Source: Cheilinus undulatus
Lineage: Eukaryota; Chordata; Actinopteri; Labriformes; Labridae
Reading direction: 5' to 3'
DNA: 64,000 nt
NCBI RefSeq assembly: GCF_018320785.1
Contig: NC_054886.1
Span: 33,906,110 to 33,970,109, forward strand
The notes beneath the pieces were generated by a model that was given only the letters and a program-made list of their open reading frames with translations, searched no databases and was not told where the DNA came from. Position numbers and translations under genes: made by a program. Position 1 is the first letter of the stretch. Each line of letters begins with the position of its first letter. This document shows positions 1 through 64,000 of this stretch, piece by piece.

Positions 1-657
1 CTTTACGTGTTCATCTTGTTTAGTTTGAGGCAAACCCATTACTGAGTGAAAAAGAAAAGTCCCCTTGGACTAGTTTGCTAAGATGCGAGGACTGTAAATG
101 ACTGAAAAATGGCCAAAATTGGACACTTTTCCTTTAGGACAGTATATTTTTTTTTGTTTGCCTGGGCTCATACATACATACATGTGAGTACATACACATA
201 CATGTGAGCAATTTTCACGCACATTGCTAAAAGTTCATGGAGGGGCCCCCTGACGGGGCATTTTTTGAAGTAAGGTTAATGGAACCACCAGAATATGAAA
301 TATTTCAACAGGATCTAACAAATCACCAAATTTGGTGAGTTTTGGAGCATGATAAGGCCCCCAAAAATGCAAAAGTTGTGACAGAAAAATAATTCCTACA
401 AATACAACAGGGCTCTCGCACTGGTCAGTGCTTGGGCCCTAATTACCCTAACTGCTTCAAGTGGTTTTCCCGACTGAAAATATAATTTATACTGACGTCT
501 CTGGCCTCAAAATTGTTGAGGGTTTTTCACAACCCGCCTTCTCAGATATCTGGCTGCAGCTATTGATAGCTTCCTTTTTCTGCCCCGTCCAGGTAGTGGA
601 ACCAATGTTGCTCTAACTTTGAACTCATGAACTCTGCTTCCAACGGTTTCTCTAAAG

Positions 658-1640
658 CTGTAGTTTTCAAACTTTATTTGCCTGAGGCACACCTAAGGTT
701 AAGTCAAAATCTCAAGGCACACATATTTAAAAACAAAACAGACTTTTTAAATAATGTTACAGTCAAGGTGGCCTATAAGGGGGATAAAGGAGAGAGCTTT
801 CTGGGGCCCAGCCAACTCAGGGATCATGGAGATGGCAAAAGTGGGCAAAAGGTGGCAAAAATGGGTTATAATTGGCCTAAAAGGATTAACCGTGGGAAAG
901 GTGGTAAAAATGGGATAAAAGTGATAAGAAAAATGGGCAAAAGTGGACAAAAAAGTGGCAAAAAGGTGGTATAAAAAGGGCACAAGTGGCAGAAAAGAGG
1001 CAAATAGGGTTAAAGTTACTACAAGGTGGTAAAAAGGGGTTAAAAGTGATGGCAAAAAATGGCCAAACAATAGCAAAATTGTGCAAAAGTGGCGAAAAGG
1101 TAGCAAAAATGGGTTAAATGTGGCAACAAGTTCCCAAAAATGTGGCAAAAATGGGTCAAAAGCAGTCAAAAGAAGTGGCAAAAATAGGTAGAATTTTTTT
1201 TTACTTAGTTAAAAATAGCATGAATTAATAATAATAATAATGATAACTTTATTTGTATAGCACTTTTAAAAACATGGGTTTACAAAGTGCTTTTACAAGT
1301 GCAGAAGTAAGTACAAAAACAAAGCAATTCGTAACTTTAACACCAATTTCAATCCAATAATAGCTTGCCATACCTATTAGCTCTAGATGAGGTAACTGTT
1401 AGCCAGGATGCTAGCACCAATGCTACTGATCCAACACTCACACATTGATATCATCAATAAATCCCAACTGGGGTGGTCCCATTCTCTGGGGGTTTTCAGG
1501 AGTCCAGATCTGTGGGCAGGCTTGGTTACAGTTCTTGCCATAAAGTTGTAGTAATAACGTGTGGTACAAATTTCCACGGCACACCTAGACTTGCCTTAAG
1601 GCACAATAGTGCGCCTTGGCTCACCATTTGAGAACCACTG
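658..1640. mobile_element. hAT-type non-autonomous element
   Basis: The ends are CTGTAGTTTTCAAAC and, inverted, CAGTGGTTCTCAAAT. They are flanked by an 8-bp duplication CTCTAAAG/CTCTAGAG, the hAT signature. Inside is a GGCAAAAATGGGT-type array (about 740-1190) and a fish dispersed-repeat tail at about 1216-1330 (TTTATTTGTATAGCACTTTT). No transposase is present. Confidence 0.7.
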
Positions 1641-2231
1641 CTCTAGAGGATTCAGGGCCTTTGCTCTCTTTTTGTATGCTGTTCCTTGTTTGTGAAGGAC
1701 AACAATCTCTTCTCTGAACTTTTTGGACTATTCTTTTGACTTTGCCATATTTCTAACATGCAGCCAGACAGGATACTCGACTCACATTTTCAGTTGGGGA
1801 AACCACTTGAAACATTCATTGTGTTGAGTTATTTCTATTGCTTTTGTTTGATTTCTTCATTGCAGCAGCTGACAGTCTAAATTTTTGTAATAGACCTGAT
1901 TTGCAATGGGGGTTGAATAATTTTGATTGCAACTGTACCTCATAGTAGTTTATATTCTCTCCTACAACAATTAACAGACAGGCCAGTCCCACTCAAATAA
2001 GGTGGAAGTGTCCATACCCACTCAGGTAGTCGGCAGCGGTAGCACAAAGTTTGAAGAAATTTCTTGAAGTTGTTGAGAAACTGCACTCACAAGAATAGCC
2101 CTAAAAGTCAGAGCTATGTATGTCAAGTTTATTTATCAAGACAAAGAAAAGCGCCCGTGTTTTCAATCAAACAGAAACTAAAATGAGGCAAGAGAAATGA
2201 GGAAACAGAACAATCAAGAGCAAAGATAAAC

Positions 2232-2520
2232 CATAAAATGTAACGATAAAAGACTGTCTGTTCTATGCCAAACACAAATGCTGGAGACATACAAGTTCAC
2301 TCACGCTCTTGTTTACTGCCTCTGGCTATCACTTCCCCCTTTATCTGGGGCCCCAAAGTCTGCTTTTGCTTAGCTATGGATTAGTTAGAGGCAGGATTGC
2401 TTAATATTGCCACAGTGAAAAAAAAAAAAAAGGAAAGGCCATGTGCCCAAGAGAAATACCCGTCAGTGTCCCATGACTGAATGGAGCTCTGTCTAAAGTT
2501 GTGTAATCTGTTGAAAGATA
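2232..2520 (+). repeat. Direct repeat copy 1 (with 29068-29365)
   Basis: From ATAAAATGTAACGATAAAAG to TGTAATCTGTTGAAAGAT, including a poly-A run and GGAAAGGCCATGTGCCC, this is closely similar and in the same orientation to 29068-29365. The two copies flank tlr2. Element family not recognised. Confidence 0.7.
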
Positions 2521-3229
2521 TGAGGGTCAATGACGTGACACAACTTTTTTTTTAACCGAACATTTTACTCATATTAAAAAGGAGTAAATGCCACAAAGAA
2601 TCTTACTTCTAACTTTCATTCATGCCCCTTTTGATGCCCTGGTAAAGTGTTGCTGGTTAAAATTAATTTTGAGAGAATATTCAAGGGAATTAAGGCAAAA
2701 AAAAGTCTATGTGGTGTAACCAAAAAACTTTGTACCAAAAAATGTACCTTGTTTAAAAAATATTAAATTCATGGTAAAAACGCCCTATAAACTAGTTTGG
2801 CATAATCTTAAATTAGAACTATTTAATGTTTTATTAAAGTAATTGTGTAGTTTTGTTCTGTATTTTATACATAATTTGGGGAATCTTGTGAGTCAAGTGA
2901 ACTTCAGAGAGTGTCAGCATGGTGTAACCACCATTTCAGGAGTCATTTTGTGGAAATCTTTGACAAAGACATGTGACAGGAAGTGATGCCACAAAGAAGG
3001 ACCTTTGATGTTGCTAAGTGTTCCATGTCAAGGTTTGAAGCTCTCTGTTAATCCTGAGAAAATTTGACATTTTAGGCTAAGGTGAAGAGTGTGTGTAGTT
3101 ACATGTCAAATGGTATGACCCAAGGAAAACATTTATAATTCATGATATTGGTAAAAAAAATCTGTATTTATTTAAAAAATAACTTTTAAAATCTTGACGC
3201 TAAGGCATTGTTCTCCCATTGGTGTCCAT

Positions 3230-4905
3230 GCTATCCATCCATCCATCTTTTTCCATTTATCTGAGATCGGGTCAGGGGAGCAGCAGCCTAAGCAGGGAAG
3301 CCCAGACTTCCCTCTCCCCGGCTACTTCGTCCAGCTCTTCCTGGGGGATCCCGAGGCGTTCCCAGGCCAGCCGAGCGACATAGTCTCTCCAGCGTGTCTT
3401 GGGTCTTCCCCGGGGCCTCCTCCCAGTGGGACTTAGCTGGAACACCTCACCAGGGAGGCCTCCAGGAGGCATCCGGACCAGATGCCCGAGCCACCTCATC
3501 TGGCTCCTCTCAACGAGGAGGAGCAGCGGCTCTACTCCGAGTCTCTCCTGGATGGCCGAGCTTCTCACCCTATCTCTAAGGGAGAGCCCAGACATCCTGT
3601 GGAGGAAACTTATTTCAGCTGCCTGTATCCGCGATCTCGTTCTCTCGGTCACAACCCAGTGTTCATGACCATAGGTGAGGGTAGGAACATAGATCGACTG
3701 TTAAATCGAGAGCCTCGCCTTTCGACTTCGCTCTTTCTTCACCATGACAGACCGAAACAGAGACCGCATCACTGCTGACGCTGCACCAATCCGCCTGTCG
3801 ATCTCCCGTTCCATTCTTCCCTCACTCGTGAACAAGACCCCGAGATACTTGAACTCCTCCACTTGGAGCAGGGTCTCATTCCCAACCTGAAGGGGGCATT
3901 CCACCCTTTTCCAACTGAGGACCATGGTCTCAAAATTGGAGGTGCTGATTCTCATCCCAGCCGCTTAACACTCAGTTGCAAACCGTTCCAATGAGAGCTG
4001 GAGGTCCCGGTCTGATGAAGCCAACAGGACCACATCATCCATGAAAAGCAGAAACCCAATCCTGAGGCCACCAAACCGGACGCCCTCAACACCCTGGCTG
4101 CGCCTAGAAATTCTGTCCATAAAAGTTATAAACGGAACCGGTGACAAAGGGCAGGCCTGGCGGAGTCCAACACGCACCGGGAACGAGTCCGACTTACTTC
4201 CGGCAATGCGGACCAAACTCTGGCACCGGTCATACAGGGACCAAACAGCCCTTATCAGGGGGTCTGGCACCCCATACTCCCAGAGCACCCTCCACAGGAT
4301 TCCTCGCGGGACACGGTCGAATGCCTTCTCCAGGTCCACAAAACGTATGTAGACTGGTTGGGCAAACTCCCATGCACCCTTTAGGACCCTACCGAGAGTG
4401 TAGAGTTGGTCCACTGTTCCACGACCAGGACAAAACTCACATCGCTCCTCCTGGATCTGAGGATAGACTATCTGATGGACCCTCCTCTCCAGGACCCCTG
4501 AATAGATCCTACCGGGGAGGCTGAGAAGTGTGATCCTCCTGTTATTGGAACACACCCTCCCTTCTTAAAGAGGGGAACCACCACCCCAGTCTGCCAGTCC
4601 AGGGGCACTGTCCCTGATATCCACGCGATGTTGCAAAGGTGTGTCAGCCAAAACCACCCTACAACACCCAGAGCCTTGAGGAACTCAGGGTGGATCTCAT
4701 CCACCCCTGGAGCCCTGGAAGGAGTGCTCTCCAGCACCCCTTCCAGTGACTCCAAACAGGGTGGGTACTCTGAGCTGCTGTTCGGTGCATACGCACAAAC
4801 AACAGTCAGGACCCGTCCCCCCACCAGACGGTGGAGGGAGGCTACCCTCTCGTCATCATGCTCTGATGAAGGCTTTGTGCCAAAATACATAAGCATTTGT
4901 TTGTG
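3230..4905 (-). mobile_element. Rex3/RTE-like LINE, 5' truncated and internally deleted
   Basis: On the minus strand the order is an endonuclease remnant (VVCAYAPNSSSEYPP), a direct jump to the RT approach (GVDEIHPEFLKALGV, WQTGVVVPLFKKG), the RT core and a C-terminal part (RSQMRWLGHLVRMPPGGLPG). The RT core shows FVDLEKAFDRVPR, RVGLRQACPLSP and FLLFMDDVVLL; the catalytic FADD reads FMDD. The element ends in a GATGGATGGA tail, typical of Rex3/RTE elements. The RT appears in several frames with stops, so the copy is dead. Most of the endonuclease is missing by internal deletion. Confidence 0.85.
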
Positions 4906-5089
4906 ATGTGAGCTAAATAAACAAGTCTAAATGGTGATGTTTTGTCCTCCATAACTTGGATTCTGAGATGTGCTGCCTTTTTCGGAATTTTGAACGATTT
5001 TTGAACTTGGGCTTAGCACTCCACTGACGGTGTACACTGATGTGAAGCGCAACTCTTCCCTCCAACTGTTAAGAATAATAATGTCCTTT

Positions 5090-5332
5090 ACATTTTTTTA
5101 GTTTTTTTTTTAATAAGTAAATTTAAAAATTCATGGATAACAATAATAATTCTATTTTAGCATTAAAAATATCATTTGGGTTAAAGAGCTTCTACATATT
5201 GGTGTATTAACCATTGCAGAAACTTAACAAATGACTTTGGTAATTACCAATGCTGTTAACTGAGGGCAGCTGTGGCATAGACCTTACTTTGTTTAGGGTT
5301 TGGGTGGTCTAATAAATTTGTTAAGCACTGTA
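5090..5332 (-). mobile_element. Tc1/mariner-like MITE, partial copy
   Basis: It matches 17210-17430 and the reverse of 26441-26700, and ends in TTTGTTAAGCACTGTA, the shared terminal repeat next to a TA target. Only the half without the transposase start is present. Confidence 0.6.
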
Positions 5333-7650
5333 TATATAATATATATAATATTAATATGAATATTAAAATTAATCTTGTTATTTTCATGATTGTTATTTCA
5401 TTGTTGTTATTAATATTATCAATATTGATCTCATTATTATTATCAATCTTATTATTATTAAGAACACATGCCAATGATGAAAGAAAATCCTCTTTCATCT
5501 TGGTTGAGATCTGCTGCGTGAGAAACCTTGTGAGAAAATGACCTCTCACAGATTGAAACACTATAATGAGTGAATGAAAACACAAGTCAACAAGCTTGCT
5601 CTATTTTTCACTTATGCCCCATTTATACAACAACATTTTCAGTCAAAAATGCAAACGCTTTTTAGCGTTTTGACTGTCTGTTTACACAGCAATGGCGTTT
5701 TGATACCTAAAACCGAAACTTTCTGGAAACGGGCTCCAGAGTGGAAGTTTTCCAAAATGCCTCTGTCTCCGTCTCCGTGTAAACAGGGAAAACAACAATT
5801 TCTGAAAACGCACATGCCCACTACGGCTGCAATCAGCTGTCAAGCACGAGTGTCGCAGCACTCTGAACCAAGCCATGGCAGGTCGAGCCGAGCCGTCTGA
5901 TTTTACTGCTCGTCATGTCACAGACAGCTGGACTTAGAAAAGGGGACGCATTATTCTTGTTTAGAGGGCCATCAGTGCCAGTTTCTTTAGATAAAGTCAT
6001 GCTATTATTTTTGGAAATGATTACTTTTACCTTTTTTATAGATCATCATGATAATCGCCGTCATCATCATCGTAGTGAGGCAGAGAAATCTCACAACTCA
6101 TATTAACCCAAAAAAATGCTTTGCTAGATCAGTCTTGTTATAATGTGGATATCAACTAAGAATAATTAATTCCCCACGGACAAATTCAGCTCCTACAGCC
6201 TTTAACTTCTTGTGGATTTTCTCATAAACCCTGGCGCTGCACGTGAGCGAAGCTGGAGCCTTTTTCAGTGTGATATTTCTATTTTCCTATCCGCTTTATC
6301 TGTTTCTCGGAAAAGATTTAGACTTTGTGTTTTTTTTCTATAAGTTTTAATTACTAACTTCAGCCCGTAGACTCTCCTGTCCCCTTCTCATACATATCAG
6401 CTGATGGAGGAGACAGGATTAAAGCTTCCGTGTTAAGGTTAAAAAAGATAGTTCCTCTCTTCCAAGAAGCAGATGAAATTGAAAAAGGGGAAGTAGAAAT
6501 ATTGTTCTTAAAAGGCTATCATTCTTTTGCTGTGGTAAAAGCAGGAAGCGCTGCACTTTCAGTGAAAATCTATGAGAAATCAAAGGCTTTAGGAGAAAAA
6601 AATTGTCCCTGGAAAATCAAACAGTCTTAACAGGATTTCGTTATAATAAGACCGGTTTTGCAACGCATTTTTGTGTTTATATGTGCCATAAAATTTCACT
6701 GCAGTGCTACGATGGTGATGAGGAGGAAGATTTAGTGAAGAATTACTCTCATGCACACGTTTGATAGAAATGTTACATATTATCAAAAAACACATGAAAA
6801 CACTGTCCTTTGATGATTATAATTCAAACTCAAATCTAGCTAATTTGACTTTTTCTTGATTTTCGGTCGTCCAGTGAGACTATGGGTGCTTCCGCCATGA
6901 CAGTCCACACGTAGCGAAGCCAGTGCTTTGCGTCACCATGTCGCTACCCCATCGGGGAAGGAGTGAGCGGCGAATTAGATTTTGGAAATGATCCGAATCA
7001 CCGTTTAGATCCAGGAATGTTTTTAAAGGATTCTTCACTATTGGGAGACAGGGCTGATGGTGGAGGTCTGCGCTCTCTGAGTGCTTGCCTAGTTGTACTT
7101 TATTTTTAAGGTTGTATCTATGACACTCTGCATACTTCCTGTATTTAAGGCGCTCTTCCACGTAATGTTTCACAACGCTGAAGAAGACGAAACGCGTTCG
7201 TTGTGCCTTATGTGCCTTTGATAAAACTACCTAAAAGGACATTTTGAGTGCTGACACCTCTCTCTTTTTCTAGTAAGTCTTTTTTGTCTGGCACCTTGAG
7301 AAGTTTTTTGCTTGGAGGGTGCTACTTTTTTTTGCTTTAATTGCCTACTTTTGGCCAAATGGAAAAACTGCCTACGTTAGCACTACACAAGTAAAGACTG
7401 CAAGTAAAGAATGATGGATTTGATGGATGGATTCTGTTCGTGATGGCATTGTGTTCTATAATCCTGGAGAAGACACAGTCTAAAGGGATTTCAATTTTAG
7501 TGATATGACCATTTTTATGGCATTAAGTAACTTTACAAACAAAATTTCAAAGAATAATCAAAAGTGAAAATAAATATAAACATGGAAATATGAATTAAAT
7601 TGATTGAAACTGAACTTTTTTGATTGTGTAGTTTGACCAGTTTCTTTGTC

Positions 7651-10600
7651 TCAGTCATCGTCCTCTTCTTCCACTCTCAGAGCCCTACGAAGACTCTCCC
7701 AGAACTCCACAACCCTCTCCTCCTCCTGAGGCCACTCCAGGTAGGTGGTGGACCTCATGAGTTTGTGTAGTTTATAGAAGCGTTTGGGGATGTTGTCTCT
7801 GGACAGCGGTTCCAACAGGATCAAGATGGCCGCCTCATCACCAGCATTCCCATCAAAGAGCCAGAAGTGGGAGAAGTCCAGCTCATAGCGGCACCAGTCG
7901 GACTGGACGAAATTCTCAGAGAGGATGAAGATGGTCCGCCGACTTCGCTCGATGGCACTCATGATGTTGTCCATAATCCAGTGTCCGGGGAGGAAGTCCC
8001 GCTTGTGGAGGCAGAGGGTCAGAGGTCTGGGGCCTCTGGGGTTTGAGGAGTCCTCACCATTCTCTCTGTGGAAGAAAAAGCAAACACCATGAGCAAGTCT
8101 TGTTCCTTGTGTTAAACTTTTTCAGATGTGTCACTGATATTTGGCAAACAATCCGCTGTTACCCTGGCTCCTCCAGTTCAGGTACCAAGTAGTTTTCCAC
8201 CCAGCTAGCATCCCTCTCGCTGTAGGACACAAAGGCGTCAAAGGACAGCAATGCTTCTGTATCCATCCTATCCCTTTTTCTCCGTTGTTGACTGCTCCTC
8301 TTCGCCTTTACCCACGCACAAGTCATCTTGAGGTACCAGAATACATGGAGGCGCCAGAGCAGGATACTCACCAGCAGGGCAACACACAGTGCTACACCAC
8401 AGCTCACAGACACGAACAAAACCCGATGGCATTCAACAACAGAGAGGCTGACTCCACCAACTGGTCGTCCCTGCAGGTACAGAGGGGAGTCGCAGACGTA
8501 GCTCTCCTCTCTGTCTGTTATCTGAACCTCTCCAGCATCTTTGAAGGCAGACTGGAGGAAGCTGACAAAGTCACAGGAGCAGACAAATTTGTTCTGACCC
8601 GCCTGGAGGCTCTGGAGTCGACTGTAGGACTGGAGGTCTGAAGGCCCAAACATGTTCATGGTGTTTGACTGTGAGGAAACAAGGAAGGGGTCACTCTTGG
8701 AACACTCAAGGCTGGAAGAAATGTTGGAGATGTGATTGGTCCTTACCTGTATTATCAGTGTTTCCAGATTAGGGAACAGCCGTCCATGTGGCAGACTCAG
8801 GAACTTGTTCCCAGAGAGGTAGAGCTCTCTCAGAAAAGGCATGGACAGGGAGAAGTTTTTGAGGCTGTTGTAGCTCAGATCCAGCACCTGTACATGATGA
8901 AGTTAGTTTAAAAATGGTAGGATAGGAGTAGCGTCTGTCAGGATTACTGCTCCATGCATGGTTTGTCTTACCTCCAGGGTTGTGGGTAGACAGCTGGTGA
9001 CTTCTGTAAGTTTAGCCCTAGAGATGTTGAGGTATCTCAGGGTGTGTGGCCAGGAGCAGCTCTGAGGCATGGAGCTGTATCCATTCCTGCTGGCGTCCAG
9101 GTGGGTCAGTTTGGAGAGCCTAGCTATCATTCGGATCAATGTGGACAGAGACTGGACAGCAGAAGGATAGAGGTAATTGAATGGGTCATGGTTCTTAAAC
9201 TTGCAACTTGCATCCACAATTTGATCTAAAGGTAAGCTATGGACTTTTTAGTTACTGTTATTCTACTTCTGTAGCATGAGGTGCTAAGCTGTGCTGTTAT
9301 CACAAGCATCCCAATGGATGCATATCTGACATCATCTAGAAGGTATACAGGCTTTGGCTCAGTCCCAGGACCATGTACTTCCAATACCTCACCATTACTC
9401 TTGATGTGAACGGGAAAAATGGGGGATAAGAGAGGCAAAAATGGGGCAAAAATGGCAGAAAAGGTGATATAAAATGGCTAAAAAGTTGCAAAAATGGGGC
9501 AAAAATGGCAGAAAAATTTGTGAAAAGCAGCTAAAAAGGGACTAAAAATTCATGGCCAACATGGGTTAGAAGAGGCAATAGTGGGTCATAAGTGGTAAAA
9601 TTGGCTAAAAAAGTAGTAAAACGTGGTCAAAAGTGACTTCAATGGGTCAAAAATGACATGAAAGTGGTAACAAGCAGCTAAAAGTGGCAAAATAGGATGA
9701 TGGATGCAAAAATAGGTCAAAAGGGAAAAAATGGCTGAAAAGTAGTGAAAAGCACCAAAAATTTGGCTAAAAATTGGCAAAACGGGTTGACAGAGGCAAA
9801 ATGGTTCAAAAAAATTGCAAAAATAATTGATAAAAATGGCTAACAATGGTGAAAAGGGGTTAAAAGAGGCAAAAATGGGTCAAAAGTGGCAATAAAAGGC
9901 AGGAAAATGGTGAAAGTGGCTAAGAAGTGTGAAAAAGGGGAAACACTGGGGCAAATTTGGTGATAGTTTGAACAAACTGATGAAAAGTGGCAAATAAAAG
10001 TGGTAAAAATAGGCTACAAACAAAAAAAAAAGGCCCCCACTCCAACCCTAACCCTTACCTCATATTTGTGTTTTTCACAGACAACTTAGTAAAGGCCTTT
10101 TTAGTTGTCCTGAATCCTTCAAGTAGTCTGTCAAGTCTTCCTTGTCCAGGACAGACCGGAATAAAAAGTAATTCTGAGACCAGCCTCAGCCTTACAAACA
10201 AATACAGATACATAGATGTGGTTTTCATAGTATGACTCTAGAGTTTTGGGACAGTACTGCTAAAAAAACTGCTGTGAAAACATGGTTGACATGTTACAAC
10301 GTCTAATTATTCATTTCTCACCTTGTTAGAATTCTCTGTAGCTTTGACATAAAAAAAGTCAGAGATTATATTTGAGAAGTCACCTTCAGAAAGTTTCCAC
10401 TGATGTTTAAAACTCGCAGGTCCTTCAGTGGGCTTTTTCCATGGCACAGGGACTCTTGAAGAGCCAGGTCGCTCACACGGTTGTCAGACAGATCCGCGTA
10501 CTGCAGGTTCTGGAGCAAGTACGTCGAGTGGCAGTTCACCACAAATGCCTGAGAGTTTGAAAGTTGTCAACGTGTTAAGAAGATACCTCAGTGCAGAAGT

Positions 10601-13600
10601 TTGCAGCATGTTTCACCGAGGTTGAAGTCCCATTGCGTTAATGGTTTGAAATGTTTCACAGACATCTGAACGACTGCAGTGTGTTTCACCAGATAATTTG
10701 TATTTTTCTCAGAGGAAGGGGCACTACTTTTAAAGGGTTTACCCAGTGTTACTCAACCCTGCTCAACCAAAGAGCCAAATAGTTGAAAAATACATCTGCA
10801 AGAGCCATAATCTAAATAGTGAGAGGTGGCAAGATGGGTTTGAGTGGCAATAAAAAAGTTTAAGGTGTCAAAAAAGTGTCAAAAATGGGTGAAAAGGGGC
10901 AAGAAAAATAAGTTATGGTTGTAAAATTGGTCCAAAAGTGGCAAAAAAAAAAGTTGCAACAATAAATGAAAAGGGGCAAAAAAAAAATGGGTGAAAAGGG
11001 GCAAGAAAAATAAGTTAAGGTGGCAAAATTGGTCCAAAGGTGGCAAAAAAGTGGCAACAATAAATGAAAAGGGGCAAAAAATGGGTTTAAGGGGCAAGAA
11101 AAATAAGCTAAGGTGGCAAAATTGGTTCAAAAGTGGCAAAAAATTGGCAGAAATGGGTGAAAGGGGGCGAAACTGGGTGAAAAGGGCAGATAAAAATAAG
11201 TTAAAGTGGAAAAATGTGTCCAAAGGTAGCAAAAAAGTGACAAAAATTGGTTTAAGGGGCAATTAAATAAGTTATGGTGGCAAAATTGATCCAAGAGTGA
11301 CAAAAAGAGTGGCAAAAATTGGTGAAAAATGGCAAAAATGGGTTTAAGGGGCAATAAAAATAAGTTTTGGTAGCAAAATTGGTCCAAAGGTGGTAAAAAT
11401 GGGTGGAAAGGTGCAAATTATACAAAACATGGCAAAACCTCTAGGTGAAAGGTGGCAAAAGTGGGGAGAAAGAGTGGCAAAGAAGGGCAGAAAGTGCCAA
11501 AAATTGGTGAGAAGTGACAAAAAATGACTCATGGATAACAAAAATGGGCAAAAATCAGCAAAAAGGTGGAAATATTGGCAAAAACAACCCAGCAAAGATT
11601 TGCAAAATAGGAAAAAAAAATGAATTTAATGGCAAAAGGCAGCTTACACAAGCAAAAAGTGGCAAAAATGTCAAAAGGCAAGAAAAAGGTATCAAAAATT
11701 GGCAAAAATTGGCAAAAGCTTTCAAAACTGGGCTAAAAGTGATAAAGAATAAGTGGAAAAATGGGCTAAAAGCAGTTAAAATTGATTATAAATGGCAGCA
11801 AAAGGAGAAAGGGGGCAAAAGATTGCAAATACAGGCAATAGACATATACAGACAAAAGATAAAGGTTGACAATTAAAATTCTACTGTATAAGTGCTGGGA
11901 CAAAATGATTACAATGACTTGCAATGCATAATTTCTATGGTCAAATTTCCTTGTTTTTAAGTTTTTCAGGGGGAATGATATTTCAAATTAAGACATAAAA
12001 GAGCCACAAATCATCACAAAAGAGCCACATGTGGCCCCAGAGCCACTGGTTGAGTATCACTGGGTTAACCAGTCACGGTGGCTGACTTGTGCCCTACTCG
12101 CATGGGATTAGTATTACCTATGAACCTCTGGCAATTTGGAATAATCAGGAAGAGTGTCTGTGTTTTTAACTCTATGTGAATGGACCATGTCTGTAATTTG
12201 ATGAGTAAAAAATCTGGGGCTAATTACCCAGCATGCTTCAGCTCACACAGGTCCACAGGTAATACTAATCCTGCGTGAATCAACATCTCTGTACTTTAGA
12301 GTGGTAAATATGTGTTTCTATGATCCACGTGGCCTTTTGTGTGTGTTTTTCTGAGTGAAAAACGAATACAGGCAGTGTAGAAGATTGTTAATAAAGTTTT
12401 AACACAAATACAGGTTAGAAATAGTACTGTCTTTTCAGTTACTTTATCTTGGTAAATTCATACAAAAGCAACCACATTGGGTCAGCTCTTCCTTACCTTA
12501 GTGTCGATTGTTGAGATTTTTGTTGGGTAGTGCAGCAGATGGAAGTACTCTGCAACCTTTATAAATTTAAAGAGATCCAGGATCACGATGTGTCGTACAA
12601 ACACCTCATCGAGGCTGCTGAGATGTGTTTCATTGCCCTTCTCCCACCTAACAGGAAACATAAAACAAAGAAGTTACAAAATCATTCAGTCACCTTAGAT
12701 CCTTCAAAACATTTTACAACATACATATGCCAACAGCATTTTCAGACTCAGTTTACGAGAGCTAACACACTTAAAGTTTCAAAGTTGGTATGACAGGGCC
12801 TTGTGGGTAATGCTGATGTAAAGCTTTCCTACCTGCCTTCACCGGTCAGTATGACATCGTCTAAAGAAAAGAAGGTGATCGGCACTCCATCCATCATCGA
12901 TAGGGCTTCAGTGAGCGCCTCGTCTGATAAGGTGATGTTCCTGAAAGTAATGCTCCTAAAAAAGACAATGAGGTCACCGAGGTAAACAACAACAACAACA
13001 AAAATCACAACACAATAGTAAAGGCATGACTGCGGTGGTCCTGAAACACACCGACAAATCACAACGAAGAAAAACAAAAACAAAGAAGAAGAAACACACT
13101 TAACCTTCTACAGCACAGCATTGCCCTCGGGCAACAGACTGTTGTTTTAAGCCTGATGCCCAGTACATGCGAAATTTAAATGATGCCAACCAATCAAAAT
13201 GTTTTAAAAACTTTCAAATTTTAGTCCAATAAGATGTTGGGGCAGGCGACAGGTGGAGCAGCGGTTAGAGCTGTTGCCTCACAGCAAGAAACTTGCTGGT
13301 TCGCTTCCCGGTCAGGGCCTTTCTGTGCGGAGTTTGCATGTTCTCCCCATGCATGCGTGGGTTCTCTCTGGGTACTCCGGCTTCTTCCCACCACCAAAAA
13401 CATGCTCATTAGGTTAACTGATCACTCTAAATTGCCCGTAGGTGTGAATGTGAGCATGCCTGGTTGTCTGTCTCTATATGTCAGCCCTGCGATTGACTGG
13501 GTGTCCAGTCCAGGGTGTACCCTGCCTCTCACCCAATGACAGCTGGGATAGGCTCCAGCCCCCCCCTCCCCCAACCTGGAATGGAATAAGGGGTATAGAA

Positions 13601-14828
13601 AAAGGATGGATGGATGTAAGATGTTGGGGCCACTATCAAGCAAGATTTGAAGGCGGGACATCCCTTTCTCACACATGGTCACAGGAGCATATGGTGTGAG
13701 AAGGAGGCAAGAATATTTGCCTTTGTAACTATGTTTAAAATGACATAAACTCTAAATGAAAAATACGTGTGTGTATCAAGTTGTAGAGAGGGTTTTTATC
13801 AGGTTTTATAAAGTGTCTTTCATTTTGCATATTCAAAAATTCAGTTTTTCTTTTCGTTGCCTTAGGGCAACGCTGTGCAATAAGGGGTACTTCTTGAGGG
13901 GGACTTTGTTAACAGCCTATTTGAATGTAAATCCTATATTATTTCATGTATTTGTGCACAAAACTAATTGTAAATGCAATAGTATTGTTTTTCCTATTGA
14001 ATGCTACTTCTTTAAACAAATTTTGATGGAAAAATGGACATAAGGTTGTTCCATGGGGGGGTTAGGGTTAAGACAATACAGCACAATGGCCAACAACATG
14101 TGGCAACAAGGGAATATGCAGAGTTTCTGGGTGCACAGGAACACCAAATGTGATGTGTATAAAGTGTAATGAGAACCTCTGTTTCACAGCACAGAAGCTC
14201 AGCATTAGTTCATACAGGACACAGTAGTCATATGCCCATCCATGATCAGCTGATGGCCAGCTGATCCAAATTATTGCCCCCCAGCTCCCACAGCCAATCA
14301 CAGGTCTTTCTCTTAACACAGCAGGGAATTGAAAATGATGTGCTTTTCACAAATCCCTGCTCACTTAAAGCCGATGCACCACGCTGCCGATGGTAAAGCT
14401 TAAAATCCTCCACCCCAGCTTCCTCCTTTATAGCATAAAGCTTGCTGCACCCTCATATTCATATATGACTAACCCTGGGAGCATCTTCACAGCACAGCCT
14501 TCTCCGCCAAGGAAAACTGTATATCCAGTTTGAAATAGAATGGTTAAATGTTTGATGACAGTGTTCTAGACTGAAGGACTGTTTTGAGAAGTTTCACCCA
14601 GTGTCAGCAATGTCTCACAACATGAGAATCAATATGACATGACACTGAATGATACAAATATAAGCCTGTATCAATTCATATATGTAAATACCTTTCAAAT
14701 GTTTCACAATTGTTTGTGTCATATTTTGTTAACATTTTTGGAAAATGTTCTGAGGTTTTTTTGGCTCTCTAACAGTTATCTTATGATCTATGAATTAATA
14801 ATTTATAATCATTGTCTTTGTTGTTTGG

Positions 14829-14885
<57 letters not shown>

Positions 14886-17800
14886 GTTGGGGGGTCTGAA
14901 ATATAAAAAAATTGTTTTGACCATAAAATGGCCTAAAGTGAATCAGTAAATGATGCTGAATAATTTTCAGCATGTACTATCAACATGTGTGCAGTAGAGG
15001 GTTAAAAGACTTCAATTTTGGCGCGCCGGTAGTCGAGTGGTTAAGGCACGCATCATGTACGCAGGCTAGCCGGGTTCAAATCCGGCCTGTGGCACTATTT
15101 TCTGCATGTCTCTCCCTGCTCTCTTCCCTGTTTCCAACTCTATCCACTGTCCTATCTAATGAAGGCAAAATGTGCCAAAAATAAATCTTAAAAAAAACTT
15201 CAACTTTAACTGAAAGTTGGTGGTACCTGCAGACCATTTTTTTAAACTAAACAGTCTGGGTCATTCTTCTGTCATTTTGGCCTTTACAGCCCTGATTCCA
15301 AAAAAGTTTGGACTCTTCTTCTTTTAAAAACGGTCTGTGAAGGTCGGTGAAGGGAGGAAACCAGTTGCTGGAGCTTTGGGAGAGGAATGTTGTCCCATTC
15401 ATGCCTGATGTAGGATTGTTGTGATGGATGTGGTATGTGGTTCAGCATGGTCTTGCTGACAGAGACGTTGTCTGGATGAGAGCATATGTTGCTCTAAAAC
15501 CTCTCTCAGCATTGATAGTTCCTTTTCAGATGTTAGAGCTGCCCACGCCATAGGCACTAATGCACCCCCATACCATCAGAGATGCAGGCTTTAGACCTGA
15601 GCCAGGAGAACAAGCTGGATGCTCCCTCTCCTCTTCAGTTCACAGGACATGATGTCCATGGTTTCTTAACCCTTTTGTGCCCTCTCCTCAAATTTACTAC
15701 CCTCTGGACACCTTCGAGGCAAAAATGTAGACGTACAAAAATAATTGCCATTAAATCACCGTACGTCAATTTTTTTTTTCTACTTATTTGTCATAAATCT
15801 CTTTAACAACGTCAGACCTGCTCAAATCTACCAAACATTCAATGATTTTCAAAATTTTAACACTTTAAATGCCGGTTTGATGATTTGAAATATTTTAATT
15901 TTCAAATTGATTTGATTGCATTAGTATTTTTTTGTAGTTCCAGCTTTGACATTAGGGCACCCTCTGGACACCTTCGAGGCAAAAATATACATGTTAAAAA
16001 AACTGCCATTAAATCAGCAAACGTCAATATTTTTTTCTACTTTTTTTCATAAATCTCTTTAACAACTTCAGACCTGCTCAAAACAAACAAACAAAAAACA
16101 AACAAACAAAAAAACAACAACAAAAAAAAACAATAATTCTCAGAATTTTAACCCTTTGAATGCCAGTTTGTTTTTTGAAATATTAGATTTTTTACTGCAA
16201 AAAAACACAAAAAGTGAATTATTTTCCATATAATTCATAGTAGAAAGATGGGGCTCTGGGGGTGATAGGAGTCCTGGATGGGTCAAAGATTAACAACTAA
16301 ATTGATTTTATTGCATTAATATGTTTTTACATAATGTCAGAAATACCCTCCTGACATCTTTGAGGCAAAAATGCCCCCATTTACTTCCATTAAAACCAAG
16401 TTTTTTTAATCTCACTGTCATTGCAGTATAAAATCATGCATTCTTTAATGTCAGCATTTCAATGTGAAGAAGTCTAGTGAAATTTGACATTTTTACCGTA
16501 TTCCACCAGACTCAACCATTTACTCATTGTAAGACCATGCACCAAATTCTTATATTTTTGTCCGTTTTATTATGGAGAGTTTTTCTGAGAATTATTGAAT
16601 GTTTGGTAGTTTTGAGCAGTTCTGAAGTTGTTAAAGATTTATGAAAAAAAGTTGAAAAAAATATCGATGTATGCTGATTTAATAGCAGTTTTTTGTACGT
16701 GTACATTTTTGCCTCGAAGGTGTCCAGAGGCAGCTGCCCTTAAGGACCCCAACTATTATGAGCATCCAACATCGACCTCCAGCCTTACTTCATGCACACA
16801 GAAAAATCTCCAGATTCTCTGAATCGTTTAATGATATTATGGACCGTAGCTGGCAGGATATAACTTACCCCAACTTTATGCAGAGGTACAGTGCTGAACA
16901 AATGTATTAGACCACCTGTCATATTTGTCTCAGAGACCATCCAGCATCAAGAAGTGCTTTAATGCGGACTCTTTCATTTTCAGTCAGCTCTCCACATTTT
17001 ACCATTTTGAACAGGAATGAGGAATTTCAAACTGAATTCACCCAAATTTGAGCCGGCTCACTGGGCTTCTCTGAGAAGTCAGAAATGAATCAACATAACA
17101 CTCAACCACTAAAACTCATTTATCTGTTCAGGAATGCAAGTAAATAACTATAATTTGACATATTAATCAAGAAATATTAATGTGCTTTACTATTTTTCAG
17201 TTTTTTGTGCATCAGTAAATTTGAAAATTCATGGATAACAATAATAATTCTATTATAGCATTAAAAATATCATTTGGGTTAAAGAGCTTCTACATATTGG
17301 TGTATTAACCATTGCAGAAACATAAAAAAAAAGATTTTGCTAATTACCAATTATGTTAATTTAGGGCAGCTGTGGCGTAAACCTTACTTTGTTTAGGTTT
17401 AGGGTGGTCTAATTAATTTGTTAAGCACTGTACATTTTTCTGAAATTGTTTCACATTTTTTAAAAGCAGCTTTTGGCAGATTGGAGAACCTCTGGTAAAG
17501 CCTACCTTTTATACCCAGTCATGCTAATGAACTGCTGACAGTCAGTCTTTTCAGTAGCAGCATTCTCACCAGTAAAACTTCCTTTTCCAGCCTTTTGCTA
17601 TCAAATTTATCATGTGTTAGTATTTCTCCATTAATTGGGAACATTTCTCAGTTTCAACATCTTATATATCATGTTTGATCTTTAGTAAACGATGGGTTAT
17701 GAGGTTGCAAATCTTTGCATTCTATTTGTTACTGACATTTTATGCAGCACCCCAACTTTTTTGGTGTTCAGGTAGTAGGTTCAGGACTACGCAGACCTAC

Positions 17801-20800
17801 TGAGTATGCTCTGCCTTGGCTAGGACTCAGAAGTATAATTCAGGTGCATCAGTGTAAATTCAGAAGAACTGAGGAGACACATTTACCTGATTCTCCTCTT
17901 AGTCAACTCCTTGAAGGGTTCCACAGATCCAGTCCCAACCAGATAGACCTCTTGCACAACGATGGGTGTGTTTGAGTATGCCACATCAGCGAGAACAGCT
18001 GAAGCTAAGGCTCTGTCTGTTGAAACTGGACCCTGGAGGCTCAAAGTGACATGACCTAGTGGCCATATACCTGCTAGAGCCCCAGACTCGTACCTAAGGA
18101 GGGAAATACACAGTGTTTAAACTCTGCCACCAGGGGGCTCTCAATCCAAACAATAACAAAATATGAGCCAAGTAGTCATGTAAGAAAATGTTTTGCTGAT
18201 TTGATGTGGGGAAACTCGACTGCGCCCCATGCTATTTTGACTTTGAGCTTTCAGCAGATACAACACTGTCAACTCCCCACCTTTTAAGGTTATTGGCATG
18301 TAGAGTGAGCTCCTCCAGCTCTGTGACCCCTGACAGATCTCCTCTCTTTATCTCCAGCAGAGCAGGACCTCCAAAAGCCAGCCTCCTCAGTCTGACCAGG
18401 CTCTGAAACACGGGGGGAGACCCCAGACAGCTGGAGAAGAGGAAGTGAGAGAAGCAACACCCATAGGCATGAAACATTTCAACACTTTGATATGTAAAGA
18501 GGCTTCTGCTCAATCTTTTCTATGAAATTTGGACTCCTTACCTGTAGGGGTTGTTGAGCAGGTTGAGCTGCTGCAGAGCACTGAGCTTGTTGAACCATTC
18601 ATGGTTGAGAGCAGTCAGGTTATTATCAGACAGATCCAGATTCTCCAGACTCCAAAGAGAATCAAACGCTGATGGATGGATCACAGCTAGACTGTTACCT
18701 GAAAGAGCATTATCTATGTTTAATATTATCCTGGAGTGTCATTAAAACCAACCTGATGTCAGAGAAAAACACAAAATCTGCAATCTGCAGATAAAAGCGA
18801 GCGATGCAATGTAAAGCAAGGCGATGGGGTGCAGTGATTGCCCCTTTACTCTGTTCTTAACCCTTGTGCCCTCCTCGGGCATTTTTGGCCATTTTTCTCA
18901 ACTCTGTTTTTGTTAAAAATTTGTAATTATTTAGTCAGTTTTACAGCTTGTGGCATCAATTTTTACAGGAAATTTTCTGTCTAATTAAATTTTTTGAAAT
19001 CCAACATGTTTGACTCTTAAACGTCATTCAGACTCGCTCAATGAATTTTGTACCCTCTGGACACCTTCGAGGCAAAAATGTACACGTACAAAAAACTGCT
19101 ATTAAATCAGCACACATCATTATTGTTTTCTTCTTTCTTTCATTAATCTCTTAAACAACTTTAGACCTGCTCAAAACTACCAAACATTCAGTCATTTTCA
19201 AGATTTTACCCCCTTTTAATGCCAGTTTGATTATTAGAAATATGTCATTTTTTACTACAAAAAACACAAAAAGTGAATTATTTTCCATAAAATTAATAGT
19301 AGAAAGATGGGGCTTTGGTGCTGATGAGAGTCTTGGATGGGTCAAAGATTAGCAACAAAACTGATTTTATTGCATTTGTATTTTTTATGCAGTGCCAGCT
19401 TTAACATTAGGGCACCCTCTGGACACCTTCGAGGCAAAAATGTACATGTTAAAAAAACTGCTATTAAATCAGCATACATCAGAATTTTTTTCAGCTTTTT
19501 TTTCATAAATCTCTTTATCACATTCAGACTTGCTCAAAACTACCAAACATTAAATAATTCTCAGAATTTTAACCCTTTTAAACTCACACAAAACTCTCCA
19601 TAATATAACAGGCAAAATACAAGAATTTGGTGCATGGTCCTACAATGAGTAAATGGTTGAATCTGGTGGAATACGGTTAAACTGTCAAATTTCACTAGAC
19701 TTTTTCACATTGAAATGCTGACATTAAAGAATGCATGATTTTATACTGCAATGACAGTGAGATTAAAAAACCTGGTTTTAATGGAAGTCAATGGAGGCAT
19801 TTTGCCTCGAAGATGTCAAGAGGGTATTTCTGACATTACGTAAAAAAACATAAATGCAATCAAATCAATTTTGTTGCTAATCTTTGACCCATCCAAGACT
19901 CTTATCACCCCCAAAGCCCCATCTTTCTACTATGTATTATATGGAAAATAATTCACTTTTTCTGGGGTTTTTTTTCAGTAAAAAAAAAATAAAAAAAATA
20001 AAAAAACAAACTGGCATTAAAAGGGTTAAAATTCTGAGAATTATTGAAACTTTTTTGTGGTTTTGAGCAGGTCTGAAGTTGTTAAAAAGATTTATGAAAA
20101 AAAAAGTTGAAAAAAATATTGATCTATGCTGATTTAATTGCATTTTTTTTTTTTTTTGTGCGTGTACATTTTTTGCCTTGAAGGTGTCCAGAGGGTAGTA
20201 AATTTGAGGAGGGCACAAGGGTAATTTCCTCTCTGATGCTGAGATGGATGATGAACAAGGAAAACAGGAGATGATAAGGCACCAGAAGTTTCAAAAAGAG
20301 AATTTCTCCTAACTTTCTTTCTCTGTCCTTACTCAGAGGAGCTTGTTTTACAAAGTGGAAGGTTGCACATTTATGATAGACATTTATGAATATTGTGACT
20401 CTGACTTTTTAAAACCAGGCGACACTAAAGATTATCAGTACAAAGCCACACACTTCTTCAATCAGTAGGATATTTTAACTTTGTGTTGTGGACTAGCTCG
20501 TGTCTGTAGTCATGAATTTCAGCTCACATATCAATTATTTACAGAATGCTTTAAATCCAGTCATTATTACCGTGTAGACTCAAGGCTCTCAGCTTGCTGT
20601 GGCCAGTCAGATCATCATCAGTCACCTCAGTGATGTTGTTGAAGGAGAGATCAAGAGTCAAGGCGTGGTCTGAAACCACAGGAACATGGACAAATCCACT
20701 GTAGGAGCAGTTACAGAAGAACTGTTGGTCACAACGTTCACAAGACCATCTCTCTCCATCAGTGTCTGACCTCTGAACCCAGCAGAGTGAGAGAAGGAGG

Positions 20801-20838
20801 ACGAAAAGGGGGAAATAACTGTGTGTTCGCTGCCCCAT
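7651..20838 (-). CDS. tlr2: Toll-like receptor 2, 11 coding exons
   Basis: Membrane receptor for microbial lipoproteins that signals through MyD88-type adaptors. Coding exons in transcript order, all with GT-AG junctions and matching phase, are 20838-20571, 18698-18542, 18430-18281, 18093-17887, 12955-12833, 12647-12497, 10548-10384, 9151-8972, 8887-8747, 8668-8163 and 8065-7651. They total 2463 nt, or 820 residues plus stop; human TLR2 has 784. Visible parts are a hydrophobic signal peptide ([20 protein letters not shown]), leucine-rich repeats such as [14 protein letters not shown], a C-terminal cysteine cap (FVCSCDFV), a transmembrane segment at about residues 597-621, and a TIR domain from about 657. 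The TIR domain has box 1 [11 protein letters not shown], box 2 [12 protein letters not shown] and box 3 FW. The LRR stretch [12 protein letters not shown] and the TIR resemble TLR2 rather than other TLRs. The start sits 1 nt inside an exon after a TTTGCAG acceptor; no 5' noncoding exon was placed. The protein ends in an acidic VEEEDDD tail. No frame break was seen. Many coding exons is the known fish tlr2 pattern, unlike the single coding exon of mammals. Confidence 0.93.
9405..10020. repeat. GGCAAAAATGGG-type diverged array in a tlr2 intron
   Basis: This is a strand-biased A/G-rich run of units near GTGGCAAAAATGGGTCAAAA with irregular spacing, between exons 7 and 8 of tlr2. No clear transposon ends were seen around this copy. 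Open frames across it are products of the composition. Confidence 0.7.
10744..12062. mobile_element. hAT-type element carrying a GGCAAAAAT array, in tlr2 intron
   Basis: The terminal inverted repeats are CAGTGTTACTCAACC and GGTTGAGTATCACTG. They are flanked by GGTTTACC/GGTTAACC, an 8-bp near-perfect target duplication. The inside is mostly an array of GTGGCAAAAATGGGTGAAAAG-like units (about 10825-11830), followed by AAAAGAGCCACATGTGGC. It lies between coding exons 6 and 7 and has no transposase. Confidence 0.8.
13243..13615 (+). mobile_element. tRNA-derived SINE of the V-SINE type
   Basis: The head is GGTGGAGCAGCGGTTAGAGC with a degenerate B box. The conserved core is AGTTTGCATGTTCTCCCC, GCGTGGGTTCTCTCTGGGTA and CTCCGGCTTCTTCCCACC. 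The tail TGGGATAGGCTCCAGC ends in GGATGGATGG. It lies in the intron between tlr2 coding exons 4 and 5. A second copy is at 56028-56305. Confidence 0.75.
14068..14460 (-). repeat. Dispersed repeat, family not recognised (related to 62880-63100)
   Basis: The reverse complement contains AGCTTTATGCTATAAAGGAG, a stretch reading GCTGGCCATCAG...GGGCATATGAC, and GTCCTGTATGAACTAATGCT. All three also occur in order at 62890-63010. It is an interspersed element in a tlr2 intron; its ends were not defined. Confidence 0.55.
14828..14883. repeat. (TA)n microsatellite
   Basis: A nearly pure TA run of about 55 nt in a tlr2 intron; likely polymorphic. Confidence 0.95.
15020..15196 (+). mobile_element. tRNA-derived SINE with target-site duplication
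   Basis: The tRNA-like head has A box TAGTCGAGTGGTTAAGG and B box GGGTTCAAATCC. It is followed by the body CTGCATGTCTCTCCCTGC and the tail GCCAAAAATAAATCTTAAAA. It is flanked by ACTTCAATTTT and ACTTCAACTTT, a target duplication. The cloverleaf is imperfect and the tail is SINE-like, so it is not a working tRNA gene. Confidence 0.85.
15667..16742. mobile_element. piggyBac-like non-autonomous element, copy 1
   Basis: It starts TTAACCCTTTTGTGCCCTCC and ends at CTGCCCTTAA. Internal blocks CTCTGGACACCTTCGAGGCA occur twice forward and once inverted near the right end. The TTAA sites suggest piggyBac. The right terminus is degenerate. Confidence 0.45.
16889..17430 (-). mobile_element. Tc1/mariner-like MITE with transposase N-terminus, copy 1
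   Basis: The terminal repeats are CAGTGCTGAACAAATGTATT and AATTTGTTAAGCACTG, each next to a TA. On the minus strand a short reading starts [11 protein letters not shown] near 17010, resembling the first helix-turn-helix of a Tc1-like transposase. The rest of the transposase is missing. Confidence 0.65.
18861..20222. mobile_element. piggyBac-like non-autonomous element, copy 2
   Basis: It begins after TTAA with CCCTTGTGCCCTCCTC and ends GAGGGCACAAGGG, an inverted match. Inside are repeated GGACACCTTCGAGGCAAAAA blocks and an inverted half, so the element folds on itself. It lies in the tlr2 intron between coding exons 1 and 2. Related to 15667-16742. Confidence 0.5.
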
Positions 20839-20839
20839 A

Positions 20840-23130
20840 CTGCAAAGGAAAAAGACATTTTTACAGGAGAAGAGATAGAACATTGCACAGTTTTCCAAAT
20901 CGGATGCATGTGTGGAGACGAACATCTGAATCTACTAAATGTAGACTTTTCTGCCTGTTTGTTTGAAGTTACCTGTTGTATTAATGTAACATTTGCAGTA
21001 TGATAGGGTTCTCATTGATTAGTGCTAGAAAGACAGATGACAGAGTAATGTCAATTATCAGATGAAAAATGCAACTGAAAAATGTATACTGCTTAATTGC
21101 AATCTGATGCTAATACCAGCTAAAGTAGCTTTGGAACCTCGACTGTTCCATGTGAAAATTCTCAGTTTTTAACCCTTTTTTGATACCATTCAGAAGCTCG
21201 TCCTTTCTGATTATCTTCTTATTATTATCTTAGGATCTACCAGTAATGTAATATTTCTCAAGTCAATGACATATGCCATGAGATTGGCTTCACCATATGA
21301 TGATAGATATCTCCTTAGTAGTCATACTGCAACAGTGACAACTTTTTCCTGCTCACCTGGTTCACCTTAGAGCTTTTGATACCTAATTATATTTTAGAAA
21401 AAAATAGTATCATTTTTATTTTCATCATTTTTCTTCATCTATAGTCAATAAAGATAGCAGATATATTAGATAAGATCATTAATGGGGTTAAAAGAAGCTA
21501 GTTCAAGCCATTACTTTTTATTCCCATAATAAACTCAGTAAGATACTTGTCAACTTCATACGGTAATGTCTTTTTTATTTTACAAAAACAAAAACAAAGA
21601 AAACAACAACAAGAAAAAAAAAATCATTTTATTTTATTCTGCTTATACGTTAATATGCCATATTATCTATAGGGTGAAATAACTAATTTCTTTATAGACA
21701 TTGGTTTTGTACAGTCAATATTAAAGATTAAGTTAGAAAATCATGAAATTCAGAGGTAAAATACTTCAGAAAATATGTATAATTACATATTTAAAGAATG
21801 AAACAATACATTTTACTATCACATATTACTGAAAACTAGTATTAGACTAGAGAAGTTGCATTTTCTTGCAGTAAATGCGTTGAAATGCTGAGGCTGAGGG
21901 CGGAAAATGAGAAAATGTGAAATATAGTTGCTAAAAGCAGTGAAAATAAGAAGGCATAATTAATGGTTGAAATTGTTAAACTTGTGAAGAGCCATGGTGA
22001 TGGAGCATCAAGTAGCTTTAAATGGCATTCAATTGCCGAAAATACATAAAAATAGCTTAAAATAGCTATAAATAGCATCAAAGCTAAAGAGCACAATAGC
22101 AAATTTGTGGAAAATGTAAAGAATTACAGATAAGCACATTGTTATTTTATCATGTGAAGATGATAGCTTTAAAATTGCTAAATTAAAGCCACATGTATGT
22201 TATAATTATGGAGAATGTTAAAGCATGACTGTGTTTGTATGTGTGTGTAGGACTCCTAGGTTGCTATGGTAACGAATGCCTCCATGACATCACAGCTGAG
22301 ATAAAAGCTAATTAGTCACACCAGTTAGTTTCAGTTAAAGTGGGCTCAGAAAACGGGGTTGAGAGGTCAGAACATGCACTCAAACAACATCAATTTCGAT
22401 GTACTTGTAAAACCTAGCAGAAACCAAAGGTATCGTGAGAATCAGCAGAAGCTGACGAACACGGTGAAATGTTTTTTTCATGTCTGAGAAGCGAAAAATC
22501 ATGCTACAAGCGTGATCTAAAAAAGTGTCTCTTTCTGAGTCTGAAGACCAAAGTCACAGAATCCATAACATTGCAGCAGATGAAGAAGATTTCGCCGTTC
22601 TTGGGACAGTCTGTCCTCTCACGCCAAAACTGTGCATGACGTGGCTTTGGTTCTTAGTTTGACAGTAGCAGGACAAGATTTCCTCTATTCTGATGCCCTT
22701 TTATGTCTGTGGAGTGAAGTTTGTGGATGTTATGGATGTTTGTTCTTGAGATTTCTTCTGTGTCATCAGCAGGCTGCTGCACTCTGACTGATGATGTCAC
22801 GCACTCTGAAGTTTGACTTTTTTGTGTAAAACCCCAAAACTTTGTGTTGCTTAAACTGAGAAATCTCAAAAACTTTAGAAGATAACTAAAGGCTGAATAC
22901 ATGTTAAATAGCTGAAGAGTTTGTCTACGTTTTAAAGCAAAAATGAAGTCTGTATGTGGAAGTATGCAGAATCTGTAGAATCTCAAAGTTGAAGCAGTTT
23001 TAGGCAGAACTGCAGAAATCTTCCATTCATTCAAAAAATGTGAAAAATGTTAAATATTGTAAAAAGTAAAAGGGTTAGAAATGTGAAAAATACAAGCACA
23101 CTTCTCCTGAACATGCTGAACATGATAAAA
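20840..23130. other. Upstream flank of tlr2, no gene recognised
   Basis: AT-rich DNA with short open frames of no recognisable similarity and a TAGCT-rich patch at about 21840-22110. A noncoding tlr2 first exon may lie here or further out, but I could not identify one with confidence. Confidence 0.4.
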
Positions 23131-23174
23131 GTTGAACCATGAAAATCAGACAAACTGTGGAGATGTATGGAAGA

Positions 23175-24112
23175 ATACACCTACATCGTTTGGTCTAAAC
23201 TTTCGTACTTTTCTGTTTGGTCCGAACCAAAATGATAGGTGTGAAACCTGCCCTGGACTGTGGTCTGGACCAAACAGCTGGACCTTGGTCCGACCAAAAG
23301 AGGTGGTCTTGGTCTGGACCAAATGGAACCATGGTCTGGTTGATGCCCAGTGTGAAAGCATTATTTTGAAAGGTTCGGACCTTCGTATCAATGACAGGAA
23401 ATTACGACATGACTACCGGCAAAGGAAATCCATCACCAAAACAAAATGAGCCACGGAAGAGCACACAACAATCTCACGCTACTGAAATTAGCCAGCAGCC
23501 TGGACAGGGTGGGCTAACAGTAGCTGCTTTACGTTACGCGAGGAGTAGAAGCGTCCATTATTATGTTAAATGGAAATTGTCCAAGCACGGAAAATTTCAT
23601 AAAATTGTAGATAAAGTTATACCTCACTATTGACAGCTCATCTTTTCAAGAGTTTTACAACACATACCTTCTCTCCTGAGTCGGTGTTGCAGTGACTCGC
23701 AGGATTGCGTACTTTCTTCTCCTTTCCTGTCGACGATGATAAAGTTGTCATCTAATGATAAAACTCATAAGATGAACTCAGACTAACCTTATTTACAGTT
23801 GTCACTTTTGGTAGTAGAAAATCAACAATAATATGGTGGTAGGAATAACGATTTCATTCATTGTTCAGAATATTAAAGACTCACGTTATTCAACGTGTTG
23901 ACATGAGACGCCTGCTGGCTGAATGACCAATCATTGTAAACTACAGAGACACTCAAACCACGTAGTTGATGACGATATCATGTAGGTTCGTCATGTAAAG
24001 TCTGTTAATCCGTTTGCAATAATGACAATGTGAAACCCAAACAGACCGAACCAAATACAGTGTAACAAAAACACAGACCTTGGTCCGGACTATCAGGTAT
24101 GAAAACACCCTA
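23175..24112. mobile_element. Probable DNA-transposon derivative with GTGTGAAA-type ends
   Basis: The region is rich in TTTGGTCCGAACC and TTGGTCCGGACT motifs in inverted order, and the right end reads GTATGAAAACACCC, a pattern common in fish Harbinger-like MITEs. The ends are degenerate and no clear target duplication was seen. Confidence 0.4.
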
Positions 24113-24171
24113 AGAAGAAGCAGAAGAAGAACAAGAAAGGTTAGAAAAGAACAATATGTTTAAATGCCTCA

Positions 24172-24173
24172 GC

Positions 24174-24206
<33 letters not shown>

Positions 24207-24242
24207 GGATAGACAGACAGACAGACGAACAGATGGATAGAT
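24172..24242. repeat. GATA/GACA tetranucleotide microsatellite
   Basis: Mixed GATA, GACA and related units over about 70 nt. Confidence 0.9.
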
Positions 24243-24930
24243 ATTTTTTTCTTACTTGGTTGTTGTGGAGTTGCTTCTAGATTCAGAGAAGAAAACATTT
24301 AGTAATATCTTAAGACGTTCATGACTAAAGTCCATTTCTGTCTTTGAAGGAATTTAAACACAGAAAGTCTTTACATCCTCGAACGAGTGAGAGAAAGAGG
24401 TAGTGAGAATGTAACTTTACTCTTGAGAGGAAATCTGTCCAACTTCCCTGAGTGACAGGCTCAAACCCTTCCCCCTCTATGCACCTGTATGTGGGGTTAT
24501 ATACGTAGACACCACACAGATAAATGGGTGAGAGAAAATAAATGCAAGAGTTCACGTGTCACCAAGAAACACTTATTCTTAAATAATTTCATTTATGCAA
24601 CACTAATTCTGTCAAAGCCTCCCCTTTTTTTCTAAGAAGATTACGAGAGTTTCACTTGTTTGGGATGACTGTGAGATCAGTTTACATTCATTCAACTTTT
24701 ATTTATAGAATCTATCTATAGACGATAGCTAGCTAGCTAGTTAGCCTCAAAAACCAAGCTGCCACCATTAAAAGGGACTGTTTAAAAATATTTTTTTTAA
24801 ATGTTCATTTTTTGATTGAAAGAATTTCTATATATTTATGAAAAATATCTTTTTTCAATTAATGTTTTTACTTTGAGTGAAAAACCTTTAATTTCAACCT
24901 CTCATTTGTAAAGTTGTACATATATATATT

Positions 24931-26050
24931 AGGGCTGTCAATAGATTAAAATTTTTAATCGCGATTAATCTCACAAATTCCATAGTTAACTCGCGATTAA
25001 TCACAAATTAATCGCACTTTTTTGTCTATTCTAAATGTACCTTACAGTACTATTTCTCAAGGTTTAAATACCCTTATCAACACAGGTGGACAAAAATGCT
25101 TTCTTTATGCAAATGTTTGTTCATGTCAACATCCCAAAACAACAACAGATAAAGTCCAGAAAATTCTCTAGTCTGAGCTCAAAGATACTGAACGCTGCAA
25201 AAATATGCTGAGAGCATAACATGGTAAACTAAAGCCACAACAGATGGAGATACTGACCTTAATGTAACATTACTGAATAATACCACAATGTAGAGTCAAA
25301 CTTTAGACTTCTAGAAGTTAACTCCTCTGTTCTCAGCAGCTGAACACCAAACAACAGATTTCATCATCACACATGGACATAAAGAAGTCAAGTCTCTGCT
25401 GAGAGCTCAGCAGTAAGGCACAGACACATCTAATGGTGTTTCACTGTTCTGATGTGAGTAAGGTGGACACATCTGCCCTGCTCAAGAGAAAAAGCAAGTC
25501 ATTACTTAAAAAATGTCTGCTATTATTTCTCATATTTTTACTTTCAAACTAAAAAATTTAGTCCAAATGTAAAATAAATGCTGACAGTAAGAAATGACTG
25601 AGAAATTTTAAGGTGTAGTAAGAGGACTTAACCATCTCTTCATTCTTCAGATCATAGAAGAGCTACAGATTTAATCTAAAATCATTTTTTTCTTCCTAAA
25701 TAAAGGAGAGCCACAGTCTAATAATGCTTTCAGCTTCTATTCTGATACTCTACAGAGCTCATTCACTAACCTCTGCTCTCCTGTCACACACCAGCCTCTG
25801 CTGCTCTGTCTCCTCCTCCTCCTCATGATGCAGCTGTACATTCACCAGCATCAGACAATCTCCTACAGCGACTGCAGAGTCTTTGACAGTTTTGCAGCAT
25901 CTTGATTGACTGTTATTTAAATTTGGCGTTTATTCACAGTTCCAGTCGATCGTTTTAGTAAGTTTCGTTTTTTTTCTGAATACTTTTACTTTCAAGCAGG
26001 AGCTGCGTGGGGATGAGAGCGGACCTTTAGGAGACGTGATCAGACCAGTC
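24931..26050. mobile_element. hAT-like element end with ATCGCGATTAATC motif; extent uncertain
   Basis: It opens AGGGCTGTCAATAGATT and continues with AATCGCGATTAATCTCA and AACTCGCGATTAATCACA, a start seen in many fish hAT-type elements. A related, more diverged piece is at about 33960-34435. The right end was not found, so the end given is only where the composition changes. Confidence 0.4.
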
Positions 26051-26440
26051 AACAGTCAATAGCGCAGCTGTGGTGCCGGTTCATGGCAGATATAATAGCC
26101 TGAATAAAAGAATAAATCAGACTGGCCCAAAAGTGCGTCGGCACACCGGGAAATGCCTGGTATGCCAAATTGCGAGTCCATCCCTGCAGAGTTGTCTGAG
26201 TGTCTCCATTGTAAACAAATCCAGCATGACCAGGGGGGCAGCTCTCTGCATTAGTGGTGTGCATGGCCAGTGAGTGGTGCACGCTATATAAGACTCTACG
26301 AACTTTCTGTAACTCCGTTCATGTCGACAGTAGGAGAAAATAACTTCAGTCTTATCTGACATGATCTGAAAGCTGAACCTGTCATTCAGAAGTCTCTGTC
26401 CTTTATTCATTTCTGCTCGCTTGTACCGCATCACTACGGC

Positions 26441-26991
26441 ACAGCTTCCTGGTCTGGCAAATGTATTAGACCAACCTAACCCTAACCAAAATAAGGTTTA
26501 TGCCACAGCTGCCCTAAATTAACAGCATTTGTAATTACCAAAATCATTTTTATGTTTCTGCAATGGTTAATACACCAATATGTAGAAGCTCTTTAACCCA
26601 AATTATATTTTTAATGCTGAAATATAATTATTGTTGTTATCCATGAATTTTCAAATTTACTGATTCACAAAAAACCCCTGAAAAAATAGTAAAGCACATT
26701 AATATTTCTTGATTAATATGTCAAATTATAGTTATTTACTTGCATTCCTGAACAGAAAAATGAGTTTTAGTGGTTGAATGTTATGCTTGATTCATTTCTG
26801 ACTTCTCAGAGAAGCCCAGTGAGCCGGCTCAAATTTGGGTGAATTCAGTTTGAAATTCCTCATTCCTGTTCAAAATGGTAAAACGTGGAGAGCTGACTGA
26901 AAATGAAAGAGTACACATTAAAGCACTTCATGATGCTGGATGGTCTTTGAGACAAACATGATAGGTGGTCCAATACATTTGTTCAGCACTG
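26441..26991 (+). mobile_element. Tc1/mariner-like MITE with transposase N-terminus, copy 2
   Basis: It is inverted relative to 16889-17430 and ends CATTTGTTCAGCACTGTA. At about 26876 an ATG opens [18 protein letters not shown], then [11 protein letters not shown], a helix-turn-helix-like start. The reading stops soon after. The left terminal repeat is diverged. Confidence 0.65.
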
Positions 26992-27248
26992 TACATCTAT
27001 TTTTATAGGTTACAACTGGTTTGGAAAAAGTCAAAATAGCTAAAATTTAGTTTATGTTATAATACTCTCCTGAGAAGTCATGAACAAACTCTTGGGTATC
27101 TATTCTGCAAATTTGTGTTTTGTTTGTTTTTTTTTTACTCAGTAAAGATGTTTCAATTTTTTTTGTCTTGTTATGACTGTTTTTGGCCAATGGGACATTA
27201 TTTAAATGTAAAAGGATTTTCCAGTAGTTTTGAAGTTGGGTTGTCTAA

Positions 27249-27988
27249 AGGCCGACTCAGACTACATGAATTCAGCCAGGTTTAAGCTCGACTGCGACGT
27301 CGCAGCTCGTCGTCAAAACTCTGGCCTGATTTTGAGAGTCGGGGACGACAAACCGTCTTGTAGTGTTGCATAATTAACGACGCGCCCAAGACTCCTTTCG
27401 ATTCCTCACGACCACGATTCAACAAGACTAGCATGTCAGAATTTTTCACATATCGTCGTCTAGTTTGACACCCTGACCTGACGTTAACGACTGATTTCTG
27501 ACGTCTAATAACAGGAGAACATTTGCTCATTATCTTTGCATCATCATTTACTAGATTTACCACTTTTATCCCCTTCTATTCCCTAAAACTAATGTGTAAA
27601 TTTTATTTTATTTTATTTACATTATCACATGCAAACCTTAAGTTCTATCTGAAGGAGAGCCAGTCCATATTGTCCTCCTCTTGATACATCCATACTTATT
27701 ATCCATAATCCAATCCATAAATGTGTCTTGTTTTATGAGCAAAAGAGCGCTACAATCACACAGAGTTTCTGTTGCAGAGTGATTGACACTCTTTGGCCCG
27801 CCCCCCGGCAACCTGTAAACTCGCGCTCAGTCGTGGAGACAGTGATGATGTCAGCATACACTGAGCAGCCCGGACCACTCTCATAGTGTGGCCAGGCTGT
27901 CAGCCAAGACGGGACAAGATTTTGGTCGCTTAGTCTGACATGGTGCCATCATGAACGACCAAAAGAATTGCGTAGTCTGAGCCGGCCT
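27249..27988. mobile_element. PIF/Harbinger-type MITE
   Basis: The terminal inverted repeats are AGGCCGACTCAGACTAC and GTAGTCTGAGCCGGCCT (one mismatch). They are flanked by TAA on both sides, matching the TWA target of PIF/Harbinger. Length 740 bp; no transposase. Confidence 0.75.
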
Positions 27989-29067
27989 TAAGGTGCCTGG
28001 TGTTGGTAGTGCCATAAGCCTCCAGTGGTTTTAGAGAGCATCGCGTCTGGGGAAGCTAGACGTTATAGCGCTTCACACAAGTACAGCTGCTCTGCATGAT
28101 TTACCACTTTATGATCCCATCCCACCTTTTTCTCTGTCCAATTCTGCAACTGTTGAGACATTGTACTGCTTATAAACCCTTTCAACCAAATTTTTTGGCC
28201 TGATTTTGCCAGGTTTAACCTGTTTCTGCCCTCTTCCAGGTAATGTTGCCCATGTTGACCCATTTTTGTCTCTCTTTCACCACTTTTTACACCAATTCTT
28301 GCCCATTTTAACCACATTTCTGTGTTTGTTTTGTTGTTTTGTTGATTATGTCGAGATAGGCAGTGATGAGCAGACAGCAGACGAGTTAGTGAGCATGTGA
28401 GAGAAGACTGAATTAGAAACTAACTAGTCCTCCTGATTCAACTTACGCTAGTGCTTCATTTTGTGTTCTCCAGGTGGGCATCGTTGAATGTGGCACTAAA
28501 ACCAAAAGATTGTCACTGTTGATGCAAGACTTTGCATTATCATCTGCTGTGAAATCATCTGTAACTTGATGAGCAAAAGAGGAAGCTGGCATGTTCAAAC
28601 CGTTGCAGGTGGCTATAAACTCTGGTATTATTGCACGCTAATGTGGGTGAACTTCCTTATTAAGCTGGCACAGTGAAAGGATGTGACATTATTCAGTGGT
28701 TCAAAGACACTGTGAATAAAGCAAACACTCCTCTAAGTGAAAAGTAGACCAAGCTTGTTGACTCGTGATTTTGTTCACTCATTATAGTGTTTCACTTCTG
28801 CCAACCGTAACCCTTATTTTAGATATCTACTAATTATTACAGTAAATTTCTGTAAAACAGCTCAAATGTTAAGTCATTCTAAGGCTATTCCAATGTTGAA
28901 TGTTTGAGGGATGGATTTAACAGCTGCAGACATTTAAAGCCAAAGGATACTCGTAACATCACATCTTCTTTTCCTCCTTTTCTGAATTCAGTGATCTTTC
29001 CAGGGCCATACAGGATGCTTTGGGGGGCCTGATATGGCCCCTGGGCTGTCAGTTGATGATCAGTACC

Positions 29068-29365
29068 ATAAAATGTAATGATAAAAGACTGTCTGTTAAT
29101 AAAAATAGAAAATAAATTTGCTCTTCGTTCTATTGAGCATGCTGTGAGGGTGAGTTTCTGCCTGTGATTATCACTTCCCCCTTTATCTGCAGCCCTAAAG
29201 TCTGCTGTCGCTCAGCTACGGCTCAGTTAAAGGCAGGATTGCTCAGTATTGCCACAGTGAATTAAAAAAAAAAAAAAAGGAAAGGCCATGTGCCCTGGAG
29301 AAATACCCATCAGTGTCCCATGACTGAATGGAGCTCTGTCTAATGTTTTGTAATCTGTTGAATGA
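29068..29365 (+). repeat. Direct repeat copy 2 (with 2232-2520)
   Basis: It shares GGAAAGGCCATGTGCCC, TGTCCCATGACTGAATGGAG and CTCTGTCTAATGTTTTGTAA-like blocks with 2232-2520, in the same orientation. It follows a short hAT-like remnant (about 28985-29060) that matches the reverse of 39740-39830. Confidence 0.7.
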
Positions 29366-29664
29366 TAAGAAAAATTAACAATGCAGACACTCAAATACAC
29401 ACAGACGAGTTTGTTTTTCCCTCATCACTTATTTCAGACCTCATTCTCCTGACAAGTCCACACAGAGGTCTTTATTATGATATAAAACCAGGAAATAAAG
29501 ATCTGACTAGATCCAGTATGGGGAACATGATCTTTGGATTAACTGACAAACCGCTGAACCAGCAGAAAAGACATAAAACATTGAGGCCATCATCAGCAAG
29601 TCTTCACTAGATAATGAAAGTGAAATAAACTATTTATATATATTAGAGCAATGTTCGACCACAA

Positions 29665-29990
29665 TTCCTAAAAAGTTGGGGAGCTGTGTAAAAAGTAAAT
29701 AAATCCAGTGATCATCAAATCTCATAAACCCACATAAACATCATATCAGATGTTGAAACTGAGATATTTAACCATTTCATGAAAATTTCAGCTCATTCTG
29801 AATCTGACGGCAGCAACACATCTCAAAAAAGTAGGGACAAGGTCATGTTTACCATTGTGTAGCATCCCCTCTTCCTTTAACAACAATCTGTAAACATCTG
29901 GGAGGTTGGGAGACTAGTTGATGGAGTTTTGGGAGAGGAATGTTGTCCCATTCTTGTCTGATTCTAGCCGCTTAACAGTCCTAGGTCTTC
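29665..29990. mobile_element. MITE related to 15285-17765
   Basis: The blocks AACACATCTCAAAAAAGTAG, GATGTTGAAACTGAGA and GGGAGAGGAATGTTGTCCCA tie it to the composite element in the tlr2 intron. Only one side is present. Confidence 0.5.
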
Positions 29991-29999
29991 TTTGCTGGA

Positions 30000-31080
30000 T
30001 TGTTCGTTTTCTGATGCTCCAAATGTTCGTGTTGTAGTACTCAAGAACGGTCTCGGTCTCGAACCTGGAGTCCCTGCTTTCTACTAACCTGACACACCAG
30101 ATGGATTTGTTTCACACATCCATCTGGGAAAGCTTCTTTAGGGAACGTTTGAGAAAAGGCAGAGGCTTCGAAAAAAAACTCAGAGTGTGATTGGATGAAT
30201 GTTCCATCTGTTAATCTCTACGGGCCAATCAGAGCAACAAAACATGTACCATAGCTGCTATCGAGCTGCACGCTACAAGAAATGTGGTCAAGTTCTGATA
30301 AAACTGGTGCTTCAGCAGCATCCACGCTAATCTCTTCCTCCATAACTGCACCAGCTCTTGCTGCTGCTTGTTTACTTAACGACTCTGCCGTGCCTGAAAG
30401 TACTGCTCCTCATCTCTGATTGGTCCTGTCACTTTCTAACCGGGCCAAAACGGTTCAGATGGGAGCTTAACAGGATGGATTCACCAGTGAGAAACAAGGA
30501 AATGGGCGTATCCATCTGCTTTGCAAAGTTAGCTTTCTACAGCTGAGAGGCAGAATAGATACAGACGGAGAAATGTCACAGATTTTGAGTGTCGGACGAA
30601 AATGAAGTTACATTTTAGTCTAGTTTTAGTCATCTCCATGAACACTAAACTGACTTTTTGTCAGCTTCAGTCATCACAGATCTATTTCTGTTAGTCTAGT
30701 TTTTGTCAGGGAAAAAAAAAAGGCTGCCAGTGAACATTTTTAGTCATAGTTTTAGTCGATGAAATGAACACTGCTGACATTTCATGGTAAAACAAGTTTT
30801 TAATCTCCCTTATTCCAGGGATCTGGACTAGCCTGGCTTTCTCTTCACTTTCCTCTGCTTCTTTACCACTATGCACATAGAAGTGCTGTCAGCTTACTGT
30901 GAAGTCTACACCAAATTAGTCCACATGCAGCAGAAAATAATTCCACACTTTCAAATTATGTCAGAATATTTGCAACTTTGTCTTTCCTACAGGCCAGTTT
31001 TTTTCCAGCAAGCTGCCAATCTGCACTTTAAAGAAGTTGGTGTGTTGCAATGCTGAAAAATGTAAGGACACAAATGAGGC
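30000..31080. other. Intergenic, probable repeat DNA without coding content
   Basis: It contains a CATCCATCTGGGAAAGC/GGCGTATCCATCTGC pair around 30.1-30.5 kb that may be ends of an element. A TTTTAGTC-rich patch at 30600-30780 resembles the hAT-like MITE at 60087-60575. No gene seen. Confidence 0.4.
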
Positions 31081-32400
31081 AACCGTGTTCAGATAAATGC
31101 CTTCAAGAAATCCCCAAGAGATTTAACTTCCTGTCAAAACAGAAAGTGAGGTTGTTAGTGGTCGGAGGTGTTGATGTATGAACGACAGCTGTTTTATGAT
31201 CTTAAACGCGCCATGCTTGAGCCATGGCTGCTTATTTGGAACCCCATCTAGGGTCTTTCTCCATGCAGTCACAGTGACTTTGCAGAATTTGTAACTCTAA
31301 CTTCCAGAGAAGTTGTGTGGCCTTTAATAACCTAATGTAATGTAATCTGTCTAAACAGAGGTGTGGCTCAGTGTCATATGGCTGCCCTAAAATAACTCTA
31401 TCTCATTCTTATTATCATGACCTTAAAATACTTCATATGTTAAGGTGTTATGCACTGTTTTTGAGCCAGCTGGCTTCAGTTACTCGTTGAAATGTTACTA
31501 ATGTAATCAATAATCAGAGGGCAGTGGCTGAAGTGGATTCTTCTTAATTTTAGAGAGTGATACTTGAACGTTACACTCGTTTTTATTCGATTTTTCGGCT
31601 GATGCTGTGTGTGCTGGATGTATAATGTGGGTAGGATATAATAAAGTCATTCTCAAGTGTTCAAAAACACACAGTGACCCATATCATCACAATATGAAAC
31701 CATGAAATAAGAACAGCTTTAAAAGGTACAAAACACACAAGATAGTCTGGGAACCCGGAGCACAAAAAGACAGCACACACAATGAAGAAAAAGGACCATA
31801 TCAAAATGATGTAACCCAAACCTTATCTTGATTATACTGAAATGAGGAAGATAATCCACAGGGGCTTGTTTCCTGATGTACAATAAATTAATGACTGAGA
31901 GACAAAGCAGCACCCGTCTCTGCAGGTCGTCTGAGTTACACCAGGATAAAACATGTCATTGTCGGCGTAACATTTAACCAAAGAGCTGCTGTGTGGAGAA
32001 ATGAAAGAAAACAATGGCTCAGATGAAGAATCAGTGTCGGTTCTTCAGCATAAAAGGCAGACGAGTAGCAGAGGCTAGCACACCTGCCTGAACACAGCAG
32101 CTGAACAAGAAACAGGTGAGTCTGCTTTCTTAGTGCTTTTTTGAACGTTTTCTTTGGTGTCGACTCTTAGAGATCATCACTTATTTGGAATGGGTTCCTC
32201 CTAGGAAGAATAAAGAGATTATTTAATGCAGAGAGCAAATACAAATGTGGGTATGTTTACCATATTTTTGCACATTGCCATCATGTAGAGATTGCACAAT
32301 GGACAATTACAGCACCTACTTCAATGCCAATTTTAAAGACTTACATAACTGACAGAAATCATAGTTAACCTATTACTGGCAATGATGAACTTTTATAATT
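31080..32400 (+). repeat. Left arm of inverted duplication (lectin promoter region)
   Basis: This stretch aligns with the reverse complement of about 60655-61970. Shared blocks include the upstream region with GAGGTGTGGCTCAGTGTCAT, the promoter, the leader exon with donor, and the intron start ending near the stretch CTATTACTGGCAATGATGAA. The arms flank the lectin gene and fgb, so they are about 28 kb apart. Confidence 0.8.
32050..32055 (+). promoter_or_regulatory. TATA-like box of the thyroglobulin-1/lectin gene
   Basis: An ATAAAA box lies in CAGCATAAAAGGCAG about 60 nt before a donor site (AAACAG|GTGAGT at 32115/32116), which would close a short noncoding first exon. The same box, leader and donor are preserved in the inverted copy at about 61.1 kb, which supports this being a real core promoter. 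Confidence 0.5.
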
Positions 32401-32649
32401 TCAATCTGAGTTTTTATCTCTAACTCAAGGGTGTAGCTACGGATTTAGGGCCCCTAGAAAGAATATCACACCAGGCCCCCCTTAACTGGCTCGCCAAGCA
32501 ACAAATGTTCTCATTTTTACAGATATCACTGCATTTTAATGCATTTTTGAACATTAATTTCCCCATTTATGAGCAATATTTTCACTAAATTTACTTTTTA
32601 AGGGAGGATTAGGTACCCCCAGTATTGTATTTTACTCTATTTCACTGAT

Positions 32650-33450
32650 AATCAGTGTGTAGCTCTAGAGCCACATGTGGCTCTTTTATGTCTTAATTTG
32701 AAATATTATTGCCCCAGAAAAACTTAAAAAAGGGAAACTTTGACAGAAATGACCCATTGCAAGTCACATAAAACAGTTTGCTAACCCACACTTACACAGA
32801 AGGCTTTAATTGTCAAATTTTAAATTAGTCTGTATATTTTAATTGCCCTTTTTGCATTTTTTGCCACTTTTAATCATTTTTTTACTGCTTTAGGTCCACC
32901 TTTGTCACTCCTTTCTAACCAGTGTTTGACTCTTTTGTCCTGCTTTTTACTATTTGCAATTTTTTTTTCCCATTTTTGCCCCTTTTCACCCATTTAAGCT
33001 GCCTTTTGACATTAAATGCCTCTTTTTATCCCAAATTTTTGCCACTCTTTGCTGTTATTTGCCCACTCTCTCACCTTTTGCTGCCTTTTGCCCAGTTCAG
33101 TAACTTTCCACTCATTTTTAGTCGTGTTTTCACCACTTTTTGACCATTTTTGCCACCTGTTACACAGTTTTTGTCACTTCTCATCCACATTTTGCCACTT
33201 TCTGTCCTTATTCACCACGTTTTCTCCCTCATTTTTATCACTTTTCACCCAGTATTTGGCTCTATATGATAATTTTGCCCCTTTTCACCTTTTTTTTTTT
33301 TGCTGCTTTTTGACCATTTTGCCCCCTTTAACGTATCTTTATTGCCATTTTAATGCATCTTTGCAACTTTTCACCACTTAGATTGTAGCTCTTGCAGAGG
33401 TACTTTTCAACATTTTGGCTCTTTGCTCAAGCAGGGTTGAGTAACCATGC
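32650..33450. mobile_element. hAT-type element with array, opposite orientation to 10744-12062
   Basis: AGAGCCACATGTGGCTCTTTTATGTCTTAATT at the left and GGGTTGAGTAACCATG at the right are the reverse of the ends of 10744-12062. The middle (32840-33380) is the complementary array (TTTTGCCACTTTT units). It lies in intron 1 of the lectin gene; the termini are eroded. Confidence 0.65.
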
Positions 33451-33624
33451 TGTATTTGGTAAAAATTTCAGTCTGCTGACCAATTTATTTAGTCACTTTT
33501 GATTTGATAATGACACTAAATGCTAAGAAAAGTAAATAAAAACACACTTTTCATTGCAGGCTTCTCAAGGGCCCCATCCTACTGTGGGCCTGGGTAATCA
33601 GTACCCCTTTCCCCCCCGTGCTAC

Positions 33625-33790
33625 ACCCCTGCTCTAACTAAAGGTGTCCCACAAGGATCAGTTAAGGGGCCCTGTTTTATTTAGTAAATAAATAATGTAA
33701 TGTTGTTTACTCTTTAGCAGACTGTGATTTCATCTTTATGCAGATGACGTTATTTTATACTGCTCTGTTTATTCTGCAGGGTCTGAGGGT
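33625..33790 (+). mobile_element. LINE reverse-transcriptase fragment
   Basis: The translation shows GVPQGSV followed by a gap and FHLYADDVILYCSV, the B and C motifs of a non-LTR reverse transcriptase (L2/Rex1-like). The fragment is about 160 nt, cut on both sides, with a frame change between the motifs. Confidence 0.65.
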
Positions 33791-34544
33791 CCATTTTTCT
33801 TATTTGTTATCAGTATTTGCAAACAAACAAATAAGGGAAAATAAACAAAAAAACAAACAAAATAAAAGTAAAGAACTCAGTGCAATTTGGGTTTATAAAG
33901 TCTTGTAGTCTCTACTCTAAATTTTGTGGGTTTTTTAAAATTCAACCCGACTCATTAAAATACCTGGATGTGGATTAATTTAGATTAATCATGATTAAAT
34001 CTCAGTCATTTTTAATCTATATTAATCACGTTTCATTTTGCATAAGCAAACAGACTCAATCTCTGACAAACGTATGCTTCGCGTTAATGTGGTATTTTAA
34101 GCTGGAAGTGCTTCGGTGAAAAGAAAACTCCTTCCTGCAGAATGTTCATAATACTTTATGTTGGTTGACTGTTCCGTCTTGTTTTTTTCGCACTCAAATT
34201 TCCCATCGAGAGGGCCAACGTGCTGTTCAGCATCTTCCATAGCGAGTTGGTTGGTCACTACCGGATCAACGGCCCATTTGCGCGGCGGCATGCTCGACGG
34301 TAACCCTACTTGGACAAACTGCCAGAAATGCGTTGCCAGAGATGTTTCAGGGATTTTGAGTCAATCTGCGCTGTAGATGGGTTAACTGCGTTAAAATTTT
34401 TAATCAGATTAATCATGATGATGGATTAATCCGCATTTATGTGTCAATTTGAAAGAGGACATTTATCAGCAAGGTCTGTTCAACAGTGTCAACATCCATT
34501 CATAATTTGGTTAAAATTAAAACAGAGGTGGAAGGTTTTTAATC

Positions 34545-35720
34545 TTTTTAATTTTTATTTTATTGGTTTATTTGGCAGGGACAGATGCGGTAAACATAAA
34601 GAACTGGACAGCAATCTTCCATGTACTACACTGCAGCATTTGTTGCAAATGCTAATTTCCAATGCCTGTCCCTTAGAGGGAATCAAATAAAACATACAGG
34701 AAGCATAACTGCATAAGTCTCCATTCGATTTACTCCATATATTCAAGATGTGCATTTGTACAATACATAAGATCTATATTCACAGATGTGCTAACATACA
34801 TTTATACATTTGAAAATTAAGGAGAAAAAAATCAAGTAATTGAGAAGTATATTTATAAGCATCTAAGATAGATCCAGGATAAAAGCACCATCTCAGCTAA
34901 CACCACCTCTACACATGAGTCACTTTAAGACATTTATTTAATTTTGATTTGAAGTTTTGGTAAATTTACTTTAAGGCTGGAAGGAAGTTTATTCCATATG
35001 TTCGCTCCCTCAATAGCAAAGGAAGTCTGACCTAAAGAGGTACTTCAAAATCAGTCCCTTGCAGCTGTATTCCTAGTTAAAGATCCAACTTCCTGTAAAG
35101 GTTTCACCATGTCAGATAGGGCCTGAGGAAATGTCAACATTTATGTTGGAGATTGGCATTTACAAATACAATGTAGTGGTCAAAACTTAGCATGTTTAGA
35201 TTCCTCAGAGCATGACAGTGGTGATATCTTACAGGCTGTTTATTTAGTAGTCAGTCTCAGTTGAGAAACCAGCATCAAATCTAGATATTTGACTTTTAAG
35301 ACCTGATTTATTGACTTACCGTTAATTTTTACATGTAGTGTAGTCGATCTGGACCAGACGAGAAGCAAACTGTTTTGTTAACGTTCAGAGTCAGACAGGA
35401 GTATTCAAACCAACATAATATTGATTTCAGACGTGCTGACAGTCCGATTAGAAACCACATTGGCTGTTTTTTCAAAGGCATATATGACAGTGTCGTCTGC
35501 ATACATTTGGAGATTGGCCCCTCGGCATGATTCAGGGAGTATTTTTACAGTCCTGTGCCTCGTTAACATCATTTCTAACTTTGAGGGCAGCTGTAACGGT
35601 GAAGTGCTGCTCTCTAAAACCAGACTGAAAAGAAGAAAAAATATTACTTGTGTCTAAAAATTCCTTAGTTGATCACTGACCATTCTTTCAAACACTTCAA
35701 CTAGGACACACAATTTAGAA
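34545..35720 (-). mobile_element. L2/Rex1-like LINE 3' fragment
   Basis: The minus strand reads ANLQMYADDTVIYAFEKTAN (YADD catalytic motif), then SCLTLNVNKTVC and, after breaks, HCHALRNLNMLSFDH. A 3' UTR follows, ending CTGCCAAATAAACCAATAAA. The frame is broken. It lies in intron 1 of the lectin gene. Confidence 0.65.
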
Positions 35721-36006
35721 ATCAGCCAATAATCGTGAACATTGAAGGGTTCACGCTCTTTTAGTAAGAGAAGAACAAAAGCAAACAAAAGACGTGTTTA
35801 GATTCAATGGAGAAACAAAAGAAAATGAGACTTTTCCTCAACATACTAGTTTTGTTTCAGATTATATGGCTTATAAAAAAACAAGCTTCGATAATACAAA
35901 TTACTTCAGAACTTCAGCAAATTTAATAGCTGAAAAAAGTTTCTGACTAATTTTCCGTGTTTTCGAAAGCCTCACCATCTTCAGCCTCATCCCGCCCTCC
36001 GTCATC

Positions 36007-38266
36007 ATGAAGATCTTGGGGGTGTGTTTGATGCTTTGCAGCCTCCTGGTGCTGAACCAAGCCCATCCCACCAACTACACCACCATGCCCAGGGGCTCGA
36101 AAGACCACATGGGCCCCTGCACGTACATGGTATACAAAAGTCGCCCCGGGGACTACGTCCCACAGTGTGACGACGACGGGTACTTTCTCCCCACGCAGTG
36201 CTGTAAAGAGACCGGGTACTGCTGGTGCGTGGACATCTACACCGGACGGATGGAAGACAATACCAAGGCCCTGACAGCAGAATTTCACTACCAGTGTGGT
36301 GAGTACAATAAAGCCTTTTTTAAAATTATATAAACCCATTTACTTAAAACAGAATTAACTATGATGTTAACAGCATGGATGGATGCACAGAACTCTTAGG
36401 AAAGTAATGTCAGACTTTATAGCTAGGCCATGATGTGCACTAATATCAGAATGCCAGAAATAAAACAGAAGAAACTGAAACAACCTTAAAAGAAAAAGAT
36501 GAAAAAAGGAAAGTTTATTGTTGAAAAAAAAATGGGTGAAAAGTGGCAGAAATGATAAAAAAGTGTCATGAATCGGATGAAGACGGCTCAAAGTGACAAA
36601 AAAATGGCAAGATATGGGAAGACACCTGTCAAAAAAGGGTTAAATGCATCAAAAACTTGCAAAAATTGACAAAAGAACAAGAAGCAGCTGCAGTGGGGAA
36701 AAAGTTGCAGTAAAATGTGACAGGAATGGGTGAAAAAGAGAAAAAAACAGGATACAAGTGTCAAAAACGTTGACAAAAGGTGACAGGAAAAAGTAAAAAG
36801 TGGCAAAAATGAGCAAAAAGTGGCCAAAGGCGATGCAAAAATGGGTGAAAAGTGGCAAAAAAAAGCTAAACCTACCATAAATAGGAAGGAGATGGCTCAG
36901 AGTGACCAAAAATTGCAAGAAATTGGCAGAAACCAGTCAAAAAAACAAACAAACAAGCAAGCAAACAAACAAACAAACAAAAAAACTAAAACCAAATGCA
37001 GCAAAACCATGCGAAAATTGACAAAAGGACAAAAAGCAGCTACAGTGGGGAAAAAAGTTAAAGTCAAATGTGACAGAAATGGTTGAAAAAGGGGAAAAAA
37101 AATGGATACAAGTACAAAAAAGTTGTAGCAAAGTGGCAAAAAATGGGTGCAAAGTGGCAACAATGGGAAAAAAATTACAAAAGGGGGCTAAAGTAGGCAC
37201 GATATTGCAATAAGTGGCAAGAAATGTGCAGAAAGCAGTTGAAATTGAACAAAACAGCAAAATGGGTTATATGCAGCAAAACTTTTCCTAAATGGTCAAA
37301 ATAGATGAAAAGAAACTACAGTAGGAAAAAAGATGAAAAAAAGGTTGCATAAATGGTTGAGAAAAGGAAAACACAGGATACAAGTGAGAAAAATGTCGAA
37401 CAGTGGCCAAAAATGGGTGAAAAGTGGCAAAAATGGTTTAAAGTGCCATGGATAGGATGAAGACGGCTAAAAATGACAAATAATGGCAAAAAATGGGAAC
37501 ACACCAGTCAATAAAGAGGTAAATCCAGCAAAACCTTGCAAATATTGACAAAAAGACAAAAAGCAGCTACAGTGGGTTGCAGTAAAATGTAACAGAAATT
37601 GGTGAAAAAGGGACAAAACAGGATACAAGTACAAAAAAGTTCAAGAAAAGTGGCAAAAAATAGGCAGAAAGTGGCAAAAATGGGAAAAAGCAGCAAAAAA
37701 AGGGCAAAAAAATTGCAAAAATATGTTGTAGAAATGGGCAAAAAAGTTGCAAAAAGTGTCATAAAGTGGCAAGAAATGGGCAAAAACCAGTGAAAAACCC
37801 AACAAAACAAAACAAACAAGCTCTAGTAGGAAAAGTTGAAAAGGAATGTTGCAGAAATGGTTAGAAAGAGAAAGAACAGGATACAAGTGTCAGAAACGTT
37901 GACAAAAGGTAACAAGAAAACGTGAAAAGTGGCAACAATGGAGAAAAGTAGCAAAAATTGGCAAAAAAATCAACAAAGGCGGCTAAAGTAGGCGAAAAAT
38001 GCAAAAATGTGTTGCAAAAATGAGCTAAAAAGTTGCAAGAAGTGTTAAAAAAGGGGCAGAATTGGGTGAAAAGGGCAAGAAAAGGATGGAAGTGCCAAAA
38101 ACATTCAAAAAAGTGGCAACAAATGGGCAGACAGTGGCTAAAGTAGGCAAGAAGTTGCAAATAGATTTTGCAAAAATGGGCCAAAAGTGACAAAAACAAA
38201 ATAACAAACAAACAAACAAAAAAAAAACCCCAAACAAACAGAAAAAGGTGGAAATGGTTGAAAGGT

Positions 38267-38297
<31 letters not shown>

Positions 38298-41200
38298 CCC
38301 AGGAGAAATTGGTTTAAAGAGGTAAAAAGATTTAGCAATAATGGATGGAAAACTTCCATCATCAATAAATCAACACTGAGGAGTGTTGATTTATTGGCAG
38401 TTTAAGGCAGTGGATGGAACAGATTCACCCATTCACGTCCAATGCATTCCAACCACACAGTTTGGGCTGTGTACCTGCTGTTTGCTGCCACCTGGTGGCC
38501 GTCTTAACATTGCAGTCAACTGTCAATTCTGCAAGCCAGAAACAACTGAAGAAACAACAGTCCAGATCAATTCATGGAGCAGTTAAAAGTAAAATCGGTA
38601 TTATACAGTAAAGGGCTGCAATAAAACAACAGAAATAAAACTCTTAAACATTACCACCGGTCGTTGAGGACTACGTTTTAAAGCCAGCTCTGTAGTTTTA
38701 TTGATTTGTTTGCCTTATAGGCAAGGACTACTACTGCCCTCAGTACTGGACGTATTCCCCGTACGACCATCGCTGTTACATGTTCGTCAACAGCCCGAAG
38801 ACGTGGATTGAAGCTGAGGTGAGGTTTCACTGAGCCGCTGAAAATCCTTCAGTTTTGTTGGTTTTGTAAATGAATCGTCCTTCCTTTCATTTCCAGATTT
38901 ACTGCTTGTTTGAGGGAGGAAACCTGGCATCAGTCCACAGTTCTATGTGTTATCACGGCATCCAGGAACTGACCAAATATGAATACGATTTCCCTTTGAC
39001 CTGGCTCGGAGGACAAGATTTTGCCAAGGTATGGAAGGCTTTTACAGGAGTAAAGCATAATTTTCTTTGATTTTGGGGTAGTAATTCACTTATATATACT
39101 TACTTTGTCTTTCTATCCATAGAACTGTGTTTGGCTCTGGACTGATGGCAGCAAGTTTGACTATGGCAACTGGTACATGGACCCCAGCTACTACTACATG
39201 GACAGAGAGGAGCACTGCCTGGTGATGAATTATGGACGTAAGTTCCACATGTAGAAAATCACATGCATTCATTATCAATATGGACCTATTGCACTAATAT
39301 AACCCTTTTTGTCACAGCATACTGGAAGGCTGAAGAATAAGTTGTATTTCGTTGACATTAATTCTGAAGCCACTTAAAGCTTAGAAGCACAGATGGGTCA
39401 AAACGACCTGCATTAGAATCAGTGTGTTCATGTGCATTCTTTAAAGATATATTCTGGGATTTTTAATGCATTTATTCAGGTAGGAGGACAGTGGATAGGG
39501 TTGGAAACAGGGTTAATAGAGTGCGGGAGAATGTACGGGAAAGGAGCCACGGGCTGGACTTGAACCCTAACCGTGCACATGGGACGAGACCTAACCACTA
39601 GGCCAGTGGTTCCCAACCTGAGAGGTTGCCATAGACCTCAGGCAGGGTGCAGGACGTGGTCTGCTCTGATGTCAAAGATAGATTTGCATATATTTTACTA
39701 AAATCATGAGAAGAAATGTAGTATATGACAGAGTACAGGGCAATGATCATCAACTGGCGGCCTGGGAGCCATATCAGGCACCCCAAAGCTTTCTGTACGG
39801 CCCCAGAAGGTCATTAAAGAAGATGATGTTGGCTAGTTAAATCCACCCAAAAATAATAGACATTTAAATAGTTTTAGAATGGCTCAACATTTGATTGTTC
39901 TTTATAGAAATTTACTTGCCAGCCATTATTAGTAAAAAAGAAAAAAAAAGAAAGAAAAGTTAAAGTGGCAGAAATGTAGCAAAAATGGACAAATAAAGTG
40001 GCGAAAGGGGGTTAAAGAGTGGCAAAATGGGTTGTAGAGTGGCACAAAGGGAAAAAAATGACAGGAAACGTAGTGAAAAGAGGTTGAAATGTTGAAACAA
40101 AAAAGAGGGAAAAGAAGTATCAAAAATGGGTCAAAAGTGGCAAAAAAAAATGCAAGAAAGTAATTTTAATGGGATAAAAAGTTGCAAAAATAGATAAAAG
40201 AGCAGCTTAAAGGGGATAACATGCAGGAAAAGTGGTTTAAAAGGGGCTAAAAAATGACAAAAATTAGGTTAAACTATCAAAAAGGGACAGAAATATAGCA
40301 AAAATAGCCTGGCACAGTAGTGAAAATGTGTTAAAGGGAGGCACACAGGGGCAGTAATTAGGAAGAAAGTTGCAAAAAAGTGATTAGAGAGTAGTATAAT
40401 GGGTGAAAAGTGGCAAAAAATGGTTTAAAAGTGGCAAAAAAGTAAGAAAAGGGGGTTAGAAAGTGGCAAAAATAGAGGAAAAGTGGCCAAAATTGATAAA
40501 AGAATGGCATGAAGGAGACGAAACATGCAGGAAAAGAAGTTCAAAAGGCGTTAAAGAATGTCATAAAACTGGTTAAAGAGGCAAAAAAGTATCAGATGAG
40601 TTAATACTGGTGCTATGTGGGCAGTGCTGTCTTCTTGTGGCCTGCTGCACAATAATATGTTAATCAGACCAAAATATTCATATAATTTTTGTCTATGTAC
40701 AAATGTATGTTTGTCAAATGTACTTGATGACCCCTGGTATAGGGGCTACCCTAAAAGATAAAAATAAATAAATGAATAACAGGATCTGTCCATTTTTGAA
40801 AAATGAAATGTGAATTTTTTTTTTTTTTTTAGACAATAAAGTTTTAAATTTACAAGAAACTAAAGTCAGAATGTTGGTATTAGAAACATTTTACATTCAT
40901 GAGAAAAAAAAGAAACTTAAAATTCCTGAGATGAGAAAGTTGTAAATTTAACCAATATAAACTCAGACTTTAAAGTTTTTCATGTAAAAATTTCACGACA
41001 GTGTAAAGTCAAAAATTTACCAGAAAATAAACTGAAAAAGTGGCAACATTTTTGGCTTCATAATCTCAAAATTACCAAGTTTTCGTTCATATATTTATGA
41101 CTTTCAAAGTAGAATACTTTTTTATGTAAATGTACAAGTTTTTACACTAGAGAATTTTGAGTTTAATTTTGTAAAGAAAAGATGTTGTCATTGTTTTAAT

Positions 41201-42057
41201 TTTCTAAAGGGGCTTTTAAACAGTACTGTCATAACTGACAGTTATACATAGATATTTTAGCATTTTTGGGGCATATCATTTTTTAGACATGAGTACAGGG
41301 GGCCCCAAGGAAAAGACTGGGAAGCACTGCACAAGGCCATCTGTGCCATAGTATGTGCATTTTTAATCATTTTGGTGAATAGTTACCACTAGTTTTGGAT
41401 TCAGTATAATATTTTGGTCGACATCAGATGATTTCACTTTTGGAAAATTGTGTTTTCCTCAAAAATGTAATAGCTGTGGACAGGAAGCTGATAGCCATGG
41501 CTGTCACTGCGGCAAAGTCTAGTTGCACTGGAAGCTGGTATATATAATAGCTGCCACTGGGGTAGCGATTAGCTTTCCTTCACAGTGATGTTTTTGCATT
41601 CTCAGTTATAAGAATGACGTGTTTGCAAACACAGAAAAAAATCCCTGCAGTTACTGATGTGTCCTGTTGAGGTTTCTCTGAAATCAAATCAACCTTCATA
41701 TGAGAAAACTCCAACCTCACTGCAGAATTACATATTATCAATGAATAAATCACTTTAATTTCAGCTGTGTTCTGCTTCCTGGCTTTAAAACCTTTTCACT
41801 GAATGAAGGAGAGACATGCTGGCAGAACTCTTAAAATAATCTGAATGCTTCAAATATTCAGCTGACAGGGGGATGTCTCTGTCTCTGGCCCGATTAGTAA
41901 GACCTGTGTGCAAAAATCTGACCAGCTTTTAAAGACTTTTCCTGTTTTTTCTCTCCTCTCTCTTACAGTTGAGCTGAAGTGGCACTACGCTAACTGCAGT
42001 GACACCCACCCTTTTGTTTGTGTCAAGAATGACTGGAAGAACATATTGCTTAATTAG
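36007..42057 (+). CDS. Secreted thyroglobulin type-1 plus C-type lectin-like domain protein
   Basis: Coding exons are 36007-36298, 38721-38818, 38897-39028, 39123-39237 and 41969-42057; all have GT-AG junctions and matching phases, giving 241 residues. A noncoding exon ending at 32115 probably precedes them. Residues 1-19 are a signal peptide (MKILGVCLMLCSLLVLNQA). Residues 38-97 form a thyroglobulin type-1 domain with YVPQCDDDGYFLPTQC and the hallmark CWCVD; cysteines are at 38, 54, 65, 72, 74 and 97, with an extra one at 66. Residues 103-236 form a long-form C-type lectin-like domain: C..YW..Y..RCY, then WIEAE, GGNLASVHS, WLGG, WTDG and PFVCV. The EPN/QPD and WND calcium/sugar motifs are absent (MDPS and WHYANC instead), so classical calcium-dependent sugar binding is not expected. 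Thyroglobulin type-1 domains in other proteins can inhibit cysteine proteases; a role here is inference. A poly(A) signal lies at 42309-42314. I do not recognise a named gene with this architecture. Confidence 0.88.
36530..38345. repeat. Long GGCAAAAATGGG-type array in lectin intron 2
   Basis: About 1.8 kb of diverged units near GTGGCAAAAATGGGTGAAAA, with interspersed longer periods around AAAAAACAGGATACAAGTG and AAAAGCAGCTACAGTGGG that recur about every 300 nt. All A/G-rich on the plus strand. No open frame here is credible. Confidence 0.8.
39445..41352 (-). mobile_element. tRNA-derived SINE split by a hAT-like insertion
   Basis: Reversed, 39445-39603 carries the SINE tail, body (CCAACCCTATCCACTGTCC) and B box (GGGTTCAAGTCC). 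The missing head (GGCACAGATGGCCTTGTGG reversed) continues at 41330-41352 beyond the inserted element. It lies in the last intron of the lectin gene. Confidence 0.7.
39604..41329. mobile_element. hAT-type element inserted in a SINE
   Basis: The termini are CAGTGGTTCCCAACCTG and GACTGGGAAGCACTG. The 8-bp duplication is CACTAGGC/CACAAGGC, taken from the SINE head. It contains a GGCAAAAATGGGT-type array at 39955-40600. No transposase. Confidence 0.75.
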
Positions 42058-42308
42058 TTCAGTTCCTTTGCCTTCACATGCTGGATCCAAAACTTAAACT
42101 CCATGTAATCATTTCTCATTGATGCTTTCATTTTTATATTTGCACATAGCTTGAGATGTGATTGCAGGTCTGGAAGAGAGAGTGTTTGAGGCTATCAGCC
42201 TGCAAAGATTCCACTCAGGTCTGCCTGCATGCTGCCGCTCTTTCCCTGGCTTTACCACATTAGTGATCCTCATGTCATTAAACTCCTTAGAGCTTCTAAA
42301 AATGTATC

Positions 42309-43735
42309 AATAAAAAATGCACAATAATATGGAGATCTATGTGAATGTTTGTGTTTTAAAATGTTTTATCATGGATGGCTTCATATGTGTGCTGTGGTGG
42401 ACATTTCAATGAACATATTCAGGGAAAAAAGATGAAAACAAAAGAAAAGACAATGAAATAAAAGAGAAAAATAAAAGAAAAAACAAGAAAATATACAACA
42501 GAAGAGAGAAATGACAAGATAAGAAAAGAAAACAAAAGAAGCTGTAAAAGAAAGCAAGAAAAGTTTCAAAGAAAAGAAAGCAAGAAATGTTTCAAAGCAA
42601 AAAATGCAAGAAAAGACAAAAAAGTGAAATAAAAGGCAAGATGAGATAAGAGAAGAAATGAAAAAAGAGGAGAGTAAAAAGGAATAGAAATGACAATAAA
42701 AACAAGACAAGAAAAAATTGACAACTAAAGAAAGATATTCAAATAAATATAAAAGACCAAGAAAACAAAAGAAAAGAAATGAAGATATAAATTTAAAAGA
42801 AAGTAAAAGAAAAGAAAGAAAGAACAGAAAAAGACAAGAATATGAAGGAACAAAACAGAAATAAATAGCAAGAGAAGAAATGAAAAGAAAAAAGCTTTAA
42901 AAGTAAATAAAGCAAGAAAAGTTTAAAAGTAAAGAAACCCATTAAAGAAAAAAAAAGTTCAAGGGAAGAAAACAAAGAGAAGACAAAAACAGACACGACA
43001 AAAAAAAAAAAAAAAAAAAAAAAAAAGACAAGAAAAGAAAACACAGAAACGACAAAAATGAAACAAAGAAAAGAGAAAACAAGAAAACAAAAAAGTAAAG
43101 AACAAAAACTAGAAAAAGAGAGGAAAATAAAACAAAGAAAAGACAAGAAAATAAAAAATAACAAAACAGATATAAATGACAAGAAAAAAGAAACGAAAGG
43201 TAAGCTTTAACAAAAATAAAGCAAGAAAAGGCAAAAAGGTCAACTTAAAGATGAGACAAGAAGAGAAAAAAAAAAACAATAGAAAAGACAAGAAAACAAA
43301 AAAGAAATGAAAAGAAAGAAAGGAAAAGATGGTTGTACAAGAAAAATAAGAAATGAAAGGAAAAGAAAAGACAGAAAAACACAAAAAAGACAAGAAATAA
43401 ATGCAACAAAATAGAAATAAATGACGAAAGAGGAAAAGAAAAGAGAGAGAAGTTTTAAATAAGAATCAAGCCAGAAAACAGGCAAAGACAAAACACGATA
43501 AATAAAAGATAAGTTAATTCAAGAGAAGAAAAGAAAAAATAACAGAGAAGACGAGAAAAAAAAACAAGAACAGAAATGATAAGAAATTAAAAACAGACTG
43601 ATATACAAGAGAAAAAAAGACAAAACAAGAAAACAAAAGAAAAGTAAAGCACTGAAAAGAATAGACAAGCAAAAGACAGGAAAAGAAAAAGAAAAACAGG
43701 AAAAAAATTACAAGCAACCAATCAATGCTACATTT
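42309..43735 (+). repeat. Homopurine block, copy 1 of tandem duplication
   Basis: It starts at the lectin gene poly(A) site (CACAATAATATGGAGATCT) and runs through about 1.3 kb of nearly pure A/G (AAAAGAAAAGACAAG units). It ends CAATGCTACATTTTACACAA. Copy 2 is 44970-45855. Leu/Phe/Ser-rich minus-strand frames here are composition artefacts. Confidence 0.8.
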
Positions 43736-43839
43736 TACACAATATCTATAAAAATATATCATGAATACATTATTCCAGATAACATATTTATCACCAAAAA
43801 CATGCAAATTTATGCTCCAGCTTATTGGAAAATAGTTCA

Positions 43840-43890
43840 AGATCATAATAATAATAATAACTATAATAATAATAATTATTATTATAATTA
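43840..43890. repeat. ATA/ATT microsatellite
   Basis: A run of ATAATAATAATAACTATAAT followed by ATTATTATTATAATTATAAT between the two homopurine copies. Confidence 0.85.
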
Positions 43891-44969
43891 TAATTAGTTC
43901 AGAGAAGAAATCCTTGACACTGTATCTGAGGGTTTTATAGAAAATCTTTAAATATTCATGTTTCCATATGGAACCCAAGGATTCTTCTGAGTCAGCTTCA
44001 GTAGTGAGACTCCAGCCCACAACTGCCTGTTCACTTAATCTTATTAGTCACAATGTACTGCATTCATTCCTATGACAGGACCTGTTTCAGATAGCCAGGG
44101 GGCGCTACAGTGGTTAATGTGGTAGAGTGGGACACTGAGCAAAAATAAAAACAAATCATCCAATTAAACTTTCAACTTAAAAAAGAAAAGAAAGAAAAAA
44201 ACAAACTGATTGAAATGATAATGCCATTTCAAAAAAAAAAAAAAAAAAAAAAAATACAAGAAAGATGAAATAAAACATGTTAATGCTATTAATTCTAAAT
44301 CATCAAATACTTTATGTACCAATGATGCACTTTTTGAACAGAATAAAAACCATTATTTGTCAAGAAGTATATGCAACACATTTGGAAAGATGAAGGCCTG
44401 GAAAGTTTGGGAATCCCTGGTCTAAGGTAGATGCTGCTGTCTGGTCGATATTTTTATGTATTAAAACTGTCACTGCCTACATGTGTCGAACATGATCAGG
44501 GCTGCTGTAGTTCCTTGTGTGTTTTCATCCATACAATCTAAATGAGAATGCAGTTTCATAATAAACTTCTGTTGTAGAGGTTGCCTAAGGTTAGGGTCAG
44601 AGATCTGATCATTTCATTTTTGAAACCCAGAACCCGACTAAAGTATGTCACTTCATGTAGAGAGTGTAATGCTAGAAATGCTGTGCAAAGTGTAGTTTGT
44701 TTTGCTGAAGCTTCTGATTTCTGAACGTACCCTATCGGACTCAAACAAACATCTGTTACACAAGAGTTCTGGTTTCCCGACACCGATGTTCTCTCTGCTA
44801 CGCCCACACAAAGAACTTTGACTCTGAGGTGGACTTAGAGAACAGTATTGAACAAATCAAAGAGAAAATGTTATCTTTCCAGAAATATTCCTCTGGACAA
44901 ACAGTGTTAATACCCCTAACCCTTCTTTAAGCCCTAGATTTAAGATTTGACTTTTAGAAATAATATTAA

Positions 44970-45855
44970 TTAAAAAAACGCACAACAATATGGAGATCTA
45001 CTGTAAATATTTGTGGTGTACATTTCATTTAACACATTTAGGGTACAAAAAGAAGAAGACAAAAGAAAAGAGGAAAAATTTAAAAGAAAACAAAGCAAGA
45101 AAAGTTTAAATGAAACAAAAGCAAGAAATGACACAAAAGTAAAATGAAAGACAAGATAAGAGAGGACAGAAGGCAGAAAAGAAAAGGCAACAAAATAAAA
45201 ACAATAAAATACAAGAAAGAAAGAAATACAAGAAAAGTAAAAAAGACAAATCAAGAAAAGAAAAGAAATGAAGAGATTATAGAAGAAAAAGAAAGGGGAA
45301 AAAAGAAAAAGCAATAAAAGACACAAAGTAAAATAAAAGACAAGATAAGATAAGAGAAGACAGAGGGCAGAAAATAAAAGGCAACAAAATAAAAACAATG
45401 AACAGCAAGAAAGAAGGAAATACAAGAAAAGTAAAAAGACAAATCAAGAAAAGAAAAGTAAAGAAATGAAGAGATTAAAGAAGAAAAAGGGGATAAAAGA
45501 AAAGAACAGAAAAGACAACAAAATTAAACAAACAAAACCGAAATAATGATAAGAGAAGAAAGAAAAGAAAGAACATTTTAAGCAGAAATAAAACAAAAAG
45601 AAAATAAAGACAACTCAAGACAAGAGGAGAAAACAAAAAGAGAAGAAACAATAGAATACACAAATAAAAAAAAAAATATGCAAAGACAGAAATGATGGTA
45701 AAGGAAAGACAAAACAAGAAAAGAAATAAAAGTAAAGAAATAAAAAGATAAGACAAGAAAAAGAAAGGAAAATAACTAGAAGAAAAGAAAATAAAAGAGA
45801 GAAAAGTAACTAAACAGACACCAACCAGTGCTACATTTTACACAACATCTACAAC
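44970..45855 (+). repeat. Homopurine block, copy 2 of tandem duplication
   Basis: It starts CACAACAATATGGAGATCT, includes GTGGTGTACATTTCATTTAAC, then AAGAAAAGACAAAA units. It ends CAGTGCTACATTTTACACAA, in the same order as copy 1. Confidence 0.8.
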
Positions 45856-46395
45856 AAATATCTTTTATCTTTGGCATTATTCATTGTAATTTTCTGAAAT
45901 GTATTATTTATCATAGAGTGTGCTGCTGACCTCTTGCAAAAAAAAAAAAAAAAAAAAAAAAAAAAGAAAAATGAAGGAAAATAAACAAAAGAAAAGAACA
46001 GAAAAGACAAAATAAAGAAACAAAACGGAAATAACAAGTAAAGAAAGAAAATTTTAAACAAACAAAAAAGAAAGAGGGGTGCAGGAAGACTGCTGGAACA
46101 CTCTCATGTGTGGGTTTAAGAAGTTATTTCAGACTGGGAACATGAGTTCATGTCTTATCTCTTTACTCATCTCTTTACTGAAGAGGAGTATAGCAAACTT
46201 CTTTCTGAACAGCATTGGCTGGAAAACAAAAATCTGACTAAAGTCGTGTCTTTGCCCTGCTTTCCCTCCGTGAACTTGATCATGACCGCTCACTGCAGGG
46301 ACACAGGTTAGGCAAACTGTCCCAGCTAGGACTGACTAATTCAGGCGGATCAATAAAACTGGGGGAGGATAAACACCTTCGACCTGGGACGGAGA

Positions 46396-46402
46396 ATAAA
46401 TA
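46396..46402 (+). promoter_or_regulatory. Candidate TATA box of fgb
   Basis: An ATAAATA motif lies about 110 nt before the fgb start codon, and the interval contains a purine-rich leader without upstream ATG problems. The position fits a TATA box with a leader of about 80 nt. No transcript evidence is available, so this is tentative. Confidence 0.35.
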
Positions 46403-46507
46403 CCAGGTCTGCTCACATCTCGGAGACAGAGAGGGAGTGAAGGCACACTGAAGACAGGAAAGCGACTGGTTAGAATTTAAGGAGAGTAACTTAATCGACG
46501 GTGGAAG

Positions 46508-49500
46508 ATGAGGACGCTGTTGTTGCTGTGTCTGTGCGTTCTTGCGGCCTTGGCTCAGGACGATATGATGTATGACGATTATGACCAGACGGTGAGTTTT
46601 GTACACCCTCTGGAATGTTTTACAATATAATTTTGATTTCTATTTAGATTCTGTCAGGCTTAAGTACATTTAAAAAGTGAAGTAGTGTATTAAGTGTGGA
46701 TTTAAAAGAGTTCATGACCAAGAAAAGAAAAATCACAGAGACATAACTATTGCCTGTTCTTTTAACAGGATACTGCAGGCTCATCTGGAGCGGCGGCAAA
46801 TGTATGTACAAAGATTACAGCACTTGCAACATATTTTTTTCCTTCCTACATGCTGTTTTTGTTTCATTGATCATGCTTATTCTCCTTCGTTTCTGTCTAG
46901 GCTTCAGTAGACGCTCGTGGTCATCGTCCAACAACTGGGCGAAGGGACAGATACAACGCACCCCGGCACAATCCTTCACCCGTTGGCGGTGCCAGCAGGT
47001 ACGGTGACAATTTTATGTGAATTTTATGTAACATCAGTGGTATGATAGTTCTAAAGAGTCCTGATTCTTCACTGGAATATATTTTTTTAACTTTCTAACT
47101 GTCAGCTGTTAGTTGATAAAGGATCGTTAACATCATTTCACCTTGTCGAATCAAACTATCCAAGAGCCTTAAGAGGCACCACTAAACCTAAAGGCTCTTT
47201 CTTTATTGTCTTTGTTGACAAGTCCATGCAGTTAAACCTCAAATTTACAAACGAAGTCCATCTGTTTAACTTATTTATGCTTTAGACCAGGTGTTTTTAA
47301 AGTGTGGAAGAGTGAGCCTCCCCTAAGAAAGAAATGATCCATTCGGTGGACCCCCACCCACTAAAAGGATTCAAATAAAATAAATAAATAAACAACAACA
47401 TTTCAAACATTTATGTCTAATCTTTAAACATTTAAATGTTAATATAGTTTCATATTTTGATTTGCAAGTGTCCTAAACATCTGCCTTTCCCTCTTATTCA
47501 GTTATAATGCCATTAAATACCCCTTTTTTATTTTTTTATTTTTTGGTCATTTTACAACTTTTTTCCTCTTTTCCTCATTTTTTCCACTTTTATCCCATTT
47601 TGCCCTTTTTCACCTTTTTGCCCATTTAAGCTACCTTTCATCATTAAATACCCCCCACCCCCCCATTTTTTGCTCACTTTTGTGATGTCTTTTTGCCACT
47701 TTTTCCAATTTTTGCCACTTTTTTCCCATTTTTTGCCCCCCCCCCCCCTTTTTGCAACTTTTTGTCCATTTAAGATACCTTTTGCCATTAATTACCACTT
47801 GTTTCCCTTTTTCCAAATTTTTGCCTCTTTTTCTTGCAATTTTTGCCCCATTTTCCTCTTTTTCACAATTTTTTTTGCCACTTTTTGCCTATTTAAACTC
47901 CCCTTTGCCATTACATACCACTTGTTTCCTCTTTTTATCCTGATTTTCACCTCTTTTCACCCATTTGTTGCTGCTTTTTGACCATTTTGCCACCTTTAAT
48001 CTATTTTTATTGCTACTTCAAGCTGTTTTTGCTTCTTTTCACCTCTTAGATTGTGGCTCTTGCAAAGGTATTTTTCAACAATTTAACTCTTTGGTTGAGT
48101 AACACTGCTCTATAGCATAGTCCCTATAGTAACTATAAGTCTATCTATTTTTCTCCATGCACACCAGAGGTTAGCGAAGCAAATCACCTTTTTTCTGGTT
48201 TATGGTTCAGCACCTCCCCTGAACCTCTGTGGCGCCCCCCAGGGGAGGTCTGCCTCACACTGAAATCACTGCTTTAGACCATGCCATTAAAAAAAAATGA
48301 AGAATGAAAAAGAATGAAAAGAATGAAAAAAAGTATGAAGAATGAAACCAAAAAAAAAAAAAAAAGATTTTTAAAAGTGACATAGCAGTGTTGGTGAGTG
48401 TTGTCTTCTTTCTTATCCAGGTATCGTGGCCGGCCCCCCACTGGATCAGTCAAACCAGCGCCACAAGTGAAGAAGGAGCAGCCTGACGCTGGAGGATGCA
48501 CTCATGCCTCAGAGGAAATGGTAGGAAGGCACAGTGACATGGTTGCCACACTGATTTTAAAAGTTAAAACTTTTAGCTGCATGAGCGGTCCAGGTTGGCC
48601 ACTTTTAAAGTTTTAACCTCCTTTTTGTACAGATTTTTTTGTTTCTCCCACTCATTTAGAATTTGGACCTGATTAGTAAACCTAAGCCCTGTCTTTAAAC
48701 AGGAAGTAGTTTTGACCAAACTATGGTGTCTGTATAAAACAACAGGCTTGCAACATTTTATTTCACTTATTTTTTTCTCAAAATTTCAAAGCAAATTCCA
48801 CTTTAATTTCAAATTTGAATTCCTGAAATTTACAAATAAATTCCAAGGAAAATCCCCCTCCTGCCAAAAATATCTGAAACATCCAAAGTCCCTAAAAATT
48901 CCATGAAATTTCAGGAAAATTTAGAAGTAAATTCACTACCCAATGTCCAATTAAATTTCTTAAACTTTGAACATTCTCCTGAAATTACCAAAAAAGTAAA
49001 ACATTTCCAAGAACCCCCCCAAGAACATTACTGAAAATTTTAGGCAAATTCCCTAAATCTTTAAAACAAATTCCACTAAAAATGTCAAAGCAAAGTCACA
49101 GAAATGTTCCATGGAAAAAAAAATCCCCCCAAATTTTCCAAACATCTTAACAAAGTCCCTCAAAATTTCAGGAAAATTCAGGAAAAATTTAAAGGAAATT
49201 AACTATCCAAATTTTCATTCAGATTCCCGACACTTTGAAAATAATTTCCCTTAATTCTCCTAAGAGTACCAAAAACAACAACAACATCAAATCAAAACAT
49301 CTGTAGACATCCCAAGCAAATCATCACAGAGCTTGCAGACTCCCTTCTTATAAATTATCCTGGACAGTACAGAAATGAACAACCACACACTTCCAGCTTT
49401 GGTATTTAAAACTAAGGTTTGGACATTAGAAGCCAAAAATGTTGTGGTTATTGTTGCTTTTGCAAAACTAGCCACGTTAAGCCCTGTTAAGGTCTAACAA

Positions 49501-52500
49501 CTTCAGGGGGAAAAAAAATGTTCCTTTAATGTTACTTGCATTTTCAGGTATTCTGTATGGTTATTTACAGTTTTATAGTCCTAAAAAATAAATTACCCAT
49601 CATGCAATCAAGGGATACATAAAATAATCAAATCATGAAGTTGCTCTCTTAACAGTTGAAACCTTTAAAATATATTTTTGTGAATTAAAGAGCTTTGTGG
49701 AAATTCCTGGAGCAAGTATGGAAATGGATGGTGGTTTTGAAATTTACTGAATTAGAAAAATATATAGAAATAATTATCTGTCCTGAAAGGAAATCCCACC
49801 TTTATTTTGAAGTCAGAAAAAATGAAGTGCTTCTAATTTCTGCAAAAACAATATAAATGTTCACATTATGGAATATGTGAAGAGCAATGAATTAACACCT
49901 AAATATTAAATGCAGTGAAAAACAATAGCCCTGGCACAGTTTGGTCTCTTAAATGATTTTTTTCTGGTCTATCAGGGTGTTTTGTGTCCAACTGGCTGTG
50001 AGCTGAAGACCACTCTGGTGAAGCAAGAGAGGAACGTCAGAACGGTAAACACCTCCGACTTATTTCAAACTATTTCTGTTAAATGTTTTCAACTTTTTTT
50101 TAAGCCTCTAAGGGCAGGGGAACTAGCTTTAACCCTCTCAGACGATACATGACCAGAAGAGACACAGGCAGGGAACATTTGGCCCTGGCATTTTTTTTTT
50201 TTTCTTTTTTGCTTGGACCAGCCCCTCACAGTGGGTCGAGATATGATGTTATCGTACATACACTTCTTTTCCACCTTATGACGTAAATCTACAAAGAAAA
50301 TGTCCTCAAACTATGACAGAGTGTAGGTGTAAGTGTCGTTGACAAATCTCATGTTTTCACTCTGTTTCGACTGACTAACCTGTGTTTAGAAGTGAGTATA
50401 CACCATACTGTTGACGGACTTTTAGGAGACGTGATTTGGCATTTAAAAATAAAAACGACCAATGAGCCGCAGCGGCTGCTTGATTCTCTGGAGCTTAGTG
50501 GAAAAAAAAAAAAAATCATAGCAACTGATAGTATGTCAGACTGCCAGCCCCCTCCTGGACACTGGTTACAAAAAGTTAATCAACTTTTGAACCACAGCCC
50601 CTTACTTTTGTCTCTTTTGCCATTTTGGCATTCTGATGACACTCTCCATGCCTTCATAGACCTTAGAACTTGGCAGACTTTCTAGGTTCTTTAAACCTTA
50701 AATCCACACCAGTAGCTTCAGTATTGGATGTCTCCTTAAACAGTTTTTATCAAGTTTTCGATCATTTCTGCCACCAACTTAGCATTAGCACCCATATTGT
50801 TTTGCTACAAATGTTGTCACACGGGCTTTGACAACCAATGGCAGGCTGTTCCAAGGTTGCATCATGCTTTGCCAGACTGTCTTAACAGATGGCCTTAATA
50901 GCTCATAATGGAGAGAAAGAGACACAGAGAGGCCGTGATGTGGCCCTCAGTGTCTCTGCAGACAGGAACTGATTTGAATGTTGGCACAAATACAGCCATT
51001 TTTAAAAAATGTGTCTTGAAGACTTTTGGTCACAGAATGATTTCTTCTGTCACAAATAAAATAAATATTTTTTGTCTTTATAGTCCCATAACGTTTTCAA
51101 AATTCCAGTGATATTACTGCAGCACACATTTTCTTAAAGCCCAGGTTGTCCTGAAAAACCTAGGGCCTAGGGCTCAGAGGGTTTACTGACTCTGTTAATT
51201 TGAAAATAACTAAGAAAATGTACACAGACATTATGTTTCTTTTCATGCTACCAAGGAGAAAACATCAGACCTGACCTGTTTTATACTTTTTCCTCAGAGC
51301 GTCAATGAGCTGAAGCCTCAGGTTTATGATTTGTCCCGGTCCACCAACAACGTCTTAGACTATGTCAACAACATCCAAAACTCTCTCAGGGAGAGGCAGA
51401 GGATCGTCAATGGTGAGGAAAAAACAGTTTTGTTTCTGTGCTCAAAACCAAGACGTTAATGATGTGGTCTTAGATAAAATTTCACATGAATCTGTAAGCC
51501 CACTCAGGTGTGCAAGGGATAACTTTAACAGTTTGGACATTTTTGCTAATTCAAACATTTTCAATAAGCTATTCCAAAAATAAAGAAACATTAGCTAAAA
51601 CTGCAAGCATGGATGATTCCTAAAAGGATTAGTTTTGGAAACTTTATTTTATTTGTTTCATCTTGTCTTTCAGACAACAACAGGGTGGTGGGTCAGTTCA
51701 CTGACAACGTGGAAGAACAACATGTCTACATCAAAGACATCGTCGATACCGTCTTCCCTTCCAACATCAGAATCCTACAGGTAAAAGCAGAGCACAAGTC
51801 AAGAAAATTTGTCGTTTTTTAAAACTTAGTGTACTGTTCATTACTAATTCCAGCAACGACAATCACAAACAAATATCTTCAACTACAGTTTTCCTACAGT
51901 CAGGAGTTTCCCACAAAGTTGCATTACGGTGCTTAAATGTAAATAATAAAATGTATATCTCTAGCTCTGGAGAAGTTCATACATTTAATTTCTCATGCAT
52001 TAAGATATATTTTGTTAAAAGCACTTTATCTACAGCCAGCTGTGCAGAATCAGTTGAGCAATATAACATAATATCATCAGCATAAAGGTGATAAATGGGG
52101 CCCAGGGCTGATCCTGGCGGGAAAACATGTAGTGCCATATTATGTAATAACGCCACATTATGTAATAACCCTAACCATAGGACTTAGTGTGGGCTCCAAG
52201 GTATGCCCTACCCAACTACCTTGCCCAAACTCTAACTGCTTAATGACTTATGCCTAAACCTAACCCCCCTTCAGGGCTCTAGACTAAACACCTAACCTTA
52301 ACCCTAGAACTTAAGGTGTGCTCCAGGGTATACCCTACTACCTTGCCCTAACCCTAACTGCTTAGTGGCTTACAAAAGGAAGCGTTATTACATAATGAAT
52401 TGAAAATTTATTACATTATTACATAATGCGGCGTTATTACATAATGTGCTGCTACAGGGACAGTAGCTTACGTATTTTTCTGTTAATTATTTGGCTTCCT

Positions 52501-55434
52501 GGTTTCCCCACCCGTATATAAAGGGGTCACTTGGGCAAATGTCTAGGCAGACACCAGAAGATAGTAAACATGTGGGTAATATCCTCAGATTAATGGAGAT
52601 GAAAGCTTAACCATGATGCAAAAACTTTGCCTTGGCTGCAGGGTGTTCTGGACAAGATCAGGTTGAAGATCCAGAACCTTGAGAAAGCCATCCAGACCCA
52701 GAGGGAGGAGTGCAAGGAGCCGTGCACCACCAAATGTCCCATACCAGTGGTGTCTGGTGAGTGTAATATTGTAGCTCTGGTAAACAAGAGCACATCAGGA
52801 ACTTACTGGGTTCAGTATTGACCGAGACACTGATTCTGCAAGTACTGAGGTTTTTGCTAATTATATCATTGTGTCATTCAGGTAAGGAGTGTGAGGACAT
52901 CTTCCGTCGGGGAGGAAGAGACTCACAGATGTACATGATCCAGCCTGATGCTTTCTACCCGGCATACAAGGTCTACTGTGATCAGACCACCCAGAATGGA
53001 GGTGAGAATTTACAACATTTAAAATCATTTTCCACACAGATAAAGAGATATTTTAGGTAGGAAAGACCCATTTATATGTGCAAATCTGTTTTCTTTTTTT
53101 GTCCAGGATGGCTTCTCCTCCAGAACAGGCTTGATGGAAGTGTTGACTTTGGTCGCCGCTGGGATGATTACCGACGTGGTTTTGGCAACATTGCCTTCGA
53201 TACTGGCAAGGGTCACTGTAACATTCCTGGTACGACTTTTAGACTACAGCAGATGGGAAGAGGATCATGTTAAAAGGACATTTAATAGGAAAACCATATT
53301 TAGCTCTAGTTGACCGGTTCTTACTTTATCGTCCTGTAACAGGTGAATACTGGTTGGGTAACGACCGCATCAGTCAGGTGACTAAAATGGGCCCCACTGA
53401 AGTTCTCATTGAGATGGAGGATTGGACAGGAGCTAAGGTGGGTCCTAGGGAATCCCAATGGCACATTCAGCTGATTGACTAGTGCCAACCCTTCTCATGA
53501 TCCAGCAAGTCAAAGACATTGAGCATTTCTGTTCACGATTATACTGAGAAAAGACAGCATACTTTGATGTTGCAATGACAAAGTCCATTTGCAATGTGTT
53601 AAATGTTTTGGTGTTCCTCTCCTACACTTAGGTCCACGCTAAGTATCAACAGTTCACAGTTCAAGCAGAGACCACCAACTACATCCTGGCTGTCGATGGC
53701 TACTCTGGTAATGCTGGAAACGGTTTCCTGGAAGGATCCTTGGAGCTCTTTGGTGAAAACCGCACCATGACCATTCACAATGGCATGATGTTCAGCACCT
53801 ACGACAGAGACAATGACAACTGGTAGGTGTCCTGTTTGTTGGGAAGTTCATACCATCTCACTAGCTGTGTTTCCATTACCCTTCAAAAAACTCAAATATT
53901 GCAAAAAAGTTTTCATGCTCTCATTAGGAGGTTTTTCAGATGCTTCGACACAGAAATATATCGCAAAAGTGGAATGAAAACGCTTTTTATGCACTTACAA
54001 GTTACGGGACGTGACGTACACGCGGTACGTGTGGACAAAAGAGGAGATGAGACTTTTCTAATCATCATACTTACACCCTTATACGTGGCTTTTACAGTGC
54101 GTATGGACCTTGCCCCTGAATTACCATCCGTTGCCTTCGTCTTTTGTTCAAAATGATCAAGGCAACCGCCATAGATGTAACCAAAACTGTACCAACACGC
54201 AACAGGTTTTTAACGTCAAGCTTCCTTGCAGCGGATTCACCCGAGATGAGATTTTACGAGAATTGCAAGGCCTATGCCCAAAACTCCCTTCAATGGAAAT
54301 GCATTCAAAGCGCAATTGTACTTAATCGAAATTTAAGAAATATCGCTTTTATTTTGTGAAAAACTGTAATGGAAACCCAGCTTTTGACAAAAAAAACAAA
54401 CGTCTCATTTAGTGGACAAGAAAACAGAACCAGCTAAAGCCCATAAAGCCTCTGTCTGAAGGGATAAATATTACCAAGACATGAATAGGCAAACAGCCTT
54501 TCAAAGATAGAATACAATGAACTCAAAAATATCTCCTGATTTAAAGAGCCTATCATGGGTTTATGTAAATGTTAAAACAAAGCCGTACACCAAAGAGCAG
54601 TCAACTGAGAACAAAATGCAACCGTGGGTTGCTTGGAGGATTCTGGAGTTCTGCAGGATCCCTCATTGGCTCATTCAGCTGATATCTGCCCTATATTCTG
54701 GTCTAGAGGCTCCACCTCTGACCTCTTCCCAGGTGATCCTGGAGTGAGGCAGGCTTACCTGTATGGACTAGATAACAGAGAAAGTGTACCTTTAGAGATG
54801 GGGGCATGGGCGTGGTGCAGGCCTGGGTGATGCCAGAGCAGAACAGGGTCAAGGTTGATGTGGCGAAATGCCAAACCGGCCCACCCATACTTGACTTGAC
54901 CTGACAACCAGCTGTGTGCAAAACTTCACGTAGTTTTAGGCTAGTTTAAGAATTACAATGGCAGAAACAGTCAGGGGTTTCATGCTCACCCAACTGAAAA
55001 TGGTGACAGCAAAAGGTGCGGTTATGGTGCCAATTGTTTGGCGTTCATTGGTCAATAAGTTTGCATGGTTCCTCCTGGCAACCAAACCATAAATGCATCT
55101 GGACTTGTGTATAGAAGGGCTGTTGTGAGTCACTGGTACTTGACTTTTACTGTATCCACTGTTTATTAAAAAACTTCTTTGTCCCTCTTTCTCTGAAAAC
55201 AGGATTCCAGGTGATCCCACCAAACAGTGCGCCAGAGAAGATGGAGGTGGCTGGTGGTACAACCGCTGTCACTCGGCCAATCCCAACGGTCGATACTACA
55301 TCGGCGGCGCCTACAATGCTCATATGGCCAAGCACGGCACAGATGACGGCGTGGTGTGGATGAACTGGAAGGGAAGCTGGTATTCGCTCAAGGCCATCAG
55401 CATGAAGATGCGGCCTTACTTCCCCCCAAACTAA
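46508..55434 (+). CDS. fgb: Fibrinogen beta chain, 13 coding exons
   Basis: Secreted plasma clotting protein; it pairs with alpha and gamma chains and is cut by thrombin to expose the B knob. Coding exons are 46508-46591, 46769-46801, 46901-46998, 48421-48520, 49976-50044, 51298-51412, 51674-51780, 52642-52756, 52882-53001, 53107-53229, 53343-53437, 53632-53822 and 55203-55434. All junctions are GT-AG and in phase, giving 493 residues (human 491). Residues 1-16 are a signal peptide. Fibrinopeptide B runs to VDAR, followed by the B knob GHRP at 46-49. Disulfide-ring cysteines (GGC, CPTGC) and a coiled coil follow. From about residue 241 comes the fibrinogen C-terminal globe, with [47 protein letters not shown] and [10 protein letters not shown]. 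The protein ends RPYFPPN. A poly(A) signal lies at 55483-55488. A 33-nt exon encodes [11 protein letters not shown] inside the fibrinopeptide. The gene is intact. Confidence 0.97.
47288..48271. mobile_element. hAT-type element with array, in fgb intron 3
   Basis: The termini are CAGGTGTTTTTAAAGTGTGG and CTCACACTGAAATCACTG, with a perfect 8-bp duplication CTTTAGAC on both sides. Inside is a TTTTGCCACTTTT-type array (47540-48060) whose right border GGTTGAGTAACACTG resembles the end of 10744-12062, suggesting nesting. No transposase. Confidence 0.8.
48760..49270. repeat. Diverged AAATTCC/AAATTTCA repeat in fgb intron 4
   Basis: Irregular repeats of AAATTTCAGGAAAATTC and ATTCCCTAAA-like units make up about 500 nt of AT-rich DNA. 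No period is clear by eye. Confidence 0.5.
52127..52457. mobile_element. Palindromic MITE in fgb intron 7
   Basis: The left end GTGCCATATTATGTAATAAC plus GCCACATTATGTAATAACC is mirrored at the right by TTACATAATGCGGCGTTATT plus ACATAATGTGCTGCTAC, giving an inverted repeat of about 45 nt. The middle holds two CCTAACCCTAACTGCTTA-like blocks. Family not assigned. Confidence 0.65.
53863..54382. mobile_element. MITE with GGGTTTCCATTAC ends, in fgb intron 12
   Basis: The termini AGCTGTGTTTCCATTAC and GTAATGGAAACCCAGCT are inverted with one mismatch. No coding content. The target duplication is too short to fix the superfamily. Confidence 0.65.
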
Positions 55435-56027
55435 TTGTGCGAGGGGACAGGCACATGCATATAACATACAGGGCACTGCCAAAATAAAAGACACCAAACT
55501 AAACTGGACTGAAATGTTCTCAGTTTGAAACTATCAAAGTGCATTTGTATTGTCATTCTCATGTGTTCTTTAGTTTGGCAGTAGCCTTTATGTAGATAGA
55601 TGCACACATTTACAACTGACTGAATCAGGACATGTGGAGTGAAAGTTAAAATACAACTAATACTAGTAACAATGTACCAGTTATGCGTGAATGTGCTGCC
55701 ATCTGTCTGCTCTTGTTATATGTCATGTCTTCAGTGTGCACTACAAGGATGAGTTGATTCAAACCGTCCTCTGCTACTCAATAAACATGTTGAGGTACCT
55801 ACAAGCTGTCATTTCTGCTTTTTTCATTATAATCCAGAAACAGAACCCAGCCACTGCTGCAAAAGCCTTTTACATAAGAAGCCCAATCCTTCAGGGAACT
55901 TACAAAACTATCATGAATAAAATGGCAACCAAAATAATCTGGTTTCAAGATAAATTAGGTTTCCAGAAGGTCAGAAGAGGTATCAAATTATGAAGACCTT
56001 GCCATTTATTATTTCAACGAGAGCTGT

Positions 56028-56305
56028 ACATGACGCAGGGGTTAGCACTGTTGCCTCACAGCAAGAAGGTTCCTGGTTCACTTCCTGGTCAGGGTCTTTC
56101 TGTGTAAGTTTGCATGCTCTCCCTGTGCATGCGTGGGTTCTCTCCAGGTACTCCGGCTTCCTCCCACCACTAAAGCTCGTTAGGCTAATTGTATGTGAAT
56201 GTAAACATGCCTGGTTGTCTGTCCACCTATATGTACCCAGCCGGGATAGGCTTCAGCCCCCCTGGGACCCCCAACGGGATAAGCTGTATAGATATACAGG
56301 GGTTA
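56028..56305 (+). mobile_element. V-SINE-type copy downstream of fgb
   Basis: It shares GTTGCCTCACAGCAAGAA, AGTTTGCATGCTCTCC, GCGTGGGTTCTCTCC and CTCCGGCTTCCTCCCACC with 13243-13615. It has lost part of the middle after the GTTAGGCTAATTG block. Confidence 0.7.
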
Positions 56306-56369
56306 AAAAGATGAAAGTCAAATGTTGTCAGATGTCCTGATAACATATAAACATACAACATGTCTAATA

Positions 56370-57334
56370 CAGTGGTTCTCAACTTTCTCAGCCCAGGACG
56401 CCCAAAATATAGGTGTCAGAGACCGGGGAGACCCACTGTACCTGAAGGTGGCTAAACATAGCCATGCACAATCAGGAATAGTCATGTGGAGACAAGGCTG
56501 CCCATAAGGAGGGATAAAGGTTTCTGGGACCCAGCCAAACTGGGGGCCCATGGAGGTCAGCAAAACCATGGTCCATTGTGAAGTTACACAGTGAAAACCA
56601 TATTTTATATTTGACCTTAATAATAACTGCTCTAATCAAAGAAACACATATCTTTATTTATTCATTTACTTAGTAAATAGCCTTCTTAATATGAAAATAA
56701 GTTCTCTTAAAATCATAATTAAAATGGGTTAAAAATGACTAAAATTGGTTAACAATGGCAAAAAAAAAAAAATGGTATAAAAGGTGATAAAATTGGATTT
56801 TAAAAAGAACATAAATGGGTTAAAAGTGGCAAAAAAAACAAAAATGGGTTAAGGTGGCAAAAACAGGCACAAAAAAGTAGTAAAAGGGATTAAAAAGTGG
56901 CTGAAATGGCTTTTCAAGTGCAAAAAACCGATAGAAATTCGGTGGAATGGGAAGAAAATTGCTACTCTGGCAAAAATGGGTTACCTGTGTTTAAAATAGG
57001 CAAAAAGAAGTGTAAAAAGTGGCAATTATGGGTCAACAGAGGCAAAAATGGCACAAAGTGGCAAGAATTGGTTTAGAAGTGGCAAAAACAGGCAGAGGGT
57101 GATAGAAAGGGTTTAAAATGGACAAAAATGGGTTTAAAGTGGTAAAAATGTCCTAAAACGGGCAAAATTGTTGCTAAAAACTGATGAAAAGGGATTAACA
57201 TTTGGTAAAATTGGTGTAAAGTGGCAACACTGTAATTTAAATAATATTCTTAGTTTTTTTAAGGCATCTGGCAACCCCCTCTCAAGGTCTCACGACCCCC
57301 AAGGGGGTCCTGACCCCAAGGTTGAGAATCACTG
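56370..57334. mobile_element. hAT-type non-autonomous element, tandem copy A
   Basis: It starts CAGTGGTTCTCAACTTTC and ends GGTTGAGAATCACTG. The target duplication GTCTAATA is at 56362-56369 and 57335-57342. It carries a GGCAAAAATGGG-type array at 56710-57230 and ends with GGGGGTCCTGACCCCAAGG. Confidence 0.85.
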
Positions 57335-57342
57335 GTCTAATA

Positions 57343-58207
57343 CAGTGGTTCTCAACCTCTTCAGCCCGGGACCCCCAAAATTTAGGTGTCAGAGACTGGG
57401 AAAACCCACTGTACCTGAAGGTGGCTGAACACAGCCGTGCACCATTAGGAATAGTAATGTGGAGACAAGGCTGCCCATAAGGAAGGATAAAGGTTTCTGG
57501 GACCCAGCCAAACTGGGGGCCCATGGAGGTCAGCAAACTCATGGTCCACTGGGAAGTTAAGCTTAAAATGAAATAACGTTTGTTATAAACATATTTAAAA
57601 TTGCGTAAATTAGTGAACAATGACAAAAAATGGTGAAAAAGGTGTTGAAATTGAATTTTAAAAGAACATAAACGGGTTAAAAGTGGAAAAAATGAGGTAA
57701 AAGTGGCCAAAAAATAACAAAAAATTGATTAAATTGGCAAGAATGGGCACAAAACAGTGGTAAATGTGGACAAGAAAGTGTCTGAAATGGCTTTAAAGCA
57801 CAAAAATTTAGGGAAATTAGGTGAACTGGGATGAAAAATTGATAAAAAACTGGCAAAATGGGATAACTGTGGTTAAAATAGGCAAAAAGGAGTGTAAAAA
57901 GTGATTAATAGTGGCAATAATGAAGCAACAAAAGGCAGAAAGTTGCAAGAATTGGTTTAGAAGTGACAAAAACTGGTAAAAAGAGTATAACATTGACACA
58001 AATGGGTTTAAAATGGCAAAAATGTACTCAAATTGGCAAATTCGATGTTTTAAAGTGATGGAAAAGGGTTAAAATTTGGTAAAATTGGTGTAAAGTGGCA
58101 ACACTGTAATTTAAAAAATACTCGTAGTTTTTTTAGGCATCTGGTGACCCCTTCTCAGTGCCTCGCCACCCCCAGTAGGGTCCCGACCCCAAGATTGAGA
58201 GCCACTG
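57343..58207. mobile_element. hAT-type non-autonomous element, tandem copy B
   Basis: It starts CAGTGGTTCTCAACCTCT and ends GATTGAGAGCCACTG. It is flanked by GTCTAATA (shared with copy A) and GTCTAAGA. Similar to copy A throughout, with a shorter array at 57600-58110. Confidence 0.85.
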
Positions 58208-58214
58208 GTCTAAG

Positions 58215-59230
58215 ATACTGGTAATAAACTGAGGTAATACAAGTTTTGGACCTCTTACATGTTACTGATATGTATAATTAACACAGCCTCATTAAGATAG
58301 AAATCTGGTTTAATGTAGGGCCTAGCCAAAAGTCATTCAATCATCATAGCATGTTAGAAGTTGCCTACATTAGAATTAAACTAGTACACTTCTGTTTCTC
58401 CAGATTTGGAAAATAAATTGGTGTTTTTCACCTCTTTTGTTAAATCAAATATTTATGTAAAGACCTGCATTGTCTTGTTGGACAGCACTCAGTGCTATAA
58501 GTTTGGAAAATACTAAACACAAAACTCGATGTCACGCTTATTTTGAATAGTTTGCAGTATCAAACACCCAATTATCATTATTATTTTCAGTGCTGTTAAA
58601 AATTGCAATAAAACAGGCAATTTTTGACCCTTTTAGGGCGCTCAAGCACTCCTTAATTTTATCTCAGCATCCCTGAAATAATAGAGAAAATTCAACAGAA
58701 ACGTTGCAAGTATTTCATTTATAAACAAATATGACAGCTGACTTTTTATGAAGTAAAATTAAACTCTAGACCAATTAGTTTAAATACATTTTCTTTCAGT
58801 GTCAAGATAAATAGATTTATTTATAAAAAGTAGTCATTTCAACATGTGTAGGGATGCATTAGTAAAAGTCCTGCATTTGAAACTTTACTGATTTTTTAGG
58901 TCTAGGGTGTAGAGTTAAAATATGACTCAGCAATGATTAGGATGTCTTATGCTGACCTTTGCTCTTGCAAAACATTTTGTGGTGTAAAACTCCCATTCTC
59001 AGAACTCTACATATATTTTTAGGAGCTGAGAAATCCTAAATGTCTGATCCTAAAAACGTCCCCACGTTACAGGACGGATATTTTACGTGAGAAGTACATG
59101 AAAGTAAAGTTATTCATAATTGTTTTTTTCTTACAATCTGGGAATTTTGTTTGGAAATATAGTCTTTGAGTACAAAGATTTTGTTTGGAGTAATTCTTTT
59201 AGGCTCAAATAACAAGACAAACCACAGCAG
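58215..59230. other. Spacer between fgb-side repeats and the inverted lectin fragment
   Basis: AT-rich sequence of about 1 kb in which I see no gene, repeat family or clear signal. Confidence 0.4.
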
Positions 59231-59290
59231 CTGAAGTGAACATTGGATCTTTATTGATTGGTCAACATTGAGTAATTTCTCTACTGTTTG

Positions 59291-59448
59291 AACATCAGGT
59301 TGTTCCAAGAACACTGGTTCACCTCATGAGAACACGTCCTCTCTCTGCTGCCCTGGACATTCTTGGACTGTTTCTGCCTGCACTTCATCACGTACACCGT
59401 CCCCCGCAGACTCTGGGGTCTGTTTGTCCTGCTGGTCAACCTGGAAAA
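59291..59448 (-). CDS. Unrecognised terminal coding exon with cysteines
   Basis: On the minus strand a good acceptor (CATGTCTGTTTTCCAG) is followed by an open frame reading LTSRTNRPQSLRGTVYVMKC..., then CRQKQSKNVQ and VNQCSWNNLMFKQ, then a stop. About 40 nt later comes AATAAA (reverse of 59254-59259). Third codon positions are strongly G/C rich, as in fgb and tlr2, so the exon looks truly coding. A second frame, VDQQDKQTPESAGDG..., is also open for 38 codons and cannot be excluded. I do not recognise the product. The only promoter seen upstream on this strand is the duplicated lectin promoter at 61.1 kb. It could be the tail of a chimeric gene, or of an fga-side transcript. Confidence 0.4.
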
Positions 59449-59578
59449 CAGACATGACAGAAGCCGTTGCAGATACAACTGAAAATTATAGTATGATAGT
59501 GAATTAGGGCCACTCTAGAGAAAGACATAATAAAGAGGATCTGTTACTTTTACAGAAAAAAACTCAGAATTATCAAGA

Positions 59579-61190
59579 TGTACATTTATGAGAAGAAAAA
59601 AAACTTCTTTTTTGCCTGCCCATGTGAGCCCGTTTGCTCACTGATGGGCATGTGGATGGATTTGTAGGGCCTGACTTGGTTAAGCGCCAGGAAGCTGCAA
59701 AGCTTCAAACATACCCCAAAGATCTTAATGCTGGCGAAGCATGCGATGAGGTTGAAGATGGTGAGGCTTTTGAAAATGCAAAAAAAAAAGTTAGACACTT
59801 TTTTCAGCTATTTAATTTTCTTCCAACGTTTTAAAACTGATTGGCATCATAAAAACTAGGTTTCCTCTAACCCATATAAACGTAGAATGAAAAGTTGGTA
59901 AATTAGTGTTTGGTAGATTTTTTCTTTGCTGCGCTTTGTGACAATAAATCTTATACTGCTGGAAAGCCTGTTTATTTCCCTTTTAAATGGTGCCACATTT
60001 GTAGGGAACATGCATTTGAGGGATGAGCAGCAGAGCTGAGTATGTGGTTGTACTCATGGAAAATTGGCCAAATCTTCTCTAGTAATCAGTGTTAATTTTG
60101 ACAGCACTTTTTAATTTAGTTTAAGTTAAAGTCTTTTGCCAAAAATATCTTTCTTTTTTTCATAATTTAGTCATCTAAATTGTTTTATTTTTAGTCTAGT
60201 TTTAGTTGACGAAACTTCCCAACATTTTAGTCGACGAAATTACAGTAAATTTAGTCGACAGATTGGATCTCTCCCCAACTTACCCCGCCACCACGCAGCA
60301 AAAGCAGTTGTGATTGGATCTCCCCCATATCTCATCCCACCTTTCCACACAGCCAAAGTAGCTGTGATTGGATATACGCCTAACTTGCCCCAAATCAGGT
60401 CTGATTGGATAAAGTCTCTGCAAAACATTTTCGTCTCGTTTTTATTTGTTGACTGAAGTGTCAGTTAATTTTGTTTTAGTTTTTGTCCATGTGCACTTGT
60501 TTTTATTAGTTACTGTCTCGTTTTAGTCAGGGGAAAAAACTATAACAAAAATAATCAGTCAACAAAATATCACTGCTACCAATGCTGAACAGCTAATGCG
60601 AATATAAAGTAAGAAAAATGGGCCCTCAGAACTAGACCATTCCAATTGCTTGAAATGATTAAAGTTCATCATTGGCAGTAATAGGTTAACTATGATTTCT
60701 GTCAGTTATGTCTTTAAAATTGGCATCGAAGTAGGTGTTTTAATTGTCCATTGAGAAATAACAAGGGACAGGAGATGGAAACTAGCAAAAGTTATGATCT
60801 CTATATGTGAAACAAAGGTTACTTTTAGCTTGTTTGTAACAGGCTTAAGTTGCACTATGTAATTTGAATTGTCCCTATCAAATAAACTTAATCAATAAAT
60901 AAAAATCTCTACATGATGGCAATGTGCAAAAATATGGTAAACATACCCACATTTGTATTTGCTCTCTGCATTAAATAATCTCTCTGTCTGCCTAGGAAGA
61001 ATCCATTCCATATAAGTGATGATCTCTACGAGTCGGCACCAATATCTCAGAGAAAATGTTCGAAAAAGAATAAAGAAAGCAGACTCACCTGTCTCTTGTT
61101 CAGCTGCTGTGTTCAGGCAGGTGTGCTAGCCTCTGCTACTCGTCTGCCTTTTATGCTGAAGAACCGACACTGATTCTTCATCTGAGCCAT
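59579..61190 (-). pseudogene. Inverted partial copy of the thyroglobulin-1/lectin locus
   Basis: On the minus strand the promoter and leader exon (about 61190-61090, with the same TATA-like box and GTGAGT donor) match 32010-32120. The signal-peptide exon near 59830-59610 matches the start of the lectin gene: IKIFGVCLKLCSFLALNQ against MKILGVCLMLCSLLVLNQ. The start codon is ATT instead of ATG, and similarity stops at the ACATGGGC before the thyroglobulin-1 cysteines. No thyroglobulin or lectin exon follows. A hAT-like MITE (60087-60575) sits in the intron. It is therefore a broken partial duplicate, although a donor-like CA|GTGAGC within the exon leaves open a transcribed noncoding or chimeric role. 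Confidence 0.75.
60087..60575. mobile_element. hAT-like MITE with TTTTAGTCGACGAAA motifs
   Basis: It starts CAGTGTTAATTTTGACAG and ends AACAAAATATCACTG. It is flanked by CTAGTAAT/CTACCAAT (6 of 8). The repeated TTTTAGTCGACGAAAT motifs are common in a fish repeat family. It sits inside the inverted lectin fragment. Confidence 0.6.
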
Positions 61191-61970
61191 TGTTTTCTTT
61201 CATTTCTCCACACAGCAGCTCTTTGGTTAAATGTTACGCCGACAATGACATGTTTTATCCTGGTGTGACTCAGACGACCTGCAGAGACTGGTGCTGCTTT
61301 GTCTCTCAGTTATTAATTTAACATACATCAGGATACGAGCCCTTTAAGTTTGGGTTACATCATTTTGATATGGTCCTTTTTCTTCATTGTGTGTGCTGTC
61401 GTTTTGTGCTCCGGGTTCCCAGACTATCTTGTGTGTTTTGCACCTTTTAAAGATATAAAATACAAATCTTATAAAGTTGAGTGCAACATTCAAGTATCAC
61501 TCTTTAAACTACAAAGAATCTACTTCAGCCACCACCCTCTGATTATTGATTACATTAGTAACATTTCAACGAGTAACTGATACCAGCTGGCTCGAAAACA
61601 GTGGATAACACCTGTACATAAGAAGTATTTTAAGGTCATGATAATAAGAATGAGATGGAGTTATTGCACGGCAGGCATATAATACTGAGCCACACCTCTG
61701 TTTAGACAGATTATGTTACCTTAGGTCATTAAAGGCCGCACAGTTTCTATGCCAGAGTAATCATATAGTACTGAACACAAAACAAATTCTGCAAAGTCTC
61801 TGTTGCTGTAAGCAGAAAGACCTCAGATGGGGGTCCAAATAAGCAGCCATAGCTCAACAATGGTGCTTTAGCTGTCGCTCACCTCCGACCACCATCAACC
61901 TTGCTTCTTGTCTCGACAGGAAGTTGAATTTCATGGGGAATTTTTGAAGGCAGTTTTCTGAAAACTGTTG
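60655..61970 (-). repeat. Right arm of inverted duplication
   Basis: Reverse-complement counterpart of 31080-32400. An extra block of about 160 nt (about 60750-60920) has no match in the left arm. Homology resumes at 59840-59610 with the broken signal-peptide exon, after the MITE at 60087-60575. Confidence 0.8.
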
Positions 61971-62397
61971 CATCGGGGAGCGATTTCTCCACAAAAGTAA
62001 GATATTGATAGTAAGTAATGCTTTGAAATATTGTTGGTTTTGTGTCAAAAGCTTAATCAGCTGTCTATACTTTTGAATTATGATCACTTTTGTTGTTCAG
62101 GTTTTGTGTTCACACTAAAAGCATTTTAGCCAGGTCTGTTCATTCAGGAAACTAAAAGCTTTCACAGAGTGACTCTAGGAACCCATTTTTCAAGCATAAA
62201 TAATTTTTTTATTCAAAGAAACCACTTTAAAACAATCAAACCACCACTCTAGAAACATTAATTTGCAGGGACAGAGCACCATAAAATCCTTCAAACCACC
62301 AGTAGCCAGTTTAATTTTAACGTGTTTGTTATGGTGGACCACTCCAGGTCTACAGCCCCCCCCCCGCTTGAAAATGCATTTCCTTTAGTTGAACTCA

Positions 62398-62745
62398 TTA
62401 CTCCAGTTCAGATGGACTGTCAGCCTCCACACCTTCAGACTCCGTCAGCAGTTCCTCCAGAAAAATCCGGTTCTGTCCGATGTCCTCAAACTGAGTGAGC
62501 AGCTCTCTTTGGACTGTCGGTATGGTCTTGTAGTCTGCGGATGATACCTGGCTCACATCTATAGGCTGCAGGTTGATGTGTGGGATGTCCTGAAGAGGCA
62601 CAGCTGCAGCCTTTTTCTTCTTCAGACCCTTGCCCAGTTGTTGCATGGCAGTTTGAAGAGTTTCGTAACTATGATGACGAACAGTGAATGGTACCACCGC
62701 TTTGCAGGACCCTTGGCAGGCTCGGAGTTTCATGTCAATATCAAC
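62398..62745 (-). CDS. fga: Fibrinogen alpha chain, terminal coding exon (gene continues past right edge)
   Basis: The exon opens after a TTTCTCACCCAAACAG-type acceptor with VDIDMKLRACQGSCK. This matches the human alpha-chain disulfide ring (VDIDIKIRSCRGSC) and the start of the human large last exon, so the assignment is firm. It runs 115 residues to a stop at SPSELE and includes ALQDIPHI-like residues of the ring-proximal segment. A poly(A) signal (AATAAA, reverse of 62208-62213) lies about 185 nt downstream. The human exon continues into the long alpha-C repeats and alpha-C domain; none is seen here. Upstream coiled-coil and knob exons were not found in the remaining 1.2 kb and should lie outside the window. 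Transcription converges on fgb, as in other vertebrates. Confidence 0.85.
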   Translation of the reverse strand, partial: VDIDMKLRACQGSCKAVVPFTVRHHSYETLQTAMQQLGKGLKKKKAAAVPLQDIPHINLQPIDVSQVSSADYKTIPTVQRELLTQFEDIGQNRIFLEELLTESEGVEADSPSELE

Positions 62746-62879
62746 CTGTTTGGGTGAGAATGTCAAAGAAAAATATCCAGTCAGGAACACTCTTGTCATA
62801 CACAAACCATTTCACTGCAACATGAATAAACAGTTTGGCTTTAAAAATTAGTCCAAAGGCAATTCATCCATACTGAATC

Positions 62880-64000
62880 TGAATGCTATACAAGCTTTAT
62901 GCTATAAAGGAGGAGGCTGAGGTGGAGGAGGTGAGAGGTGATAGGATCTGCTGGCCGTCAGGTGGCTGGGCGTATGACCATGTCCTGCATGAACTAACGC
63001 TAGGCTTCATTTCCTGTCAAAAGTTCACACTTTGCACAACTCAACACAGATTTAAGCCTAGCTTTGGTCTCCACCATCTCTGAAACAAGCTAGCTGCTAA
63101 ACACTTGTTGCATATATGTGTGGATATGCCACTCACTATAACCGCGTTTGGTATTTTAATATCGAGGGACTCAAAAGTGTCCATACTTGCAATGAATTTA
63201 TGAGACTGCAGCAAAACAACAAGTAATATTCACTGTAACACCACCTCCTGGCTAGCTCGCCATGATTTCTGTAGTATATATGTGGGGATATGCCACCAGG
63301 GAAAGAGGGATTTTTTTTTTCGAGTTTGTTTAGGTTTAGGCTAGATCAGAAAATCAGGAAACGGCTCTGGGAGGTGGGAGAACAGTAATAATACAAACAA
63401 ACAGGTATTTGAGTTTAAGTGGCTGGTGCCTTATATTGACAGTGAAAAGTGATCAGACACACAACATATACCATAATATTTACACTCTGCAGATATCAGT
63501 TTGGTTCAAGTTTCAAGGGTTAGGTTTTAACCTGAAGTGCACTTCATTAGAATATTTATAAGATTTTCTATTCACAAAATAAACAGCAACAGCAGCAATA
63601 AAGTCCCAGAGTACACAATTCCTACAACAGGGTCACTGTGTCAGTGAACAGAAACCACAGTTCACACGAGAGAGAGTAATGATTCGCCGCACGATGTGTG
63701 GTTTAAATGTCCTTGTTTGAAACCAGAATGTCCATGTAATCGTTAAGGTCCATAAGCGCTAGCATAGCATAGAGTTCATGTGAAGTGTTGGTGAGGACTG
63801 GCTGCGACAGCCTCCTACCAGACCGCAGAAGGAAGGTTGTTGTTGTAGAGTAGACAATCTTCAGGTTCTTTACTGGGCTCTTAGCTTGCCATCAGCTGAT
63901 AGGGCACCCAACCGGGCACACCTGGCCAATTCCCCTTTAAAATCCGTCGCACAACAGTCTGTCCGGCATCAGTACTGGTGGTGAAAAAGGCTCCTGTGCA
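62880..64000. other. Probable fga intron with dispersed repeat
   Basis: 62890-63010 matches the reverse of the repeat at 14068-14460. The remainder includes GCCAGCTCGCCATGATTTCTG-like and CACCTGGCCAATTCCCC segments of unknown origin. No fga exon with coiled-coil character was recognised up to the right edge. Confidence 0.4.

Follow-up and report, generated by a model that had tools for sequence, protein, structure and literature searches.

A gene between tlr2 and fgb of Cheilinus undulatus that very likely encodes a thyroglobulin type-1 domain and a C-type lectin-like domain in a single protein

The window, meaning the whole 64,000-nt stretch of Cheilinus undulatus DNA that was analysed, shows the gene order tlr2 (minus strand), a gene with a thyroglobulin type-1 (Tg1) domain and a C-type lectin-like domain (CTLD) on the plus strand, fgb (plus strand) and then fga (minus strand). 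On the tlr2 side, an ORF at 7651-8118 (minus strand) carries a TIR domain that is nearest to TLR2 among PDB chains, and a leucine-rich piece follows on the same strand at 8162-8902; weaker leucine-rich pieces, under the Pfam cut-off, lie at 18235-18519 and 20554-20931 (minus strand). On the other side, the plus-strand ORFs at 52767-53057 and 55144-55431 encode fibrinogen C-terminal pieces, the second of which is nearest to fibrinogen beta, and a minus-strand ORF at 62401-62811 has no Pfam match and eight weak PDB matches, all of them to fibrinogen/fibrin alpha chains (best E 1.6e-5). Given these identities of the neighbouring ORFs, the Tg1-CTLD gene sits between tlr2 and fgb, where the initial annotation had put it. 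Elsewhere in the window, a piece of a mobile-element reverse transcriptase is found at 3968-4564 (minus strand; RVT_1, 3e-21), while Rfam gave no matches across the 64,000 nt; a scan for bacterial-type promoters was set aside as having no bearing on a fish gene.

The model of the Tg1-CTLD gene is real and its components are ordinary. Rejoining the five plus-strand exons from the window yields an in-frame sequence of 726 nt, which encodes 241 residues before its stop codon, and all four introns, of 2422, 78, 94 and 2731 nt, run from GT to AG. Exon 1 (36007..36298) encodes the leader and the entire Tg1 domain (Cys38-Cys97) and ends in phase 1; exon 2 (38721..38818) opens the CTLD and carries Cys103 and Cys116, the cysteine pair of the long form; exon 3 (38897..39028) holds Cys133 (C1) and continues up to the WIGL-like WLGG region; exon 4 (39123..39237) includes the site of the lost EPN/QPD motif and Cys206 (C2); and exon 5 (41969..42057) has WHY replacing WND, Cys222, Cys230 and the stop codon. 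A TATA-like box (TATAAAA, 35872..35878, plus strand), 135 nt 5' of the ATG, and a poly(A) signal (AATAAA, 42309..42314, plus strand), 252 nt 3' of the stop codon, are consensus matches only. Pfam recognizes Thyroglobulin_1 at residues 45-87 (46.1 bits, cut-off 20.6, E 3.4e-12) and Lectin_C at residues 123-232 (42.3 bits, cut-off 22.6, E 1.4e-10), and two ordered domains above cut-off on one open model rule out chance ORFs. The N-terminus is hydrophobic, residues 3-17 giving the highest 15-residue Kyte-Doolittle mean (2.5), and all later 19-residue stretches lie at or below 0.62 on the same scale; the protein is probably secreted. Its predicted mature form (after residue 19) contains 15 cysteines, an odd count made up of seven in the Tg1 domain and eight in the CTLD, and is rich in tyrosine (25 Tyr, 11.3% of the sequence beyond residue 19). 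The five-exon chain, the probable signal peptide of a small secreted protein, the Tg1 domain and the long-form CTLD had all been proposed in the initial annotation and are recovered here, the long form by its cysteine pair ahead of Cys133.

Introns 1 and 4 (36500-38290 and 39950-40600) contain degenerate gtggcaaaaatggg-type repeats, similar ones occur at about 9.6-11.9 kb (9600-11900), and a long A-rich and GA-rich simple-repeat tract lies directly 3' of the gene (42430-43700). The 5' flank and leader codons of the gene (35862-36091) also have a decayed, inverted counterpart, newly noticed here, which was aligned on the minus strand at 59645..59879, between fgb and fga. It is identical to the gene at 110 of 144 aligned bases ahead of the ATG and at 69 of 84 from the ATG onward, it has ATT where the gene has its ATG start codon, and the alignment stops at residue 28-29, short of the first Tg1 cysteine. 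With gaps excluded, the three codon positions are identical at 26/29, 21/27 and 22/28 sites, which gives no clear pattern. A looser alignment spans nearly all of the 1.1 kb tested (score 353, as compared with a maximum of 213 in 20 shuffles), its score including the core and hence being uninformative on the extent of the copy. A full paralogue in the window was also considered and dismissed: among the tblastn matches listed, E values below 6 were reached only by the exons and by the decayed 5' copy.

That a single gene places both domains in one protein, as first annotated, is on this sequence evidence highly probable. The phase 1 end of exon 1 comes right after the final Tg1 cysteine, exon 2 requires phase 1, and the junction is consensus as well as phase-matched, which argues against the scenario of two products, namely a Tg1-only protein made by read-through and poly(A) addition in intron 1, and lectin exons served by a separate, unseen leader. 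Read-through of exon 1 (36299-36333) reaches a stop after 108 residues and an AATAAA is found at 36307, giving a possible Tg1-only short isoform; this AATAAA begins upstream of the read-through stop codon, and for that reason we treat the isoform as a minor rival. A crude scan covering single-exon leaders looked for a separate leader among ATG frames that begin with hydrophobic residues and have a phase-1 donor: intron 1, for which the true exon 1 passed as a control, yielded two hydrophobic ATG frames, neither with a donor, and the plus strand of 21000-35990, under stricter thresholds than those for intron 1, yielded none. A leader split across two exons would escape such scans and could have evaded these, but with the phase-matched junction the two-product scenario appears quite improbable. 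The decayed copy shows that such sequence can die in this genome, yet in the gene itself the frame, the splice sites and the structural cysteines are all intact, and a pseudogene or dead locus is accordingly the most improbable of the alternatives we considered.

The Tg1 domain has cysteines at positions 38, 54, 65, 72, 74 and 97 with a CWCV core, plus an extra Cys66; the six cysteines, the CWCV and the score above the PF00086 cut-off place it in the Tg1 domain superfamily (type 1A). By total score the leading PDB chain is thyroglobulin, owing to its many repeats, whereas by single-domain score the p41 invariant-chain (CD74) fragment, a thyropin of MEROPS family I31, leads the domains listed with 39.8 bits, as against 36.4 for one saxiphilin domain and 30.0 for the best thyroglobulin repeat listed. 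In a global alignment with p41, 23 of 59 aligned residues are identical, and RPGDYVPQC of the window protein aligns with HPGSFRPKC of p41, before C2. According to the parts of the literature available to us, p41 binds cathepsin L through three loops (PMC7863939, PMC10889554) and is a picomolar inhibitor of cathepsins L and V (PMC7863939), and saxiphilin and a chum salmon egg cysteine protease inhibitor are likewise Tg1 proteins shown to inhibit cysteine proteases (PMC7863939). The same partial text describes Tg1 as an inhibitor motif only "occasionally employed", several Tg1 proteins being without demonstrated inhibition and most not being proven inhibitors (PMC7863939). An excerpt of PMC10889554 describes two conserved residues of loop L1, Gly101 and Pro105, which are four apart and flank Cys103; Gly48 and Pro52 of the window protein have the same spacing, but both precede Cys54, and no equivalence is claimed. 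Of the earlier proposal of a protease inhibitor, the Tg1 domain is supported and is p41-like, while the inhibition, given a motif that serves so only on occasion, is a plausible activity predicted from similarity. An AlphaFold model of exon 1 alone was of low confidence (pLDDT 49.9) and was rejected as evidence. Searches for relatives of exon 1 in viral and prokaryotic contig collections gave 8 and 63 pattern matches, respectively, with none confirmed in either, as expected of collections of viruses and prokaryotes.

The CTLD, whose presence had also been annotated, belongs to its superfamily by the PF00059 score above cut-off and by the C1-C4 cysteines (Cys133, 206, 222 and 230); an NCBIfam polycystin match over residues 102-233, which correspond to the CTLD, scores 18.3 bits, where the cut-off is 1861.4, and was dismissed. 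The comparison with PDB chains covered the best 60 of 155 matches, with domain scores for five chains. The best total scores belong to many-CTLD proteins (PLA2 receptor, IgY receptor, mannose receptor 2), whereas the single-domain leader among the chains listed is type II antifreeze protein with 68.7 bits, ahead of the best IgY-receptor CTLD (54.8) and mannose receptor 2 CTLD2 (50.4). In C-type lectins the Ca/sugar site is formed by an EPN or QPD motif together with WND. The EPN and WND of mannose receptor 2 CTLD2 correspond in the window protein to PSY (or, one residue off, DPS) and WHY, and one acidic residue is retained ahead of Cys206; because both EPN/QPD and WND, the motifs of Ca-dependent sugar binding, are absent, the classical site looks lost, although the domain may still bind protein or serve as a scaffold. 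Of the exon borders within the CTLD, one precedes C1, one follows the WIGL region and one separates C2 from C3, and introns at these positions are described, in the portion of the survey available, for the sea raven antifreeze gene and the Fugu antifreeze-like genes, the pattern being common to groups VII and XII (PMC514892). Antifreeze genes are further reported, in an excerpt of PMC2440524, to have five introns, exons 3, 4 and 5 of the herring and smelt genes being 80, 126 and 109 nt long, near to the 98, 132 and 115 nt of the window gene.

No family with a Tg1-CTLD architecture was found in the open-licence PMC literature among the matches listed, in keeping with the initial annotation, which knew of none. 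Within this literature, PF00086 and PF00059 occur together in two papers, one surveying arthropod inhibitors and one on ctenophores, whose accessible portions report the domains separately; Tg1, C-type lectin and teleost together gave nothing, nor did ladderlectin with thyroglobulin; Tg1, C-type lectin and fish gave five studies, by title on sea anemones (three), a cerianthid and a locust; and other searches gave, among the matches listed, no paper with both thyroglobulin and lectin terms. The word "thyroglobulin" occurs nowhere in the available text, figures excluded, of the Fugu CTLD survey (PMC514892), nor in the available text of a zebrafish perivitelline-fluid study in which C-type lectins are present. 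Orthologues are likely to be already annotated in sequence databases under automatic names.

The best reading of the locus, which we hold tentatively and at somewhat short of an even chance, is a secreted thyropin that arose by exon shuffling and whose CTLD does not bind sugar. In it, an exon encoding the leader and the Tg1 domain and ending in phase 1 would have been placed ahead of the four exons that encode the CTLD in a gene for a soluble, antifreeze-like C-type lectin, apparently taking the place of the 5' exons of that gene; such shuffling is suggested because the best single-domain CTLD match and the intron positions both point to an antifreeze-like gene. The gene would then work, and its presumed product, secreted and of about 26 kDa, could block a cysteine protease of the cathepsin L type, the Tg1 loops entering the active-site cleft like a wedge. 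The CTLD, lacking the classical Ca/sugar site, would stabilise the protein or tether it to a protein partner. We propose a thyropin because p41 is the best single-domain Tg1 match and because PG-x3-P-x-Cys and the length of loop L2 are kept. Either Cys66, within L2, or the longer L3 could spoil inhibition, and the former also favours a different scenario, possible if somewhat doubtful, in which the Tg1 domain has a structural role without inhibition and the work is done by the CTLD, the protein being an antifreeze-like or protein-binding component of serum, mucus or egg. The existence of Tg1 proteins without demonstrated inhibition would fit this scenario, as would the antifreeze-like sequence and intron positions of the CTLD, but among the single domains scored it is a proven inhibitor, p41, that is most similar. 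The idea first put forward, that of a lectin-guided inhibitor delivered to microbes by a Ca-dependent sugar-binding CTLD, could draw on a fold predicted whole and on the acidic residue before Cys206, but with EPN/QPD and WND both gone its lectin-guided part lacks support, and we consider it a quite unlikely account. A more elaborate proposal, also unlikely, is that the protein represents a vertebrate family, so far undescribed, of secreted inhibitors with two heads: the thyropin head would bind cathepsin L and the CTLD head a second protease or a matrix protein, and through the odd fifteenth mature cysteine (Cys66, loop L2) the protein might dimerise covalently or attach itself covalently to a target. 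The type member of MEROPS family I63 is the pappalysin-binding proMBP. CTLDs constitute this inhibitor family in the excerpted text of PMC5673224.

Two old secreted domains would be newly paired at this locus, apparently via a phase-1 join. Should the thyropin reading be true, the protein would represent a novel type of thyropin bearing its own non-sugar CTLD, and if cathepsins are inhibited, fish would have an additional control of extracellular proteolysis; if orthologues share the domain order, the proteins would deserve their own group in the CTLD classification.

Among known systems, we know of no CTLD in p41, in saxiphilin or in the chum salmon egg cysteine protease inhibitor. The p41 fragment shares with the window protein the six ordered Tg1 cysteines, GYCWCV, the PG-x3-P-x-Cys before C2, an equal L2 length and the CWCV after L2; it differs in having Tyr at the position of Cys66 inside L2 and a shorter L3, and, unlike the window protein, it belongs to a much larger protein (PMC7863939, in part). 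Saxiphilin is a Tg1 protein like the window protein, similar at the level of one domain. The mannose receptor family (PLA2 receptor, IgY receptor, MRC2) shows clear CTLD similarity and the top total score; its members are large multi-CTLD receptors, unlike the window protein, and CTLD2 of MRC2 retains EPN and WND. Fish antifreeze-like CTLD genes (type II antifreeze, Fugu AFPL) share the long-form single CTLD and the same intron positions, and the available portions of PMC514892 and PMC2440524 describe no Tg1 domain in any of them; whereas these genes encode CTLD-only secreted proteins, the window gene carries its Tg1 domain in exon 1.
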